Shown piece by piece: positions 1 through 64,000 of a stretch of DNA of 64,000 nt; within the stretch, counting starts at the first letter, position 1; every line of letters starts with the position of its first letter. This DNA comes from Burkholderiales bacterium RIFCSPHIGHO2_01_FULL_63_240. Lineage in GTDB: Bacteria; Pseudomonadota; Gammaproteobacteria; Burkholderiales; Burkholderiaceae_C. The translations under genes and the position numbers were made by a program. The notes beneath the pieces are model-generated. The model was not told where the DNA came from. It was given only the letters and a program-made list of their open reading frames with translations, and made no database searches. The stretch is taken from the NCBI GenBank assembly GCA_001770725.1, contig MERU01000009.1, positions 391,453 through 455,452 on the forward strand, in the 5' to 3' direction.

Positions 1-1117
1 CCGCTACATGCACTCCACCGGTGCCTCGGCGTTCTTCGTCGTGGTCTACCTGCACATGTACCGCGGCCTGATCTACGGCTCCTACCGCACGCCGCGCGAG
101 CTGGTGTGGGTCTTCGGTTGCCTGATCTTCCTGTGCCTGATGGCAGAAGCCTTCATGGGCTACCTGCTGCCCTGGGGCCAGATGTCCTTCTGGGGCGCCC
201 AGGTGATCATCAACCTGTTCGCCGCCGTGCCCTTCATCGGTCCTGACCTGGCCATCCTGATCCGCGGCGACTACGTCGTGGGCGATGCCACGCTGAACCG
301 CTTCTTCGCGCTGCACGTGATCGCCGTGCCCCTGGTCCTGCTGGGCCTGGTGGTGGCCCACATCATCGCGCTGCACGAAGTGGGCTCGAACAACCCGGAC
401 GGCGTCGAGATCAAGCAAGGCCCGAAGGATGCGAACGGCAAGCCGCTCGATGGCGTGCCCTTCCACCCCTACTACTCGGTGCACGACCTGCTGGGCGTCG
501 GTGGCTTCCTGTTCGTCTTCACGGCCGTGATCTTCTTCATGCCGGAATTCGGTGGCTACTTCCTGGAGTACAACAACTTCATCCCGGCCGACCCGTTCAA
601 GACCCCGCCGCACATCGCCCCGGTCTGGTACTTCACGCCGTTCTACTCGATGCTGCGTGCCACCACCGATGACCTGGTCAACATCCTGTGTGTCCTGATC
701 GGTCTGGGTGCCATCCTGAACCTGGTCAAGGGTTCGGGTCAGGGCAAGACCAAGGTCGGGCTGCTGATCGCCGCCGCCGTGCTGATCGGTCTGCTCAAGA
801 CCTTCGAGGCCAAGTTCTGGGGCGTGGCCGTGATGGGCGGCGCCGTCGTCATCCTGGCCTTCCTGCCCTGGCTGGACTACAGCCCGGTCAAGTCGATCCG
901 CTACCGCCCCGACTGGCACAAGATCGTCTACGGCATCTTCGTCGTGAACTTCTGCATCCTGGGCTACCTGGGTGTTCAGCCGCCGTCCGACATGGGCAAC
1001 ATCGTCTCGCAAATCGGCACCTTGCTGTACTTCGGCTTCTTCGTGTTGATGCCGTGGTGGAGCCGCCTGGGCACCTTCAAGCCCGTGCCCGATCGCGTCA
1101 CCTTCAAGCCCCACTGA
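1..1117 (+). CDS. petB: Cytochrome b of the bc1 complex (5' truncated by window edge)
   Basis: Membrane quinol-oxidising subunit of respiratory complex III. The frame is open at the left edge, so roughly the first 80 residues are missing; 369 residues follow the first visible Met. Both helix-B heme ligands are visible (His in MHSTGAS and in YLHMYRG), as are both helix-D ligands (FALHVI and AHIIALHE, followed by GSNNP). The Qo-site motif reads PVWY instead of the mitochondrial PEWY, a substitution known in proteobacteria. Hydrophobic helices continue to the C-terminus. Cytochrome c1 starts 20 bases after the stop, as in a petABC operon; the Rieske gene should lie just left of the window. Confidence 0.97.
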   Translation, partial: RYMHSTGASAFFVVVYLHMYRGLIYGSYRTPRELVWVFGCLIFLCLMAEAFMGYLLPWGQMSFWGAQVIINLFAAVPFIGPDLAILIRGDYVVGDATLNRFFALHVIAVPLVLLGLVVAHIIALHEVGSNNPDGVEIKQGPKDANGKPLDGVPFHPYYSVHDLLGVGGFLFVFTAVIFFMPEFGGYFLEYNNFIPADPFKTPPHIAPVWYFTPFYSMLRATTDDLVNILCVLIGLGAILNLVKGSGQGKTKVGLLIAAAVLIGLLKTFEAKFWGVAVMGGAVVILAFLPWLDYSPVKSIRYRPDWHKIVYGIFVVNFCILGYLGVQPPSDMGNIVSQIGTLLYFGFFVLMPWWSRLGTFKPVPDRVTFKPH

Positions 1118-1137
1118 TCAAGGCAGGACTCACAACC

Positions 1138-1905
1138 ATGAAAAAACTGCTTGCTTCCCTGCTGGCCGCTTTCGCCCTGGTGTCGGGCGCGCAGGCCGCC
1201 GGTGGTGCCCTGGTGCTGGACAAGTTCCCCACCGAACGCGTCACCGACCTGGCCGCCCTGCAGAACGGCGCCAAGATCTTCGCGAACTACTGCCTGAACT
1301 GCCACGCCGCTGCTTTCATGCGCTTCAACCGCCTGAAGGACATCGGCCTGACCGAGCAGCAGATCAAGGACAACCTCCTGTTCCCGACCGAGAAGGTGGG
1401 CGACGTCATGAAGGTGTCCCTGAATCCGAAGGATGCCAAGGAATGGTTCGGCGCCACCCCGCCTGACCTGACCCTGGTGGCCCGCTCGCGCGCCAGCCAC
1501 TCCGGCACCGGTGCCGATTACCTCTACACCTACCTGCGCACCTTCTACCGCGACGAAGCCCGTCCGACGGGCTGGAACAACCTGGTCTTCCCGAACGTCG
1601 GCATGCCGCACGTGCTGTGGGAGCTGCAGGGCCAGCGCGCCGCCAAGTTCGTCGAAGTGGCCGACCCGCACGATCCAGCCAAGAAGGTTCACACCTTCGA
1701 AGGTTTCGAGCAGTTGACCCCGGGCAAGATGTCGCCCCAGGAGTTCGACAGCGCCATGGCCGACCTGGTCGCTTACCTGCAATGGATGGGTGAGCCGGTT
1801 CAGAACCAGCGCAAGCAGATCGGCGTTGGCGTGCTGATCTTCCTGGCCATCTTCACCTTCATCGCATGGCGCTTGAACGCCGCGTTCTGGAAAGACGTGA
1901 AGTGA
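1138..1905 (+). CDS. petC: Cytochrome c1
   Basis: 255-residue heme protein of complex III that passes electrons from the Rieske protein to soluble cytochrome c. An N-terminal signal peptide (residues 1-20, ending GAQA) is followed by the covalent heme motif CLNCH at residues 52-56. The axial-methionine region follows (NVGMPHVLW). A single C-terminal membrane anchor (VGVLIFLAIFTFIAW) keeps the domain on the periplasmic face. The chosen ATG directly precedes the Lys-Lys signal sequence; the frame is open further upstream inside petB, but that part is a shadow. A hairpin with a T-rich tail follows at 1946-1990. Confidence 0.97.
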   Translation: MKKLLASLLAAFALVSGAQAAGGALVLDKFPTERVTDLAALQNGAKIFANYCLNCHAAAFMRFNRLKDIGLTEQQIKDNLLFPTEKVGDVMKVSLNPKDAKEWFGATPPDLTLVARSRASHSGTGADYLYTYLRTFYRDEARPTGWNNLVFPNVGMPHVLWELQGQRAAKFVEVADPHDPAKKVHTFEGFEQLTPGKMSPQEFDSAMADLVAYLQWMGEPVQNQRKQIGVGVLIFLAIFTFIAWRLNAAFWKDVK

Positions 1906-1945
1906 TGCGTCGGTCCCTGACGGCCTGAGCCGGAGGGGGCCCCAG

Positions 1946-1990
1946 GCGCAGTGGTCTGCCTTCGGGCGGCCACTGCGCTTCGTTGTTTTT
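1946..1990 (+). terminator. Rho-independent terminator after petC
   Basis: GCGCAGTGG (1946-1954) pairs perfectly with CCACTGCGC (1970-1978) and is followed by TTCGTTGTTTTT. It separates the bc1 operon from sspA. Confidence 0.75.
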
Positions 1991-2056
1991 CAGCGGGCGA
2001 GCTGCTTTGCCGATTTCGCCCCTTTTGCCTGTTTGTACCTTGAGGAGCTCACCGCC

Positions 2057-2671
2057 ATGATGGTGCTGTATTCCGGAACGACCTGCCCTTACTCGCACCG
2101 TTGCCGCTTCGTCCTGTTCGAAAAGGGCATGGATTTCGAGATCCGTGACGTCGACGTCTTCGCCAAACCCGAAGACATCGCGCTGATGAACCCGTACAAC
2201 GAGGTGCCCATCCTGGTTGAGCGCGACCTCATCCTGTACGAGTCGCACATCATCAACGAGTACATCGACGAGCGCTTCCCGCACCCGCAACTGATGCCGG
2301 GCGACCCGGTGGCCCGCGCCCGCGTGCGCCTGTTCCTGCTGAACTTCGAGAAGGAATTGTTCGCTCACGTGAACCTGCTCGAAGGCCGCGGCGGTCTGAA
2401 GGGCAACGACAAGCAACTGGAGAAGGCCCGCTCGCAGATCCGCGATCGCCTCACCCAGCTCGCCCCGATCTTCCTGAAGAACAAGTACATGCTGGGCGAC
2501 GACTTCTCGATGCTCGACGTGGCGATCGCACCGCTGCTGTGGCGCCTCGATTACTACGGCATCGACCTGTCGAAGAATGCGTTGCCGCTGTTGAAGTATG
2601 CTGAGCGCATCTTCTCGCGCCCTGCCTACATCGAGGCCCTCACGCCCTCGGAAAAGGTGATGCGCAAGTGA
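2057..2671 (+). CDS. sspA: Stringent starvation protein A
   Basis: 204-residue glutathione-S-transferase-fold protein that in E. coli binds RNA polymerase during starvation. An N-terminal thioredoxin-like domain carries SGTTCPYSHRCR in the place of a GST active site and the NEVPILVERD cis-Pro segment. An all-helical C-terminal domain follows, with LGDDFSMLDVAIAPLLWR. The start was taken at the double ATG after GAGGAG; an in-frame ATG 24 bases earlier lacks a good ribosome-binding site. sspB follows after 23 bases, the standard proteobacterial pair next to the cytochrome bc1 operon. Confidence 0.95.
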   Translation: MMVLYSGTTCPYSHRCRFVLFEKGMDFEIRDVDVFAKPEDIALMNPYNEVPILVERDLILYESHIINEYIDERFPHPQLMPGDPVARARVRLFLLNFEKELFAHVNLLEGRGGLKGNDKQLEKARSQIRDRLTQLAPIFLKNKYMLGDDFSMLDVAIAPLLWRLDYYGIDLSKNALPLLKYAERIFSRPAYIEALTPSEKVMRK

Positions 2672-2694
2672 CCTTCTTCCCGGCCTGATTGCGC

Positions 2695-3270
2695 ATGTCC
2701 ACCGAACAAGACTCCCAGGGCACCTCGACCCGCCCGTACCTGATCCGTGCTTTGCACGACTGGTGCACCGACAACGGCTTCACGCCTTACCTCGCGGTGT
2801 ACGTCGATCGCTCGGTCCAGGTGCCCCTGGAGTACGTCAAGAACAACGAGATCGTGCTCAACGTCAGCTTCGAGGCCACGAGCCAGCTGCAACTGGGCAA
2901 CGAGTTCATCGAGTTCAAGGCGCGCTTTGGCGGGGTGGCGCGCGACATCAGCGTGCCGGTGGACCACGTGATCGCCATCTACGCCCGAGAGAACGGCCAG
3001 GGCATGGCTTTCCCGGTGCCCACGCCCGCAGGCGGCGACGCCACCGATGCACCCGCTTCGGCGGTGCAGGACATCGACGATGCCGGGGTGCCCGAGCCCG
3101 TCATCTCCGATGCGCCTCGGCGCACTGGCGGTGGTTTGCGCCTTGCTCCGATGAGTCAGGGGGCGGACAGCACCAAGGGTCGCCCCGAAGGTGGCGACGG
3201 CGGTGACGATGACCCCACGCCTGAGGGCTCGGGGGGTGGTGGCCGCCCGACACTGCGTCGCATCAAGTGA
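2695..3270 (+). CDS. sspB: ClpXP protease specificity-enhancing factor SspB
   Basis: 191-residue adaptor that delivers ssrA-tagged proteins to ClpXP. The N-terminal substrate-binding domain is recognisable (RPYLIRALHDWCTDNGFTPYL, with VNVSFEATSQL). A long Gly/Asp/Pro-rich linker from about residue 105 ends in the basic tail RPTLRRIK, which corresponds to the ClpX-docking tail of E. coli SspB. A TTG six bases upstream is also in frame, but the ATG is preferred. Followed by tRNA-Thr. Confidence 0.94.
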   Translation: MSTEQDSQGTSTRPYLIRALHDWCTDNGFTPYLAVYVDRSVQVPLEYVKNNEIVLNVSFEATSQLQLGNEFIEFKARFGGVARDISVPVDHVIAIYARENGQGMAFPVPTPAGGDATDAPASAVQDIDDAGVPEPVISDAPRRTGGGLRLAPMSQGADSTKGRPEGGDGGDDDPTPEGSGGGGRPTLRRIK

Positions 3271-3306
3271 TGTGGTGGCGCTAGAATGCGCCCGGTGCAT
3301 CCATTC

Positions 3307-3382
3307 GCCGGCTTAGCTCAGTTGGTAGAGCAACCGCCTTGTAAGCGGTAGGTCGTCAGTTCGAACCCGACAGCCGGCACCA
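3307..3382 (+). tRNA. tRNA-Thr (TGT)
   Basis: 76-nt cloverleaf including an encoded CCA. The acceptor stem GCCGGCT pairs with AGCCGGC, the D arm is GCTC/GAGC, the anticodon stem ACCGC/GCGGT encloses CTTGTAA with anticodon TGT, and the T arm has the TTCGAAC loop. A TAGAAT -10-like box lies about 20 bases upstream. Confidence 0.97.
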
Positions 3383-3390
3383 TCATTTCA

Positions 3391-3424
3391 AAAGGCTTCC
3401 GAGCGCTTGCCCGGAAGCTTTTTT
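3391..3424 (+). terminator. Rho-independent terminator after tRNA-Thr
   Basis: GCTTCCG (3395-3401) and CGGAAGC (3412-3418) form a stem flanked by AAA and TTTTTT, nine bases after the CCA end. Nothing else recognisable lies between here and the DUF3309 gene. Confidence 0.85.
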
Positions 3425-3594
3425 CATTGGCTGGGCAGCGGTGAGGTCCTGCAACGGGTCCAGCTCACTGATGGCATTGAGCAGTCGCGAACCACGACAC
3501 CTCGGCCCCGCGCATGTTGGCCAACGCACAGATGGTGCCCGCTCAATCGCCTACTCTGGGTCACGAACGCGGCCATCGCCGCAGGGAGGACACC

Positions 3595-3753
3595 ATGAGT
3601 CTGGGCACCATTGTGCTGATCGTTCTGGTTCTGATGCTGCTGGGTGCGATCCCGGCGTGGCCACACAGCCGCAACTGGGGTTATGGGCCCAGCGGCGGGT
3701 TGGGGCTGCTGGTGGTCGTGTTGCTCATCTTGGTGCTGCTGGGGCGGATCTGA
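3595..3753 (+). CDS. DUF3309 family small membrane protein
   Basis: 52-residue peptide with two hydrophobic segments (residues 4-17 and 35-50) around AIPAWPHSRNWGYGPSGG, the hallmark of the DUF3309 family found in many proteobacteria. Function unknown. The ATG follows a strong GGGAGGA site; the frame is open 81 bases further upstream without a better start. It converges on the TolC-like gene, with 7 bases between the two stops. Confidence 0.85.
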   Translation: MSLGTIVLIVLVLMLLGAIPAWPHSRNWGYGPSGGLGLLVVVLLILVLLGRI

Positions 3754-3760
3754 TCGGCCT

Positions 3761-5167
3761 TCAGTTCGCCAGCAGCTTGTTGAGCTCGGCCAGGTCGTCC
3801 TGGGTCAGCACGCCGCTGGCCTGGCGCAGCTTCACCGAGCCCACGATGACGTCGTAGCGTGACTTGAAGAGGTCTTTCTGCGTGTTGGCCAGCTGGGTCT
3901 GCGCATCCAGCACGTCCTTGTTGATGCGCACGCCCACGCGGTAGCCCAGTTGCGTGGCCTCAAGCGCCAGTTTGGCCGACGACTCCGCGGCCTCGTAGGC
4001 CTTGACCTGGGCCAGGCCCGATTGCACACCCAGGTAGGCCTGACGGGTGCCCAGGGTGACCTGTCGCTTGGCGTTGTCCAGGTCGTGCTCTGCCTTCTCC
4101 TGGAGCTTGAGCACCTCGGCAATGCGGTTCTGCACGGCGTTGCCTGCGTACAAGGACATGTTCATCTCCAGCCCGATGGCGGCAGAAGTGCCCGCGCCGC
4201 CGGTGGTCCTGGCCAACTGGTTGGAGGAATCGATGTCGGTGCGCTGCAGGCTGGCCACCGCATCCAGCGTGGGCAGGTGGCCTGCACGGGCGCGTTTGAT
4301 CTCGAGCTTGGCGACCTGCAGTCCGGCCGAAGCTTTGAGCACGTTGGGCGAGCCTTGGGCCTGGTTCACCCATTCTTCCATTTCGCCGGGTGCCAGGCTG
4401 TCCAGCGTGGCGGGGGTGCGCAGCGGGTTGGGGATCACGTTCGCGCGGCCGACCAGTTGGTCGAGGGTGATGCGCTTGACGCGCAGCTCGTTGGCGGCAG
4501 CGAGTTCCTGTGCCGTGGCCAGGTCGTGACGGGCCTGGGCTTCGCGGGTGTCGGTGATGGTGGAGTTGCCGACTTCGAAGCTGCGCTGGGCGGCGGCCAG
4601 TTGCTCGGCCAGCGCAGCCTTGTTGGCCTGAGCGGTGTTGAGCACGTCCTGTGCACCCAGCACATCGAAGTAGGCCTGCGTGACGCGCACGGCCAGGTCC
4701 TGAGCAGCCAGTTGCAAGTTGGCGTCGGCCACGAGCCGGGTCTGTTCGGCCTGGTCAAGGCGGGCGAAGCTGTCGGCGTTGTAGATCGTTTGGCGTGCTT
4801 GCAAGCCCACGCGCTTGTTGGTCGTGTTGCTGTCGTAGGAGGTGGCAGGAAGGGCCACCTGTGGTGCGTCCGCGCTGGAGTTGAAATCCGTTCGGTTGAT
4901 GCTGGCCTGCAGGTTCACCGAGGGGCGCACCAGGGACTTGGCCTGGTCGGCTTTGCTGTATTCCGATTCAGCCTGTGCCCGGGCGGCCATGTAGGTGGCG
5001 TCGTAGAGCTTGGCGGCGTCATAGAGCTCCAGCAGGCTGTCAGCCTGCGCCGTTGTGGCCACGAAGGTGCCCAAGGCCAGCATCGCGATCGCCCGGGAGA
5101 CGGCAGAGCGGCGGCGGCGAACCGACGGTGCGCGTTGGGGCAGGGGCGTGACGGCGAACTGGGACAT
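3761..5167 (-). CDS. tolC: TolC family outer-membrane efflux protein
   Basis: 468-residue outer-membrane channel of type I secretion or RND efflux. After a basic N-terminus comes a signal peptide (about residues 26-42, ending TTAQA), then DSLLELYDAAKLYDATY, the typical first helix of TolC. Two long heptad-rich OEP repeats follow, with QARQTIYNADSFARL and the second-repeat motif ATQLGYRVGVRINKDVLDAQ. No inner-membrane pump or adaptor gene is adjacent, so the partner is unknown. A methyltransferase-like gene lies 52 bases upstream on the same strand. Confidence 0.92.
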   Translation of the reverse strand: MSQFAVTPLPQRAPSVRRRRSAVSRAIAMLALGTFVATTAQADSLLELYDAAKLYDATYMAARAQAESEYSKADQAKSLVRPSVNLQASINRTDFNSSADAPQVALPATSYDSNTTNKRVGLQARQTIYNADSFARLDQAEQTRLVADANLQLAAQDLAVRVTQAYFDVLGAQDVLNTAQANKAALAEQLAAAQRSFEVGNSTITDTREAQARHDLATAQELAAANELRVKRITLDQLVGRANVIPNPLRTPATLDSLAPGEMEEWVNQAQGSPNVLKASAGLQVAKLEIKRARAGHLPTLDAVASLQRTDIDSSNQLARTTGGAGTSAAIGLEMNMSLYAGNAVQNRIAEVLKLQEKAEHDLDNAKRQVTLGTRQAYLGVQSGLAQVKAYEAAESSAKLALEATQLGYRVGVRINKDVLDAQTQLANTQKDLFKSRYDVIVGSVKLRQASGVLTQDDLAELNKLLAN

Positions 5168-5219
5168 CTTCGATCCTTGAGGTGAGAAGCGCGGGGGGAG
5201 GTGGGGGAGACCGCGAGGG

Positions 5220-5873
5220 TCAGAACTGGAAGCGGCTGGGCTCCGGGAAGCCGGGCAGGCGAGCGGCGACGGTGTCGAACAGCTCCTGACGGCTGAACTG
5301 GTTGGCGGCCACGCGCGTGAACAGCGTCGCCTGCATCACCGGTTCCTGGCCCAGGATGGCCAGCAGGCGCCCACCGACCTTGAGCTGGTCGAGCAGGGCT
5401 TGAGGGGCTTGGGCAAGCGAGCCCGTGAGCAAGATGGCGTCGAACGGGGCCTGGGCAGCCAGACCGGTGCTGCCATCGGCCTGCACGATTTCGGCGTTGT
5501 TGACGCCGGCCTTGCGCAGGTTGGTGCGGGCCTGGGCGGCCAGCGCGGGGTCGGCTTCGAGGCCGATCACGCGCTGGGCCTTGTGGGCCAGCAGCGCGGT
5601 GACGTAACCGGTGGCAGCGCCCACCTGCAGCACGGTGTCGCGCTTGCTCAGGTTGAGGTCCTGCACCAGGCGGGCTTCGACGCGCGGGGCCAGCAGGCTG
5701 CGGCCACCGCCCAGGGGCAACTCCAGGTCCATGAAGGCCTGCGCCTGGTGGGCTGCGGGGACGAAGTCTTCGCGTCGCACGGCCGACAGCAGCTCCAGCA
5801 CCGAGGTGTCCAGGACATCCCAGGGGCGGATCTGTTGCTCGATCATGTTGAAGCGGGCTTGTTCGACGTTCAT
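5220..5873 (-). CDS. Protein-L-isoaspartate O-methyltransferase family protein
   Basis: 217-residue Rossmann-fold methyltransferase related to Pcm, often found upstream of tolC in betaproteobacteria. The N-terminus (MIEQQIRPWDVLD) and REDFVP motif are typical. The SAM motif is degenerate (VLQVGAATGYVTALLA instead of VLEIGTGSGY), and the usual substrate segment TISQP is replaced by RSLLAP, so repair activity is doubtful. The start was set at the ATG preceded by TAGGA; an in-frame ATG 9 bases upstream is possible. Confidence 0.82.
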   Translation of the reverse strand: MNVEQARFNMIEQQIRPWDVLDTSVLELLSAVRREDFVPAAHQAQAFMDLELPLGGGRSLLAPRVEARLVQDLNLSKRDTVLQVGAATGYVTALLAHKAQRVIGLEADPALAAQARTNLRKAGVNNAEIVQADGSTGLAAQAPFDAILLTGSLAQAPQALLDQLKVGGRLLAILGQEPVMQATLFTRVAANQFSRQELFDTVAARLPGFPEPSRFQF

Positions 5874-5990
5874 GCTGGGCATCCTACGGGAGACGGTAAG
5901 GGGAAGGTATCCGGGGAAAACTGAGATTTTAAGAAGACCCACCCGACTCGGGGTGGATTGCCGTCGCGCGAGGCGACATTTGTGTCCGCC

Positions 5991-6644
5991 TCACGACTGC
6001 GGCGCTCGCTCCAGGCCTTTGAGGATCAGGTCGATCTGGGTGTGCATGAAGCGTTGCGGGTCCAGCGGGGCCGGGTTGGACGAGCACACCGAGGTGCATT
6101 GGCGGTAGAGGATGAGGAATTGCGCCGGGGCGATCAGGCCGTGGACCACGGAGGTGACGTCCATGTTTCGGAACTCGCCGCGCCGGATGCCGCGTTCGAT
6201 CACGCGCGACAGCAGGGTGTGGCTGGGGGCCACCACCTCATCCAGGTAGAACTGAGCCACGTCTGGGAAGGCGCGGGCTTCGCTCATGATGAGCAGCAGC
6301 AGGCCGGCGGCTTTGGACGAGCCCACCTTGGTCCACCAGGTCTCGGCCAGCAGGCGCAGCAGCTCCGATGTGGAGCCTTCGAATTGATCGGCCAGCTCGT
6401 CGCCAGCGCTGATGGCATCGATCAGGTGGGCTCGCACAACCGCCTTGAACAGCTCGTCCTTGCTGGGGTAGTAGAGGTAGAGCGTGCCTTTGGAGACGCC
6501 CGCGCGGTGCGCCACCTCTTCGGCGCGAGTGGCGGCCAGGCCCTTTTCGACGAAGAGGTCGAGCGCGGCTTCGAGCAGCTCCTGCGGGCGGGCTGCCTTG
6601 CGGCGCTGCCTGCCGCGGGGCAGGGCCTGGCTGAGCACGGCCAT
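5991..6644 (-). CDS. TetR family transcriptional regulator
   Basis: About 217 residues. The N-terminal helix-turn-helix (ELLEAALDLFVEKGLAATR, then HRAGVSKGTLYLYYPSKDELF) is classic TetR; the rest is an all-helical ligand domain with a YhgD-like AefR/TetR_C character. The frame is open upstream to 6782, but those residues are low-complexity and would cover the palindrome at 6737-6750, so the ATG at 6644 is preferred. Divergent from the thioesterase gene at 6847; autoregulation and control of that gene or of the acyl-CoA genes is an inference from position. Confidence 0.88.
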   Translation of the reverse strand: MAVLSQALPRGRQRRKAARPQELLEAALDLFVEKGLAATRAEEVAHRAGVSKGTLYLYYPSKDELFKAVVRAHLIDAISAGDELADQFEGSTSELLRLLAETWWTKVGSSKAAGLLLLIMSEARAFPDVAQFYLDEVVAPSHTLLSRVIERGIRRGEFRNMDVTSVVHGLIAPAQFLILYRQCTSVCSSNPAPLDPQRFMHTQIDLILKGLERAPQS

Positions 6645-6736
6645 GGCGTCGCTCAGCGGACAGCTGGTGGTGGGCGGGTCGGCGGGCAGGGCAGCGCCGA
6701 CGGGAGGCTGGACTCGTTTCAAGCGTGGCAAATAAC

Positions 6737-6750
6737 TGACTCTTGGGTCA
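6737..6750. promoter_or_regulatory. Candidate TetR operator palindrome
   Basis: TGAC-N6-GTCA (TGACTCTTGGGTCA) lies in the intergenic region between the divergent TetR and thioesterase genes, the usual place for a TetR operator. Sequence symmetry and position are the only evidence. Confidence 0.45.
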
Positions 6751-6846
6751 TTAATGTAGCTGTCGCCGCCGAAGCCGGTCAACGTCCGGGCTCCTGTATG
6801 GTCATGCTTCCTGTGTTTTCAGCCTGAACCCGCTTCAGCCTTCACC

Positions 6847-7287
6847 ATGAGCCGTCCCCAACCCCAGCCTCGCGAGGCTTACGCCCACTTCAGCACCATC
6901 ACCACGCGCTGGATGGACAACGACGTCTACGGACACGTCAACAACGTCACCTACTACAGCTACTTCGACACGGCGGTGAACCGCTACCTGATCGAGGCCG
7001 GCGTGCTCGACATCCACGAAGGCGAGGTGATCGGCCTGGTCATCGAGACCCACTGCAACTACTTCGCGCCGCTGGCCTTCCCGCGCAACGTCGAGGCCGG
7101 CATCCGCGTGGCCCATGTGGGCAAGAGCAGCGTGCGCTACGAGATCGGCCTGTTCGAGGCCGGTGAGCCTTTGAGCGCAGCCTGCGGTCACTTCGTGCAC
7201 GTCTACGTGGACCGCCACGAGCGCCGTCCCACGACCTTGCCTGAATCCTTCCTGCAGGCCTTGTCGAAACTGCAACGGCCCGCCTGA
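6847..7287 (+). CDS. Acyl-CoA thioesterase, hot-dog fold (4HBT/YbgC type)
   Basis: 146 residues with the 4-hydroxybenzoyl-CoA-thioesterase signature TRWMDNDVYGHVNNVTYYSYFDTA, in which Asp acts as nucleophile or base and HVNN precedes the long helix. It likely hydrolyses acyl-CoA in the cytoplasm. It sits between a TetR regulator (divergent) and an acyl-CoA synthetase, which fits fatty-acid metabolism. Substrate chain length cannot be read from the sequence. Confidence 0.9.
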   Translation: MSRPQPQPREAYAHFSTITTRWMDNDVYGHVNNVTYYSYFDTAVNRYLIEAGVLDIHEGEVIGLVIETHCNYFAPLAFPRNVEAGIRVAHVGKSSVRYEIGLFEAGEPLSAACGHFVHVYVDRHERRPTTLPESFLQALSKLQRPA

Positions 7288-7434
7288 GCGCTTCCAGGGT
7301 ATTCCCTGGCGTTCGTCGCGAAATCGCGCGTGCTCGGCCGTCTATGATTTCTGGGTGGATCTGAGGTCTGGTGTTATCAGATCGAGGATCTTTGCCCCGT
7401 TGTCTTTTTCTTGAGCCGTTTCTCGGAGGTTTCC

Positions 7435-9066
7435 ATGAGCCTGATGGGCCAGATGATGCACATGCCCCTGCTGATCTCGTCGCTGTTGACGCACGCAGCG
7501 CGCCACAACGGCGACACCGAGATCGTGTCCAAGCGCGTTGAGGGCGACATGCATCGCACCACCTGGGCCGAGGTCGAGCTGCGTTCACGCAAGCTGGCCC
7601 AAGCCCTGGATCGCCTGGGCCTGAAGGCCGGTGACCGCGTCGGCACGCTGGCCTGGAACGGCTACCGCCACCTGGAGATCTACTACGCGGTGTCGGGCTC
7701 GCAGCGCGTGTGCCACACCATCAACCCGCGTCTGTTCCCGCAGCAGGTGGCCTGGATCGCGACCGACGCGCAGGACCAGGTCATCTTCGTGGACCTCAAC
7801 ATCTTCCCGCTGGTCGAGAAGCTGGCACCCATGCTGCCCACGCTCAAGCACGTGGTGTTGATGTGTGGCCGCGAGCACATGCCCAAGGAATCGGCGCTCC
7901 AGAACCTGCATTGCTATGAAGAGCTGCTGGCCGCCGAAGACGGCAGCTACCAGTGGCCTTCGTTCGACGAGAACTCGGCGGCGAGCATCTGCTACACCTC
8001 GGGCACGACGGGCAACCCCAAGGGCGCCGTGTACTCGCACCGCTCGACCGTGCTGCACGCGTTCGCCGCGGCCCTGCCTGACGCGATGTGCCTCAAGGCC
8101 ACCGACACGGTGCTGCCGGTGGTGCCCATGTTCCACGTCAACGCCTGGGGCCTGCCGTATGCCGCCGCGATGGTCGGCTGCAAGCTGGTGATGCCGGGCC
8201 ACCACCTCGATGGCGCGTCGCTGTACAACCTCTTCGAAGAAGAGAAGGTCACGATGTCGGCCGGTGTGCCCACCATCTGGCTGGGCCTGCTCAACCACGT
8301 CAAGGCCAACGGCCTGAAGTTCAGCACCTTCAAGAGCACCGTGATCGGCGGCGCGGCTTGCCCGCCCGCGATGATCCGCGCCTTCGAGAACGAATACGGT
8401 GTCGAAGTCATCCACGCCTGGGGCATGACCGAGATGTCGCCTCTGGGCACGCTGGGTCGCCTCAAGACCAAGCACGCCGAGTGGTCCACCGAAGACAAGC
8501 AGAAGCTGCTGGAAAAGCAGGGCAAGTCGGTGTTTGGTGTCGACATGCGCATCGTCGATGGCGACGGCAAGGTGCTGCCATGGGATGGCAAGGCCGCGGG
8601 TGACCTGGAGGTCAAGGGCCACTGGGTCATCAACAGCTACTTCAACATCGACAAGTCGCCGCTGCACGATGGCTGGTTCCCCACGGGCGACGTGGCCACC
8701 ATCGATGCCGATGGCTACATGCAGATCACCGACCGCTCCAAGGACGTGATCAAGTCGGGTGGCGAGTGGATCAGCTCCATCGACCTGGAGAACGTGCTGA
8801 TGGCCCACCCCGCGGTGCACGAGGCGGCGGCCATCTCCTGCTTCCACCCCAAGTGGGACGAGCGCCCGCTGATGGTGGTGGTCAAGAAGCCGGGTGTCGA
8901 GGTCTCGGTTGACGAGCTCATCGCTTTCTACGACGGCAAGATCCCGAAATGGCAGACGCCGGACGACGTGGTGTTCGTCGACGAGATCCCGCACACGGCG
9001 ACCGGCAAGATCTCGAAGTTGCAATTGCGCGAGCGCTTCAAGGACCACAAGTTGCCGACCGCCTGA
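7435..9066 (+). CDS. Acyl-CoA synthetase (AMP-forming ligase)
   Basis: 543-residue ANL-superfamily ligase that activates a fatty or medium-chain carboxylic acid to its CoA thioester. Visible are the P-loop [11 protein letters not shown] (about residues 186-196), [29 protein letters not shown], and the A10 lysine in [15 protein letters not shown] near the C-terminus. The length and the N-terminus [15 protein letters not shown] resemble the DmdB/AlkK-like branch. The ATG is preceded by CGGAGGT. A terminator follows at 9097. It probably feeds the beta-oxidation genes at 14.9-23 kb. Confidence 0.93.
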
Positions 9067-9096
9067 CGTCGCGCAAAGACCTTGCCTCATTCGCTG

Positions 9097-9130
9097 AAAG
9101 GATCATCCCGAAAGGGGTGGTCCTTTTTTT
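9097..9130 (+). terminator. Rho-independent terminator after acyl-CoA synthetase
   Basis: GGATCATCCC, a GAAA loop and GGGGTGGTCC (with G-U pairs), followed by seven T residues. Confidence 0.88.
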
Positions 9131-9308
9131 GTTCATCGGCCGCAAAGCCCGATCTGATCGGCCTTCGCGGCCGATGACCGTTTGCACGACGAAGACGTCC
9201 GAACGTTCGTTTGAAGTGTTGGGTGTTGCGGGTCATCCCTGAAGGCACCCCCCAAGGCAAGGGGGTAAATTGTGTTCGGCTGTGAGCCTCGACTCAAAGG
9301 AGAAAGCA

Positions 9309-10544
9309 ATGAGATTTCCCGTTCGCGCACTGAGCTTCCTGGTCATGACTTCGCTGACCGCCGGTGCCGCCCTGGCCCAGAAAGGCGAGACCGTCAAGAT
9401 CGCCTGGATCGACCCCCTCTCGGGCCTGATGGCCAGCGTGGGCCAGAACCAGCTCAAGAGCTACCAGTTCGTCTCAGAAAAGCTCAACGCCAGCAACCCC
9501 GCCGGCGTGAAGTTCGAAATCATCAGCATCGACAACAAGCTCAGCCCCGCCGAATCCCTCAACGCCCTGAAGTCGGCCGTTGACCAGGGTGTGCGCTACG
9601 TGGTGCAGGGCCTGGGCTCCGGTGCCGCTGGCGCCCTGGTGGACGCCATCAACAAGCACAACGAGCGCAACCCCGGCAAGGAAGTCGTCTTCCTGAACTA
9701 CGCCGCGGTGGACCCCGACCTGACCAACAGCAAGTGCAGCTTCTGGCACTTCCGCCTGGACGCGGACACCTCCATGAAGATGGAGGCCATGACCACCTTC
9801 ATGAAGGACCAGAAGGAGATCCAGAAGGTCTACCTGATCAACCAGAACTACGCGCACGGTCAGCAGGTCTCCAAGTACGCCAAGGAAAACCTCAAGCGCA
9901 AGCGCCCCGATGTGCAGGTGGTCGGCGACGACCTGCACCCGCTGGCCCAGGTGCGTGACTTCGCGCCCTACGTGGCCAAGATCAAGGCCTCGGGTGCCGA
10001 CACCGTGATCACCGGCAACTGGGGCTCCGACCTGGCCCTGCTGGTCAAGGCCGCCAACGACGCGGGCCTGACCGCCAAGTTCTACACCTACTACGCCAAC
10101 TTCGGGGGCACCCCGACCGCGTTGGGCAAGGCCGCCGATGGCCGTGTCTTCCAGGTCGGCTACGGGCACTACAACCTGGGCGGTGTGGCCGGTCAGTTGA
10201 CCAGCGAGTTCAAGAAGCGTTTCAACGACGACTACTACTCGCAGGCCACTTACTCGGCCCTGGTGATGCTGGCTCAGGGCATGGCCAATGCCAAGTCCAC
10301 CGATCCGGTGAAGGTCGCTCATGCCATGGAAGGCTTGAAGTTCAAGTCCTTCAATGGCGAAGTCGAAATGCGCAAGTCGGACCACCAGTTGCAGCAGCCG
10401 CTGTTCATCGCGCGTTGGGCGCCGCTGGACGCCAAGAACACCTACGACGTCGAGAAGACCGGCATGACCTTCGTGCCCGTCAAGGCCTTTGACTCGTATG
10501 TGTCGAGCACGCCGACTTCCTGCCAGATGAAGCGTCCTTCGTGA
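9309..10544 (+). CDS. livK: Branched-chain amino-acid-type ABC transporter, periplasmic binding protein
   Basis: 411 residues. Signal peptide at residues 1-23 (ending GAALA), then a type-I periplasmic binding fold beginning KIAWIDPLSGLMASVGQNQ, typical of LivK/AmiC-like receptors. The AAGALVDAINKHNERNP segment and the DADTSMKMEAM helix belong to a branch common beside acyl-CoA genes in Burkholderiales. The ligand may be an organic acid or amino acid and is not predictable here. ATG after AAAGGAGAAAG. The permease and ATPase genes follow after a hairpin at 10584-10621. Confidence 0.92.
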   Translation: MRFPVRALSFLVMTSLTAGAALAQKGETVKIAWIDPLSGLMASVGQNQLKSYQFVSEKLNASNPAGVKFEIISIDNKLSPAESLNALKSAVDQGVRYVVQGLGSGAAGALVDAINKHNERNPGKEVVFLNYAAVDPDLTNSKCSFWHFRLDADTSMKMEAMTTFMKDQKEIQKVYLINQNYAHGQQVSKYAKENLKRKRPDVQVVGDDLHPLAQVRDFAPYVAKIKASGADTVITGNWGSDLALLVKAANDAGLTAKFYTYYANFGGTPTALGKAADGRVFQVGYGHYNLGGVAGQLTSEFKKRFNDDYYSQATYSALVMLAQGMANAKSTDPVKVAHAMEGLKFKSFNGEVEMRKSDHQLQQPLFIARWAPLDAKNTYDVEKTGMTFVPVKAFDSYVSSTPTSCQMKRPS

Positions 10545-10583
10545 TGCGCCATCGCTGAGGAACTGCTCCTCTCCTGAAGTACC

Positions 10584-10621
10584 CGACCGATCGTTTCCTG
10601 CATGGGGACGATCGGTCGTTT
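10584..10621 (+). terminator. Intercistronic hairpin between binding protein and permease genes
   Basis: CGACCGATCGT (10584-10594) pairs perfectly with ACGATCGGTCG (10608-10618), followed by TTTCG. This is a likely partial terminator or mRNA stabiliser that lets the binding protein exceed the membrane components. Confidence 0.65.
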
Positions 10622-10741
10622 CGTGTTCGACGTGGCCCGCCCGGCCTGACCGGTCGGTGGGTCTCCCGGTTCCGCGCGGCAGCAGTCGCCGGAGTCCCGC
10701 ATGCCCGGTGATCCCGTCGGCATGCATCACGCTTGCCTGAC

Positions 10742-11764
10742 ATGGAAACCTTTTTCGTCTTCTTCCTGAATGGCATCAGCTACGGGCTGCTGCTGTTCAT
10801 GCTGAGTTCGGGCCTGACCCTGATCTTCAGCATGATGGGTGTGCTCAATTTCGCGCACACCAGTTTCTACATGCTCGGTGCCTACATCGCGTACGCGCTG
10901 ACAGGCATCATCGGCTTCTTCCCCTCGCTGGTGCTCTCGCCGATCCTGGTGGGCCTGCTGGGGGCGGCGTTCGAACGCTACAGCCTGCGCAAGGTGCACG
11001 TGTATGGCCACGTGCCCGAGCTGCTGGTGACGTTCGGTCTGTCCTACGTGGTGCTCGAAGTGGTTCGCCTGGTCTGGGGCCCGGCCAACGTCGACTACCG
11101 TGTGCCCGAGGCGCTCAGCGGTCCGCTGTTCACCATGGCCAACGTGCCGGGACAGGGCCTGAGCTGGATGGCCGGGGCAGGTGACACCGCCCTGTGCGCC
11201 ACCGCCGGCACCAGTTGCACGCAGTTCCCGATCTACCGTGGCTTCATGGCCATGGTGGCGCTGTTCATGCTGGGCTCGCTGTGGCTGCTGCTCACCCGCA
11301 CCCGCATCGGCCTGATCATCCAGGCCGCGCTCACCCACCCCGACATGACCCAGTCGCTGGGGCACAACGTGCCGCGCGTGATGATGGGCGTCTTCGGTGG
11401 TGGTTGCGCGCTGGCCGGCCTGGCGGGCGTGATCGGCGGCAACGCCTTTGTCACCGAGCCCAACATGGCCGCATCGGTGGGCGCCATCATCTTCGTGGTG
11501 GTGGTGGTCGGGGGGATGGGCTCGCTGGCCGGGGCCTTCCTGGCCTCGCTGATCATCGGCCTGATCCAGACCTTTGCCGTGGTGATCGACGTCTCTGGCC
11601 TGACCTTGCTCGAGAAGCTGGGCAGCCCGGTGGACTTTGAACACTGGGCCTACCCGCTGCTCAAGATCTCGGTGTCGCAGATGGCGCCGATCCTGCCTTA
11701 CCTCCTCCTGGTGCTGATCCTGATCTTCAGACCCAAGGGCCTGCTGGGCACGCGCGAGGAGTAA
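10742..11764 (+). CDS. livH: ABC transporter permease LivH type
   Basis: 340 residues, about 8-9 hydrophobic helices. It has the BPD_transp_2 pattern: N-terminal LNGISYGLLLFMLSSGLTLIFSMMGVLNFAHTSFYMLGAY and the cytoplasmic coupling loop near RTRIGLIIQAALTHPDMTQSLG. ATG chosen over an in-frame TTG nine bases earlier. livM starts 3 bases after the stop. Confidence 0.94.
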   Translation: METFFVFFLNGISYGLLLFMLSSGLTLIFSMMGVLNFAHTSFYMLGAYIAYALTGIIGFFPSLVLSPILVGLLGAAFERYSLRKVHVYGHVPELLVTFGLSYVVLEVVRLVWGPANVDYRVPEALSGPLFTMANVPGQGLSWMAGAGDTALCATAGTSCTQFPIYRGFMAMVALFMLGSLWLLLTRTRIGLIIQAALTHPDMTQSLGHNVPRVMMGVFGGGCALAGLAGVIGGNAFVTEPNMAASVGAIIFVVVVVGGMGSLAGAFLASLIIGLIQTFAVVIDVSGLTLLEKLGSPVDFEHWAYPLLKISVSQMAPILPYLLLVLILIFRPKGLLGTREE

Positions 11765-11767
11765 ACC

Positions 11768-13060
11768 ATGTCATCACAAGCCTATACCTTCCGACCCTGG
11801 AACGTCGGCCGCATCATCCTGTGGTCGCTGTTCGCCATCGTCCTGCTGGTGGCCCCCAAGCTGTTCACCAGCAGCCTGTCCATGACCATGCTCACGCAGA
11901 TGGGCATCGCCATCGTCGTTTGCCTGTCCTACAACATGCTGCTGGGGCAGGGGGGCATGCTCTCCTTCGGCCATGCCGTGTACTCGGGCCTGGGCTCGTT
12001 CGCCGCCATCCACACGCTCAACAAGGTGGGGGCGGGCGAGTGGGCCATCCCGGTCAGCCTGATCCCCATCGTGGGCGGTCTGGCGGGGCTGCTCGTGGCC
12101 GCGCTGCTGGGCGCTGTCAGCACCAAGAAGTCGGGCAACACCTTCGCCATGATCACGCTGGGCGTGGGCGAGCTGGTGTGGTCGATGTCGCTGATGCTGC
12201 CGGAGTTCTTCGGCGGTGAAGGCGGTGTCTCGAGCAACCGCGTGGTGGGCGAGCCCGTCATGGGCATCACCTTCGGGCCGCAGACGCAGGTCTACTACCT
12301 CATCGCGTTCTACTGCTTCGTGTGCACGGTGCTGATGTTCGCGTTCACGCAGACCCCGCTGGGGCGCATGCTCAACGCGGTGCGCGACAACCCCGAGCGC
12401 GTCGAGTTCATCGGCTACGACACCCAGCGCGTGCGCTACATCGCCTTCATGATCGCGGGCTTTTTCGCGGGCATCGCGGGCGGCCTGTACACGATCAATT
12501 TCGAGATCGTGACGGCCGAGGTGGTGGGCGCGCACCGCTCGGGTGCTTACCTGCTGTTCACCTTCCTGGGTGGGGCGCTGTTCTTCTTCGGGCCGATCAT
12601 CGGCGCGGTGCTGATGGTGCTGGCCACGGTGCTGTTGTCGGAGCTGACCAAGGCCTGGCTGCTGTACCTGGGCGTGTTCTTCCTGCTGATGGTGATGTAC
12701 GCGCCGGGCGGCATCTCCAGCCTGATCATGATGAACCTGCGCGTGGCGGCTTATGGCCTGCTGCGCAAGTTGTGGACGAGTTACCTGGCGCTGGCTGGCA
12801 CGGGCCTGACGGTGATCCTGGGACTGTCGGTGATGGTCGAGATGCTCTACCACATCAAGCTCAACGAGGCCCTGGGCCCCGAGATGAGCTTCATGGGTGT
12901 GAGGCTGGACACGCACGGGGTCGATGCCTGGGTGGGGGCGGTGTTCCTGCTCATCACCGGCGTGGGTTGTTTCGAGGTGGCGCGGCGCGAGTTCATGCGC
13001 CAGTGGGGCCACATCCAGGAGGAGATCGAAGCCGAGAACCTGCGGCGCGATGGCCAGTGA
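11768..13060 (+). CDS. livM: ABC transporter permease LivM type
   Basis: 430 residues, the second membrane subunit of the Liv-type transporter. Contains CLSYNMLLGQGGMLSFGHAVYSG, the family signature, and the coupling region TPLGRMLNAVRDNPERVEFIGYD. It is longer than E. coli LivM at the C-terminus: after the last transporter helices there is an extra hydrophobic segment (AGTGLTVILGLSVMVEMLY) and a charged tail. Directly followed by livG. Confidence 0.93.
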   Translation: MSSQAYTFRPWNVGRIILWSLFAIVLLVAPKLFTSSLSMTMLTQMGIAIVVCLSYNMLLGQGGMLSFGHAVYSGLGSFAAIHTLNKVGAGEWAIPVSLIPIVGGLAGLLVAALLGAVSTKKSGNTFAMITLGVGELVWSMSLMLPEFFGGEGGVSSNRVVGEPVMGITFGPQTQVYYLIAFYCFVCTVLMFAFTQTPLGRMLNAVRDNPERVEFIGYDTQRVRYIAFMIAGFFAGIAGGLYTINFEIVTAEVVGAHRSGAYLLFTFLGGALFFFGPIIGAVLMVLATVLLSELTKAWLLYLGVFFLLMVMYAPGGISSLIMMNLRVAAYGLLRKLWTSYLALAGTGLTVILGLSVMVEMLYHIKLNEALGPEMSFMGVRLDTHGVDAWVGAVFLLITGVGCFEVARREFMRQWGHIQEEIEAENLRRDGQ

Positions 13061-13111
13061 TGGCCTTTGCAGATCGACCCCCATGTGTCCCTCTATCGGA
13101 GCATTGAGAAC

Positions 13112-13927
13112 ATGAGTTCCGCATCCTCATCGAACGGCCTGGCCCTGGAGTTGCGCGACCTGCGCAAGTCCTTCGGCAAGACCGAGATCATCCGTGGCAC
13201 CAGCCTGGCCGTCAAAGCCGGTGAGCGCGTTGCCCTCATCGGCCCCAATGGCGCCGGCAAGTCCACGCTGTTCAACCTCATCAGCGGCCGCATGGCCCCG
13301 ACCAGCGGGCAGATCCTGCTCAATGGCGAGGCCATCCACGGCATGAAGCCCTACGAGATCAACCGCCGCGGCCTGGCCCGCAGCTTCCAGGTCTCCAACC
13401 TCTTCCCGCGCCTGTCGGTGTTCGAGAACATCCGCTGCGCGGTGCTGTGGTCCATGGGCCAGCGCTACAGCTTCTGGCGCTTCCTGTCGGACCTCACCGC
13501 CGTGAACCAGCGCGCCGAAGAGGTGCTGGACATGATCCGCCTGCGCCGCAAGCGCGACACCCATGTGGCCAACCTGACCTACGCCGAGCAGCGTGCGCTC
13601 GAAGTGGGCGTGACCATCGCGGGTGGTGGCAACGTCATCCTGCTTGACGAGCCGACCGCTGGCATGAGCAAGTCCGAGACGGCGAACTTCGTCAAGATGA
13701 TCCGCGAGGTCACCGAGGGCAAGACGCTGCTGACGGTGGAGCACGACATGGGCGTGGTGTTCGGCCTGGCCGACCGCATCGCGGTGCTGGTCTATGGCGA
13801 GGTGATCGCCTTCGACACGCCGGAGAACGTGCGTGCCAACGACCGCGTCAAGGAAGCCTACCTGGGCTCGGTGCTGGCCGAGAGCCAGCGCGCCGAGGCG
13901 CAGGCCGCAGAAGCCGCAGGAGCCTGA
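13112..13927 (+). CDS. livG: ABC transporter ATP-binding protein LivG type
   Basis: 271 residues. Walker A GPNGAGKST, Q-loop SFQVSNLFPRLSV, signature region NLTYAEQRALEVG (LTYAEQ in place of LSGGQ), Walker B VILLDEPTAGM, and the switch His in TVEHDMGVVF. Together with the LivF-like partner it forms the ATPase heterodimer. The start at MSSASS was chosen over an upstream in-frame ATG. livF begins one base after the stop. Confidence 0.94.
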   Translation: MSSASSSNGLALELRDLRKSFGKTEIIRGTSLAVKAGERVALIGPNGAGKSTLFNLISGRMAPTSGQILLNGEAIHGMKPYEINRRGLARSFQVSNLFPRLSVFENIRCAVLWSMGQRYSFWRFLSDLTAVNQRAEEVLDMIRLRRKRDTHVANLTYAEQRALEVGVTIAGGGNVILLDEPTAGMSKSETANFVKMIREVTEGKTLLTVEHDMGVVFGLADRIAVLVYGEVIAFDTPENVRANDRVKEAYLGSVLAESQRAEAQAAEAAGA

Positions 13928-13928
13928 C

Positions 13929-14636
13929 ATGCTGAAGATCGAAAACCTGCATGCCTTCTACGGCAAGAGCCACATCCTTCACGGCGTCGACCTCGAGGTC
14001 AAGCCCGGCGAGATCGTCAGCCTGCTGGGCCGCAATGGCTCGGGCCGCTCGACCACCATCAAGACCATCATGGGCCTGGTCGATGGCCATGGCTCGGTCA
14101 AATGGCAGGACAAGGAGATGCTGGGCGCCAAGCCCTATGACATCGCCCGCAGCGGCATCGGCTACGTGCCAGAAAGCCGCGATGTGTTCCCCAAGCTGAC
14201 GGTCGAGCAGAACCTGCTGCTGGGCCAGCAATCGGGAGGAACGAAGGGGCGCAAGCAGGGCCGCTGGAGCCTGGACGACATGTACCAGATGTTCCCGCGC
14301 CTCAAAGAGCGCCAGCACACCGAGGCCGGCGTGATGTCGGGCGGCGAGCAACAGATGCTGACGCTGTGCCGCACGCTCATGGGCGACCCGGACCTGATCA
14401 TGATCGACGAGCCAACCGAGGGCCTGGCGCCCAAGATCGTCGAGCTGGTGGGGCAGTACCTCAAGGAGTTGCAAAAGCGCGGCCTGGGTGTGCTGCTGGT
14501 CGAGCAGAAGCTCACCATCGCGCTGGACATCTCGCAGCGCTGCTACGTGATGGGTCACGGTGAGGTCGTCTTCCACGGCACACCGGATGAGCTGCGCGCC
14601 GACAAATACGTGCGTCGCGAGTGGCTCGAGGTCTGA
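13929..14636 (+). CDS. livF: ABC transporter ATP-binding protein LivF type with Arg in Walker A
   Basis: 235 residues. Signature MSGGEQQML, Walker B LIMIDEPTEGLAP and switch His region LLVEQKLTIAL are intact. The Walker A motif reads GRNGSGRST: the phosphate-binding Lys is replaced by Arg (codon CGC). In the heterodimer this could make one ATP site weak or non-hydrolytic while the LivG site (GPNGAGKST) stays canonical. I recall similar Arg forms in related Burkholderiales transporters, but that is unchecked. Confidence 0.92.
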   Translation: MLKIENLHAFYGKSHILHGVDLEVKPGEIVSLLGRNGSGRSTTIKTIMGLVDGHGSVKWQDKEMLGAKPYDIARSGIGYVPESRDVFPKLTVEQNLLLGQQSGGTKGRKQGRWSLDDMYQMFPRLKERQHTEAGVMSGGEQQMLTLCRTLMGDPDLIMIDEPTEGLAPKIVELVGQYLKELQKRGLGVLLVEQKLTIALDISQRCYVMGHGEVVFHGTPDELRADKYVRREWLEV

Positions 14637-14716
14637 GCGGGGCCTGCTGACATGGGCCCGCCCCGGGGGCTTTGCAACTGGGGCGCAGGGTCATCTCTGC
14701 AGGCGTCTCGCGCCTG

Positions 14717-14759
14717 TGTCAGAATCTAGCTCGATTCTTACAAGACTTCTTGTCAGAAT
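14717..14759. promoter_or_regulatory. Operator-like repeats upstream of the beta-oxidation operon
   Basis: TGTCAGAAT occurs at 14717-14725 and again at 14751-14759. The second copy forms an 11-bp inverted repeat with ATTCTTACAAG (14734-14744), one mismatch, 4-base spacer. The cluster sits 97-139 bases before the start codon of the 3-hydroxyacyl-CoA dehydrogenase gene, where a fatty-acid-responsive repressor would be expected. The regulator is unknown. Confidence 0.5.
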
Positions 14760-14855
14760 TGTTTTTCAGCCGAGCGGACGCCGCCGGCCATCCTCCCCAG
14801 CCTCTGGGGGATGTCGGCGCCCGCGTGTCTTCACCGAACGCTTCCCGACACTGCC

Positions 14856-16952
14856 ATGAGCGCTTCCTACCAAGTCACCGACGGCGTGGCCGTCATCTCC
14901 CTGGACAACCCCCCCGTCAACGGCCTTGGCCAGGGCACCCGCGCTGGCATCGTTGATGGCCTGGCCAAGGCCAACGCCGATGCCGCCGTGCAAGCCGTGG
15001 TGATCATCGGCGCCGGCAAGGTGTTCTGCGGTGGTGCGGACATCCGCGAATTCGGCAGCCCCAAGGCATTTGCCGAACCCAACCTGCACGTCACCATCGA
15101 AGCGGTCGAGCGTTCTGCCAAGCCCGTTGTGGCTGCCATCCACGGCGTGGCCATGGGCGGTGGCCTGGAGCTGGCATTGGGCTGCCACTACCGCTTGGTC
15201 ACCAAGGGCACGCAGATCGCGCTGCCCGAAGTCAACATCGGCATCGTGCCGGGCGCCGGCGGCACGCAGCGCCTGCCGCGCGTGCTGGGCGTTGAGACCG
15301 CCCTGCAGATGATCACCACTGGCGCCTCGGTCATGTCCGAGAAGCTGGCCGCCGCGCCGGGGCAGAAGCTGTTCGACAAGCTGGTCGATGGCGAGCTGTT
15401 GCCCGCGGCCATCGCCTTCGCCAAGGACGTCGCCGGCGTGCGCCCGCTTCCTTCGGTGCGCGACCTGAAGGTGGCCGCACCGGCCGATGCCGAGGCCTTC
15501 AGCAAGGCCCGCGCCGAGCTGGCCAAGTCCCGCAAGAACCTGATCGCCCCGCAGCGTTGCGTGGACTGCGTCGAAGCCGCCACCCAGCTGGACCTGGACG
15601 CGGGCATCAAGTTCGAACGCGAGGTCTTTGAAGGCCTGGTGACCGGTGACCAGGCCCGTGCCCTGCGCCATTCGTTCTTCGGCGAGCGCGCCGCCAGCAA
15701 GATCCCCGATGTGCCGAGCGACACCCCGCTGCGCGACATCAAGCAGGTGGCCGTGATCGGCGCCGGCACCATGGGCGGCGGCATCACCATGTGCTTCCTC
15801 AACGCCGGCATCCCCGTCAAGCTGCTGGAGATGAAGCAGGAAGCCATCGACCGCGGCGTGGGCACCATCCGCAAGAATTACGAAGCGCAGGTGGCCAAGG
15901 GCAAGCTGGCGCAGGACAAGTACGAGCAGCGCATGGCCCTGCTCACCACCACGCTGAGCTACGACGACATCGCCCAGGCCGACATGGTCATCGAGGCCGT
16001 GTTCGAGGACATGGGCGTGAAGTCGCAGGTCTTCACCAAGCTCGATGCCGTGATGAAGCCCGGCGCCATCCTGGCGTCCAACACGTCGACGCTGGACGTG
16101 GACAAGATCGCCGAGGTCACCAAGCGCCCGGCCGACGTGGTGGGCCTGCACTTCTTCAGCCCGGCCAACGTCATGCGCCTGCTGGAAGTGGTGCGCAGCA
16201 AGCACACCGCCAAGGACGTGATGGCCACCGTGATGGCCGTGGCCAAGAAGATCAAGAAGGTGGCCGTGGTCTCGGGCGTGTGCGACGGCTTCATCGGCAA
16301 CCGCATGTTCGAGCAGTATGTGCGCCAAGGCTTCTTCCTGGTGGAAGAGGGCGCCACGGTGCAGCAGGTGGACAAGGCCGCCGAGGCCTTCGGCTTTGCC
16401 ATGGGCCCCTTCCGCGTGGGTGACCTGGCGGGCAACGACATCGGCTTTGCCATCCGCAAGCGCCGCCGTGTCGAGCGCCCTGACGTGATCTACAGCCCGG
16501 TGGGCGACGCCATCTGCGAACTCGGCCGCTTCGGTCAGAAGGTGGGCAAGGGCTGGTACGACTACGAAGCCGGCAAGCGCGAGCCCATCCCCTCGGCCGA
16601 GGTGCAAGGCTGCATCGACAAGGTGCGCGCCGACAAGGGCGTGACCCCGCGTCGGATCAGCGACGAGGAGATCGTGCAGCGCCTGGTGCTGGCCATGGTC
16701 AACGAAGGCGCTTTGATCCTGGAAGAGGGCATCGCCTCGAAGGCCTCGGACATCGACATGGTCTACCTGACGGGCTATGGCTTCCCGGTTTACCGGGGTG
16801 GCCCGATGCTCTACGCCGACATGCTGGGCCTGCCCAAGGTGATCGAGCTGATGAAGGGCTTCGCCGCCAATGGTGGCTCCGACCCCGCGTTCTGGACGCC
16901 GGCGCCCCTGCTGGCCAAGCTGGCCGCCGAAGGCAAGGGCTTCACCGGCTGA
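14856..16952 (+). CDS. fadJ: Bifunctional enoyl-CoA hydratase / 3-hydroxyacyl-CoA dehydrogenase
   Basis: 698 residues. The N-terminal crotonase domain (1 to about 290) shows the oxyanion segment HGVAMGGGLELALG and NIGIVPGAGGTQRLPR, with both catalytic Glu positions present. The NAD-binding domain starts at VAVIGAGTMGGGI (about residue 300), and the dehydrogenase catalytic His is in GLHFFSPANVMRL. A duplicated C-terminal domain contains GYGFPVYRGGPM. It catalyses hydration and NAD-dependent oxidation in beta-oxidation. The length matches the FadJ/PimF-type monofunctional-chain family. First gene of a tightly packed plus-strand train reaching 23.3 kb. Confidence 0.94.
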   Translation: MSASYQVTDGVAVISLDNPPVNGLGQGTRAGIVDGLAKANADAAVQAVVIIGAGKVFCGGADIREFGSPKAFAEPNLHVTIEAVERSAKPVVAAIHGVAMGGGLELALGCHYRLVTKGTQIALPEVNIGIVPGAGGTQRLPRVLGVETALQMITTGASVMSEKLAAAPGQKLFDKLVDGELLPAAIAFAKDVAGVRPLPSVRDLKVAAPADAEAFSKARAELAKSRKNLIAPQRCVDCVEAATQLDLDAGIKFEREVFEGLVTGDQARALRHSFFGERAASKIPDVPSDTPLRDIKQVAVIGAGTMGGGITMCFLNAGIPVKLLEMKQEAIDRGVGTIRKNYEAQVAKGKLAQDKYEQRMALLTTTLSYDDIAQADMVIEAVFEDMGVKSQVFTKLDAVMKPGAILASNTSTLDVDKIAEVTKRPADVVGLHFFSPANVMRLLEVVRSKHTAKDVMATVMAVAKKIKKVAVVSGVCDGFIGNRMFEQYVRQGFFLVEEGATVQQVDKAAEAFGFAMGPFRVGDLAGNDIGFAIRKRRRVERPDVIYSPVGDAICELGRFGQKVGKGWYDYEAGKREPIPSAEVQGCIDKVRADKGVTPRRISDEEIVQRLVLAMVNEGALILEEGIASKASDIDMVYLTGYGFPVYRGGPMLYADMLGLPKVIELMKGFAANGGSDPAFWTPAPLLAKLAAEGKGFTG

Positions 16953-16970
16953 CACCACGAGGAGCTCGCC

Positions 16971-17750
16971 ATGGCGCACATCGAAACCCTGGTCAACGGC
17001 CACATCCTGGAGATCCAGGTCAACCGGGCGGACAAACACAACGCCTTGTCGCCCGAGATGTACCTCGACCTGGCACGTGCGCTGGGTGAGCTCAACCGCA
17101 ACCCCGAGCTGCGGGTGGCCTTGCTGCACGCCGAAGGCAAGCACTTCACGTCGGGCGTCGAGCTGGACAAGTGGGCGCCCATCTTCGGCAATGGCAAGGG
17201 CTTCGAGGTGCCCGCTGGCGAGGTCGATCCGTTCGGCCTGTTCGGTGAGCGGCACCGCAAGCCCATCGTCATGGCGGTGCAGGGCAACTGCTTCACCTGG
17301 GGCGTCGAGATCCTGCTCAACACCGAGGTGCGCGTGGCCGCCGACGACACGCGCTTTGCGATGCTCGAGGTCAAGCGCGGCATCTTCCCCTGTGGGGGGG
17401 CCACGTTGCGCCTGCCGCAGCAGATGGGCTGGGGCGCTGCCCAGCGCTACCTGCTGACGGGCGAGTTCTGGTACGCCGAAGAGGCTTTGCGCACAGGCCT
17501 CGTGCAGGAGGTGGTGCCCGTCGGGCAGCAGCTCGCCAAGGCCCGCGAGATCGCTGAGCAGATCGCCAAGGCGGCGCCGCTGGGTGTGCAGAACATCCTG
17601 AAGTCCAGCCGCTTGGCGATGCACGAGGGCGAAGGTGTGGCCGCCCAGCACCTGTTCAAGGAGATGCTGCCCGTGATGCAAAGCGAAGATGCGGCCGAGG
17701 GCGTGCTGTCCTTCATAGAGCGCCGCGAGGCCGTCTTCAAGGGGCGTTGA
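16971..17750 (+). CDS. Enoyl-CoA hydratase/isomerase family protein
   Basis: 259-residue crotonase-fold protein. Contains NRADKHNALSPEMY and HFTSGVELDKW. The oxyanion segment reads QGNCFTWGVEILLNTEVRVA, without the usual GGGxE glycines, and RGIFPCGGATLRLPQQMG replaces the second loop. It lacks the standard two-Glu hydratase pair, so its reaction (isomerase, hydrolase or other) cannot be assigned. Starts 18 bases after the FadJ-like gene, after GAGGAG. Confidence 0.88.
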   Translation: MAHIETLVNGHILEIQVNRADKHNALSPEMYLDLARALGELNRNPELRVALLHAEGKHFTSGVELDKWAPIFGNGKGFEVPAGEVDPFGLFGERHRKPIVMAVQGNCFTWGVEILLNTEVRVAADDTRFAMLEVKRGIFPCGGATLRLPQQMGWGAAQRYLLTGEFWYAEEALRTGLVQEVVPVGQQLAKAREIAEQIAKAAPLGVQNILKSSRLAMHEGEGVAAQHLFKEMLPVMQSEDAAEGVLSFIERREAVFKGR

Positions 17751-17817
17751 AGCCCCCGCGGGTTCTGGCGGCTTGGGCCGCCAGCGCACCGTTCATCCAC
17801 ATCCAACGATCTGAACC

Positions 17818-19692
17818 ATGACCCACCGCGCCACCGTTGACTTCCTGCTGCACGACTGGCTCAAGGCCGAGACCCTGTGCCAGCGCGAACGCCACGCCGA
17901 GCACAGCCGCGAGACCTTCGACGCCGTGCTCGACCTGAGCGAGAAGATCGCCAACGAGCAGTTCGCCCCCATCAACCGCCTGACCGACGAGCACGAGCCC
18001 ACCTTCGATGGCGCCACCGTGACGCTGCCCAAGGAAACGGCCGTGGCGATGGCCGCTTTCAACGAGGCGGGCCTGATGGCCGCCAGCAAGGACGCCGACC
18101 TGGGCGGCATGCAGCTGCCCACGGTGGTCGAGATCGCGTCGATGAGCTTTTTCTACAAGGCCAGTGTCTCGCTGGCCGCGTACCCGATGCTCACGCGCGG
18201 CAACGCCAACACCATCCTGGCGCACGGCACGCCCAAACAGATCGAGGTGTTCGCCAAAGGGGGCTTCGAGGGCCGCACCTTCGGCACCATGTGCTTGAGC
18301 GAGCCGCAGGCCGGCTCCAGCCTGTCTGACATCGCCACGCGCGCCGTGCCAGATGTGAAGGGCGATGGCACGGGTGTGGATTGGACGCAAGACCCGCTGG
18401 GCAAGCGCTACCGCCTCAAGGGCAACAAGATGTGGATCTCGGGCGGTGAGCACGAGATGGGCGAGAACATCGTCCACCTGGTGCTGGCCAAGATCCCGGG
18501 TCCTGACGGCAAGCCGGTGCCGGGTGTGAAGGGCATCTCTCTCTTCATCGTGCCGCGCAAACTCGTCAAGGCCGATGGCTCGATCACGCAGCAGCGCAAC
18601 GACGTGGCCCTGGCCGGCCTGAACCACAAGTGCGGCTACCGCGGCACCGTCAACACCCTGCTGAACTTCGGTGAGGGCAAGTTCCCCGTCAACGGCGAGG
18701 CCGGCGCGGTGGGCTACCTGATCGGCAAGGAGGGCGAGGGCCTCAAATGCATGTTCACGCTCATGAACGAGGCCCGCATCAGCGTGGGCGTGGGCGCGAC
18801 CATGCTGGGCTACGCTGGCTATGAATACTCGCTGCAGTACGCCAAGGACCGACCGCAAGGCCGGCACATGGGTGCAGGCGGCAAGGACCACAGCTCGCCT
18901 CAGGTGCCCATCATCGGCCACACCGACGTCAAGCGCATGCTGATGATGCAAAAGGCCATCGCCGAAGGCGGTCTGGCCCTGGGCCTGCTGTGCGCGCAGC
19001 TGGTGGACGACCAGCACACCGGCAGCGGCGAAGAGGCCGAAAAAGCCGGCCTGCTGCTGGAGCTGCTCACCCCGATCGCCAAGAGCTGGCCCAGCGAATG
19101 GGCGCAAGAAGCCAACTCGCTGGCCATCCAGATCCTGGGCGGCTACGGCTACACGCGCGACTACCCGGTGGAGCAATACTGGCGCGACAACCGCCTCAAC
19201 ATGATCCACGAAGGCACGCACGGCATCCAGGGCCTGGACCTGCTGGGCCGCAAGGTGGTGATGAACGGCGGCAAGGCCCTGAGCGTGCTGGCCGAGCGCA
19301 TCAGCGAGACCATCCAGAAGGCCGGGCACGTCAATGGCCTGGCCGAGCACGCCAACGCGCTGGCGCAGGCCTTGCAGAAGGTGGGCGCCACCACCAAGGC
19401 CGCCTGGTCCACCGGCGAGCCTGAAGCAGCGCTGGCCAACGCCACGCCTTACCTGCAGGCCTTCGGTCACACGGTGCTGGCCTGGATCTGGCTGGAGCTG
19501 GGCCTGGCCGCCAAGGCCGCGCAGGCCGATGGCCAGTGGGACGCCTCGCCACTGGGCCCTGGCTTCCTCAAGGGCAAGCTGGCCGCCACCGACTACTTCT
19601 TTGCCTACGAGCTGCCCAAGATCGACGCCTGGCTGGGCGTGGTCGCGCGGCGCGACCTGACCTGCGCGCAAGCCGAGGCCGACTGGTTCTGA
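17818..19692 (+). CDS. Acyl-CoA dehydrogenase (large, DmdC/FadE12-like)
   Basis: 624 residues, longer than typical ~390-residue enzymes because of a C-terminal extension found in the DmdC-like branch. The FAD-binding middle domain includes GTMCLSEPQAGSSLSDI and the KMWISGGEHEMGEN strand. The C-terminal helical domain has NEARISVGVGATMLGYAGYEYSL and QILGGYGYTRDYPVEQYWRDNRL, then MIHEGTHGIQGLDLLGRK with the Glu expected to act as base. It oxidises acyl-CoA to enoyl-CoA with an electron-transferring flavoprotein partner not encoded here. Confidence 0.94.
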   Translation: MTHRATVDFLLHDWLKAETLCQRERHAEHSRETFDAVLDLSEKIANEQFAPINRLTDEHEPTFDGATVTLPKETAVAMAAFNEAGLMAASKDADLGGMQLPTVVEIASMSFFYKASVSLAAYPMLTRGNANTILAHGTPKQIEVFAKGGFEGRTFGTMCLSEPQAGSSLSDIATRAVPDVKGDGTGVDWTQDPLGKRYRLKGNKMWISGGEHEMGENIVHLVLAKIPGPDGKPVPGVKGISLFIVPRKLVKADGSITQQRNDVALAGLNHKCGYRGTVNTLLNFGEGKFPVNGEAGAVGYLIGKEGEGLKCMFTLMNEARISVGVGATMLGYAGYEYSLQYAKDRPQGRHMGAGGKDHSSPQVPIIGHTDVKRMLMMQKAIAEGGLALGLLCAQLVDDQHTGSGEEAEKAGLLLELLTPIAKSWPSEWAQEANSLAIQILGGYGYTRDYPVEQYWRDNRLNMIHEGTHGIQGLDLLGRKVVMNGGKALSVLAERISETIQKAGHVNGLAEHANALAQALQKVGATTKAAWSTGEPEAALANATPYLQAFGHTVLAWIWLELGLAAKAAQADGQWDASPLGPGFLKGKLAATDYFFAYELPKIDAWLGVVARRDLTCAQAEADWF

Positions 19693-19702
19693 AGGAGACA
19701 CC

Positions 19703-19984
19703 ATGCTGCAACACATCGTCATGTGGACCCTCAAAGACCCGGCCGACGCGCCCCAGGTCAAGGCCTTGCTGGACAGCTGCAAGGGCCTGGTGCCGGGCAT
19801 GCACGAGTTCGACGTGGGCATCAAGACCGAAGGCCTGGAGGCCAACTGCGACGTGGTCCTGGTCTCGACCTTCGAAGACGCTGCCGCGCTGTCCGCCTAT
19901 GTGCCGCACCCGCACCACCAGGGCGTGGTCGCGCAGATTCGCCAGATGGCGGCCACGCGCCACGTGCTCGACTACTTCGTCTGA
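19703..19984 (+). CDS. Dabb (stress-responsive alpha/beta-barrel) domain protein
   Basis: 93 residues matching the Dabb family: MLQHIVMWTLKD at the start, then the PGMHEFDVGIK strand, and the VPHPHHQGVVAQI helix. Small dimeric ferredoxin-like barrels of this family often occur beside acyl-CoA enzymes with unclear roles. Starts 10 bases after the acyl-CoA dehydrogenase stop, with an AAGGAG site inside that gap. Confidence 0.88.
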   Translation: MLQHIVMWTLKDPADAPQVKALLDSCKGLVPGMHEFDVGIKTEGLEANCDVVLVSTFEDAAALSAYVPHPHHQGVVAQIRQMAATRHVLDYFV

Positions 19985-20005
19985 CCGAACAGAAGGCCTC
20001 AAGCC

Positions 20006-20803
20006 ATGACCACTCCCCACATCGTCCAGCAACTCTTCGACCTCACGGGCAAGACGGCCCTGATCACCGGCGGCTCGCGCGGGCTGGGCCTGCAGATGGC
20101 CCACGCGCTGGGCGAGGCCGGTGCCAAGGTGGTCATCAGCTCGCGCAAGGCCGCCGACCTGGAGCAGGCGGTGATGGCCCTGCAGGACGCGGGCATCGAC
20201 GCACGCTGGATCGCGGCCGATGCGGGCAACCCGCAGGACATCCAGCGCCTGGCCGATGAAACGCTCGAGCGCGTGGGCGACGTGGACATCCTCGTCAACA
20301 ACGCTGGTGCCACCTGGGGCGCGCCCGCTGCCGAGTACCCGCTCGAGGCCTGGGACAAGGTGATGAACCTCAATGTGCGCGGCTACTTCCTGCTGTCCCA
20401 AGCCATCGCCAAAGCCAGCATGATCCCGCGCAAGCAGGGCCGCATCATCAACGTGGCCTCCATCGCCGGGCTGGGCGGCAACCACCCTTTCATGCAGACG
20501 ATCGCCTACAACACCAGCAAGGGCGCCGTGGTGAATTTCACCAAGGCGCTGGCTTGCGAGTGGGGGCGCCTGGGCATCCGCGTCAACGCGCTCGCGCCGG
20601 GGTTCTTTCCCAGCAAGATGACCGCTGGCACGCTGGCCGCGGTGGGTGAAGACCGGCTGGCGGCCAGCGCGCCGCTGCAGCGGCTGGGCGACGACGAGGA
20701 CCTCAAGGGCGCGACGCTGCTGTTCGCGTCCGAGGCGGGCAAGCACATCACCGGTCAGGTGCTGGCGGTCGATGGCGGCGTGAGCGCCGTGGTCGGCGGC
20801 TGA
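20006..20803 (+). CDS. SDR family oxidoreductase
   Basis: 265-residue short-chain dehydrogenase. The nucleotide motif is TGGSRGLGLQMA (TGxxxGxG), followed by NNAGATWG, a catalytic Ser in NVASIAGLG and YNTSKGAV (YxxxK). The terminal ADGG-like VDGGVSAVVGG is typical. The glycine-rich loop followed by Ser/Arg suggests NADP(H). In this operon it probably acts as a 3-hydroxyacyl or 3-ketoacyl reductase/dehydrogenase, but the substrate is not determined. Confidence 0.92.
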   Translation: MTTPHIVQQLFDLTGKTALITGGSRGLGLQMAHALGEAGAKVVISSRKAADLEQAVMALQDAGIDARWIAADAGNPQDIQRLADETLERVGDVDILVNNAGATWGAPAAEYPLEAWDKVMNLNVRGYFLLSQAIAKASMIPRKQGRIINVASIAGLGGNHPFMQTIAYNTSKGAVVNFTKALACEWGRLGIRVNALAPGFFPSKMTAGTLAAVGEDRLAASAPLQRLGDDEDLKGATLLFASEAGKHITGQVLAVDGGVSAVVGG

Positions 20804-20819
20804 GGGCGGCCTGCGCGCC

Positions 20820-21272
20820 ATGGCCATCCCGTTCCCCGTCCACATCCCTTTCCTGGTCGGCATCGGTGCCGAGCTGCAACGCTTTGCCGACGGCGAGGCC
20901 GAGATCTCGCTCGACGTGCAGGAGCCGCACACCAACTCCTTCGGCGTGGCGCATGGCGGACTGCAGATGACCCTGCTGGACGTGGCCATGGCCCATGCGG
21001 CGCGCAGCCGCCACCTCGACCAGCCGGGCGGTGGCCCCGGCCTCGTCACGGTCGAGATGAAAACCAGTTTCATGCGCCCGGCGCAGGGCCGCATCCGCGT
21101 GCTCGGCCACGTGCTGCACGCCACCGCTTCCATGGCCTTCACCGAAGGCCGCGTGCTCGACGAGCAGGGCCGCATCTGTGCCCACGCCACGGGCACCTTC
21201 AAGTTCCTTCGCGCGTTGCCCACGGCCGACCGAGAGGTCAAGCCGCTGGCGCGCCATGCCGGCTCGGACTGA
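20820..21272 (+). CDS. PaaI family thioesterase
   Basis: 150-residue hot-dog thioesterase with the PaaI-type motif NSFGVAHGGLQMTLLDVAMAHAARS (HGG loop, then an Asp-bearing helix) and VTVEMKTSFMRPAQG. Likely hydrolyses CoA thioesters to release CoA in the surrounding fatty-acid pathway. Starts 16 bases after the SDR gene. Confidence 0.9.
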   Translation: MAIPFPVHIPFLVGIGAELQRFADGEAEISLDVQEPHTNSFGVAHGGLQMTLLDVAMAHAARSRHLDQPGGGPGLVTVEMKTSFMRPAQGRIRVLGHVLHATASMAFTEGRVLDEQGRICAHATGTFKFLRALPTADREVKPLARHAGSD

Positions 21273-21314
21273 TCTCCAGCAGCCGGCTCCCTTGGCAAAC
21301 CAGGAGTCCACAAG

Positions 21315-22343
21315 ATGAGCCTGATCAATCACCAGATCCTGCTGGCTTCGCGCCCCGCGGGCGAACCCACCGTCGACAACTTCAAGCTGGTTGAAGCGCC
21401 GGTGCCCACCGCCGAGCAGCTGGCCGATGGCCAGGTGCTCGTGCGCCACCATTACCTCTCGCTCGACCCCTACATGCGCGGCCGCATGAACGACAGCAAG
21501 AGCTACGCCGAACCTCAGCCACTGGGCAGCGTGATGATCGGCGGCACGGTGGGCGAGGTGGTGGCCAGCAAGCACGCGCGCTTTGCCGTGGGCGATCACG
21601 TCGTCGGCATGGGCGGCTGGCAGGAATACAGCGTGGTCGATGCCAACCAGCGTGGCATCCTCAACAAGGTCGACACCCGTCAGATCCCGCTGTCGGCCTA
21701 CCTGGGCTCGGTCGGCATGCCTGGCGTGACGGCCTGGTACGGCCTGATGAAGATCATCGCGCCCAAGGCCGGCGAGACCATCGTGGTCAGCGCCGCCAGT
21801 GGCGCGGTGGGCAGCGTGGTGGGTCAGTTGGCCAAGGTGCACGGCTGCCGCGTGGTCGGCATCGCGGGCGGTCCCGAGAAGTGCCGCTACGTGACCGATG
21901 AGTTGGGCTTCGATGCCTGCCTGGACCACAAGCAACTGACCGATTTGCGCAGCTTCTCGTCCGCGCTGAAGGCCGCTGCGCCCAACGGCATCGACGGATG
22001 CTTCGAGAATGTCGGTGGCATCGGCCTGGACGCCGTGATGCTGCGCGCCAACGCCTTCGCCCGCGTGGCCTTGTGCGGGCTGATCGCGGGCTACAACGGC
22101 GAACCCCTGGTCATGCAGAACCCCGCCCTGATCCTGGTCAACCGCATGAAGTTCGAAGGTTTCATCGTGAGCGAGCACCCCGAGGTGTGGCCCGAGGCCA
22201 TGCAGGAGCTCGGCGCTCTGGTGGCGTCCGGCCGCATGAAGTTCCGCGAGTCGGTGGCGCAAGGCATCGCCAGTGCCCCCGAGGCCTTCCTGGGCCTGCT
22301 CAAGGGCCGCAACTTCGGCAAGCAGCTGGTCAAGCTGATCTGA
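21315..22343 (+). CDS. NADP-dependent oxidoreductase, MDR superfamily (CurA/PTGR type)
   Basis: 342 residues without zinc ligands. Visible are HHYLSLDPYMRGRMND, VGMPGVTAWYGL, and the nucleotide loop VSAASGAVGSVVGQLAK followed by CRVVGIAGGPEKCRY, typical of curcumin/2-alkenal reductases. It likely reduces an enone or enoyl substrate with NADPH. It lies within the same plus-strand gene train. Confidence 0.92.
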   Translation: MSLINHQILLASRPAGEPTVDNFKLVEAPVPTAEQLADGQVLVRHHYLSLDPYMRGRMNDSKSYAEPQPLGSVMIGGTVGEVVASKHARFAVGDHVVGMGGWQEYSVVDANQRGILNKVDTRQIPLSAYLGSVGMPGVTAWYGLMKIIAPKAGETIVVSAASGAVGSVVGQLAKVHGCRVVGIAGGPEKCRYVTDELGFDACLDHKQLTDLRSFSSALKAAAPNGIDGCFENVGGIGLDAVMLRANAFARVALCGLIAGYNGEPLVMQNPALILVNRMKFEGFIVSEHPEVWPEAMQELGALVASGRMKFRESVAQGIASAPEAFLGLLKGRNFGKQLVKLI

Positions 22344-22387
22344 CCCTTCTCTTCGACCCCTTCGACCTCTTCGACGACGAACCCGAC

Positions 22388-23317
22388 ATGTCTGCTCAAC
22401 ACCTCACCATCCGCCCTGGCCAGACGGCCGTGATCACCGGCGCCGCCAGCGGCTTCGGCCTGGAGCTGGCCCGCCTGGGCGCGAAACAGGGCCTGAACCT
22501 CGTCATCACCGACGTGCAGCAGGACGCGCTCGATGCCGCGCTGGCCGAGCTCACCGGCATGGGCGCCAAGGTGGCGGCCCTGCGCGGCGATGTCTCGCGT
22601 GCCGAAGACGTGCAGGCCCTGGCCGACCTGTGCATGGAGCGTTTCGGTGCGCCGCACATCGTCATCAACAACGCAGGCGTGGCCCATGGTGGCCTGATCT
22701 GGGAGCACACCCAGCGCGACTGGGAATGGGTGCTGGGCGTGAACCTGTTCGGTGTGGTGCATGGCGTGCGCGTGTTCACGCCGCTGATGCTCGAAGCTGC
22801 GCGCAAGGATGCTTCGTACCAGGGCCACATCGTCAACGTGGCCTCGATGGCGGGCTTGCTCAACTCGCCCAACATGGGCGCCTACAACGTCAGCAAGCAC
22901 GCGGTGGTGAGCCTGTCCGAGACGCTCTATCAGGACCTGTCGCTGGTGACGCAGCAGGTGCACGCCTCGGTGCTGTGCCCGTACTTCGTGCCCACGGGCA
23001 TCCACCAGTCGCACCGCAACCGCCCCAAGGAGCTGCGCAGCGAAGGCAAGCCGACGGCCAGCCAGATGATTGCTCAGGCGATGAGCACGAAGGCGGTCAC
23101 GTCGGGCAAGGTGACGGCGGCTGACACGGCCCAGCTGGTGTTCGATGCCATCAACCAGGGCAGGTTCTACGTCTACACGCACCCGCAGGCGCTGGGCATG
23201 GTGCAAACGCGACTGGAAGACGTGGTGCAGGGACGCAACCCGACGGATCCATTCGCGGGCAAGCCGGAGATCGGGGAGCAGTTGCGGGTGGCTCTGAGGC
23301 AGGCTGCTCAGGGTTGA
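22388..23317 (+). CDS. SDR family oxidoreductase
   Basis: 309 residues. The nucleotide motif TGAASGFGLELAR is followed by an acidic residue at the end of strand 2 (LVITDVQ), suggesting NAD. NNAGVAHGG, NVASMAGLL and the catalytic YNVSKHAV are present. A C-terminal extension of about 60 residues is longer than in minimal SDRs. Start at ATG 22388; the same frame is open far upstream only as a shadow inside the previous gene. Last gene before the inverted-repeat region. Confidence 0.92.
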   Translation: MSAQHLTIRPGQTAVITGAASGFGLELARLGAKQGLNLVITDVQQDALDAALAELTGMGAKVAALRGDVSRAEDVQALADLCMERFGAPHIVINNAGVAHGGLIWEHTQRDWEWVLGVNLFGVVHGVRVFTPLMLEAARKDASYQGHIVNVASMAGLLNSPNMGAYNVSKHAVVSLSETLYQDLSLVTQQVHASVLCPYFVPTGIHQSHRNRPKELRSEGKPTASQMIAQAMSTKAVTSGKVTAADTAQLVFDAINQGRFYVYTHPQALGMVQTRLEDVVQGRNPTDPFAGKPEIGEQLRVALRQAAQG

Positions 23318-23344
23318 TTTTTTGTGCGGCGGCTGGGGCGTGGC

Positions 23345-23704
23345 CCGGTGGGTGGGGTGGGTGTGATCCGGCCCTGCGCGGGGCACCACCGAGCTGGTTG
23401 GGCCTTCACCCCTTGAACATCGACCAGGTGGTTGCCAAGCCATGACACCGCACATGTCGGGCCGGCTCACACCCACCCCACCCACCGGACCCGAACCACC
23501 GCGCACGGCGCGGGTTGTGGAAGAGAAAAGGCGACGCTTGCGTCGCCTTTTCTCTTCCTTCTTCGCATGCCACGGTTTGTCGCGGGATGGGGGCGAGGGG
23601 TGCCTGCGCAGGCCCGACATGTGCGGTGTCATGGCTCGGCAACAGCCAGGCTCGTGTTCAAGGGGTGACGAAGGCGGCGCTCGGTGATGCCCTGCGCAGG
23701 GCCG
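23345..23704. repeat. Nested inverted-repeat element, gene-free
   Basis: The 504 bases between the SDR gene and rapZ hold no convincing gene but three nested symmetries. (a) A 30-bp inverted repeat at 23345-23374 and 23459-23488, one mismatch. (b) Long imperfect arms at about 23370-23466 and 23605-23704, including a shared ACACCGCACATGTCGGGC block and a shared CACCCCTTGAACA block. (c) A 19-bp perfect palindrome at 23519-23558. Short open frames on opposite strands encode the same peptide start (MPSHDTAHVGPA) because of these arms, so they are artefacts. Could be a MITE-like element or a large RNA foldback. Confidence 0.75.
23519..23558. terminator. Bidirectional hairpin terminator
   Basis: A 19-bp perfect stem, GGAAGAGAAAAGGCGACGC, a TT loop and its exact complement, with CTTTTCTC/GAGAAAAG providing a T-rich side in both directions. 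It lies between the convergent SDR gene and rapZ. Confidence 0.7.
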
Positions 23705-23821
23705 GAGCAGGCACCCCTCGCCCTCAGCCCGACGCTCAAACCGTGCAACACCTCCAACCCACCAACCCTACCTCTCTGCACAGGCGTGAGTCGTGGCCAG
23801 AAGGTCAGCCCATCAACCGAA

Positions 23822-24760
23822 TCACTTCGCGTCCAGCTCGCGGTGCCTTGACAGCACCACGCCCCGCTGCGCAAAGCGCTGGGTCAACTGCTCCACGCAA
23901 TACACCGAACGGTGCTGCCCGCCCGTGCAGCCAATGGCCACGGTCACGTAGCTGCGCTGGTCGCCTTCCAGCGTCGGCAGCCAGCGCAGCAGGAAAGCCT
24001 CGATCTGCGCGATCAACTCGGCCGATTCAGGCTGCTGAGCCAGGTACTCGATGACCGACTGGTCCCGCCCCGTCAGAGGCTTGAGCTCCTTGATGTAGAA
24101 CGGGTTGGGCAGCATGCGCACGTCGAAGACGAAGTCCGCGTCCATCGGCACACCCTGCTTGAAGGCGAAGGACTCGAAGACCAGCGTCAGCTTCGAAGGC
24201 GCGGCCTGCACGATGTTGCGGATCCAGGTGCGCAACTGGGCCGGTCGCAGCAGCGAGGTGTCGATGACGGTCGAGACCTCGCGCAAGGGGCTGAGCAACT
24301 CGCGCTCGGTGCGGATCGCGTCGATCAGCACCTGGTCGGCGGTGGCCGTCAGGCTGGCGTCGTGGTCGCTCGCGCGCCGACGGGGCGTGTCGGTGGCCAC
24401 GGCCGGCACGGCCCGCACCTGAGACAGCGGGTGCGGACGCCGGGTTTCGGAAAAACGCCGAACCAGCGCGTCGGTGCTGGCATCGAGGAACACCGATCGC
24501 ACCTTGTGCCCGTCGGTCTGCAACTGCTGCAGCATGGGCATCAGGTGGGGCAGGGAGTCGGCGCTGCGCACATCGACCGAGACGGCCACGCGGCGGCGGC
24601 GGTCCGGTGCGCGTTCGGCCTCGAGGTTGATCATGCCTTCCAGCAGTTCGGGCGGCAGGTTGTCGACGCAGAAGTAGCCGGCGTCTTCCAGGGCATTGAG
24701 TGCCACCGACTTGCCCGAGCCGGAGATGCCGGTCAGCAGCACGATGTCGAGTGTCTTCAT
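23822..24760 (-). CDS. rapZ: RNase adapter protein / nucleotide-binding protein RapZ
   Basis: 312 residues. Walker A GISGSGKS at residues 11-18, then [41 protein letters not shown] and the C-terminal [16 protein letters not shown] metabolite/RNA-binding motif. In E. coli RapZ delivers the sRNA GlmZ to RNase E and controls glucosamine-6-phosphate synthesis. An insert of about 25 residues rich in Ala/Thr/Arg follows HPLSQ and is not in the E. coli protein. Its start codon overlaps the recN stop. Confidence 0.95.
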
Positions 24761-26505
24761 GCGGGTTCCTTGCGCGCTTTGGTGCGCGTGGCGTTGGCTG
24801 GGGCGGCGCCTTGGGCGGCGTGCGCGGTCTGCAGCATCACGCGGGCATGGGCCAGGCTGGTGTCGCTGACCGCACCGCCGAGCATGCGGGCCACCTCGGC
24901 CTCGCGTGCCTCGCCGCTGACCTCGCCGATGCGGCTGGTGGTTTGCGCACCGTGCTGCGATTTGGCCACCAGCAGGTGGTGGTGGGCGCAGGCCGCGACC
25001 TGGGCCAGGTGGGTGACGGCAAGCACCTGGCGGCCTTCCTGGGCTTGACCCAGGCGCTGCATCAGGCGGCCCACGGTGTCGGCCACCGCGCCGCCCACGC
25101 CGGAATCGATCTCGTCGAAGATCAAGGTGGCCACACCCTGGCCTTCGCGCTGCTGCGTGGTGGTGACGGCGATGGCCAGGGCCAGGCGCGAGAGCTCGCC
25201 GCCCGAGGCCACCTTGGCCAGCGGGCGAGGCGTGCTGCCTGCATGGCCGGCCACGAGGAAGTCGATGGTTTCCAGCCCGCCGGGCTGCGGGCCGTCAACA
25301 GGCGACAGCGCCACCTCGAAGCGGCCGCCAGCCATGCCCAGCTCCTGCATGGCGGCGCTCACCGCGTCGCTCAGGCGAGGCGCGGCCTGCTTGCGCTGCT
25401 TGGAGGCTTGCTGGGCCTGCTTGAGCCACGCGGCGTGTGCCTGCTCGGCCTGGCGCTCCAGCGCGGCCAGGTCGGTGGCGGCGTCCAGCTCGGCCAGCTC
25501 GGCCTTCCAGCCCTGCAGCAACTCGGGCAGCTCGACCGGCGGGCGGCGGTGGCGGCGAGCCAGGCTCATCCAGGCCGACACGCGGGCATCGAGCTCGTTC
25601 AGGCGATCCGGGTCGAGCTCGGTGTGGCCGAGCACGCCATGCAGGCTGTGGGCGGCGTCCTGCAGTTGGGCCTGGGCCTCGCGCAGCACCTCCAGGGCGT
25701 TGCCCAGGCGCGGCTCGTAGCCGGCCACCGCTTCGAGCGCGTCGATGGCGCGTGCGGCCAGGCTCTCAGCGTTGAGGTCGGCTTCGGAGACGGCGTCCAG
25801 CGCCAGCTGGGCCGCGTCCAGGATGGACTGGCCGTGGCTCAGCCGCGTGTGTTCGGCGTTGAGCTCGTCCCACTCGCCGGCTTGTGGCGCGAGCTTGTCC
25901 AGCTCGGCGATCTGCCACTGCAGGCGCTCGCGCTCGCGCTCCAGGTCGGCTTGCTTGGAGCGGGCGTCCTGCAGGCGCTTGTGGGCTTCGCGGCGGGCCA
26001 CCCAGGCGGCTTGCAGCGCAGCGGTGTCCACACCGGCCTGCTCGTCGACCAGTTCGCGCACGCTGTCGGGGCGCGTCAGGCTCTGCCAGGCGTGCTGGCC
26101 ATGGATGTCGACCAGGTGCTCGCCCAGCTCGCGCAGCTGCGTGAGGGTGGCCGCACCGCCGTTGACCCAGGCGCGGCTCTTGCCCTGCGCATCGACCACG
26201 CGACGCAGCAGCAGGGTGCTGGCTTCGCCCCATTCGCTGGTGTCGAAACCGGCTTCTTCCAGCCAGGGGCGCAGGCGCGTGGCCAGCGTGGGGGTGAGGT
26301 CGAACTCGGCACTCAGGTCGGCGCGCGCCGCGCCTTCGCGCACCACGCCCGCGTCACCCCGGCTGCCCAAGGTCAGCTGCAAGGCGTCGATCAGGATGGA
26401 CTTGCCAGCACCGGTCTCGCCAGTCAGCGCGGTGAAGCCGCTGTCCAGCTCGATGTCGAGTTCGGTGACGATGACGAAGTCACGCAGGCTCAGGCGGCGC
26501 AGCAT
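24757..26505 (-). CDS. recN: DNA repair protein RecN
   Basis: 582-residue SMC-like ATPase for double-strand-break repair. Walker A GETGAGKS at residues 29-36. Long Gln/Glu/Arg-rich coiled coils form the middle part around a hinge. The C-terminal head has the signature [13 protein letters not shown] and Walker [14 protein letters not shown]. It ends with a four-base overlap with rapZ and starts 6 bases after the nadK stop, so the three genes form one transcription unit. Confidence 0.96.
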
Positions 26506-26510
26506 GGCTT

Positions 26511-27413
26511 TCAGCTCACTCCTTCGTTCCAGCGCAGCTTGCGGCGCAGGGTCGCGTAATAACTCCAGCCTTCAGGGTGCAGGAAGCGCACCTTGTGGGC
26601 CGAGCGCCGCACCGTGATGCGGTCGCGGTGCAGCAGGCTGGCCAGGGACTGCATGTCGAAGTTCATGCTGGCGTCGCGGCCGGCCACGATCTCGATGCTC
26701 ACCGTGCCCGTGTCGGGGATGACGATGGGTCGGTTCGACAGCGTGTGCGAGGCAATCGGCACGATCACCCAGCCGCCCAGGGCAGGGTGAAGGATCGGGC
26801 CGCCGGCCGACATGGCGTAGGCCGACGAGCCGGTGGGCGAGGCCACGATCAGGCCGTCGGCGCGGTAGTTGGCGATGAACTGCCCGTCGACCTCGGCGCG
26901 CAACTCGACCATGCTGGCCGTGGCGCCGCGGCTGACCACCACCTCGTTGATGGCGTGGCCTTCGTAGATGGTTTCGAGCTCGCCATTGCGGTGGGGGCGC
27001 AGCACGGCGCCTTCGAGCATGTGGCGGGTCTCGGCCTCGTACTGCCCGCTCAGGATCAGGGGCAGGGCGGAGGCGACGTCCTTGAGCTGGATGTCGGTGA
27101 TGAAGCCCAGCCGGCCCTGGTTGATGCCCACCAGCGGGATGTTGTAGCGGGCCAGCTCGCGCGCGGTGGCCAGCATGGTGCCGTCGCCGCCCAGCACGAT
27201 GGCCACGTCGCACTGCCGGCCGATCTCGGCCATGCTGAGCGCGGGGTAGTCGCTCATGCCGGTGTTGAGCGCGGTCTCGGCTTCCAGCGACACGTCCAGG
27301 CCGGTGCGGGCCAGCAGGTGGGCCACGTCTTCCAGCACGGCGCGGATGCCGCGGGCCTGGAATTTGCCGACCAGGGCAGCATGGCGAAATCGGCAGGGGA
27401 GCTGATTGGGCAT
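26511..27413 (-). CDS. nadK: NAD kinase
   Basis: 300 residues, phosphorylates NAD to NADP. The GGDGTM motif is at residues 75-80; NEVVVSRG and the substrate loop [22 protein letters not shown] follow. The ATG at MPNQLP was chosen; an upstream in-frame extension is Arg-rich and runs into the promoter region shared with hrcA. It is divergent from hrcA, the common betaproteobacterial arrangement. Confidence 0.95.
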
Positions 27414-27515
27414 GCGGGGAATTACACCACAGCGGTGTGTCCGCAGCCGCCCTGAAACCGGACGCCTGCGCAAGGGGGATGGGAGTCGGCTCGCAGTCCG
27501 TAGAATGGTGGAACC

Positions 27516-28544
27516 ATGCTGGACGAACGTGCCAAGATCCTGTTGAAAGCGCTGGTCGAGCGCTACATCGCCGACGGGCAGCCCGTGGGCTCGCGCACGC
27601 TGTCACGCGCCTCGGGGTTGGAGCTCTCGGCTGCCACCATCCGAAACGTGATGGCCGACCTCGAGGAGCTCGGGCTCATCGTCAGCCCGCACACCTCGGC
27701 CGGGCGCGTGCCCACGGCGCGGGGCTACCGCCTGTTCGTGGACACCATGCTCACGGCGCGCGCACTCGGTCTGGACAGCTTCGGTGAGCTGGGTGCCGAA
27801 GCCCGCGACCAGCTGCAGCCCGACCAGCCCCAGCGCGTCATCTCCAACGCCGCGCAGATGCTCTCGAGCCTGTCGCAGTTCGTGGGGGTGGTCACGGCGC
27901 CGCGCAAGGCCACGGTGTTCCGCCACATCGAGTTCCTGCGCCTGGGCGAGCGGCGCCTGCTCGTGATCCTGGTCTCGCCCGATGGCGATGTGCAGAACCG
28001 CGTCATCTTCACCGCCCAGGACTACAACCCTGCCCAGTTGGTCGAGGCCAGCAACTTCCTGACCGAGCACTACAGCGGCCTGACCATCGAAGAGATGCGC
28101 GAGCGGCTCAAGCGGGAGGTCGACCAGCTGCGCACCGAAATCGGCAGCCTGATGCAGGCCGCGGTGCAGGCCGGCAGCGAGGTCGAGGCCGAGTCGCAGG
28201 AAAGCGTGGTCGTCTCGGGCGAGCGCAACCTGCTGACGGTGCAGGACTTCTCCAGCGACATGGGCTCGCTGCGTCGCATGTTCGACCTCTTCGAGCAAAA
28301 GACCCAGCTCATGCGCTTGCTCGATGGCTCCAGCCGCGCCGAGGGCGTCAACATCTACATCGGTGGCGAAAGCCAGGTCGTGCCTTTTGAAGAGCTCTCG
28401 GTGGTCTCGGCGCCGTACCAGATCGACGGCCGGGTGGTCGGCACGCTGGGCGTGATCGGCCCCACGCGCATGGCCTACGACCGCATGATCGAGATCGTGG
28501 ACATCACCTCGCGGCTGGTGTCGAATGCGCTGAGCCAGAAATGA
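27516..28544 (+). CDS. hrcA: Heat-inducible transcription repressor HrcA
   Basis: 342 residues. N-terminal winged helix ([38 protein letters not shown]), a GAF-like middle domain and the C-terminal [19 protein letters not shown] segment. It represses groE/dnaK-type operons through CIRCE elements, none of which is seen in this window. A TAGAAT box at 27501 lies close to the ATG. Its stop codon is part of a hairpin shared with the convergent gene. Confidence 0.95.
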
Positions 28545-28566
28545 AGCGGGCCCCAGGCCCGCTTCA
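28542..28566. terminator. Palindrome containing both convergent stop codons
   Basis: TGAAGCGGGCC, CCA loop, GGCCCGCTTCA: an 11-bp perfect stem. Its outer bases are the TGA stop of hrcA on one strand and the TGA stop of the DUF6916-like gene on the other. There is no T run, so it may be a transcript 3'-end stabiliser or a weak bidirectional terminator. Confidence 0.65.
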
Positions 28567-28992
28567 GCTCAACAGGCTGAAGTGCGCCAGGTAGCGCTGG
28601 CCGTCGGCGGTGCGCACTGGTTGCAGATGAAGGCTGATGGCGTCACCCCGTTGCGCGCGCAAGGTGTGCAGTCCCTCGCCCAGCGGCAAGTGGCGCGGCC
28701 CTATGAAGCTCAGCCGGAACTGCTCGACACCGCTGTCGGCGCCCTCCAGCGGCAGGACCTCGGCGAGTTGCAACGTCACGTCACGGCCCAGTGTGCTGAG
28801 TGTCTCGTAGCGCTCGCCCAGGCGGGCCTGCCAGGCGCCCAGCCCCTGGGGGGCTTGGGCCTCGGATGGCGAGGCGGGGGGCGATGGCGTGTGCGCGGTG
28901 CTGCTGGCGGGTGCGCTGGCCGACACCCACGGCGAGGCCAGCATGCCCGAAGCCAGGACGCTGCCTTGGGTCAGGAATTCGCGTTTCTTCAT
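28564..28992 (-). CDS. DUF6916-like protein with signal sequence
   Basis: 142 residues. A twin-Lys/Arg N-terminus (MKKREFLTQGSVLASGM) resembles a Tat or Sec signal, followed by a Pro/Ser/Ala linker. The C-terminal ~95 residues (WQARLGERYETLS, LQLAEVLPL, FRLSFIGPRHLPLGEGLHTL, ISLHLQPV) match the pattern I associate with DUF6916 domains, which recur beside microcystin-dependent/tail-collar genes. Last gene of the five-gene minus-strand operon, 18 bases after the third collar gene. Confidence 0.75.
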   Translation of the reverse strand: MKKREFLTQGSVLASGMLASPWVSASAPASSTAHTPSPPASPSEAQAPQGLGAWQARLGERYETLSTLGRDVTLQLAEVLPLEGADSGVEQFRLSFIGPRHLPLGEGLHTLRAQRGDAISLHLQPVRTADGQRYLAHFSLLS

Positions 28993-29010
28993 GTGGGGCT
29001 CCGGCAGCGT

Positions 29011-29532
29011 TCAGCCGCGAGGGGGGAACACGCCTTGCAGCGCGATGATGAAGTTCAGCGACAGCACTGGCGAACGGTTGTTGTGCGCCCAGCCCTGACC
29101 GCTGGGGGCCACGCTGGCGGAAGACATCGCCGTGGTTCGACCGGTGGCCCGGAATGCGGCGCTGTTGTCGCCCGTGGGCGCCACCAGGGACTGCGCGGTC
29201 GGCCCCAGGCTGTCGGCCGCCACGGCGGTCTGCACCGCGTGGGTGTGGGCTGGCACCTGATTGACCTGCAGGCTCACCATGTCGCTGCCCAGCGACTCGC
29301 CCAGCGAGACTTCGCTGAGTCCTGGTCCTTGGCCCGTGCCGATCGGCATGGCACCTTGCAGGTTGGGCAGGGCGAAATTGCTGCGGCCGTCGCCACCGTA
29401 GGTGGTGCCCAGGATCGAGAACAAAGCCGTGTTCTGGGAGATGGGCAGCAATTGCCCGTCGCAGAAGGCCCAGCCCAAGGGTGCGAAGTTGCCCGTGAAG
29501 ATGCGGACCTCGCCGATGAAAGGATCGCTCAT
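29011..29532 (-). CDS. Phage tail collar / microcystin-dependent (Mdp) family protein
   Basis: 173 residues. Tail-collar domain at the N-terminus: GEVRIFTGNFAPLGWAFCDG, LLPISQNTALFSILGTTYGGDG and FALPNLQGAMPIGTGQGPG. The C-terminal half has VPAHTHAVQTA and ends VLSLNFIIALQGVFPPRG. Such free-standing collar proteins occur in operons of two or three outside prophages; their function is unknown. No other phage gene is nearby. Third of three tandem paralogues. Confidence 0.88.
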   Translation of the reverse strand: MSDPFIGEVRIFTGNFAPLGWAFCDGQLLPISQNTALFSILGTTYGGDGRSNFALPNLQGAMPIGTGQGPGLSEVSLGESLGSDMVSLQVNQVPAHTHAVQTAVAADSLGPTAQSLVAPTGDNSAAFRATGRTTAMSSASVAPSGQGWAHNNRSPVLSLNFIIALQGVFPPRG

Positions 29533-29544
29533 GGTTGCTGACCT

Positions 29545-30072
29545 TCAGCCCTGGCTCGGAAAGACCCCGAACAGGGAAATGATGCAGGAGAGCCCCAGGC
29601 TCGGGGCGCGGTTTTCGTGCGCCTGGCTTCCACCCGAGGCGCTGAGTGCGGCTGGGGACATCGACGAACCGGCGCCGCCAGGGGTGGTGCCGTAAAGGCG
29701 TGTGCTGGCGGGCGTTGCCAGGAGGCTGCCTGCCACGCCAGCGTTGCCAGAGGCCGCCGCAGAACTGGCTCGCATGGCGTGGGCGTGGGCAGGCATCTGT
29801 GCGGCGGTCAGGGTGACCTGCTCGACTCCGCCAGCCTCGCCAATGACACGGTTGCTCAAACCGGGTCCCTGACCGTGGTGGATCGGCACCCGACCGCGAA
29901 GGTCGGGCAGGGCGAAGGTGCTTTGCCCATCTCCGCCATAGGTGGTGCCGATCAGGTTGAAAAGCGTTTCGTTCTCGGCGATGGACAGCATGCTGCCGTC
30001 GCACAAGGCCCAACCACTGGGGGCGAAGTTGCCGGCGAACAGGCGGATCTCGCCCACGAAAGGAGTTGGCAT
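29545..30072 (-). CDS. Phage tail collar / microcystin-dependent (Mdp) family protein
   Basis: 175 residues, paralogous to its two neighbours. Collar motifs are GEIRLFAGNFAPSGWALCDG, TLFNLIGTTYGGDG and FALPDLRGRVPIHHGQGPG. The C-terminal part has MPAHAHAMRAS and ends LSCIISLFGVFPSQG. Twelve bases separate it from the downstream paralogue and 13 from the upstream one. The C-terminal region is the least conserved among the three, suggesting different binding specificities. Confidence 0.88.
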   Translation of the reverse strand: MPTPFVGEIRLFAGNFAPSGWALCDGSMLSIAENETLFNLIGTTYGGDGQSTFALPDLRGRVPIHHGQGPGLSNRVIGEAGGVEQVTLTAAQMPAHAHAMRASSAAASGNAGVAGSLLATPASTRLYGTTPGGAGSSMSPAALSASGGSQAHENRAPSLGLSCIISLFGVFPSQG

Positions 30073-30085
30073 GTCAGCTTCCTGC

Positions 30086-30595
30086 TCAGTTCCGGCTGGG
30101 GAAGATGCCCTGCAGCGCGATGATGAAGTTCAGCGTCAGGTAGGGCTGCATGTTGGGATGTGGCTGGCCCTGGCCCGTGGCCTGGATGGCCTGGGGGCTG
30201 AGGTCTTGCGTCGGCCCGCTGTTGGCGTAGATGTCGCGTCCACCTCGCCCCTTGGCGGCGGGGTGGGTGCCGACGGGTGTGGTGGTGTTGGCCACGTCGC
30301 CCAGTGCGTTGAAGGCATGGGTGTGCTGTGGCAACTCGTTGGCGGTGAGCGTGTGGCTTTCCTCGCCGACGCGCGTGCCCAGTGGCAAGGCGTTGCTGCG
30401 ATGCATGGGGCTGCGACCCCGCAAATCAGGCAGGCCGAACGTGGTGCGACCGTCCCCGCCGTAGGTGGTGCCAAGGATGGAGAACAGGGCCTGGTTCTGG
30501 TTGATGGGCAGCAACTGCCCATGGCAGAAGGCCCAGCCTTTGGGAGGGAAGGCGAAACTGCACAGCGAGATTTCGCCGAGGTAGGGCTCCAGCAT
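30086..30595 (-). CDS. Phage tail collar / microcystin-dependent (Mdp) family protein
   Basis: 169 residues, first of the three tandem collar proteins. Motifs are GEISLCSFAFPPKGWAFCHG, ALFSILGTTYGGDGRTTFGL and PDLRGRSPMH, then LPQHTHAFNALG, ending FIIALQGIFPSRN. It begins 17 bases after the PEP-CTERM gene, so the five genes are probably co-transcribed. Confidence 0.88.
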   Translation of the reverse strand: MLEPYLGEISLCSFAFPPKGWAFCHGQLLPINQNQALFSILGTTYGGDGRTTFGLPDLRGRSPMHRSNALPLGTRVGEESHTLTANELPQHTHAFNALGDVANTTTPVGTHPAAKGRGGRDIYANSGPTQDLSPQAIQATGQGQPHPNMQPYLTLNFIIALQGIFPSRN

Positions 30596-30612
30596 GGGGC
30601 GTCCCGGCGGTG

Positions 30613-31275
30613 TCAGGCCGTGGTGCGGCGGCGCAGCAGGCCGGCAGCCAGCAGGCCCCCCAGCACCAATGCCCAGGTTTCGGGCTCGGGCACGGGCGCG
30701 GTCTGCAGGGCAATGCGGATGTCGGCGAAGTTGTTGCTCTCGCCATTGCCCCGGTCCAGGAAACGCAGCCCGTCCAGGTTGACAGCCACGGTGTCGCTGG
30801 CTGTCAGGCGGATCCAGTTGCTGGCGGTGAGGGCTGGCAGGTTGGCGATGCCCACGGTGCCCGATGCACCGAAGCCATCGTTGAAACCAAGGGTCAGGCC
30901 GACGATGTTCTGGCCCGCGACAGCCAGGCCGCTGAAGGTGAAGGTGGCGGGCACGCCAGCGGCGCCCAGGTAGCCGGTGCCGCCGTCAGAGGCGCCCTGG
31001 GCCACACGGAGCCGGATTTCCGTGCCGACCAAGGAGATGAATTCGCTGGGCAGCAGGAACTCGCCACCGATGACACTGCTGTCCCCGGGCAGCAAGCTGC
31101 TTTCGGGGGCGAGCACGTCGCTTTCGGTGATGGGGCCGGGCGCGGTCACCGAGGTGCCGTCCCACAGGCCGCCGGGGGCGTTCAGCGTGACCGTGATGGG
31201 CTGAGCGAGGGTGGCTGCCTGGGCGAAGCCGGCAGCAAGTGCCAGCATGCTGGCGACGGACATGCGGATGAACAT
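30613..31275 (-). CDS. PEP-CTERM sorting domain-containing protein
   Basis: 220 residues. N-terminal signal peptide (FIRMSVASMLALAAGFAQA), a beta-rich Gly/Thr/Ser central region, and a C-terminal PEP-CTERM signal: VPEPETWALVLGGLLAAGL followed by LRRR. This is the substrate signal for exosortase, which cuts and anchors or exports proteins with exopolysaccharide. No exosortase gene is in the window. The start at 31275 follows TCAGGAGG; an upstream in-frame ATG is less likely. First gene of the collar-protein operon. Confidence 0.9.
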   Translation of the reverse strand: MFIRMSVASMLALAAGFAQAATLAQPITVTLNAPGGLWDGTSVTAPGPITESDVLAPESSLLPGDSSVIGGEFLLPSEFISLVGTEIRLRVAQGASDGGTGYLGAAGVPATFTFSGLAVAGQNIVGLTLGFNDGFGASGTVGIANLPALTASNWIRLTASDTVAVNLDGLRFLDRGNGESNNFADIRIALQTAPVPEPETWALVLGGLLAAGLLRRRTTA

Positions 31276-31410
31276 GGGGCCTCCTGAGGTGTGTGTGGTG
31301 GGTGCGCAAGTGCACGCCTCTGTATCAGGCCACATGGCATCGCGCCCAGCCCATCCCTAACTTGTTGATGGCGTTGTGTGGGGACCTACAATCTCCGGCT
31401 GGCATGCAGG

Positions 31411-31489
<79 letters not shown>

Positions 31490-31682
31490 TCCTTGCTGCG
31501 GGACTGAACGTCAAATCGTCCCTTGTTTGGGGCACTGCAGGCGGGGCAACTGGCGCACATTGTCATAAGTCGGTGTTCTCCCCAGCGCGGACAACCCGCG
31601 CGGGCATGCCCAGGGTCGGGATGGCCCGGATGTGCAACCAGGGAGTGACCGCTGCAATGCGCTGACGCCCCATGCCCGCACC

Positions 31683-31820
31683 ATGCCCTCTCGCCACCTG
31701 ATCAAGCTCGATCCGGAACTCCGCAGTCGCATCGGACTGTGGATGGCGGCGCTTGGTTACGCCTGCATGCTGGTCAGCATCGTCCTGCTGGGCCTGAACT
31801 TCCTCGATCAACTGCGCTGA
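31683..31820 (+). CDS. Small single-pass membrane peptide, hypothetical
   Basis: 45 residues: a basic amphipathic N-terminus (PSRHLIKLDPELRSRIG) and one transmembrane segment (LWMAALGYACMLVSIVLLGL). No recognised family. It lies alone between the CAT tRNA and the ABC transporter operon; the flanking 31490-31682 and 31821-32000 stretches show nothing else. Coding status is plausible but unproven. Confidence 0.45.
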   Translation: MPSRHLIKLDPELRSRIGLWMAALGYACMLVSIVLLGLNFLDQLR

Positions 31821-32000
31821 TGGAGCGGCACTGGAGGTGCCGGTGTGCCATGCGCACGTCAGCGGTGCAGTGGACGCGTTGATGGTGGGCTGTGCGCACC
31901 GCCACGTCCCGTTGTTGCACCAGATCGCTGCGTCTCGCCCTTGCCGCGCCCTGAGCCGACCCAGGGCAATTGGCTGGCACGCTTGATGCAATGGCTTCAT

Positions 32001-32033
32001 CGGTATTACTGCTTTATCAACTCGTAATAACCG
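32001..32033. promoter_or_regulatory. Candidate operator upstream of the ABC transporter operon
   Basis: CGGTATTAC (32001-32009) and GTAATAACCG (32024-32033) form an inverted repeat with a 14-base spacer, ending 14 bases before the start codon of the binding protein. Spacing and half-site length resemble NikR-type sites, and a NikR-like gene is the last gene of the same operon. The pairing of site and regulator is inferred. Confidence 0.5.
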
Positions 32034-32047
32034 GAGTGAGCCGAATC

Positions 32048-33064
32048 ATGTTGTCTGATGCCGTGTCGAAGCGTTTGGTGGGTGGGGCCCGGGCCCTGGT
32101 GGCCGCGGTGGCGGTCGTGGGGGCACAAGTGGTCTCGCAGGCGGCCTGGGCCGCGCAGCCCCTGAAGGTGGGCTACAGCGACTGGCCGGGCTGGGTGGCC
32201 TGGCAGGTGGCCATCGACAAGGGCTGGTTCAAGCAGGCGGGCGTGGACGTCAAGTTCGAGTGGTTCGATTACTCGGCTTCGATGGAGGCGTTTGCGGCCG
32301 GCAAGATCGACGCCGTGACCATGACCAACGGCGATGCCCTGGTCACGGGCGCTGGCGGTGCGCGCAGCGTGATGGTCATGCTGACCGACTACTCCAACGG
32401 CAACGACATGATCATCGGCAAGCCTGGTGTGAAGTCGCTCAAGGACCTCAAGGGCAAGAAGGTGGCGGTGGAGTTCGGCCTGGTCGAGCACCTGCTGCTG
32501 CTCAATGGCCTGAAGAAGGCCGGCATGAAGGAGTCGGACGTCACGCTGGTCAACGCCAAGACCAACGAGATGCCGCAGGTGCTGGCCTCGGGTGACGTGG
32601 CCGCCGTGGGCGCCTGGCAGCCCATCGCGGGCCAGGCGATCAAGGGCCTGCCGGGCTCGCGCCCCATCTACACCTCGGCCGACGAGCCGGGCCTGATCTA
32701 CGACGTGCTGGCCGTCAGCCCCACCAGCCTGGCCGCGCGCAAGGCCGAGTGGCAGAAGGTGGTGGGTGTGTGGGACAAGGTGGTGAGCTTCATCAACGAC
32801 CCCAAGACCCAGCCCGAGGCGCTCAAGATCATGGCCGCGCGCGTGGGCGTGCCGGCCGAGTCGTACGCCGCCTTCTTGAAGGGCACCAAACTGCTGAGCC
32901 TCAAGGAAGGCGCGGCCATCATGGCCAAGGGCGATGGCTTCAAGTCGCTGCACGGCTCCACCAAGATCGCCGATGACTTCAACGTGGCCAACGACGTCTA
33001 CAAGAAGGCCCAGCCGATCGACGGCTACATCGACGCGTCGCTGACGAACGCGGCCGCGAAGTGA
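32048..33064 (+). CDS. ABC transporter substrate-binding protein of urea/guanidine carboxylase clusters (NitT/TauT type)
   Basis: 338 residues. Signal peptide to about residue 38 (ending AAWA), then [30 protein letters not shown], a type-II binding fold of the SsuA/THI5/NitT kind, with [16 protein letters not shown]. It matches the receptor family that sits beside urea-carboxylase genes. The ligand is probably a small nitrogen compound; guanidine or urea is inferred from the neighbouring riboswitch operon. Start at ATG 32048; in-frame residues upstream would overlap the operator. Confidence 0.9.
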
Positions 33065-33117
33065 GCCTGGCCGGCCTGGCGCCGGCCTCCCTTTGACACC
33101 TGCTGAACGGGATCACC

Positions 33118-34083
33118 ATGAGTGCCTCCGCCTGGTTCGCCGTGCGCGCGCCCCTGACGCCCCGACGCAAGCTGCTGCTGGGCATCGGCTCTTTCGTGCT
33201 GCCGCTGCTGCTGTGGGCGGCCGTGAGCTACGTGCCCTGGTTGTGGCACCCGCAGGTGCTGGTGACGTCGGCCGGCGAGGTGGACTACCTGGAGCCGGGC
33301 ATGCGCATGGACCGCGCGCTGTTCGCCGACGAGGTGGTGGCCATGCAGGAGGCGGGCAAGGCGCCACCGCAAGGCACGCCGGCCAACCCGGTCTACCTGC
33401 CGGCGCCACACGAGGTGGCCCTAGCCTTCTACACGGCCTTCACGACCGCGCCCGAGCAGAAGGACGGCCTGTGGCTGCATGAGAGCCTGTGGCAGAGCAT
33501 GCAGGTGATCTTCTGGGGCTTCGTGATCTCGTCGCTGGTCGGGGTGCCGCTGGGCATCCTGTGCGGGGTCTACACGCCCATCGCCAGGCTCAACGAGCCC
33601 TTCATCGAGTTCTTTCGTTACCTGCCCGCGCCGGCCTTCGGGGCGCTGGCGGTGGCCATCCTGGGCATCCACGACGGCCCGAAGATTGCCATCATCGTCA
33701 TCGGCACCTTCTTCCAGCAGGTGCTGGTGATCGCCAACACCACGCGCAAGCTGGAGTTCGGCCTGCTCGAAGCCGCGCTGACGCTGGGCACCAAGCGCTG
33801 GAAGTTGCTCAGCCGCGTGGTGCTGCCCGGCATCCTGCCCGAGCTCTACCGCGACCAGCGCGTGCTGCTGGGCTGGGCCTGGACCTACCTCATCGTGGCC
33901 GAGCTGATCGGCACCAGCTCGGGCATCACCTTCTTCATCACGCAGCAGGCGCGTTACCAGCACTTCGAGAACGTCTACGCGGCCATCGCCATGATCGGCG
34001 TGATCGGGCTGGGCATCGACCTGGTGCTGGCGTGGCTGGGGCGGCGGCTCTTTCCCTGGGATCGCTCTCAGGGCAAGTCTTGA
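33118..34083 (+). CDS. ABC transporter permease (NitT/TauT type)
   Basis: 321 residues. One N-terminal helix ([21 protein letters not shown]), a periplasmic segment of about 90 residues, then a five-helix permease domain containing the EAA-like loop [29 protein letters not shown]. Ends with two helices and GRRLFPWDR. It works with the flanking binding protein and ATPase. Confidence 0.93.
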
Positions 34084-34106
34084 TCTTGGGATCTCGGGGG
34101 CATGAC

Positions 34107-35027
34107 ATGAGCGACAACGCAGTTTCCAACGTGAGCTACCGCGATCAGTCCGAGGCCGTGAAAGCCCGCTTCGATCGGCTCAAGGCCCGCGATGTGGTGC
34201 TGGAGGTCAAGGGCCTGGGCAAGGTCTATGACTCGCACCAGGGGCCGGTGACGGCGCTCAAGGGCGTGGACTTCAAGGTGCATCGGCGCGAGTTCGTTTG
34301 CGTGCTGGGGCCCTCGGGTTGCGGCAAGTCCACCTTGATCCGCATCCTGGCGGGGCTGGAGTCGTATTCGAGCGGCGAGGTGCTGCTCGACGGCGACCCC
34401 GTGGAGGGGCCCTGCAAGGACCGCGGCATGGTCTTCCAGGGCTACACGCTGTTCCCGTGGCTGACCGTCAAGAAGAACGTGATGTTCGGGCTGGAGGTCA
34501 ACGGCTCGGGGCGCAACGAGGCCGAGTCGCAAGCGCGGCAGTGGCTGGAGCTGGTGGGCCTGACCAAGTTCGCCGACGCCTACCCGCACCAGCTATCGGG
34601 TGGCATGAAGCAGCGCGTGGCGATTGCCAGGGCGCTGGCCAACCAGCCGCGCATCCTGTTGATGGACGAGCCCTTCGGCGCGCTGGATGCGCAGACGCGG
34701 GCCAAGATGCAGGCGCACCTGCTGGAGATCTGGCGCAACATCGACATCACCATCCTGTTCATCACGCACGACCTGGATGAGGCGGTGTACCTGGCCGACC
34801 GCATCCTGGTGCTCAAGGCCCACCCGGGCGAGGTGCAGGAGCTCATCGAGGTGCCGGTGCCCAGGCCGCGCGGCCCGCTGCAGTTCAACAGCCCCGAGTT
34901 CCGCGCCACCAAGGCGCACATCGAGGCCTTGATCCACCCGCCACATGAGGCCAGCGAAGGCGACCCGGAGCCCGACGTGGTGCCGCAGGTCATCCGCCTG
35001 ACCAGCGTCGGTGACGACGTCGAGTGA
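34107..35027 (+). CDS. ABC transporter ATP-binding protein (NitT/TauT type)
   Basis: 306 residues. Walker [11 protein letters not shown]-loop [13 protein letters not shown], signature [16 protein letters not shown], Walker [13 protein letters not shown] and switch His [10 protein letters not shown]. An N-terminal extension of about 30 residues precedes the ATPase core and a C-terminal acidic tail follows. Start at the second of two closely spaced ATGs. The creatininase-family gene begins 10 bases after the stop. Confidence 0.94.
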
Positions 35028-35037
35028 GGAGCGCGAC

Positions 35038-35835
35038 ATGTTCTGGTCCCACCTGACTTGGGCCGAGTTGCCCGACGCCTTGAAGAACGCCAGCCAGGCA
35101 GCCATCCTGCCCGTGGGCGCGACCGAGCAGCACGGGCCCCATATGGGATGCGGCATGGACACCGAGATCGCCGACAAGCTCTGCCGCGAGGTGTCTCGTG
35201 CCACGGGTGTGCCCATGCTGCCGCCGCTGCCGTATGGCTGCTCGCTGGGCCACAGCCGCCGCTGGCCGGGCACCATCGCCGTGCAGCCCATCACGCTGAT
35301 CGAGCTCGTCAAGCAGATCGGCGATGGGGCGTACGACAGCGGGGTGCGCAGGCTCTTCATCGTCAACACCCACGTGACCAACGCGGCGCCCTTGCGATGC
35401 GCGCTGGAGATGCTGCGCGCCGAGCACGACGACCTGATGGTGGCCGTCATCAACTCGCCGGACATCAGCGAGCGGGTCAGGGCGTTTCACTTCGCCGACG
35501 CCGTGGACTGGCACGCCAACGACGCCGAGACCTCGCTGATGCTGGCGGTGTCGCCCGAGATCGTGCGGGCCGACAAGCTGCAAGAGGGCGATGACCCTGA
35601 CCGCACCGCGGGCCAGGTGTTTGCACACCCGGTCAACCGCACCAGCGCCAATGGCGTGACGGGCTTTCCGAGCCGTGCCACGGCCGAGAAAGGGCGCGAG
35701 GCCTTTGGCTGGATGGTGGAAGACCTGTCGGCGCTGATCCGGCGCGGGCTCTCGCAGGAGCCGCCTTTGCCGCATTCGTACTTCGAGCCGTGCTGGCGGG
35801 GCAGTGAGCCGCCGGGCGCACCCGCAGCGCGCTGA
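35038..35835 (+). CDS. Creatininase family amidohydrolase
   Basis: 265 residues. Metal-binding motifs of the creatininase fold are visible: [26 protein letters not shown] (Glu, His, Asp ligands), [31 protein letters not shown] and [14 protein letters not shown]. The usual NGHGGN loop reads NTHVTN, so the enzyme may not act on creatinine itself. It probably opens a cyclic or amide nitrogen compound in the cytoplasm. Located between the ABC transporter and the glutamine-synthetase-like gene. Confidence 0.88.
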
Positions 35836-35932
35836 CCCCTTCGATCGGCCGCACCGTTCATCGTTTGCTTTTGTCCTCGGGTCACGAGCCCGAAGGCCCT
35901 TCCTCGTCCGTTCTCAAACCCGGAGTCCGTCC

Positions 35933-37318
35933 ATGTCGTCCCCTGAGTTGTTCCCCGTCAAGTCGCCCGAAGAGATCGCCGCCATCCAGCAGTCGCTCAA
36001 AGCCAAGGGCGTGAGGTACTGCATCGGCGCCTACGTCGACATCCATGGCGTACAAAAAGCCAAGGTCGTGCCCATCGACCACCTGCCGCAGATGGCGGCC
36101 GGATCGGAGCGCTACACCGGCTACGCGCTCGATGGCCTGGGCCAGGCGCCCAACGACGACGAGCTGACCTCGGTGCCCGACCTCGACCACATCGTGCAGC
36201 TGCCCTGGGAGCCCAAGGTGGCCTGGATGCCGGCCGACAACCACTTCCAGGGCAAGCCTTACCCGCTGAGCACGCGCGTGGCCCTGAAGAACGTGCTGGC
36301 GCAGGCCGCCGAGATGGGCTTTGGCATGAACCTGGGCATCGAGTGCGAGATTTACCTGCTGAAAAAACAAGCCGATGGCACCTTGAGCGTGCCCCACGCC
36401 AACGACAAGCTGGTCAAACCTTGTTATGACGTGCAGGGCTTCATGGACAACTTCAGCTGGCTCGACAAGGTGGGCAACTGCATCAACGACCTGGGCTGGG
36501 ACCTGTACTCGTTCGACCACGAGGACGCCAACGGCCAGTTCGAGTTCGACTTCAACTACAGCGACGCGCTCACGAGCTGCGACCGCCTGACCTTCTTTCG
36601 CATGATGGCCAAGCACTACGCCGAAGAAGAGGGCCTGCTCGCCACGATGATGCCCAAGCCCTTTGCCAACAAGACGGGCACGGGCGCGCACTTCAACATG
36701 TCGCTGTACGACCTCAAGACAGGCAAGAACCTGTTTGCCTGCGACCCGAAGGAAGACCCGCGCGGCATTGGCCTGACGCCCCTGGGCTACCAGTTCGTGG
36801 CCGGCATCCTCAAGCACGGCCGGGCGCTGTGCGCGGCCTTCGCGCCCACGGTCAACAGCTACAAGCGCCTGGTGCGCCGTGGCGCCATGAGCTACTTCTC
36901 GTGGGCGCCGGTGTTCAACTCGTATGGCTCGAACAACCGGACCAACTCGGTGCGCATCCCGGCAGGTGGCGGGCGCTGCGAGTCGCGCAACGCAGATGGC
37001 GCGGTCAACCCCTACCTGGCCGCAGCGCTGGCCCTGGCCGCAGGGCTCGAAGGCATCCGCGAGGGCCTGAACCCGGGCCTGCCCAACGAAGACAACCTGT
37101 ACGAGCTCAGCGATGCGCAGCGCCGCGAGCGCGGCATCGACTTCCTGCCGCAGACGCTGCAGGAGGCGGTGCAGGCCTTTGCCGCTGACCCGCTGGTCGA
37201 GCGCACGCTGGGCAAGGAGTTGCGCGACGAGTTCATCACCTACAAGACCCAGGAATGGGAGGCCTACCACCTGTCGGTCAGCCAGTGGGAAGTCGAGCGC
37301 TACAGTCACATGTTCTGA
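35933..37318 (+). CDS. Glutamine synthetase family protein (GlnT / gamma-glutamyl ligase type)
   Basis: 461 residues. Beta-grasp N-terminus ([21 protein letters not shown]), then metal and ATP motifs: [68 protein letters not shown] and the adenylylation-free C-terminus. Shorter and different from housekeeping GlnA. In catabolic clusters such ligases often glutamylate amines or recapture ammonium; which one applies here is unknown. The start at 35933 was chosen over an Arg-rich upstream extension. Confidence 0.9.
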
Positions 37319-37368
37319 GGCCTTCGCGACCATCACGCGTTCATCATCCAACCGACCCAGGCCCCACC

Positions 37369-37860
37369 ATGCCGAGCAACCCGACCCCAGCGATGGCGCC
37401 GTCAGCCGACCAGCGCAACAGCCCCGTGGCGCGCATCAGCGTGTCCATGCCCGAGGACCTGCTGGCAGAGCTCGATGGGATGGTGGCGGCCCGAGGTTTC
37501 GAGAGCCGCTCCCAGGCCATCTCGGAGATGATCAACCTGCAGTTGCTGGAGCACAAGCGACAGCTGGGCGACGAGGTGATGGTGGGCACCATCACCTTGC
37601 TCTATGACCGCTCGGTGCGCGGGCTGCAAAAGGAGCTGGCCGACCTGCAATGCGACCACATCGACGAGGTCATCAGCTCGCTGCACGTGCACCTGATGGG
37701 CCAGCAGATGATGGAAGTGATCCTGGTGCAGGGGCCCGCGACGCGGCTGCAGGCGATAGCCAACCGCATGACCACGCTGCGTGGCGTGGTGACGGGGCGC
37801 CTGCAGCTGATGGCCGCCACCATGCCGCCGCTGCACCCTCTGTCGCCGGCCAGGGGCTGA
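37369..37860 (+). CDS. NikR-like ribbon-helix-helix regulator lacking the nickel Cys ligand
   Basis: 163 residues. An N-terminal extension of about 20 residues precedes the RHH domain (ARISVSMPEDLLAELDGMVAARGFESRSQAISEMI), followed by an ACT-like domain with MVGTITLLYDRSVRGLQKEL, SSLHVHLMGQQMMEVILVQG and MTTLRGVVTGRLQLM. The two LHVH histidines of NikR's nickel site are kept, but the position of the E. coli Cys95 ligand is Met. It may sense another metal or a cluster metabolite. Candidate target: the inverted repeat at 32001-32033. Convergent with the deaminase gene. Confidence 0.88.
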   Translation: MPSNPTPAMAPSADQRNSPVARISVSMPEDLLAELDGMVAARGFESRSQAISEMINLQLLEHKRQLGDEVMVGTITLLYDRSVRGLQKELADLQCDHIDEVISSLHVHLMGQQMMEVILVQGPATRLQAIANRMTTLRGVVTGRLQLMAATMPPLHPLSPARG

Positions 37861-37890
37861 GGTCGGGGCTGAGGCCGACAAGCTGTCGGA

Positions 37891-39180
37891 TCAGGCCTCG
37901 GGCCAGAAGAACCTGGTGCTGCTTTCGCGGCCGGGCAGGTGCAGCGTGGTCTGCACAGGCTCGCTGTGCGCCAGCAGTTGCCCGCGGCGGTACACCTTCA
38001 GGCGGTGTGCTCGCAGGCGCAAGGCCTCGACGGGGTCTCGGGCCTGCAGCAGCACGAAGCTGGCCTCGCAGCCAGGGCGCAACCCGAAGTGGTCGAGCCC
38101 CAGGATGCCCGCCGGCGTGCTGGTCACGGCCTCGAAGCACTGACGCATGGCCGCCTGGCCCGTCATCTGCGCCACGTGCAGGCCCATGTGGGCGACTTCG
38201 AGCATGTCGCCCGAGCCCAGGCTGTACCAGGGGTCCATCACGCAGTCGTGGCCGAAGGCCACCGGCACGCCCGCGGCCAGCAGCTCGGGCACGCGGGTCA
38301 TGCCGCGCCGCTTGGGGTAGGTGTCGTGGCGGCCCTGCAAGGTGATGTTGATCAGCGGGTTGGCCACCACGTTGACGCCGGCTTCGGCCATCAGGGCGAT
38401 CAGCTTGCTGACGTGGTAGTTGTCCATGCTGTGCATGGAGGTCAGGTGCGAGCCCGTGACCCGGCCTTGCAGACCCAGGCGCAGGGTTTCGGCGGTGAGC
38501 ACGTCGATGTGGCGCGACATCGGGTCATCGGACTCGTCGCAGTGCATGTCGACCCGCTTGCCCTGCTGGGCCGCGAGTTCGCAGAGCATGCGCACGCTGG
38601 CAGCGCCATCGGCCTGGGTGCGCTCGAAGTGCGGGATGCCACCGACCACGTCCACGCCGCGGCGCAAGGCCTCTTGCAACAGCTCCCAGGCACCGCTTGA
38701 GCGCAGCACGCCATCCTGCGGGAAGGCCACGAGTTGCAGCTCGAGCCAGGGGGCCACGCGCCGTTTGACCTCCAGCAGCGCGTCGACGGCCAGCAGGCGC
38801 GGGTCGCAGGTGTCGACGTGGGTGCGGATGGCCAGCAGGCCTTTGGCAGCGGCCCATTCGCAGTAGGCGAGGGCGCGTGCCATGACGGCTTCTTGCGTGA
38901 GGTCGGGCTTGAGCTCGCCCCACAAGGCGATGCCTTCGAGCAGGGTGCCGCTCTGGTTGACGCGCGGCAGGCCGTGGCTGAGCGTGGCGTCCATGTGGAA
39001 GTGGGCGTCCACGAAAGGGGGGCTGAGCAGCAGGCCGCCCGCGTCCACCACCTCGCGGGCCGGGGCTTGCTCGGCGCTCAGGCCTTCTTTGACCTCCTTG
39101 ATCAGGCCGTCCTGCACGGCCACGCCCACGTTGGTGCGCCCATCGGGCAGGCTGGCGTGTTGGATCAGGAGGTCAAGCAT
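37891..39180 (-). CDS. CodA-like amidohydrolase (cytosine-deaminase family)
   Basis: 429 residues, the size of E. coli CodA. Metal ligands are visible: VDAHFHMD (HxH), RVDMHCDESDD (His and the proton-shuttling Glu), TSMHSMDNYH, and GHDCVMDPWYSLGS containing the catalytic Asp. PLINITLQGRHDTYPKRRGMTR is nearly CodA-like. The residue after the catalytic Asp is Cys instead of Asp314 of CodA, a position known to shift substrate preference, so the substrate may be another heterocycle. Last gene of the riboswitch-headed operon, 33 bases after allophanate hydrolase. Confidence 0.88.
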   Translation of the reverse strand: MLDLLIQHASLPDGRTNVGVAVQDGLIKEVKEGLSAEQAPAREVVDAGGLLLSPPFVDAHFHMDATLSHGLPRVNQSGTLLEGIALWGELKPDLTQEAVMARALAYCEWAAAKGLLAIRTHVDTCDPRLLAVDALLEVKRRVAPWLELQLVAFPQDGVLRSSGAWELLQEALRRGVDVVGGIPHFERTQADGAASVRMLCELAAQQGKRVDMHCDESDDPMSRHIDVLTAETLRLGLQGRVTGSHLTSMHSMDNYHVSKLIALMAEAGVNVVANPLINITLQGRHDTYPKRRGMTRVPELLAAGVPVAFGHDCVMDPWYSLGSGDMLEVAHMGLHVAQMTGQAAMRQCFEAVTSTPAGILGLDHFGLRPGCEASFVLLQARDPVEALRLRAHRLKVYRRGQLLAHSEPVQTTLHLPGRESSTRFFWPEA

Positions 39181-39213
39181 CGGGTCTCCTCGGGTAGGGT
39201 GTTCAGGTGCCGC

Positions 39214-41112
39214 TCATGTGCTTTTGGCGGCCAGGTAGTTGCGCCAGCCGCCGAAGCGGGTGATGTCGGTGGCGCCTTCGGTGCCGATGCCTTCGCAGAT
39301 GAAGCCCGGCACGGTGCGGCCGTCGGCCAGCTCGACCTTGCCGATGCCCAGTGGGGCCGGGATGCCGGCGACGAAACTGCCGAAATGCTCAGCCGGCACC
39401 GACCAGACCTCCAGCGGGATCACCTGGCCGCCTTCGCCTTCGGACACACGCACCATGCCGGGCCGCGCCACGGGGCCTCCAGGCAGAGCATAAAGCTTGT
39501 AGCGTGGTGCCGAGTCGATGGCGCAAAGCAGGCGGGCCCCGCGGGAGGTGAGCTGGGGGTTGAGCGGCAGGCCGCTGAGGTGGGCACCGCACACGGCCAC
39601 CGGGATGGTGCCGTTGCGCGCCGGGTCTTCGGTGAGCAAGGCAGCGGGCTCGCCATGCTGGTCGAGCGCGGAGAAGGTCGTGGTGGTGGCGCCCAGGGCG
39701 TAGCCAGCCGTGTCGACCGACAGGCTGCGATGCAAGCGGTCGGCCAGTCGCAGCAGGATGGTGTCCTTGTGCGCCGGGGCCGTGAGGGTGACGCCAAAGG
39801 GCAGTCCGGCGGCGTCGCCATCGGCCAGGAACCCGGCGGGCACGGCCACGGCGGCGTAGTCCAGCAGGTTCATGTGGTTGGTGTAGTGGCCCAGGTTGCT
39901 GTTGAGGCGGATGGGGTCGGCCTGCATCTCGGCGATGCGGTAGATGGTGCCGGCCGTGGGCGTGAGCAGGCAGTCCACGCTTTGCCAGACCTGGTCGCAC
40001 ACGCGCTTGAGGGCCTTGAGGCGGTATTGCGCGGCGAACAGGTCGGCGGCCGTCTTGTCTCGGCCGGCTTCGATGATGGTGCGTACCGGCGGGAACACCG
40101 CGTCAGGCTGTTCTTCGATGAAGCCTCGGATGGCCAGGTAGCGTTCGGCCACCCAGGGGCCCTCGTAGAGCAGGCGGGCGGTTTCCAGGAAGGGGGTGAA
40201 ATCGATTTCGACTGGCGCTCCTCCCAGGGCGATGGCGCGCTGCACCGAGGCCTCGAACAGTCGGCGGGCGGCGTCGTTGCCGAAGAAGGCCAGGTCTTGC
40301 TCGCGCGGCACGCCGAAGCGGAAGGGGCCGCCCGAGAAGTCGACGCCGTGCGGTGCGGCCGGCCGGCTGAACGCGTCGGTGGGGTCGAAGGCCGCGGCGG
40401 CCTGCAGCACGTCGTGCGCGTCGCCCGCGTGCAGCGCAAACACATTGACCGTGTCCAGTGAGCGGCAGGCGGGCACGACCCCGGTGGTCGACAGCAGGCC
40501 GCAGGTGGGCTTCAGACCAATGAGGTTGTTGAACGCGGCGGGCACGCGCCCCGAGCCGGCGGTGTCGGTGCCCAGCGAGAAGCTCACCCAGCCCCGCGCC
40601 ACCGACACGGACGAGCCCGAGCTCGAGCCCCCACTGACGAAGTCCGCGTCGAAGGCGTTGGCACAGGCACCATAAGGCGAGCGCGTGCCGTTCAGCCCGG
40701 TGGCGAACTGGTCCAGGTTGGTCTTGCCCATGGGGATGGCGCCAGCGTCCAGCAGCCGCTGGACCACCGTGGCGCTGGCCTCTGGCGTGTGGGCGAACTG
40801 GGGGCAGGCAGCCGTGGTGGGCACACCGGCCAGGTCGATGTTGTCCTTGATGGCGAAAGGCACGCCATACAAGGGCAGGCTGCTCGCATCGAGCCCTTCC
40901 AGTCGAGCGATGTGGGGCTCGAGTTCGGCCTCGCTGAGCCGGTGGATGAAGGCGTTGTGTGCGTCCAGGGCGCAGCGGCGTGCGGCCTCGGCGATCACCT
41001 CGCGCACGGTGGCGCCACGCTGGTAGGCGGCGCGCAGGCTGGCGAGATCGAAGCTCAGCTGGCTGAGGTCGCTGGCGGCGCTGGGGTCTGCAGCGATCAC
41101 GGGGTGGCTCAT
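39214..41112 (-). CDS. atzF: Allophanate hydrolase
   Basis: 632 residues. N-terminal amidase-signature domain with the catalytic Lys in VPFAIKDNIDLAG, the cis-Ser/Ser-nucleophile segment FVSGGSSSGSSVSVARG and the GTDTAGSGRVPAAFNNLIG strand. The C-terminal domain of about 150 residues (from roughly residue 470) is the AtzF-type domain. It cleaves allophanate to ammonia and CO2, the last step of both urea-amidolyase and guanidine-carboxylase pathways. It begins 47 bases after the carboxylase stop. Confidence 0.95.
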   Translation of the reverse strand: MSHPVIAADPSAASDLSQLSFDLASLRAAYQRGATVREVIAEAARRCALDAHNAFIHRLSEAELEPHIARLEGLDASSLPLYGVPFAIKDNIDLAGVPTTAACPQFAHTPEASATVVQRLLDAGAIPMGKTNLDQFATGLNGTRSPYGACANAFDADFVSGGSSSGSSVSVARGWVSFSLGTDTAGSGRVPAAFNNLIGLKPTCGLLSTTGVVPACRSLDTVNVFALHAGDAHDVLQAAAAFDPTDAFSRPAAPHGVDFSGGPFRFGVPREQDLAFFGNDAARRLFEASVQRAIALGGAPVEIDFTPFLETARLLYEGPWVAERYLAIRGFIEEQPDAVFPPVRTIIEAGRDKTAADLFAAQYRLKALKRVCDQVWQSVDCLLTPTAGTIYRIAEMQADPIRLNSNLGHYTNHMNLLDYAAVAVPAGFLADGDAAGLPFGVTLTAPAHKDTILLRLADRLHRSLSVDTAGYALGATTTTFSALDQHGEPAALLTEDPARNGTIPVAVCGAHLSGLPLNPQLTSRGARLLCAIDSAPRYKLYALPGGPVARPGMVRVSEGEGGQVIPLEVWSVPAEHFGSFVAGIPAPLGIGKVELADGRTVPGFICEGIGTEGATDITRFGGWRNYLAAKST

Positions 41113-41159
41113 CGGCGTTGTCCTTCCTGGGGGCTCAGCGGTTCAGGTTGAAGTTCAAG

Positions 41160-44100
41160 TCAGTGTTCGATCAGGATCAGCGTGTCCTGCCCGGCGGAAA
41201 CGGGCGCGCCTTCGCGGCACAGCACGCGGTGCACGGTGCCATCGCAAGGCGAGGTGATGGCGAACTCCATCTTCATGGACTCGACCACCACCAGCACCTC
41301 GCCGGCTTTGACCACCTGGCCATCCTTGACAGGCACCTGCCAGACGTTGCCCGGCACGCTGGTGGCCACGAAGCGGCCGCCTTCGGGCAGGTCCAGTTCG
41401 GTGTCGGCGCTGGCATTGGCGACGTCGGTTTCGGTGGCGAAGTCGGCCTGTCCGCTGGCGATCCAGCGCTCGCGCTCGGCTTCGAACGAGGCTTGCTGGC
41501 GTGCTTTGAAGGCCGCGATGCTGTCGGCCTGCTCGGCCAGGAACTGGCGATAGCGGCGCAGGTTGAAGCTCGATGCTTCGATGTCCAGCGCATACCCTCC
41601 GTGGGGGAAGCTGGCGCGGATGCGCAGCAACTCGGCCTCGCTGACGGGGTGGAAGCGGATCTCGTCGAAAAAGCGCAGCAGCCAGGGCTGGGCGAAGGCG
41701 GGGTGCCCGGCTTGGGGCCCATGCCGCCAGCGGTTCCACATCTGCAGCGTGCGGCCGACGAACTGGTAGCCGCCGGGGCCCTCCATCCCGTAGACGCACA
41801 TGTACGCACCGCCGATGCCCACGGCGTTCTCGGGCGTCCAGGTTCTCGCCGGGTTGTACTTGGTGGTCACCAGGCGATGCCGCGGGTCCACCGGCGTGGC
41901 CACGGGTGCGCCAAGGTAGACGTCGCCCAGGCCGAGCACGAGGTAGCTGGCGTCGAAGACAACGTTGAAGACCTCTTTGATGCTGTCCAGCCCGTTGATG
42001 CGGCGGATGAACTCGATGTTGCTGGGGCACCAGGGCGCGTCGGGCCGCACCGACTGCATGTACTTCTCGATCGCCAGGCGCGTCTGTGCGTCGTCCCAGG
42101 ACAGCGGCAGGTGCACCACGCGGTTGGGGATGGTGATGTCGTCCAGCGGGGGCAGGTGGTCTTCGACCTCCAGCAGCACGCGCAACAGCTCGTCGCGCGG
42201 CAGCACGGCTGGGTCGAAGTGCACCTGCAGAGAGCGGATGCCTGGTGTCATGTCGATGACGCCGGCCAGGCCTTGGCCACCGTTGAGCTTTTTCAGCTCG
42301 GCCATGAGGGCGTGCACCCGAAAGCGAAGCTCCAGGTCCAGCACCAGCGGTCCGAACTCCATCAGCACGTAGCGGTCGCCTGCCTGGCGCACGACCACGT
42401 GGGGCTTTTCACCATCGGCGGGCACATCGGCCAGGATGGGGCTGGGGCAGGCGTCGATGCGGTCTTGCGGCGCAACCGGCAGGGGCGACGCCAGCGAAGC
42501 GATGCTGGCTTCGACCAGCGCTTCACGTTGGGCGGCTTGCTCGGCCGAGATGCGGTGAAAGCGAACCGTGTCGCCCGGGCGCAGCTGCCCCAGCTTCCAC
42601 AGCTCGGCGTTGACCACCACGGCCGGGCAGACGAAGCCGCCCAGGCTCGGGCCGTCGGGGCCTAGGATGACGGGCATGTCACCGGTGAAGTCGATGGCGC
42701 CGATGGCGTAGGCGTTGTCGTGGATGTTGGAGGGGTGCAGGCCGGCTTCACCGCCATCGCGACGGGCCCATTTCGGCTTGGGGCCGATCAGGCGCACGCC
42801 GGTGCGGCTGGAGTTGTGGTGCACCTTCCAGTCTGCGGAGAAAAAGGTGGTGATGTCCTCGTCCTGGAAGAAATCGGGCGCGCCATGCGGGCCGTAGAGC
42901 ACGCCGATGTCCCAATGCTGGCCGATGTCGGGGCGCGCATGTGGCGAGACCTGCTCACCCGCCGTGCCCGAGCCCGGCTCGGCCAGGTGCAGCACGTCGC
43001 CCACGCGCAGGTTGCGCCCGCCGTGGCCACCGAACTGGCCCAGCGTGAAGGTGGCGCGGCTGCCCAGGTAGGCGGGCAGGTCCAGGCCGCCGCCCACGGC
43101 AAGGTAGCTGCGCAAGCCTTGTTCGGTGCGGCCCAGCGTCAGCACGCTGCCGGCGCGCACGGCGTGGCTTTGCCACAGGGCCAGCGGCTGGCCATCGAGC
43201 TCGGCGGGCATGGGCGCGCCCGTCAGCGCGATCACGGCGTCGGCATGGAACTTCAGCGTCGGGCCGGCCAGCGTGCACTCCAGCGTGGCGGCGTCGGGCG
43301 CGTTGCCCACCAGCCGGTTGGCCAGGCGGTGGGCGAGGGCGTCCATCGGGCCCGAAGGCGGCACACCCACGTCCCACAGGCCCAGGCGCCCAGGCCAGTC
43401 CTGCACGGCGGTCTGCACCCCGGCGGCCAGCACCTCGATGGTGTCGGGCTGGAAATGGAAGGTGCTCAAAAAGCGCGTGACCTGGCGGCCTTCGCGGAAC
43501 ACCGGGTGCTGCACCACCTGGCGCAGGTAGGCCAGGTTGGTCTCGATGCCGGCCAGGCGGGTGTCGGCCAGGGCCTGATCGAGCTTGGTCAGGGCTTCGT
43601 CGCGGGTGCCTGCGGTGACGATGAGCTTGGCCAGCATCGGGTCGTACCAGGCGGGCACCTCGGTGCCGCGCTCGACCCAGCCGTCCACGCGGGCATCTGC
43701 CGGGAACACCACCTCGGTCAGCAAGCCCGCGCTGGGCTGAAAGTTGCGCGCCGGGTCTTCGGCGTACAGGCGCACCTGGATGGAGGCGCCTTGTGGCTTC
43801 GGTTGCAGCGAAGCCAGATCGGGCAACTCGCCCGCGGCCAGCTGGACCATCCAGGCCACCAGGTCCACGCCACAGACCTGCTCGGTCACGCCATGCTCGA
43901 CCTGCAGCCGGGTGTTGACCTCCAGGAAGTAGAACCGCTCGGTGTCCGCGTCGTAGACGTACTCCACCGTGCCGGCGGAGCGGTAGTTCACGGCCTGCGC
44001 CAGCCGAACGGCGGTATCGAGCAAGGACTGACGTTGGGCATCGCTCAGGCCCGGGGCAGGCGTTTCTTCGATCACCTTCTGGTTGCGGCGCTGCACCGAG

Positions 44101-44783
44101 CAGTCGCGCTCGCCCAGGGCGATGACCTGGCCCCGCCCGTCGCCGAAGACCTGCACTTCGATGTGGCGGGCGTTCTCGACGAACTTCTCCAGGTACAGGC
44201 CCGCGTCCTTGAAGTTGGCCGAGGCCAGGCGCTGCACGGAGGTGAAGGCGTCCGCCAACTCGGCGTCCGATCGCACCAGGCGCATGCCGATGCCGCCGCC
44301 GCCGGCTGTGCTCTTGAGCATGACCGGGTAGCCGATGCGCGCGGCTTCGGCTTGCGCATGCGAGAGGTCATCGAGTAGGCCGGAGCCAGGCAACAGGGGC
44401 ACGTCGCTGCGCTGGGCCAGTTCCCGTGCGGTGTGCTTCAAGCCGAAGGCCCGCATCTGGCCCGCCGTGGGGCCGATGAAGGCGATGCCGCCGGCCTCGC
44501 AGGCTTCGGCGAAGCCGGGGTTCTCCGACAGGAAGCCATAGCCCGGGTGGATGGCCTGCGCGCCGCACTCACGCGCGATGCGCAGGATCTCGTCGGCGCG
44601 CAGGTAGCTCTCGGCGGCCGGTGCGGGGCCCACGCAGAAGGCCTCGTCGGCTTCGCGCACATGGCGGGCCGAGGCATCGGCCTCGGAGTGGACGGCCACG
44701 CTGCGCACGCCCAACGCTTTGAGCGTGCGGATGATGCGGCAGGCGATGGCGCCTCGGTTGGCGATCAGGACCTTGTCGAACAT
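41160..44783 (-). CDS. Biotin-dependent urea/guanidine carboxylase
   Basis: 1207 residues. An N-terminal biotin carboxylase (about 1-450: [23 protein letters not shown]-grasp [28 protein letters not shown]) is followed by a KipA/AHS2-like domain (from about 465: [20 protein letters not shown]), a KipI/AHS1-like domain (from about 815) and a C-terminal biotinyl domain with [10 protein letters not shown] carrying the biotinylated Lys. It lacks the fused allophanate hydrolase of yeast DUR1,2, which is the separate downstream gene here. Annotated families call it urea carboxylase; the upstream guanidine-I riboswitch and the two DUF1989 genes indicate that guanidine is the likely substrate. Confidence 0.95.
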
Positions 44784-44903
44784 GGGAGCGCTTCCGGGCG
44801 GGCCGTCCCGCGGGCGTGTGTCGCGCAGCGGGCCGTCCCGCTGGCCGTCGTGAACAGGATGTGATCGACTCGGTGGGTGTCCAGCAAGGCTTGGGCCAGG
44901 CCT

Positions 44904-45584
44904 TCAGTTCGCCGCCTGGACCGGGTCCCACACCAGCAGCTGGATGGGGGTGGGGTTGTAGGCGTTGCAGGGGTTGTTGAGCTGTGGGCAGTTCGAGATC
45001 AGCACCCACACGTCCATCTCGGCGCGCATCTCCACGTACTTGCCGGGGCCCGAGACGCCATCGGCGAAGGTGAGCTGGCCGTCTGCGGTCACCGGCACGT
45101 TCATGAAGAAGTTGACGTTGGGCACCAGGTCCGCCTTGCTCAGCCCGATGTCGGCGTGCTGGATGGCCAGCAGGTAGTTGTCGCGGCAGCTGTGCATGAA
45201 CTTCTTTTGCAGGGCGTAGCGCACGGTGTTGCTCTCTGCCGCGCAGGCGCCGCCCAGGGTGTCGTGGCGCCCGCAGGTGTCGGCCGTGATGGTGAGCATG
45301 GGGCGGCCTTCGTTGCTCATCAGCACCGAGCCGGTGGTCAGGTAGATGCCGCCCTGGTGCAGCAGCGTGTCGGTGGCGCTGTAGTGCTCGGCCAGGTCGT
45401 CGGCGCTGTAGAAGATCACGTCGGCGGCCTGGTTGCCTTCCAGGTCGACGATGCGCAGCGTCTGGCCTCGCTGGACCTGGAACAGGATGGGCTCGCCGGC
45501 GGGGTGGCGCTGGTTGAGGCGCGCATCGGCCTCTTGCAGGGGGCTGTGCTGGATGCGGATGGCGGTGGCTTGGGGGGTGGTCAT
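44904..45584 (-). CDS. Carboxyguanidine deiminase subunit / urea carboxylase-associated protein 2 (DUF1989)
   Basis: 226 residues. DUF1989 pattern: [55 protein letters not shown] (Cys and His likely bind metal), [11 protein letters not shown] and [20 protein letters not shown]. Known as UAAP2; paired with UAAP1, related proteins (CgdA/CgdB) were shown to deiminate carboxyguanidine to allophanate. A 120-base gap separates it from the carboxylase gene. The frame stays open upstream, but the ATG at 45584 with GGAGG is clear. Confidence 0.93.
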
Positions 45585-45604
45585 GGCGGGGCCTCCTCGG
45601 TTGC

Positions 45605-46426
45605 TCAAAGCGCGAAGACGTCGCTGTTGTGGTGAGCGCGGGCGTTCTCGCCGCGGAAGGTGCGGCAGAAGTCGTCTGCCGGTGCCGGGCCGCTGTGCCA
45701 GGCCACCACGCCGACCTGCGGCGGGGCGTAGCGCTCGTTCGGGTTGAGCGGGTGGGGAGCGGTCGAGATGGCCACGACCACGTCCATGTCCAGGCGCAAC
45801 TCGACGAAGTCGCCGGCCTGGCTGTGTCCGGCCGCGAAGTGAAAGCGTCCCTCTTCGTCGACCGTCACCTTGCTGAACAGGTTGACCGGGGCGATCAGGT
45901 CGCGGCGGCCCAGGCCGTGTTTGCCGATTTCGATGAGCAGGCCATCTTTGCCGGAGCGGTGCATGCCGTTGCGGTGGGCCTCGAAGCGGTGCTCGCCAAA
46001 GCGACGCTGCATCGTGGCGGTGTCGAGCAGGGCGCCCAGGGGGTCGTGCCAGCCCAGGCTGTCGGCGGTGAAGCTGGCCATCGATCGGCCCATGTCGCTC
46101 ATGAGCACGTGGCCGCGGCGGTAGTGGGCCGTGTGCTGTGCCTTGAGCGTGTCGGGCATGTTGTAGCGCTCGAGCGTGCTGTGCGCGGCGTAGAGCACCA
46201 CGCTCGCGTTGGCGTCGGCGCCGAGGGCCACGAAACGCAGGGCCGTGCCGCGCTTGAGGCGCCAGGACCAGTGACCACCGCCCGGCACGCGCTCGGACCA
46301 CAGCACGTGGTCGGTGTTCACGCCCACCATCGAGTCGGCGGGCAGGCGCTGCCAGTGCGCCACGGCATCGACCGGGGCCGCTGCAGGTGGGTTGTCGAGG
46401 GTGTGTTCGGGATGATGGACGGACAT
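45605..46426 (-). CDS. Carboxyguanidine deiminase subunit / urea carboxylase-associated protein 1 (DUF1989)
   Basis: 273 residues, the UAAP1 partner of the next gene. [63 protein letters not shown] and [20 protein letters not shown] mirror the DUF1989 fold. In place of the partner's Cys-containing loop it has [13 protein letters not shown], so the two subunits probably have different metal sites or only one is catalytic. First gene after the guanidine-I aptamer; RBS AGGAG. Confidence 0.93.
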
Positions 46427-46492
46427 GGTGCGGGCTCCTGAAACGGCGGGACAAGCGCGAGAGACTCCGACGTCGGCTCAGCGCCTTCATCA

Positions 46493-46604
46493 GGACCTCC
46501 CGGGCTTTTGTCCCTCCGTGGAGCCGCCACCGCTGCTGCTGTCGCGACCGAGTGCTCTCGGACCAGTCTTCAGCCGGCATGGAGCCGGCCCGGAACCCTA
46601 GCGC
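46493..46604 (-). ncRNA. Guanidine-I (ykkC) riboswitch
   Basis: Read on the minus strand, the leader of the DUF1989-carboxylase operon contains the conserved ykkC blocks in order: CTAGGGTTCCG (ending the first stem), a GC hairpin (CCGGCTCCATGCCGG), CTGGTCCGAGAG, a variable P3 arm, and ACGGAGGGACAAAAGCCC followed by GGGAGG. These are the guanidine-binding core of the class I aptamer. The aptamer ends about 66 bases before the first start codon, leaving room for an expression platform. Induction by guanidine is expected from the known class. Confidence 0.93.
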
Positions 46605-46681
46605 TCATTCAGCCTGGATGCGGCGACCGCGGTCCGAGCTGCTCTCGCAAAGAGATCTGCAAGTTCGGTGCCAGGGTTGCG

Positions 46682-47560
46682 TCAGCCAGGTGGGTGGTGT
46701 TTTGCACCAACACTGTGCGCGGCGCTGACGCGGGCCGTCGGCCACGCGCTCGTGTCCACGCGGTAGAAGGCCAGCAACTCCTCGAACAGCGCCGGGTGGT
46801 GGGCGCGCAACTCGGGGCCCTGCTCGAAGAAGGCCTCCGTCACCACCGCGAAGAACTCCACCGGGTCGCTGGCGCCATAGGGGTCGAGGAAGGTGTCCTC
46901 TTCGCCCCGTTCCAGGGCGGTCACCAGGGACTCGAACTCCGCCTGCATCACGCGCGACCAGCTTGCCTGTCGCTCGGGGTTGGCCAGCGCCGGGGTGCCA
47001 TCGGTCAGCCCTGTCTCGGAGTCGAGCTGGTGCGCGAACTCGTGGATCACCACGTTCCAGCCGTCGTGCGGGTCGGCGGCGCCCGTGAGCACGTCTTCCC
47101 ACGACAGGATGACCTGGCCTTCCTGCCATGACTCACCCGCCCGCCAGTCTCGTCCGGACTGAACCACACCGATGTCGTCGGTGTGCTCGATGTCGACCCC
47201 GAAGGCGCTGGGGTAGACCAGCACCTGCCTGAGCGCAGGGAAATAGTCGGTCGGGCGGTTGAGCAGCAGCAGGCAGGCCTGTGCCGCGATGGTCACGCGC
47301 ACCTCGTCATCGATGACCTGGCCCTGGCAGCCGACGAATGCCTTCTCGGCCAGGAAGACCTGGATGTGACGACGCAGTTGCATCTGCAGGTCGGCCGGCA
47401 GGCTGGCGGCCAGGGGCACGCTGCGACGGATGATGGCCCGCCAGGCCGGGGGGAAAGCCTCGGCCTGCTGGCGCTCGCGACGCTGGCTGACCAGGCGTGG
47501 CTGCCAGATGAACCACGCGATGAGCAGCAATGCCAGGACGGTGACGATCAGGATGGGCAA
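46682..47560 (-). CDS. mtfA: Zinc-dependent peptidase MtfA family
   Basis: 292 residues. One N-terminal membrane segment (ILIVTVLALLLIAWFIW), then a cytoplasmic gluzincin domain with the zinc motif HEFAH at about residues 171-175 and the third-ligand region VEFFAVVTEAFFEQ. In E. coli MtfA modulates the glucose PTS through Mlc and has peptidase activity. RRPxDYFP and VYPSAF are family signatures. It is divergent from the GGDEF/EAL gene. Confidence 0.93.
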   Translation of the reverse strand: MPILIVTVLALLLIAWFIWQPRLVSQRRERQQAEAFPPAWRAIIRRSVPLAASLPADLQMQLRRHIQVFLAEKAFVGCQGQVIDDEVRVTIAAQACLLLLNRPTDYFPALRQVLVYPSAFGVDIEHTDDIGVVQSGRDWRAGESWQEGQVILSWEDVLTGAADPHDGWNVVIHEFAHQLDSETGLTDGTPALANPERQASWSRVMQAEFESLVTALERGEEDTFLDPYGASDPVEFFAVVTEAFFEQGPELRAHHPALFEELLAFYRVDTSAWPTARVSAAHSVGAKHHPPG

Positions 47561-47732
47561 GGTGAAGCTGAGCGAGGAGCGGGCAGGGCGGTCTCAAGGA
47601 TACACAGCAGCAGGCCGGGGACCGGGTGTGGCGCCTTGCACGAAATCAGGGCATGCTTGTGTTTACCGGTGCTGTTTGGGGGTTTCAAACCGGGCAGGAT
47701 TCCTAGAATCGGTGCATTTTCCGCCACTGACC

Positions 47733-49952
47733 ATGTCCGCCTTGCCACAAAGCACGCTCGATGACGAGGAACGCCGACTGGCGACACTGGGTCGCTACGG
47801 TGTGCTCGACACCCCGCCAGAACAGGCCTTCGACGACCTGACGCGGCTGGCCGCCCAGGTGCTGGGCACGCCCATCTCCCTGGTCAGCCTCATCGACCGC
47901 GACCGGCAGTGGTTCAAGTCCCGCGTCGGCATCGAGGTCTGCAGCACCCCGCGCGACATGGCGTTCTGCGCCCATGCCATCCACGGCGACGACGTCATGG
48001 TGGTCGAGGATGCCCTTCAGGATCCGCGCTTTGCCGACAACCCGCTGGTCACGGGCGATCCATTCATCCGCTTTTACGCCGGGGCCCCGCTGATCGCGGA
48101 CGATGGCCTGGCACTGGGCACGCTGTGCGTCATCGATCGCCAGCCGCGCCGCTTTGACGCCACCCAACGTGAAACCCTGGCCCTGCTGGCCAGGCAGGTC
48201 ATGGCTCAGCTCACCCTGCACAGGCAGTCGATGCACCTCGAGTCCCTGCTGAACGACCTGCAGGGGCGCACCCAGTTGCTGAGCCAGCTGTCGAACCGGG
48301 TGCCGGGCGTCATTTACCAGTACCGGCGGTTCCCGGACGGCAGCACTTGCTTTCCTTACGCCAGCGAGCGCATGTGGGACATGTTCGAGGTGCACCCCGA
48401 AGACACCCAGCGCGATGCGGCCGGGGTCATTGCCCGCGTTCACCCTCAGGACCTGGAGGGCGTGCTGTCCTCCATCGAGACCTCTTACAGCGGCCTGCTG
48501 CCCTGGCGTCACGAGTTCCGCGTCGTGCTGCCACAGCAGGGCACCAAGTGGCGATTTGGTGACGCGGTGCCCGAGCGACTGGCCGACGGCAGCGTGCTCT
48601 GGCACGGCTTCATCACCGACATCACCGAGCGCAGGCTTCACCAGGAGCGCACGCACCGGCTGGCCTATTACGACCCGCTCACCGGCCTGCCCAACCGTCG
48701 CCTGCTGATCGATCGCCTCGAGCGCGAGCTGGCCCACCTGCGACGCTGCGGACGGCTCGGTGCCCTGCTGTTCATCGACCTCGACAACTTCAAGCAGATC
48801 AATGACGCGCGCGGCCATGCCGTGGGCGACGACCTGCTCAGGCAGGTGTCCCAGCGGCTGACCAGCGTGCTGCGCCAGGACGACACCGTGGCCCGCCTGG
48901 GAGGCGATGAGTTCGTGGTGCAAGTGGGCAACCTGGATCCGGACATCGAGGTCGCCGCGCGGCAGGCCAGGCTGGTGGCCGAGAAGGTGCGGTCGGTGAT
49001 GGAGGGCCGCTATGAAGTCATGGGCTTTCCCTACAGCAGCACGGGCAGCATCGGCATCACCTTGTTCCCACGCAGCGACGGCACCACCGTCGACGACCTG
49101 CTGCGCGAGGCCGACACCGCGATGTACCGCGCCAAGTCGGGCGGACGCAACCGCATCGAGTTCTTCGAGGCGAAGATGCAGTCCGAAGTCGAAGAGCGCC
49201 TGGCCATGGAGCAGGACCTGCAACTGGCCATGGCCGGTGACCAGCTGGACGTGCATGTGCAGCCGCAGGTCGATGCCCAGGGGCGCATCGTCGGCGGTGA
49301 GCTGCTGATGCGTTGGCAGCACCCGCAGCGGGGCAACGTGCCGCCCAATGTCTTCATTCCGCTGGCGGAAGAGTCCACGCTGATCCTGCAGATCGGACAG
49401 ATGGTGCTGCAGCGCGCCTGCGAGGCCTTGGCCCGGCTGCAACAGGCCGGCCGGCAGTGGACGTTGTCCGTCAACGTCAGCCCGCGTCAGTTTCGCAGCC
49501 CCGATTTCGTCGATTGCGTGTCGCACGTGCTCAAGGAAACCGGGGCGGATGCGCATGGCCTGATCCTTGAGGTCACCGAAGGCCTGCTCATCGACAACTG
49601 GCAGGACACCGTCTCGCGCATGAGCGAGCTGGTGGCATTGGGCCTGCGTTTTTCGATCGACGATTTCGGCACGGGCTACTCCAGCCTGGCCTACCTCAAG
49701 AAGCTGCCCCTGTACGAGCTCAAGATCGACCGCACCTTCGTGCGCGACACGCCGGGTGACCCGAACGACACCGCCATCGTCGAGGCCATCCTGTCGGTGT
49801 CCCAGCACTTGGGCCTGCGCGTGGTGGCCGAGGGCGTCGAAACCGAAGAGCAGGCGGCCTTCCTGAAGTCACATGGTTGCCATTGCCTGCAAGGCTACCT
49901 CTACGCTCGCCCCTCTCCGCTGACGAGGTGGCTTGACGATGTCATGGCCTGA
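47733..49952 (+). CDS. GAF-PAS-GGDEF-EAL cyclic-di-GMP turnover protein
   Basis: 739 residues. GAF sensor domain at about 25-165 (RYGVLDTPPEQAFDDLTRLA, DRQWFKSRVG, FCAHAI, GTLCVID), a PAS domain at about 185-305, GGDEF at about 315-475 with an intact GGDEF motif (residue ~390) preceded by an RxxD inhibitory site (RQDD), and EAL from about 490 with ELLMRW in place of EAL, NVSPRQ, DDFGTGYSSL and VAEGVETEEQ. Both catalytic domains look active, so net synthesis or degradation of c-di-GMP depends on signals. No membrane segment. Confidence 0.94.
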   Translation: MSALPQSTLDDEERRLATLGRYGVLDTPPEQAFDDLTRLAAQVLGTPISLVSLIDRDRQWFKSRVGIEVCSTPRDMAFCAHAIHGDDVMVVEDALQDPRFADNPLVTGDPFIRFYAGAPLIADDGLALGTLCVIDRQPRRFDATQRETLALLARQVMAQLTLHRQSMHLESLLNDLQGRTQLLSQLSNRVPGVIYQYRRFPDGSTCFPYASERMWDMFEVHPEDTQRDAAGVIARVHPQDLEGVLSSIETSYSGLLPWRHEFRVVLPQQGTKWRFGDAVPERLADGSVLWHGFITDITERRLHQERTHRLAYYDPLTGLPNRRLLIDRLERELAHLRRCGRLGALLFIDLDNFKQINDARGHAVGDDLLRQVSQRLTSVLRQDDTVARLGGDEFVVQVGNLDPDIEVAARQARLVAEKVRSVMEGRYEVMGFPYSSTGSIGITLFPRSDGTTVDDLLREADTAMYRAKSGGRNRIEFFEAKMQSEVEERLAMEQDLQLAMAGDQLDVHVQPQVDAQGRIVGGELLMRWQHPQRGNVPPNVFIPLAEESTLILQIGQMVLQRACEALARLQQAGRQWTLSVNVSPRQFRSPDFVDCVSHVLKETGADAHGLILEVTEGLLIDNWQDTVSRMSELVALGLRFSIDDFGTGYSSLAYLKKLPLYELKIDRTFVRDTPGDPNDTAIVEAILSVSQHLGLRVVAEGVETEEQAAFLKSHGCHCLQGYLYARPSPLTRWLDDVMA

Positions 49953-49970
49953 GCGCGGAGTCGGCGTCGT

Positions 49971-50420
49971 TCAACAGGCCAGCGACGGCGTGAAGCAGCC
50001 GCCCTCGAGGAGCTCGATTCGCCATGCCAGGGCACTCACGACCAGGTTGTCGCCCAAGGCTGTTCTCAGGTTCAACTCGACGGCCGTGGTGCCGCTGGAG
50101 GGTGCTCTGAGCGTGGTGCCATGAGGGGCCGACTGGTGCGGATCGCCGCGCCAATCGGCCTCGTCGATGCGTCCGATCAGCGCGCACGGATCGCCCGTCC
50201 AGCTCGCCTGGAGCAGGTGGCATCGCACGCCGCGCAGGTGCCCGCCGCTGAGCGACGGATCGAGCTGGCGCCGATCGCCACGCACCCGGGCCGCGGCCAG
50301 CACCACGATCAGGTCGCTGCCGTCTTGCTCGATGCGCGCGATCTCCGAGCCTGGCAACTCGAACGACCAGGGCGGGCCACCTTCGGCCGCGTGGCGGTTG
50401 ACCCCGTCTCGTGAGTTCAT
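49971..50420 (-). CDS. Hypothetical protein
   Basis: 149 residues, no family recognised. Begins MNSRDGVNRHAAEGGPPWSFELPGSEI, then IARIEQDGSDLIVVLAAARV and ends in a Leu/Ala-rich segment (DNLVVSALAWRIELLEGG). The alternation suggests a small beta-sandwich. Its start overlaps the stop of the methyltransferase gene by four bases, implying co-translation; it converges on the GGDEF/EAL gene. Confidence 0.7.
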   Translation of the reverse strand: MNSRDGVNRHAAEGGPPWSFELPGSEIARIEQDGSDLIVVLAAARVRGDRRQLDPSLSGGHLRGVRCHLLQASWTGDPCALIGRIDEADWRGDPHQSAPHGTTLRAPSSGTTAVELNLRTALGDNLVVSALAWRIELLEGGCFTPSLAC

Positions 50421-51379
50421 GGCGCTTCGCCGAGGTCGCCATCTTGCGAGCAGGCCTCATCGAGCGGTGCCTGGAAGATCAGCACCTTCAGCGCACGTTC
50501 GGGCGTGGCGTCATCAAAGGCCGGTGGGTTGGGCAGTCGTTCGATGAAGCGCAGACCGGGGGCCGCCTCCTGCATGAGTGTGAGCAGGAACCCGGTGTCC
50601 AGCTTGGGCGAGTTCAGGCACAGCATCGCGTGGCCGCCCGGAGCCAGCAGATCGGGGAGCCTGCGCATCAGGCGCACGTAGTCCTTCTCGGCCACGAAGC
50701 TGCCCTTCTGGTAGGCCGGCGGATCGACGATGACGAGGTCGTGCGGGCCGCTTCGCTTGAGCTTGCCCCAAGAGCTGAAGATGTCGTGTGGCAGGAAGCT
50801 CGCGCCCTGGCCCAGGCCGTTGAGCGCGTGGTTCTGCTTGCCAATGCTCAAGGCGCCGGCCGCCATGTCCACGTTGACGACCTGCGAGGCACCCGCCTGC
50901 ATCGCCACCACCGAGAAAGCGCAGGTGTAGGCAAACAGGTTGAGCACCCGTGCGCCCGGCTGCGCCCTCACGTGTTCGCGCACCCATTGCCGGCCGGCGG
51001 CCATGTCCAGGAACAGGCCATGGTTCAGGCCCCGGGGCAGGTGCACGCGAAAGCGCACCGGGCCTTCGCTGACCACGTGCGGGTCGGGCACCTCGCCTGC
51101 CACCACGCGCGTTTCCGAGTGTGCTTCCTGGCGCAACTGAAACACGCAGTGAAGCGGTTTGCCAGGGGCCAGCACCGACCAGCGCTCGCGCAGCGCTGCC
51201 ACCACGGAGTCGACCTCGTCGTCGGACACCGGTTGATGGCTCGTCAGCAGCCAGACCGGCGGGTAGGCATCGAGTGACCAGTGCTCGCTGCCTGGGTGCA
51301 GGCCTCCGCGGCCATGGAAAACGCGTTGGGCGTCGGTCGGGGCGTCGAGTCGGGAGATGGCGTCCAGCAGGGCTTGCAT
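50417..51379 (-). CDS. Class I SAM-dependent methyltransferase (RlmI-like)
   Basis: 320 residues. Contains the SAM motif VLNLFAYTCAFSVVAMQAGA, VNVDMAAGALSIGKQNHALNGL and the catalytic-type segment DLVIVDPPAYQKGSF, as in RlmI/RlmK rRNA m5C methyltransferases. GLNHGLFLDMAAGRQWVRE is the family's substrate loop. It lacks an obvious N-terminal PUA domain, so the target is uncertain. Start at MQALLDA; an in-frame ATG 24 bases upstream is possible. Confidence 0.88.
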   Translation of the reverse strand: MQALLDAISRLDAPTDAQRVFHGRGGLHPGSEHWSLDAYPPVWLLTSHQPVSDDEVDSVVAALRERWSVLAPGKPLHCVFQLRQEAHSETRVVAGEVPDPHVVSEGPVRFRVHLPRGLNHGLFLDMAAGRQWVREHVRAQPGARVLNLFAYTCAFSVVAMQAGASQVVNVDMAAGALSIGKQNHALNGLGQGASFLPHDIFSSWGKLKRSGPHDLVIVDPPAYQKGSFVAEKDYVRLMRRLPDLLAPGGHAMLCLNSPKLDTGFLLTLMQEAAPGLRFIERLPNPPAFDDATPERALKVLIFQAPLDEACSQDGDLGEAP

Positions 51380-51413
51380 GGCCGCGATTCTGACACCTGG
51401 CAACCGCCTCGCA

Positions 51414-51842
51414 TCAGCCAGGTTGTCGGCTCAGCTCCGCGCCAAGCCGGTCGAGGTTTTGTTCGTTGGCCGGCTCGACGATGTGTCGCACCGCCTGTGC
51501 CACCGATGGGTCGTCGAAGACCTGCTCCCAGTTCAGCAAGGTGCCGCCGCCTGAAGGGGTCAGGGTGATCGTGAGCGTGAAGTGGGGCTGACAGACGTGC
51601 CGAACGACCACATGACGGTCGGTGGCGATGGCCGAGAAGACCGACTCGTTCGGATGGGCCGTGCCGTCGGGCCCGATCATGTGGAACACCCACCGCCCAC
51701 CAGGCTGGAAGTCGAACACCTCGAAGCGGTTGGAAAAGCCCTCGGGGCCCCACCATCGGGCCAGGCGTTCGCCGTCGCGGATGGCGGCGAAGACCTCGGC
51801 TGGGGTGGCGGTGAAGCTGCGGCGGGTGGAGAACGTGTTCAT
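51414..51842 (-). CDS. SRPBCC / AHSA1 family protein
   Basis: 142 residues. Typical activator-of-Hsp90-homologue (START-like) pattern: RRSFTATPAEVFAAIRDGERLARWWGPEGF, FDFQPGGRWVFHMIGPDG, LTITLTPSGGGTLLNWEQVF. Ligand unknown. The ATG at MNTFSTR follows a GGAG site; the long upstream open frame is a shadow. Divergent from the membrane-protein gene at 51945. Confidence 0.9.
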   Translation of the reverse strand: MNTFSTRRSFTATPAEVFAAIRDGERLARWWGPEGFSNRFEVFDFQPGGRWVFHMIGPDGTAHPNESVFSAIATDRHVVVRHVCQPHFTLTITLTPSGGGTLLNWEQVFDDPSVAQAVRHIVEPANEQNLDRLGAELSRQPG

Positions 51843-51944
51843 GGGGGCTCCTTGCTCGCGTGCCTGCACGCGAGGTGTGCAGATTGACTTTACATTGCTG
51901 GGCTGCACCGCTCCGGTTGTGCCTTCACTTTTCCCGGTCGCACC

Positions 51945-52370
51945 ATGAACTTCGATCCCGTTTTTGCCTTGTCCTGCAATGCGGCACTGCAGGTGCTGGT
52001 GTCCTCGCTCCTGGGGACGTTCATGCTGATCCCCTTGCAGCCCTGGGGCAAAAAGCTGGCTGCCCGGGTCAACATGAAATCGCTGCTGGCGACCCACATG
52101 GACTGGTACATGCTGGCCTTCATGCAATGGGGGGCGGCGTTCATGATGGACCGCTGGGACGCCGCACGGGACCCGGTGCTGGCCTTGCTGTTGATGTTTG
52201 GCGGCTGGACCAATGCCTTGCCCTACCTGCTCAGGGGCTTTGGCGTGAACGCTTTCGTGATGGGGGGCAACACCCTGCAGCGCGTGAGCGCGGGCATCGC
52301 TGGCTTGAGCGTGTTGGCCATCCTCGTGGCCTGGACGGCGATCATCTGGCGGATGATTGCGATCAGCTGA
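51945..52370 (+). CDS. Four-helix membrane protein, unknown function
   Basis: 141 residues with about four hydrophobic helices. A His-containing helix start (ATHMDWYMLAFMQWGAAFMM) is followed by LALLLMFGGWTNALPYLL and a final helix ending IIWRMIAIS. The arrangement is loosely like the hydroxylaminobenzene-mutase/styrene-oxide-isomerase group, but no active-site match can be claimed. Confidence 0.75.
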   Translation: MNFDPVFALSCNAALQVLVSSLLGTFMLIPLQPWGKKLAARVNMKSLLATHMDWYMLAFMQWGAAFMMDRWDAARDPVLALLLMFGGWTNALPYLLRGFGVNAFVMGGNTLQRVSAGIAGLSVLAILVAWTAIIWRMIAIS

Positions 52371-52381
52371 GGCGGGTGCCG

Positions 52382-52744
52382 TCAGGGCCTGGCCTGGCGA
52401 GAACCTGGCAGCCATTGCCGCAGTGCCTGCACCCATGGGTGGGTGTCGCGGGCGCCGAGTTCAAGCAGCCGAACCTCCAGTTGGCGCAGGCCACCTCGGC
52501 GCGCGGCTTCCAGCGGCGTCAGGTTGTCGAACTCTGAGCGCAGATTGGGATCCGCGCCATGGTCCAGCATGTAGAGGGCGACGGCTTCCTGCCCGGCCAG
52601 GATCGCGCCGACAAGCGGTGTCGAATAGAACTCGGGGTGGGCATGGTTGAGGCTCACGCCGGCCTCGACGTGGTACCTGACCAGGGCCAGGTCGCCCTCG
52701 CACGCTGCTTTGAAGAGGTCTTTCCAGTCTCCTGCAGACATCAC
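52382..52744 (-). CDS. Ankyrin-repeat protein
   Basis: 120 residues with about three ankyrin repeats: WKDLFKAACEGDLALVRYHVEAGVSLN, TPLVGAILAGQEAVALYMLDHGADPNL and TPLEAARRGGLRQLEVRLLELGA. No signal peptide. A partner-binding role is likely, partner unknown. It lies 15 bases downstream of the VOC gene, on the same strand. Confidence 0.88.
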   Translation of the reverse strand: MMSAGDWKDLFKAACEGDLALVRYHVEAGVSLNHAHPEFYSTPLVGAILAGQEAVALYMLDHGADPNLRSEFDNLTPLEAARRGGLRQLEVRLLELGARDTHPWVQALRQWLPGSRQARP

Positions 52745-52759
52745 GCTTCCTCTGTTTGG

Positions 52760-53245
52760 TCAGTCGATGTTCTGGCCGATGCGCCACAGCACGCCAGCGG
52801 GATCGAACAGGCAGAAGCCTTTCATCCGCCAGGGCTGCGTCTCGATCTCCGTGACCCTCACGCCGTGGCCGGCCTCGACACCACTGGCCTTGACGTGTTC
52901 CCACCATGCCTGCACGTCGTCCACGAGCAGGTGCATCATGAAGGATTCGGCCTGTCCCTCCGCGCAGAAGTCCTGCAGCAGGAAGCTGGCGTGCATGAAG
53001 TGGAAGCAGGCCACGCCATCGCCTTCGGAGGCCATCGTGAAGCCGAGGTCGCGGTAGAACTGTTTCGATCGCTCGAAGTCCCGCGCTGGCACGAAGGCCT
53101 TGATTTCAGTGACCTGTAGCTTGGACGCCAGTGCACCCCCGGTTTCGCCAGCCAACCCCCTGGTGTCGCGCTGCTTGAGTTGCGCCCAGGGCAGGCGCTC
53201 AGCAGTTACCCTTTTTGGCCTGGCCAGGTGGGCAGAACTTCCCAT
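52760..53245 (-). CDS. VOC family (glyoxalase/bleomycin resistance-like) protein
   Basis: About 130-161 residues. The core (VTEIKAFVPARDFERSKQFYRDLGF, VACFHFMHASFLLQDF, MHLLVDDVQAWWEHVKASGV, PWRMKGFCLFDPAGVLWRI) is one VOC unit. The ATG at 53245 would overlap the lipoprotein gene by 47 bases and adds about 40 atypical residues. A TTG start at 53155 is equally possible, as no ATG lies nearer. Enzymatic activity is not assignable. Confidence 0.82.
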   Translation of the reverse strand: MGSSAHLARPKRVTAERLPWAQLKQRDTRGLAGETGGALASKLQVTEIKAFVPARDFERSKQFYRDLGFTMASEGDGVACFHFMHASFLLQDFCAEGQAESFMMHLLVDDVQAWWEHVKASGVEAGHGVRVTEIETQPWRMKGFCLFDPAGVLWRIGQNID

Positions 53246-53357
53246 CGCCCGAATCGTGCCGTCCAGCAGGGTCGATCACGACCGATCCAGACGGGGTGTA
53301 AACGGCGCAGCCAGCGAAGGACGATGCAAGAACAAACAGCGCGATCATTTTTTTCAT
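53199..53357 (-). CDS. Small lipoprotein
   Basis: 52 residues: signal MKKMIALFVLASSFAGC with a lipobox (SFAGC), a short VYTPSGSVVIDPAGRHDSG linker and the C-terminal FCPPGQAKKGNC, a motif seen in many small uncharacterised proteobacterial lipoproteins. The frame extends further upstream, but the Lys-rich Met is the only sensible start. It flanks the left end of the cassette array. Confidence 0.75.
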   Translation of the reverse strand: MKKMIALFVLASSFAGCAVYTPSGSVVIDPAGRHDSGDGKFCPPGQAKKGNC

Positions 53358-53384
53358 GGTGACAGCCTTTGGTGGTGAGGTGGT

Positions 53385-53449
53385 GTCCAGTTTATGCCCG
53401 GTCAAGCCACTGCGCGAAGGCGCGGTGTTGCGTTGAGGCTGTGAACTCA
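53385..53449 (-). other. Possible degenerate attC at the old end of the array
   Basis: A segment with GTCAAGCC, a CGCGAAGGCGCG hairpin and TGCGTTGA follows the stop of the DHFR-like gene, spaced as in an attC. The R boxes are not recognisable. Weak call. Confidence 0.3.
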
Positions 53450-54019
53450 CGCGGCAGTGGCTGCAGGACCGTTGGGGACGATGTAGCGCATTTCGGCGAA
53501 CCCCGAGCCAATCTGCTTGACCGAGACAAGTCGAAGCGGAGGGCTTGTGAGACGACGAGGGAACAGGGGCTTGCCTCTTCCCAGCGTGACCGACCCAACC
53601 TGGACAATGATTTCATCCAGGAGCCCGGCATCGCAGAACTGCCCAGCCAGATCCCCTCCACCGACCACCCAGATGTTCTTGCCTCCCGCGGCCGCGCGCA
53701 TGGCCGAATGTGCAGGCCGAACGTCGCCTTGCACGAAGTGCAGGTTCGCGCCAGGAACCGGTGGAAGTGACCTGCTTGAAAACACCCAGGTTGGTTGGGT
53801 GTAAGGCCAGGTGGAGCCTGTCTGCGCTGCCACCGCCGCCGAGTGACGCAGCATCCATTCGTAGGTGGCCGAACCCATCGCCAACGCGCCGACCTCGGCG
53901 ATGAATGCCGGATAGCCGGTATCGTTGATGTCGCCGAGCGGAAACAGCCAATCGAGAGAGTCATCTTCGGTCGCGATGAAACCGTCGAGGCTGGTTGCCG
54001 TGTAGAACTGGGTCTTCAT
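53447..54019 (-). CDS. Dihydrofolate reductase family protein (RibD C-terminal-like)
   Basis: 190 residues. RibD_C fold: MKTQFYTATSLDGFIATEDDSLDWLF, LAMGSATYEWML, TWVFSSRSLPPVPG, IWVVGGGDLAGQFCDAGLLDEIIV and SVTLGRGKPLFP. Probably an NADPH-dependent reductase; not shown to confer trimethoprim resistance. The Met at 54019 lies just inside the cassette boundary; upstream frame is translated attC. Leftmost clear cassette gene. Confidence 0.88.
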   Translation of the reverse strand: MKTQFYTATSLDGFIATEDDSLDWLFPLGDINDTGYPAFIAEVGALAMGSATYEWMLRHSAAVAAQTGSTWPYTQPTWVFSSRSLPPVPGANLHFVQGDVRPAHSAMRAAAGGKNIWVVGGGDLAGQFCDAGLLDEIIVQVGSVTLGRGKPLFPRRLTSPPLRLVSVKQIGSGFAEMRYIVPNGPAATAA

Positions 54020-54045
54020 GGGGTTGAGAGATGTGTGGTCGGCCA

Positions 54046-54110
54046 GGCCAACCAGTTCAAGGCTTCGCCCCTGGCGTGGCCGAAGCGTGGATTGGCGCTT
54101 TGCCAACCAG
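54046..54110 (-). other. Degenerate attC
   Basis: Contains GTTCAAGGCTTCGCCCCTG and the shared core GGCGTGGCCGAAGCG, but the R boxes are eroded (GCCAAC lacking the T). The preceding ABM gene stops inside it. Confidence 0.6.
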
Positions 54111-54416
54111 GGGATGAGGGATGCCACCGTCGCCATAGGAGCCGATGACCTGAGCGATCACAACCTGATGGCCCCTGAGCCATTGAGATTGACGTTGTTT
54201 GGCCTGGAGGTGGGAAGGATGCCTCATGAGCGCCTGCAGCGCCTCCATTGATTCCCAGTAGTACACGTTCGAGATCAGGCCTGTTTCTTGGCTCTCCCAA
54301 GCCTCCTCACCGAGGTAGCCTGGAATGGACTTGGCAACTTGGGCGATGACGTTGTCCAGGGCGTAGAACTCGTCGTCGTACTGGCCCTTGGCGAAGGTGA
54401 ATGTAGAAGTGAACAT
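54057..54416 (-). CDS. Antibiotic biosynthesis monooxygenase (ABM) domain protein, cassette-encoded
   Basis: 119 residues. The ABM ferredoxin-like pattern is visible: FTFAKGQYDDEFYALDNVIAQVAKSIPGYLGEEAW, SNVYYWESMEALQALMRHPSHLQAKQR. The last ~16 residues (PLVGKAPIHASATPGAKP) are translated attC sequence, so the original stop was probably lost or lies in the recombination site. Function unknown. Confidence 0.82.
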   Translation of the reverse strand: MFTSTFTFAKGQYDDEFYALDNVIAQVAKSIPGYLGEEAWESQETGLISNVYYWESMEALQALMRHPSHLQAKQRQSQWLRGHQVVIAQVIGSYGDGGIPHPLVGKAPIHASATPGAKP

Positions 54417-54433
54417 GTGTTTGAGATGGGGGC

Positions 54434-54501
54434 GCCTGACGCGTGTGTGAAATGGTCATTGGACCGCTGGGCTATCGCCTTCGACATTCCCCAGTCAGGG
54501 C
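54434..54501 (-). other. attC recombination site
   Basis: Outer boxes GCCTGAC (54434-54440) and GTCAGGG (54494-54500) with inverted internal pairing. The SRPBCC reading frame ends with the TGA inside the right box. Confidence 0.7.
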
Positions 54502-55000
54502 GGCATCGTGGAGTTTTGGGCCTCGCAATAGCGCTTCAAACCGATCAGGCGCCTTCTCGTCGGCAAGGAAAAGCACTTCGCTGCGAGAAGATCCCCTGCC
54601 CAAGAAAGAAGAAGCGGGCGAGCCGATATCGAGTAGCGAAAGCGAGCAACCGTTGTGTGCCCATGGCGGTCTTCGAAGATCCAGGAGCCAGCGAACTTGG
54701 CAATGAACAAAGGCCCCTTGATCATTTTGATGGCGGCTCTGTTGGGATGAACGACCTGGACGAACTCAACGAGCATCTCCATGCCCAGCTTTGATCGCAC
54801 GAGAACTTGCGTCCCAACGGTGGGGGGCTCATGGAGCCGCGGACGACGGAGATTGACTCGGGGAACGGATCCCACTCATATCGAACGCTGTAGTCCTGTG
54901 AGATGTGGCCAACCAGCTCCGCTGGTGCGGAAATTTCGATGGAGTGCTCGACGGGCGTCGGGGCCGATCGATCACATTCGACAAAGGGCTCGGTTTGCAT
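54495..55000 (-). pseudogene. SRPBCC family protein, broken by a one-base frameshift
   Basis: Two overlapping minus-strand frames make one START-like protein. The N-terminal part ends its good sequence at VRYEWDPFPESISVVRGSMS; the next frame continues as TVGTQVLVRSKLGMEMLVEF through GPLFIAKFAGSWIFEDRHGHTTVARF. The switch is at a run of six G/C bases (54822-54827); seven or four would restore a fusion of about 168 residues. Either a real loss, a contingency tract, or a sequencing error. The stop lies in the attC box. Confidence 0.8.
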
Positions 55001-55054
55001 GATGCCTCATCGGGCAGGTTCTCAGCCCGTCATGTGCGGCTTCGGCAAGGGCGG

Positions 55055-55247
55055 TTGTCATTGCAAACAACGCCCGTGGCGCGCCAACCATGAAGCTGAA
55101 CAAGGCGAGTAAAAGACAGCGAAGAGGAATGGCCCCATGCCCTGGTCCTGATGTTTTGTGCTCTGGAGGCCAAGCTGTGCAGGGGATGGTGGTGGGGGCT
55201 GGTGGCTGAGCACTGCAGCGAGTGCTTGCTGAAAGAAAATGTCAGGC
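55055..55247 (-). other. attC with only one recognisable end
   Basis: The R'' box GCCTGAC (55241-55247, plus-strand GTCAGGC) contains the stop of the next gene. The other end is not clear; the segment to about 55055 has no gene and may be an eroded long attC. Confidence 0.45.
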
Positions 55248-55586
55248 TGAAGCTTCATGTGCAGCCTTTCTCCGCTCACGCCACAGGTATGCGGACTTCG
55301 CGAAGCAGGCGATGCAGATGCCATTGCTTGCGTACAGCACGAGATAGTGAACGGCTGATAAGTGGACAGATGCCGCAGCTGCCGCCGCTGTTGCGACTGG
55401 CACCAGTGGGAGTCCGATGGCGATGAGCAGCCAGTCAGCCGTGCGCAGCCACAAGCTCAAAGGGGCCTGTTGAAGGGAGTCGCCGTGCGCCATGTGTCCT
55501 GCGACAGTCAGGGTTGCCAAGATGGCAAACAATGCTGCGTGGACCAAGAAGCAGAGCAATGCGACTTTCCATGCGCGAGAAATCAT
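55242..55586 (-). CDS. Small membrane protein, cassette-encoded
   Basis: 114 residues with about three hydrophobic segments: VALLCFLVHAALFAILATLTVAG, WLLIAIGLPLVPVATAAAAAA and HYLVLYASNGICIACFA, ending in a basic tail (LWRERRKAAHEASA). No family recognised. The stop codon lies in the attC box GCCTGAC, which supports a genuine cassette gene. Confidence 0.78.
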   Translation of the reverse strand: MISRAWKVALLCFLVHAALFAILATLTVAGHMAHGDSLQQAPLSLWLRTADWLLIAIGLPLVPVATAAAAAASVHLSAVHYLVLYASNGICIACFAKSAYLWRERRKAAHEASA

Positions 55587-55619
55587 GAGAACGATGCCTG
55601 GTTGGTTGTGCGATGTTGC

Positions 55620-55686
55620 GCCTGACGCTCAAGTTCACCGGTGGCCGCGCGAAGCGCTGGCATCTTTGTTCAACGACCAGTCAGGC
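55620..55686 (-). other. attC recombination site (67 bp)
   Basis: GCCTGAC at 55620-55626 and GTCAGGC at 55680-55686, with AAGTTCACC and CAACGACCA as the inner arms. The membrane-protein gene to the right ends inside it. Confidence 0.85.
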
Positions 55687-56070
55687 CTGAGGGGTGGATA
55701 CACCGATGCCTCGCCACAACCACCCACCCATGAGAGCTCCTGTGAGTGTGCAGAAAAAGCCATGCACCAGCACTGCGACATAGATCATTGACGCGCCACC
55801 GCCTTGATACGGACGAATGCAATCGGTGTAGTACGCGAACAGAAGCCACGGGGCGAAGAAAAGCGACGCCGTGATTGCACGCAGTGGATTCTTCGTCAAG
55901 AGCGCCATCAGCGCTGGGGCCATGGGAATGGCAATGAAGGTCAGTGCGTCCAGGTAGCCGATGAGATCGTGACCATAACAGGCAAAGCTGTTGAATGCCT
56001 GGAGAAGGGCCACCCCAACAATGGAGGTGAAGCCAAAGGCGCGGGCGCGCCCTACCGGGATGATGACCAT
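55681..56070 (-). CDS. Membrane protein, cassette-encoded
   Basis: Up to 129 residues with four hydrophobic stretches (SIVGVALLQAFNSFACYG, ALTFIAIPMAPALMALL, ITASLFFAPWLLFAYY, VAVLVHGFFCTLTGALMGGW). No known family. The ATG at 56070 lies inside the upstream attC; if that site is correctly placed, translation may start further in, at a GTG/TTG near VGVALL. The stop is in the attC box. Confidence 0.72.
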   Translation of the reverse strand: MVIIPVGRARAFGFTSIVGVALLQAFNSFACYGHDLIGYLDALTFIAIPMAPALMALLTKNPLRAITASLFFAPWLLFAYYTDCIRPYQGGGASMIYVAVLVHGFFCTLTGALMGGWLWRGIGVSTPQA

Positions 56071-56106
56071 TGCAATGTTGGCGTTCGCTTGATCGCCCCG
56101 TCAGGT
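56050..56106 (-). other. Short attC recombination site (57 bp)
   Basis: GTCAGGT at 56100-56106 and GCCCTAC at 56050-56056, with the typical TTGGCGTTCGCTTGATCGCCC inner arm shared with other sites here. The left box is degenerate. Confidence 0.6.
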
Positions 56107-56119
56107 GCTGGCGAATGGC

Positions 56120-56530
56120 TCAGGGACTGCACCATTGGTCCTCGCAGGGAATCCCGTCGTTGTCGCCGTCCATTTTCACGCCTGGGCAGTTGCTCAGGAA
56201 GAACTTGGCTTCCGCGCACGAGTTCATTTGTGAGCAATGCTTGCGACCGTCGCAGCGGTAGCCATTGGTGGCGAATGGAGGTGTCGCAGCTCCCTCTCTG
56301 GTTGCCGCAGGCATCGCGGGTGCAGCGTTGGCGGGGGCTGTGCGGCGCTTCTTTTCCGAGGCGTTGAGTTCTTCGAGCGTTGGATCTTTCCGAGCTTGCG
56401 TCGAAGGGCAGGGTGCTTGTTGATAGGAGACGCTGCCATTGATGACGCACTTGTTCATCGTGGCGGCATGAGCACCTGTGGCAATCACGATGGTCGCCAG
56501 CAGGTGAAGTCGCAGCGAGAGTGTTCGCAT
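56120..56530 (-). CDS. Secreted excalibur-domain protein, cassette-encoded
   Basis: 136 residues. Signal peptide (about 1-22, ending GAHA), then a DUF4124-like start (NKCVINGSVSYQQAPCP), a Lys/Arg/Ala linker and a C-terminal excalibur domain: CDGRKHCSQMNSCAEA, FFLSNCPGVKMDGDNDGIP, CEDQWC. The DxDxDG loop is expected to bind calcium. Excalibur domains occur on extracellular nucleases and surface proteins; no catalytic domain is attached here. Confidence 0.87.
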   Translation of the reverse strand: MRTLSLRLHLLATIVIATGAHAATMNKCVINGSVSYQQAPCPSTQARKDPTLEELNASEKKRRTAPANAAPAMPAATREGAATPPFATNGYRCDGRKHCSQMNSCAEAKFFLSNCPGVKMDGDNDGIPCEDQWCSP

Positions 56531-56539
56531 GATGTGTGC

Positions 56540-56623
56540 GCCTGACGCCCGATTTCAGGGGCTCGCGCTTGGCGTGGCCAAGCGTGCTGTGGTGGAGGCG
56601 TCCCCTGCATTGCCCAGTCAGGC
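56540..56623 (-). other. attC recombination site (84 bp)
   Basis: GCCTGAC (56540-56546) and GTCAGGC (56617-56623), with the shared GGCGTGGCCAAGCGTGC core and GGCGTCCCCTGC arm. Confidence 0.92.
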
Positions 56624-56663
56624 TGGCACGCGTCAACACTGGGGGCGCCCATCGTGGGGAAAA

Positions 56664-57194
56664 TCAGATGCCAGACTGATTCTTCAGGGGGTTCCGATGC
56701 CCTCTCAGTAGGAATCCAGCGATGCCAAGCCCGAACATGAAAAGGGAGCTTGCTTCAGGAACTGAAGAAACCTGCGGCGCGATTTGAACAATGTACAAGC
56801 CGTCAGGCTTGTAGATGCCTAATCCAATTCTTGAAAAATCGGTGCTGCCTGATATTTGTCGAAACACCAGTGAGCCATTCAAGTCCAAGAATATCTTGTG
56901 CTCGGAAGAGGAGCTCCAGGTGCTGTTGGGTGAGGCATTGAACTTCCAAGTGGAGCGCAAGCTGGTGAAGTCTTGATTTTCGAAGAAATCGATTTCCACA
57001 GGGCCTTTCTCTCCCTCTCCCGTTTTGAAGAAGAGGTAGTAGCCGGGCATGTACCCTAGGTCAGTTCTGTCGCGGGTGGCATCGTTGGCTTCGAAGGTGA
57101 ATTGATATTCGTTGTCGGGCGTGATGACGAACGCTGCAGCTGTCAGGGAGGCGAGGCCGGTGGCCAGCGCAGCAATCAAGCGATTAAACTTCAT
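56664..57194 (-). CDS. PEP-CTERM protein, cassette-encoded
   Basis: 176 residues. Signal peptide (FNRLIAALATGLASLTAAA), a beta-rich body (EYQFTFEANDATRDRT, GYMPGYYLFFKTGEGEKG, KIFLDLNGSLVFRQ) and a C-terminal exosortase signal: VPEASSLFMFGLGIAGFLL followed by RGHRNP. The motif is VPEAS rather than PEPs. GC is lower than in flanking genes. Sorting would need a chromosomal exosortase. Confidence 0.85.
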   Translation of the reverse strand: MKFNRLIAALATGLASLTAAAFVITPDNEYQFTFEANDATRDRTDLGYMPGYYLFFKTGEGEKGPVEIDFFENQDFTSLRSTWKFNASPNSTWSSSSEHKIFLDLNGSLVFRQISGSTDFSRIGLGIYKPDGLYIVQIAPQVSSVPEASSLFMFGLGIAGFLLRGHRNPLKNQSGI

Positions 57195-57257
57195 GCGATA
57201 AACTCTCTTTTGTCTTTTCAGTCTTGGGATTTCTGGTCGTATTATTTTTATAAATTC

Positions 57258-57303
57258 TGTCTGGTGTCAAGCATGGGCGCCCGTGTGCAGCGACCAGTCA
57301 GGC
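57258..57303 (-). other. Short or eroded attC
   Basis: GTCAGGC at 57297-57303 with the GTGTGCAGCGACCA arm shared with the sites at 55620 and 59111. The left box is unclear (about 57258). The cupin gene stop is in the right box. Confidence 0.6.
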
Positions 57304-57660
57304 GCGTGGTGCAAGGAGAACATAGCCTGCTTCGATCGGGGCGACCACGGAAATAAACCGCAATGGTTCGTGGCTCGTGCATCTGACGCCATGCACTTCG
57401 CCTTTTTTTGCTACGACGACATCGCCAGGCGCGACCTTGACGGAGTTGCCGTGTTCGTCGATTTGATATTCGCCATGGCCCGAGAGGATCGTCCATGTAT
57501 CTTGGCCTTGCGGATGCGTATGGGGAGCAATGGCTTGACACGGTTCGACATGCCAGGCTACGACGACTGAATGTTCTGATTCTTCTACCACTGAACGAAT
57601 CGGCTCTCCCTCGCTTACTTGCATGTGGTCACTTGATTTGAATACGCGCTGACTGCTCAT
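57298..57660 (-). CDS. Cupin domain protein, cassette-encoded
   Basis: 120-residue single cupin. Metal motif 1 is IAPHTHPQGQDTWTILSGHG, with the usual G(X)5HXH spacing relaxed; motif 2 is PGDVVVAKKGEVHGV. It could bind a divalent metal and act as a dioxygenase, isomerase or sensor. The stop TGA lies in the attC box. Confidence 0.86.
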   Translation of the reverse strand: MSSQRVFKSSDHMQVSEGEPIRSVVEESEHSVVVAWHVEPCQAIAPHTHPQGQDTWTILSGHGEYQIDEHGNSVKVAPGDVVVAKKGEVHGVRCTSHEPLRFISVVAPIEAGYVLLAPRA

Positions 57661-57715
57661 GGCTGCTCCGAGAGTTGCAGTGCGAAGTACGCAAGAACCA
57701 CGCCGAGCACTTGGC

Positions 57716-57833
57716 GCCTAGCGCTCAAGGTAAGCGGCGCCGGAGCACCGAAGGTGCGCAGGGGAGCAACACAGGCCAGTGGCACGGCGAGGGCATGACC
57801 TGTGTTGGCGTCCGCTTGACCACACAGTTAGGC
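57716..57833 (-). other. attC recombination site (118 bp)
   Basis: GCCTAGC (57716-57722) and GTTAGGC (57827-57833), inner arms AAGCGGCGCCGGAG and TTGGCGTCCGCTTGA. The upstream PEP-CTERM gene ends in the TAA of the right box. Confidence 0.88.
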
Positions 57834-58427
57834 GCGCTTGCGACGGTGCAAGGAAATCAATGAGGCAACACCCATTGACATCAGCACGCACGTCGATGGC
57901 TCCGGGATTGCCGTAATGGTTGCAACGGCGAGCCTAGGCATCTCATCCGTGCTTGTGTACGGGAAGTCGAGGTGGCTCGTGAAGTTAGAGCCAAAGGTGT
58001 GGATTGGTTTATCCGACACGATGCCGAACAAGTCGCTGCTGGTAACGACCCGATCGCCGACTCGCCAGTATTTTAAGGATGATGCAGTGCCCTGCCATTT
58101 GACGATATTGGTCGTCTCGGTCAATTCAATGGTGCGAAGGTTGTCAAAAAAATAAGCCTGCCAAGAAACGTAGGCGGGAGTGTCAATGTTTGCAAGGTTG
58201 GCGTTGACCCCAATTTTCCCTTTGAACGGTGCTTCGGCCGTTGATTGCAATGTGGTTGTGTATGCGCCAGTTATGTTATCAAAGATAACAGAGATGCTTA
58301 GCAAGTCTGCGCCAGTCTGTCTGGTCTGATCATTCGTTCCATCGATAAATGAAAACGTAAGAATTTCTGCGCCAACATTGCTCGTGAGGCAAGTTGCGAG
58401 TGCGGCTCCAATCAGAATTCGACGCAT
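57828..58427 (-). CDS. PEP-CTERM protein, cassette-encoded
   Basis: 199 residues. Signal peptide (ILIGAALATCLTSNVGA), then a beta-rich body with TFSFIDGTNDQTRQTGADLLSIS and a C-terminal signal IPEPSTCVLMSMGVASL followed by HRRKRA, the canonical PEP-helix-basic arrangement. AT-richer than the chromosomal flank. It is the second exosortase substrate carried by the array and ends exactly in an attC box. Confidence 0.87.
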   Translation of the reverse strand: MRRILIGAALATCLTSNVGAEILTFSFIDGTNDQTRQTGADLLSISVIFDNITGAYTTTLQSTAEAPFKGKIGVNANLANIDTPAYVSWQAYFFDNLRTIELTETTNIVKWQGTASSLKYWRVGDRVVTSSDLFGIVSDKPIHTFGSNFTSHLDFPYTSTDEMPRLAVATITAIPEPSTCVLMSMGVASLISLHRRKRA

Positions 58428-58512
58428 TGGGTTCTCCCTGAGTTTAATGGTTCAACCGTGAATGCAAGGGGCGCGTGGATGTCGCGCGCCCCTCTCTTGA
58501 GGGGCATTAGCT

Positions 58513-58625
58513 ACCTGATTAATCGGCGCCGGAGCACAAAGTGCGGAGTGCACCACGGCAGGCCATGAAAATGCCGAAGGCATGGCATGGCCGACGTGGC
58601 GTCCGAGTTGAACGCACCGTTAGGC
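58513..58625 (-). other. attC recombination site (about 113 bp, left box degenerate)
   Basis: GTTAGGC at 58619-58625, AATCGGCGCCGGAG and GTGGCGTCCGAGTTGAACG arms. The left box reads ACCTGAT (58513-58519). Confidence 0.72.
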
Positions 58626-58680
58626 TGGGGCCGACTGGTTGCGGTATTCGTGAGCGGCAGTGGTTTTTTGAATTGAGTAT

Positions 58681-59097
58681 TCATGTGCGAAGTGCGGCCT
58701 GAAGAACCATGAACCAAAGGCCGAGGGTGGCAAGAAAGTTGGCGGTGAAGACGAGTCCGCGAAGCCGCACGTTTTTCGTGAGGATTTGAACGAAGCTGTG
58801 TGCCAGCCTGCCGATCATGAAGACCCAGCACAGAATGATGGCTGCAGAGTTGATCGCCTGGAGTTGGATGAGCAACAGGCAAGCCGCATAGAAGAGAACA
58901 GGCCATTCAAACTGATTGGAGAGATTTGCGCTGATGCGCGGTTCAAGAGACGCCCACGGATTTGAGCCATCGGCGCGCTGGCCAATGCCCCAAATATTTG
59001 GTGCGCGAGCAATGGTGAGCAGTGCATACAGCATTGCTGCCAACGCAACATGCGCGGCCATGAATGGAATCAGAGAATGGGCCATGTGTACCTGCAT
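58681..59097 (-). CDS. MAPEG family membrane protein, cassette-encoded
   Basis: 138 residues, four hydrophobic helices. MAPEG pattern: ARAPNIWGIGQR, the RISANLSNQFEWPVLFYAACLLL helix and WVFMIGRLAHSFVQI. Members are glutathione-dependent transferases or eicosanoid enzymes in eukaryotes; bacterial roles are mostly unknown. An alternative Met five residues in (MAHSLIP) is possible. Confidence 0.87.
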   Translation of the reverse strand: MQVHMAHSLIPFMAAHVALAAMLYALLTIARAPNIWGIGQRADGSNPWASLEPRISANLSNQFEWPVLFYAACLLLIQLQAINSAAIILCWVFMIGRLAHSFVQILTKNVRLRGLVFTANFLATLGLWFMVLQAALRT

Positions 59098-59110
59098 GTT
59101 TGTGGGAGCG

Positions 59111-59179
59111 GCTTTACGCCCAAGTTCTTACCGGCGGCCATGCGAGGCATGGACGTCCGTGTGCAACGACCAGTCAGGC
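59111..59179 (-). other. attC recombination site (69 bp)
   Basis: GCTTTAC (59111-59117) and GTCAGGC (59173-59179), arms GCCCAAGTTCTTACCGG and CCGTGTGCAACGACCA. Confidence 0.8.
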
Positions 59180-59205
59180 CTGGCCAGGAGATGCAGCCGC
59201 AGTGG

Positions 59206-59691
59206 CTATTGCTTCTTGGTTTCACGAAGCACTCGCTCAATGAAAGTCGATTTTGCCGCGCGGTACTCGGTCGCGGAGAGGTGCGCGGCATTCAACTTGA
59301 CTTGGTTGTACTCGTCGACGAGAGCAGGGCAGGTCAGCAGCGCGTCTCGGAAGGTGATGAACATCTCGAAAGGCGAACCATGCGCTACCAGTTGAACGGC
59401 ATGCTCTTCGTTCGGCTTGTGCCATTCGAGCATGCAGAGTTGTTCATTGCGCAACGTATCAAGCTTCTCGGTGTAGCCCCAATCTGTCAGGGTGCGGACT
59501 GACGGTTGATGGTCTGATTTGGCAACCAATACACAGATGTCAAGATCCCCTTTTGACACAGCCCCTGGTATGGCAGAGGAGCCGACGTGTTCGACCACTG
59601 CATGGGGCAAAAGTCGATGTATCTGAGTGCGCGCCAGAACAAACCGTGAAGTGATGGCGGCTTGATAGTCGAGTGGCTGCAGTAAGCGCAT
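59206..59691 (-). CDS. GrpB/UPF0157 family nucleotidyltransferase-fold protein, cassette-encoded
   Basis: 161 residues. The GrpB signature VVEHVGSSAIPGAVSKGDLDICV carries the Gly-Ser and Asp-x-Asp of the polymerase-beta fold. ALVDEYNQVK, LSATEYRAAKSTFIERVL close the domain. GrpB proteins are linked to CoA or nucleotide chemistry and are frequent integron cargo. The ATG lies two bases from the upstream attC. Confidence 0.88.
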   Translation of the reverse strand: MRLLQPLDYQAAITSRFVLARTQIHRLLPHAVVEHVGSSAIPGAVSKGDLDICVLVAKSDHQPSVRTLTDWGYTEKLDTLRNEQLCMLEWHKPNEEHAVQLVAHGSPFEMFITFRDALLTCPALVDEYNQVKLNAAHLSATEYRAAKSTFIERVLRETKKQ

Positions 59692-59692
59692 G

Positions 59693-59777
59693 GCCTAACG
59701 CCCAAGTTCAGGGGCGCGAGCTTGGCGTGGCCGAGGCGATGCGACGTATAGGCGTCCCCTGCAACGCCCAGTTAGGC
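59693..59777 (-). other. attC recombination site (85 bp)
   Basis: GCCTAAC (59693-59699) and GTTAGGC (59771-59777), with the shared GGCGTGGCCGA core and GGCGTCCCCTGCAACGCCCA arm. Confidence 0.93.
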
Positions 59778-60058
59778 CGGTGTAAGTAGCGGGGCGCTTG
59801 CGCGGCCAGCGAGCTCGCACACGAGGCGCCAGCCTGGTGTGCGCGATGAGCTGCTGCGGCAGCTTCCGAGATGAACCGTGCCATCACGCCTCCCTTTGCG
59901 CATGGCGTCAGCCATGCGCTGACGAAGACCTCAATCTAACGCACCTACAACTCGAGCGGCAGAGGTGCCAGCCCATCAACTTGGTGGCAAGAACGAATGT
60001 GCGACTGCCGCCGAGGAGGCGGCTCGTGCGCCCTGTGCAAGCGGCGTGTTCCGCGAGG
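59778..60058. other. Orphan cassette without a clear gene, copy 1
   Basis: A 281-bp cassette body bounded by attC sites and repeated at 62229-62509 with about 85-90 % identity by eye. Three hairpins are kept in both copies: AGCTGC/GCAGCT, GCATGGC/GCCATGC and GCCGCC/GGCGGC. The best minus-strand frame (47 codons, ending in the attC TAA) has an in-frame stop in copy 2, so protein coding is doubtful. It may be a structured RNA or a relic. Confidence 0.75.
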
Positions 60059-60157
60059 GCCTAACGCCCAGGTTAACCGACTCCGGAGGCCCGAGAGGGC
60101 CGCAGGGCGCCAACACTGGCCATGGCCAGTGTTGGCGCCCGCGTTGAACCGTCGGCT
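60059..60157 (-). other. attC recombination site, right box degenerate
   Basis: GCCTAAC (60059-60065), a CAACACTGGCCATGGCCAGTGTTG internal palindrome, and a degenerate right box GTCGGCT (60151-60157). A second GTTAGGC at 60252-60258 lies inside the next gene's end, so the true site may extend to 60258. Confidence 0.75.
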
Positions 60158-60241
60158 GGGGAGCGTAGGCAAGACTGGGTCAATTCACTCCAGCTGTGTC
60201 GGGCATGATTGTCCACAAAAATCGAGCAAGTGCGCCACAGA

Positions 60242-60619
60242 TTAAAAGGCAGTTAGGCGATTTGCTTTGCCATAAACAGTGATGTTGAAGTTTTCGGCGT
60301 ATCCGCCGCCGCCTTCTGTTGGCTTTCCCCCCTGAGCAACTTCCATTAATTGTACGTTTACCTTCTTTCCGTCCTTGGCTTGAGCAGAAAGAACGCCAAC
60401 TTGCTGACCAGGCACCGTGAATTGTGTTTTCTTGGTTGCTATGCCTTGTTCAGCAGCTTTACCCGAAAGTATGAACATGTATTTTACAGGTGCATCTGGG
60501 CTTGCGTCCACGATAACAATCGTCGCACGGTCATTTGGATCTGGCTCCTTGAGTTCACTTAGCGCAGCAACTGACGATGCGCCCAATACAAAAGAGAGGA
60601 TGTACGCCCGAAATTTCAT
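60242..60619 (-). CDS. Secreted hypothetical protein, cassette-encoded
   Basis: 125 residues. Signal peptide (FRAYILSFVLGASSVAALS), a polar body with NDRATIVIVDASPDAPVKYMFI and a Gly-rich stretch (GGKPTEGGGGYAENF). Unknown family. AT-rich relative to the chromosome. Its last codons (NRLTAF) overlap a GCCTAAC box. Confidence 0.72.
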   Translation of the reverse strand: MKFRAYILSFVLGASSVAALSELKEPDPNDRATIVIVDASPDAPVKYMFILSGKAAEQGIATKKTQFTVPGQQVGVLSAQAKDGKKVNVQLMEVAQGGKPTEGGGGYAENFNITVYGKANRLTAF

Positions 60620-60644
60620 CTTTTCCTCAGTTGTTTTGTGTGAG

Positions 60645-60728
60645 GCCTAAATCCCAAGCTCAGGGGCGCTCGCTTGGCGTAGCCGAAGCGCGCGCTGATG
60701 GAGGCGTCCCCTGCACGCCCAGTTAGGC
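60645..60728 (-). other. attC recombination site (84 bp)
   Basis: GCCTAAA (60645-60651) and GTTAGGC (60722-60728), with the shared GGCGTAGCCGAAGCG core. Confidence 0.9.
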
Positions 60729-60780
60729 CGGGGAAAGGAGCGAGGTTTATTAATGGTTTTGGATTTTGGGGGCATGAGAT

Positions 60781-61278
60781 TTACGCTTGCCTACGCTTCT
60801 GGCGTCCCAGCGCCCAAGCTGCAATTACAAGAATGGCGCCTGCTGCTGCAGCCTCGATGATGGCCCCTTGAACCAACGCTGACCATGCAGCGCCTGCGCA
60901 ATGCAGGAAGTTTGGCAGCTCAAGCATCTCGCCTGGCTGTGCGCCACAGACAGACCGAATTTGACTAGTGAGGTTTGGCCTGAACGTAGGTGGAAGTAGG
61001 CGAAGACCTTGAGTTGCAGCTAGTGCTGCGATGGTGGGGATGAGCCAATGCCATTGAACGGAAAAGCGCTTGCTCGCGAAAATGTAGGTGAGGCCGAGCC
61101 AGGGGAGAAGAAGCAGTAGAACCGGGGCGCCGAGCAACGACGCGGCAACAGCAAAATCGGAGGCAGGCGAAAGCCACAGCAAGAGAAACACCAGGGCTAG
61201 AAATGCAGCTGCTAGAGCCGCTGTTATGCAGCAATAGAAAACGAAGGCCTGAAGTAGCAAGCGAGGTAAGTCTTTCAC
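60781..61278 (-). CDS. Membrane protein, cassette-encoded
   Basis: 165 residues from a GTG start (VKDLPRLLLQ), placed just after the upstream attC; the longer ATG frame would begin inside that attC. Four hydrophobic helices: LLLQAFVFYCCITAALAAAF, VAASLLGAPVLLLLLPWLGL, HWLIPTIAALAATQGL and IIEAAAAGAILVIAAWAL. Basic tail GRQKRRQA. Unknown function. Confidence 0.7.
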   Translation of the reverse strand: MKDLPRLLLQAFVFYCCITAALAAAFLALVFLLLWLSPASDFAVAASLLGAPVLLLLLPWLGLTYIFASKRFSVQWHWLIPTIAALAATQGLRLLPPTFRPNLTSQIRSVCGAQPGEMLELPNFLHCAGAAWSALVQGAIIEAAAAGAILVIAAWALGRQKRRQA

Positions 61279-61292
61279 TTGTGTATCCGGGA

Positions 61293-61392
61293 GCCTGATG
61301 CCCAGGTTAAACGGCGCCGGAGCCCGTAAGGGCTGAGGGCACCAACACTGGCCACGGCCAGTGTTGGCGTCCGCTTGAGCGCCGAGTTGGGC
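61293..61392 (-). other. attC recombination site (100 bp)
   Basis: GCCTGAT (61293-61299) and GTTGGGC (61386-61392) around a CAACACTGGCCACGGCCAGTG palindrome, a close relative of the site at 60059. Confidence 0.83.
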
Positions 61393-61544
61393 CACCGTGC
61401 CTGCGCGAAGCGCCGGTGCCAGTACTCGATGATGGCGTTACCACTGCCAGAGCGATGGCGTGCGCCAATGGGCGGACGGCGGTACATGACGAGTCGATCT
61501 TCCGTTTGGGTGGGAGGTTCCCGGGTGGGCAAGAGTTTGGTCAG
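61393..61544. other. Gene-free remnant between a cassette gene and its attC
   Basis: About 150 bases holding no convincing gene. A minus-strand frame (MYRRPPIGARHRSGSGNAII) reads through the attC and is not supported. GTCAGGC at 61560-61566 suggests a former attC box, so this may be a degraded small cassette. Confidence 0.45.
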
Positions 61545-62021
61545 CTAGCTGTCGGAACTGTCAGGCTGGGGCGTAGATTTTAATTGCCTGGATTCATTGA
61601 AAATGATATACCCAAAAAATACTGGAATACTGGAGAGCCATAGGAATGATGACCAAATCCATTCTCGCTTAATGGCTTGATTGCTTTTTCTGTACAGGAC
61701 TTGTCCGCTCGCCGCCGTTGCTTCGGTAATGGTCTTGATTTTTCCGAAAGCCGTTGGCGTCATTACATACTTTATGGAAATGGTGCTGCCAACGGTATTG
61801 CGGAGGTCTAGGCTATCACAGTTGCCAAAAAAGTCGCTTGACGCGCAAACAAATTCACCGTTGACTAGTGAGTCTGGTGTAAACCTGCCCCATTCCTTCA
61901 TGGTGTAGATGCCGCTGAAGCTTTTTACGTCTTCCAGTGTCGCTGAATTGGGGTGTTTTATAAAGATCGCAATGGCGCCTATGGCGGTAAGGATAAATAA
62001 GGTTGCCCAATACTTCGCCAT
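61545..62021 (-). CDS. Two-helix membrane protein, cassette-encoded
   Basis: 158 residues. N-terminal membrane segment (YWATLFILTAIGAIAIFI), an extracytoplasmic domain of about 95 residues with two Cys (VCASSDFFGNCDSLDLR) that could form a disulfide, and a second helix (WIWSSFLWLSSIPVFFGYIIF). Low GC. No family recognised. Confidence 0.78.
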   Translation of the reverse strand: MAKYWATLFILTAIGAIAIFIKHPNSATLEDVKSFSGIYTMKEWGRFTPDSLVNGEFVCASSDFFGNCDSLDLRNTVGSTISIKYVMTPTAFGKIKTITEATAASGQVLYRKSNQAIKREWIWSSFLWLSSIPVFFGYIIFNESRQLKSTPQPDSSDS

Positions 62022-62195
62022 GATTTTTTGGGGATTAAGGTGTCTTGTGTTGGTTTATATGTGTTGGTGGTTTCGCTTGGTGTGCAACAGCTTTACTGTA
62101 TCGCCATCAAAAAATTGCAGTTCGTCTGTATGCGCTTTGACTCGCGCATAACACACATTATTCGGCTTATTGTTGCACCAATGTGTCTTCTTTGT
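62022..62195. other. AT-rich leader segment with no recognised feature
   Basis: Lies between the 158-residue membrane protein gene and the mini-attC. No gene is evident; the low GC and T-runs could hold that cassette's own promoter. Confidence 0.4.
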
Positions 62196-62228
62196 GCCTG
62201 ACCTGAGTGGCCTAACGCCCAGTTAGGC
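62196..62228 (-). other. Collapsed mini-attC
   Basis: GCCTAAC (62210-62216), five bases, GTTAGGC (62222-62228): the two outer boxes are joined and the central hairpin arms are missing. Another box, GCCTGAC, is at 62196-62202. Looks like a deletion within an 85-bp attC. Confidence 0.8.
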
Positions 62229-62509
62229 CGGTGCAAGTAGCAGGGCCTTTGCGCGGCCAGCGAGCCCGCACACGAGGCGTCAGCCTGGTGTGCGCGATGA
62301 GCTGCAGCGGCAGCTTCTGAGATGAACATTGCCATCACGCCTCCCTTTGCGTATGGCGTCAGCCATGCGCTGACGAAGACCTCAATCTAACGCACCTGCA
62401 GCCTGTGATGCAGCGGCGCCAGCACACCAACTTCTGGGCATGAACGAATGTGCGACTGCCGCCGAGGAGGCGGCTCGTGTGGCCTTGGCAAGCGGCGTGT
62501 TCCGCGAGG
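62229..62509. other. Orphan cassette without a clear gene, copy 2
   Basis: Second copy of the 59778-60058 body. The same three hairpins are present, with compensating or loop changes (AGCTGC-AGCG-GCAGCT). The 47-codon frame of copy 1 has a TGG-to-TGA change. Upstream attC is normal, downstream attC is the collapsed one. Confidence 0.75.
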
Positions 62510-62594
62510 GCCTAACGCCCAAGTTCAGGGGCGCCCGCTTGGCGTTGCCGAAGCGTGCGCTGGTGGAGGTGTCCCCTGCAACGCCCAGTTAGGC
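62510..62594 (-). other. attC recombination site (85 bp)
   Basis: GCCTAAC (62510-62516) and GTTAGGC (62588-62594); core GGCGTTGCCGAAGCGTGCGC. The acetyltransferase gene ends in its TAA. Confidence 0.95.
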
Positions 62595-63098
62595 GACGCG
62601 GCCTTGCCCAATGAGATGTTTTGCGTAGATGCCATATGGGACACCGTGGATTGATGGTGCTTCACGAACGAACTCAAACCCCATGGATCGGTACATCGGA
62701 AGCGCCACAGACATGATGGCGCTAGTGTGGAGGCCGAACACGTCGGCTCCGTCACGCTGAGCCTTTGCAATGCAAGCGTTGGCAAGTGCGCGGCCAATGC
62801 CTTTACCGCGTGATTCTGGGCAAACAACGAGCATTCGCATGACAGCCCATGTGCTTGGGAAAAACGAGCTTTTGGGAGCCTGGGGACCAAGGTACGCAAC
62901 TGCCCCCACGACTGTCTCGCCAGATGCCGCAACGATGATCTCGCCCGCTTCCGCCAGCGAAGACATGCATGCGATTTTTGCCCTGAAGCCTGGCCAGTCT
63001 TCGTATTGGCTAGCGAACTGCTCAAAAGCGGCAACACCAAGTGCATTGACGGCGCCAATGTCAGTTGGTTGAAAATCGCGCAGACCTGTCGAGTACAT
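62589..63098 (-). CDS. GNAT family N-acetyltransferase, cassette-encoded
   Basis: 169 residues. Acetyl-CoA motif A is visible as MLVVCPESRGKGIGRALANA (R-G-x-G-x-G/A), followed by GADVFGLHTS and MYRSMGFEFVRE. The substrate may be an amine, amino acid or antibiotic and is not predictable. The Met at MYSTGL was chosen because the upstream frame is attC. The stop TAA is part of the attC R'' box, the textbook cassette organisation. Confidence 0.92.
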   Translation of the reverse strand: MYSTGLRDFQPTDIGAVNALGVAAFEQFASQYEDWPGFRAKIACMSSLAEAGEIIVAASGETVVGAVAYLGPQAPKSSFFPSTWAVMRMLVVCPESRGKGIGRALANACIAKAQRDGADVFGLHTSAIMSVALPMYRSMGFEFVREAPSIHGVPYGIYAKHLIGQGRVA

Positions 63099-63103
63099 GA
63101 GTT

Positions 63104-63188
63104 GCCTAACGCCCAAGTTCAGGGGCGCCCGCTTGGCTTTGCCGAAGCGTGCGCTGGTGGAGGCGTCCCCTGCAACGCCCAGTTAGGC
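63104..63188 (-). other. attC recombination site (85 bp)
   Basis: GCCTAAC (63104-63110) and GTTAGGC (63182-63188), differing from the 62510 site at only a few positions. Confidence 0.95.
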
Positions 63189-63254
63189 GCTGGTGGAAGA
63201 TGACGGGATGCTGAACATGAGGTATAGCTGTGCGCATGAGTGCGGGCGACGAGG

Positions 63255-63497
63255 TTATTGCTCTGACTCCTCTCGCTTGGTTACAAGCGGCACAAGAAAA
63301 AACAAACTGATAGCTACATATAGCAGACCAATGATGGACCGCAAGGAGCCGGTTCCGAGTAACGCGCTGAGAGCCTTGTACGTACCGCATTGCTTGGAGC
63401 ACAGCGTGAGCGGGTCAACGTCAGACGTGAGTATCGACACGCCATACGCCAGCAAGATGCTGCCAATGATGGCTGCGCCGACCTTGAGGATTCGCAT
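63255..63497 (-). CDS. Two-helix small membrane protein, cassette-encoded
   Basis: 80 residues from MRILKVG. Two hydrophobic helices (VGAAIIGSILLAYGVSILT and IIGLLYVAISLFFLVPLV) flank a short loop with two Cys (TLCSKQCGTYKAL). Unknown family. The longer upstream frame reads through the attC. The stop lies 66 bases before the downstream attC. Confidence 0.75.
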   Translation of the reverse strand: MRILKVGAAIIGSILLAYGVSILTSDVDPLTLCSKQCGTYKALSALLGTGSLRSIIGLLYVAISLFFLVPLVTKREESEQ

Positions 63498-63506
63498 GCT
63501 GGAGAT

Positions 63507-63600
63507 GCCTAACGCCCGCGGTAAGCCGCGCCGGAGTGCGAAGCACGGAGGGCACCCGCAAGCGCAGCTTGTGGGCGTCGGCTTGACCAAAATGTTAGGC
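63507..63600 (-). other. attC recombination site (94 bp)
   Basis: GCCTAAC (63507-63513) and GTTAGGC (63594-63600), arms GTAAGCCGCGCCGGAG and GTGGGCGTCGGCTTGACC; a different attC subfamily from its neighbours. Confidence 0.92.
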
Positions 63601-63630
63601 TGGTGGCAAATGCTGATGCCGGGCGTAATT

Positions 63631-63846
63631 TCATTTGGCTTTGACTTCAAGGGCTGATGCGATACGTTCAAGGTTTAGATTCAATCGCTTCGTTTCTGCG
63701 ATGTGGTCAGTCAAGTAGGATCGGACCTCATCCATGTAGTCCGATTGTTTTTGCTGTGTACCACGCCAGCGCCGCATGAAGAAAGCCCAAACGCCGATTA
63801 ACAGGAGCATTGGGCCCCAACTGAAAAAGAACTCTTGAAGCATCAT
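63631..63846 (-). CDS. Small membrane protein with FtsH-like transmembrane segment, cassette-encoded
   Basis: About 70 residues from the double Met. One transmembrane helix, FFFSWGPMLLLIGVWAFFMRR, which closely resembles the second transmembrane helix of FtsH (SWFPMLLLIGVWIFFMRQM from memory). A charged coiled-coil-like tail follows (SDYMDEVRSYLTDHIAETKR, LNLNLERIASALEVKAK). No AAA or protease domain. It could be a free-standing partner or inhibitor of a membrane protein; function unknown. Confidence 0.78.
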   Translation of the reverse strand: MMLQEFFFSWGPMLLLIGVWAFFMRRWRGTQQKQSDYMDEVRSYLTDHIAETKRLNLNLERIASALEVKAK

Positions 63847-63916
63847 GGGTTTTCCGTTTGAAAATGGATTAGGGCATGCCTGACTGCTTTGCATGCCTGA
63901 CTGCTTTTTAAGAGAG

Positions 63917-64000
63917 GCCTAACGCCCAAGTTCAGGGGCGCACGCTTGGCGTGGCCGAAGCGATCGAACGTATTGGCGTCCCCTGCAACGCCCAGTTAGG
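63917..64000 (-). other. attC recombination site, cut by window end
   Basis: GCCTAAC (63917-63923) and GTTAGG at 63995-64000, with the last base beyond the window. Shows that the array continues to the right. Confidence 0.93.

Follow-up and report, generated by a model that had tools for sequence, protein, structure and literature searches.

How genes far from an integron promoter are expressed is an unsettled question, and the tandem genes at the right end of the DNA analyzed here bring it to a particular locus: are they integron cassettes, where is their integrase, and what are the cassettes among them that hold no gene? The window is the whole stretch analyzed, 64,000 nt of contig MERU01000009.1 (positions 391,453-455,452; contig C9).

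An attC-bounded array at a contig end

The region from 55,620 to the right edge of the window is almost certainly an attC-bounded array of mobile gene cassettes in a chromosomal integron (Table 1). Throughout this region attC sites, all in one orientation, separate the minus-strand genes, and the palindromes ending in GCCTAAC...GTTAGGC or GCCTGAC...GTCAGGC that a preliminary description had reported between tandem minus-strand genes are present. A covariance model that we built from 17 attC sites of the same genome recovered the attC matches anticipated for 53-64 kb: 14 sites within 50001-64000 had E<=0.001, 7 of them training members, whose scores are so by construction, and 7 from outside the training set. 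The array had been drawn over 53385..64000 with about 19 cassettes; its extent holds from 55,620 on, but the 2.2 kb between 53,385 and 55,620 lack a significant attC by the covariance model, and the count matches the gene and gene-less units that can be drawn, although only 14 attC sites are statistically supported. Among the other proposed boundaries, 57259-57303 and 56025-56106 are half-sites, and these and 54434-54501 are insignificant (6.3-7.6 bits).

Counts of a strict core-plus-L-box motif point the same way. Over 53385-64000 the gene strand has 6 such sites; each strand of the other 53,384 bases of the window has 2, and 100 first-order Markov resamplings of the array averaged 0.11, with a maximum of 3. 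A strict palindrome score overlooked the majority of the sites, and the criteria were relaxed afterwards. The sites have the R''-L''-L'-R' anatomy and bottom-strand hairpin of attC and fall into size classes of 67-69, 84-85, and 94-122 nt, plus a 19-bp remnant. Single-strand folds of four sampled attC sites paired the R boxes in all four bottom strands; that of 63104..63188 is one long hairpin, whereas the best fold of L043:14863 is branched (z, -1.6). Several copies are similar, with ungapped identities to the 85-bp copy at 59692 of 84% (62509), 82% (63103), 92% (63916), and 69% (60644), and the palindrome at 62510 shares 98% identity with that at 63104. Palindromic, repeated units could in principle be ordinary interspersed repeats rather than recombination sites, but we regard this as hardly credible given their R and L boxes, several size classes, and placement at gene boundaries, and given that one array of this genome is headed by a complete integron integrase and an attI-like site and that related arrays adjoin intI in relatives.

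Rfam, tRNA, and PADLOC searches (PADLOC with 10 cassette proteins, 6 from the window and 4 from contig C11) returned nothing relevant to the array. RF01860, guessed as the attC accession, turned out to be a different Rfam family, and our own model was used instead. That the array was previously unlabelled is plausible, no related paper being apparent from full-text searches on Aquabacterium and integrons.

Table 1. Features of the window array, from the attI-proximal to the distal end.
Feature	Position	Strand	Details
attC, cut by contig end, attI-proximal end	63917..64000	-	63918-64000, 86.9 bits, E 3e-19, non-training
Cassette gene, 87 aa	63631..63894	-	no Pfam match
attC, 94 nt	63507..63600	-	60.9 bits, training
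Cassette gene, 80 aa	63255..63497	-	no Pfam match
attC, 85 nt	63104..63188	-	102.2 bits, training
Cassette gene, GNAT acetyltransferase, 168 aa	62589..63095	-	PF00583 2.4e-12
attC, 85 nt	62510..62594	-	99.8 bits, training
Gene-less cassette copy 2	62210..62509	-	body 62229-62509, conserved core 62253-62397
attC remnant of gene-less copy 2, 19 bp	62210-62228	-	22.4 bits
Cassette gene, 158 aa	61545..62021	-	no Pfam match
attC, 100 nt	61293..61392	-	47.3 bits, non-training
Cassette gene, hydrophobic, 165 aa	60781..61278	-	relative with 81% identity elsewhere in the genus (L201)
attC, 84 nt	60645..60728	-	80.4 bits, training
Cassette gene, 125 aa	60242..60619	-	no Pfam match
attC, degenerate R'' end	60059..60161	-	22.3 bits, E 9e-4, non-training
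Gene-less cassette copy 1	59693..60058	-	body 59778-60058, conserved core 59802-59946; 58-codon open frame from ATG 59884
attC of gene-less copy 1	59693-59777	-	96.7 bits, training
Cassette gene, GrpB family, 161 aa	59206..59691	-	PF04229 2.9e-22; ATG 1 nt past preceding attC; 83% identical relative in G413 locus (L167)
attC, 69 nt	59111..59179	-	42.5 bits, non-training
Cassette gene, MAPEG family, 138 aa	58681..59097	-	PF01124 1.9e-17
attC, 122 nt	58504..58625	-	26.9 bits, E 7e-5, non-training
Cassette gene, possible PEP-CTERM protein, 199 aa	57828..58427	-	PF07589 18.4 bits, under 20.7 cut-off
attC, 118 nt	57716..57833	-	70.3 bits, non-training
Cassette gene, cupin, 120 aa	57298..57660	-	PF07883 4.4e-15
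attC half-site after cupin gene	57259-57303	-	7.6 bits, E 3.0
Cassette gene, PEP-CTERM protein, 176 aa	56664..57194	-	PF07589 25.3 bits, cut-off 20.7
attC, 84 nt	56540..56623	-	78.0 bits, training
Cassette gene, Excalibur domain, 136 aa	56120..56530	-	PF05901 1e-11
attC half-site after Excalibur gene	56025-56106	-	6.3 bits, E 6.4
Cassette gene, 129 aa	55681..56070	-	no Pfam match
attC, 67 nt, last significant, distal limit of supported array	55620..55686	-	55.5 bits, training
Possible decayed distal cassettes	53447..55586	-	membership inferred from position
Frame, 114 aa, in possible decayed cassettes	55242-55586	-	
Two overlapping frames, SRPBCC-like, in possible decayed cassettes	54495-55000	-	
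ABM gene in possible decayed cassettes	54057-54416	-	
RibD_C gene in possible decayed cassettes	53447-54136	-	

Integrase and attI-like site on a second contig

An intI gene had been expected to the right of the window; contig C9 ends there, inside an attC, but contig C11 carries, 5.2 kb from its end, an integron integrase gene encoding 343 aa without stops. Its product, the genome's single match over the TIGR02249 cut-off of 265, scores 461.6 bits and aligns with 2A3V over residues 31-343 (300.8 bits), a span that includes the catalytic and IntI-specific regions. Between intI and a divergent array is a putative attI-like site, recognized from its sequence (L043 14233-14400), and the array beside it has 9 attC sites and runs off the contig end in an orientation that fits the window array. 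Together with the attC sites of the window, these elements support the chromosomal integron reading put forward earlier. The enzyme belongs with IntI1 of class 1 to the integron integrase family but scores only 377.9 bits against NF011946, which presumably stands for the IntI1 type, under its cut-off of 435.

A genome-wide attC scan, in which the best 150 of 6131 first-look candidates were scored, gave 23 matches at E<=0.1 (the 17 training sites and 6 others), solely at the C9 end, the C11 end, and the start of contig C7, where a second array has its own attI-like site. The window array is likely the distal part of one integron whose intI, attI, and first nine cassettes are on C11, and we infer that C9 and C11 join across an assembly gap. 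Since, as far as the model shows, only the C9 and C11 ends have run-off arrays, the most economical interpretation is a single integron that spans the gap. The window array could instead be a separate CALIN (a cluster of attC sites without an integrase), as its placement on a different contig and the C7 array, with an attI-like site and no integrase in the C7 sequence examined, might suggest, but this is very unlikely in view of those sole run-off ends, orientations that fit one gap, attC types common to both arrays, and the same gene-less cassette on both contigs. In the single integron, IntI from C11 would excise and insert cassettes, and it is probably active on these attC sites.

A repeated gene-less cassette

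The integron itself is of a known kind; what is new is a repeated gene-less cassette, present twice in the window and once on C11. The preliminary description had overlooked that two window cassettes are copies of one such element. Across the genus there are 33 matches (31 strong) in 8 of 42 genomes; a single genome has at most 8 strong copies, and Aquabacterium commune has five in tandem beside intI. In the array pieces analyzed, 28 of the 123 cassettes that are complete are of this type, a count biased by most pieces having been chosen because they carry it. Neither a set of 72,556 plasmid records nor, by one exact 25-base pattern, viral contigs contained a match. A DNA-level search of 399 genomes of the family, scoring 2 candidates in each, gave 7 short matches of 28-59 bases in other genera, and a covariance model (7 candidates scored per genome) gave 2 borderline matches of 22.6 and 23.5 bits beyond the genus.

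Its core is near-invariant and carries a Shine-Dalgarno and start signal: among 27 rows (2 of 29 distinct rows were dropped), GGGAGG occurs in 25 and the start is ATG in 26 and GTG in 1. Of the 33 matches, 31 were surveyed for the open frame, which crosses the cassette's own attC in 27 copies and is 58-63 codons long in 27; 22 have a 58-codon frame ending in TGA, measured in 20 of these at 8 nt before R', and 5 stop in R'. The remaining frames have 80 (the window copy without its attC), 104, and 48 codons, with one row cut by a locus end; in none of the 30 rows that have a stop is it the TAA of R''.

Possible functions of the gene-less cassette

The gene-less cassette likely assists the expression of its neighbors. 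The mechanism that we favor, tentatively, is that the cassette is a portable translation leader for neighboring genes. For ORF-11 of class 1 integrons, coupling of this kind with attC is described in PMC8876359; like ORF-11 of attI1, the cassette has a good ribosome site and a brief throw-away frame whose end lies just ahead of the next cassette's start, whereas here the putative leader is in a cassette and could therefore be moved to any array position. It is possible, though doubtful, that the cassette is in this specific sense a movable ORF-11, its Shine-Dalgarno/ATG core and throw-away frame activating the next Shine-Dalgarno-less gene. Ribosomes entering at the core would read across the attC of the cassette, melting its hairpin, and then restart on the next gene, so that wherever IntI dropped the cassette, the leader would switch on a Shine-Dalgarno-less gene behind it. 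If this is true, some integron cassettes carry a portable ribosome start instead of a gene.

Consistent with a leader, 12 of the 16 coding cassettes behind a gene-less one begin <=20 nt from R' and 14 lack a Shine-Dalgarno motif. An enrichment of Shine-Dalgarno-less genes was not obtained (motif in 2/16 versus 12/57 elsewhere), in a comparison that used simple-script starts and left out gene-less cassettes and frames of <50 codons. Retention of the frame is weak evidence because the copies are related to one another and the attC in any case leaves two of the three frames open. The frame's pN/pS, 0.89 in 15 copies and 0.73 in 29 rows, tells somewhat against a pure leader, being compatible with weak coding constraint.

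The cassette might instead encode a real 58-aa protein: frame 0 has the lowest pN/pS (versus 1.11 and 1.24), and 65 predicted proteins, the window's included, share its start, 56 of them 58 aa long. These metagenome proteins, however, are gene-finder calls, the 15 copies with pN/pS 0.89 have no codon-position bias, identity is only 68% over a stretch of 31 nt that follows the start codon, and the last third of the frame is attC sequence. The frame is not clearly conserved as protein, and we consider this reading improbable.

A small structured RNA, comparable to the sRNA-Xcc1 cassette of Xanthomonas, also seems unlikely, if somewhat less so. The consensus hairpins are well kept (97.4% of cells paired versus 25-47% when slid), the covariation score of 0.074 against 0.068 was reached in 11 of 500 shuffles, and the middle pair of the 5' hairpin is G-C in 12, A-T in 11, and T-C in 1 of 24 pattern-matching cassette heads. 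Yet just 1 of 35 core pairs has a double change, a value that 488 of 500 shuffles equaled or exceeded, and the window-copy fold (z, -1.5) was matched by 19 of 200. Covariation was tried as proof of an RNA core and proved weak. No Rfam match, and hence no sequence or structure match to sRNA-Xcc1, a family that we take to be in Rfam, was found up to E 5 in 59700-60070. The symE/sRNA-Xcc1 cassette (PMC12444791) is likewise widespread with a possible RNA product, whereas ours has no recognized symE-like gene, no Rfam match, and a sense orientation.

Finally, the cassette may supply downstream cassettes with transcription rather than translation. In PMC11014356, sense promoter activity is reported for most of the gene-less cassettes tested from the chromosomal integrons of four Vibrio; ours likewise has no ORF over 70 aa and is spread along a chromosomal array, and 28 of 29 distinct rows carry TAGATT or TAAATT upstream of the core. 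On the other side, its conserved blocks are G+C-rich, and a consensus scan, a weak test, found no sigma-70-type match in the C11 gene-less cassette and 1 versus 2.4 expected in the whole stretch scanned. A section heading of PMC11014356 states that the Vibrio promoters are not identifiable in silico, so the negative scan is weak evidence. We consider a Vibrio-like promoter conceivable but doubtful. Compared with the Vibrio cassettes of PMC11014356, ours form one related family with a near-invariant core, a Shine-Dalgarno/start signal, and an attC-crossing frame. To the question of how cassettes remote from the integron promoter come to be expressed, they offer a directly testable answer other than the one given by the promoter cassettes of Vibrio.

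Possible distal decay and the integron across the genus

In 53447..55586 the sole attC-like match is 54434-54501 (6.6 bits, E 5.3), and cassettes may decay toward the distal end of the array; against this, attC scores fall unevenly, with the weak 62210 and 60059 sites among strong ones and 56540 still at 78 bits. With sedentary chromosomal integrons of the Vibrio and Xanthomonas type, the integron shares intI, attI, a one-way array, similar attC sites, a chromosomal location, and many genes of unknown function; it differs in its smaller observed size (14 supported attC sites in the window and 9 on C11), in being split by the assembly, in its place in the Aquabacterium group, and in having several attC size classes. 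Among the 42 genomes of the genus, which include A. commune and A. parvum, IntI is present in 33 at E<=1e-60, 32 of them over the TIGR02249 cut-off. The GST gene adjoining intI is 91-96% identical beside intI in four of these genomes (G309, G405, G420, and G413), a flank found in 4 of 29 IntI loci of other genomes (L161-L189), most with ~1.5 kb beyond intI.

Organization of the cassette array

Read from its right edge leftwards, the window carries a succession of gene or gene-less units, each followed by an attC (the cassette recombination site), down to position 55,620, with the cassette genes on the minus strand. A preliminary description had placed a chromosomal integron array at 53385..64000, and both its observation of tandem cassettes with attC and its integron interpretation are borne out, although the extent holds only from 55,620 to the right edge and the left end was drawn too long. 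The proposed search of that region with an attC covariance model was run with our own model of the recombining strand (trained on 17 sites from this genome), which recovered 14 attC at E ≤ 0.001 in the window's final 14 kb, including 7 that had not been used for training. Scoring of 150 of 6131 first-look candidates genome-wide gave 23 attC at E ≤ 0.1, confined to three contig borders: those where C9 (the window) and C11 end and the one where C7 starts. Window sites fall into size classes of 67 to 69, 84 to 85, and 94 to 122 nt, plus one 19-bp remnant, and two unit boundaries are attC half-sites. Scores are uneven along the array: weak attC at 62210 and 60059 stand amid strong ones, and the attC at 56540 scores 78 bits. 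The half-sites lie in the distal part, as does a gene split over two frames, and very tentatively the distal end may hold older, decaying cassettes. The two overlapping frames of this gene, searched apart against Pfam, gave no match and a weak match below the cut-off, respectively; the arrangement suggests a single SRPBCC-type gene that a frameshift has interrupted.

Integrase and integron in related genomes

The window integron is a known kind of system. An integrase had been expected to the right of the window, where the sequence stops at the last base of C9; the only match in the genome above the integron-integrase cut-off is located on C11. This protein (343 aa; TIGR02249, 461.6 bits) aligns with the solved structure 2A3V across residues 31 to 343. 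Its gene, intI, and nine attC-bounded cassettes extending off the C11 end are divergently oriented. The C9 cassettes, in turn, need an upstream part beyond the end of C9. Since neither a comparison of 26 contig ends with one another nor the attC-model scan of the genome revealed a further array running off a contig end, a single integron spanning one gap from C11 to C9 is likely. Several contig ends (C2, C4, C7, C8, C10, and C12) share a repeat of about 100 to 190 bp, which is probably interspersed and the cause of the assembly breaks.

Integrase matches at E ≤ 1e-60 were present in 33 of 42 genomes of the genus, 32 of them above the cut-off. Among named genomes, Comamonadaceae bacterium 2PF and Aquabacterium parvum B6 hold the closest integrases (83% each), with that of A. 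commune DSM 11901 at 76%. The GST gene adjoining intI is 91 to 96% conserved in G309, G405, G420, and G413, which account for four of the 29 IntI loci examined from other genomes. Two window cassettes have relatives elsewhere among the loci examined, encoding GrpB (83%) and a 165-aa protein (81%). The literature searched on the topic contained no description of Aquabacterium chromosomal integrons.

A repeated gene-less cassette

The part of the integron that deserves a bench test is a repeated gene-less cassette with two copies in the window and one on C11, the bodies of which are 82 to 89% identical. The C11 copy has lost the attC toward the preceding gene, and the two therefore form one 711-bp unit. 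In A. commune, five tandem copies are the first cassettes beside intI, and a further genome of the genus, G033, has two copies next to an incomplete intI match. A covariance model of the 145-nt core gave 33 matches in 8 of the 42 genomes (31 scoring above 100 bits and the other two 52 and 34 bits). Searched as protein, the first 41 codons of the frame that begins in the core yielded 65 predicted proteins, including the window's own. Among 123 complete cassettes, a sample biased toward array pieces carrying this family, 28 contain the core, and a second gene-less family, recognized by its head motif, accounts for 10 more. The literature searched on the topic held no description of the gene-less cassette family.

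The second family is about 265 bp long and has the 5' head and hairpin in common with the first, with A-T rather than G-C as the middle stem pair. A degenerate relic of the core lies in a locus (L207) that gave no attC match.

Features in the window and at other loci (C, contig; L, locus; G, genome; attI, array-start site)
Feature	Location	Coordinates (strand)	Remark
Gene-less cassette	Window	59693-60058
Gene-less cassette	Window	62210-62509
Gene-less cassette	C11, L043	17535-17901
Relic of gene-less core	L207 (G420:C2)	1501-1636 (-)	52 bits
Second gene-less family	L190	114-378, 3134-3396, 4144-4407, 5282-5546
Second gene-less family	L193, L228, L229, L230, L233, L237
Split gene	Window	54495-55000 (-)	Two overlapping frames
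PEP-CTERM-type cassette	Window	56664-57194
PEP-CTERM-type cassette	Window	57828-58427	Below Pfam cut-off
Guanidine-I riboswitch	Window	46495-46612 (-)	74.9 bits
Reversed gene pair	L225 (A. parvum)	769-1313 (-)	Within array
attI-like site	L044 (own C7 start)	1-235	Ends in CTATTTGTAGTTAG
attI-like site	L065 (own C10 end)	1128-1247	Ends in CTATTTGTAGTTAG
attI-like site	L225 (G405:C312)	~1500-1555	Within array
attI-like site	L227 (G405:C80)	~1360-1555	Within array
attI-like site	L213 (G405:C66)	~1917	Within array

Possible roles of the gene-less cassette

We compared 27 of 29 distinct core rows, dropping two divergent ones. Pairwise identity is 98% in the first hairpin, 94% in the second (which holds most of GGGAGG in its loop and the start codon in its 3' arm), 92% in the third, and 68% in a variable 31-nt stretch. 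The frame opened by this start codon has a pN/pS of 0.89 (15 copies) or 0.73 (29 rows) and by this measure shows little protein-level constraint. It nonetheless stays open, comprising 58 codons ending at TGA in 22 of 31 copies (in 20, measured 8 nt before the R' box of the attC) and stopping in R' in 5 of 31; the TAA of the R'' box terminates it in none of the 30 copies with a stop. Coding cassettes behind a gene-less one begin at most 20 nt from R' in 12 of 16 cases. Of 84 coding cassettes in all, 70 lack a Shine-Dalgarno motif ahead of their assigned start.

These features fit a termination-reinitiation scheme outlined in PMC8876359, whereby translation through attC opens the hairpin and feeds the next gene; ribosomes translating the gene-less frame through its own attC would do the same for the cassette behind it. 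Genes lacking the Shine-Dalgarno motif are, however, not clearly enriched behind the gene-less cassette (the motif occurs in 2/16 there versus 12/57 after other cassettes and 0/11 with an unknown predecessor); because of this, and because the copies share descent, termination-reinitiation is not proven. Promoter activity, as PMC11014356 describes for gene-less cassettes in Vibrio, would be nearly as likely a role. Less likely is a small RNA: pairing extends to 97.4% of cells, and just 11 of 500 shuffles reached the covariation score, yet only 1 of 35 pairs shows a double change and the folding energy is unremarkable.

Cassette cargo and additional attI-like sites

A Pfam search of 19 window frames placed seven clearly above the family cut-off (RibD_C, Excalibur, PEP-CTERM, cupin, MAPEG, GrpB, and GNAT) and an ABM match exactly at it; the remaining 11 had no match or fell below the cut-off. 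PADLOC assigned no defence family to 10 cassette proteins. Two window cassettes encode PEP-CTERM-type proteins, to our knowledge an unusual cargo for integron cassettes. The window also carries a guanidine-I riboswitch, and one A. parvum array includes a reversed gene pair that looks like a ParDE/RelBE-type toxin-antitoxin.

Two attI-like sites lie apart from the integrase in the genome under study, at the C7 start and the C10 end, with no integrase beside either within the sequence examined; the C7 site is followed by two cassettes. Three more occur inside cassette arrays of A. parvum G405, each directly followed by a cassette with a gene-less head. The unit on C80 has GTTAGGC at both borders, as though a circle carrying attI had integrated at an attC.
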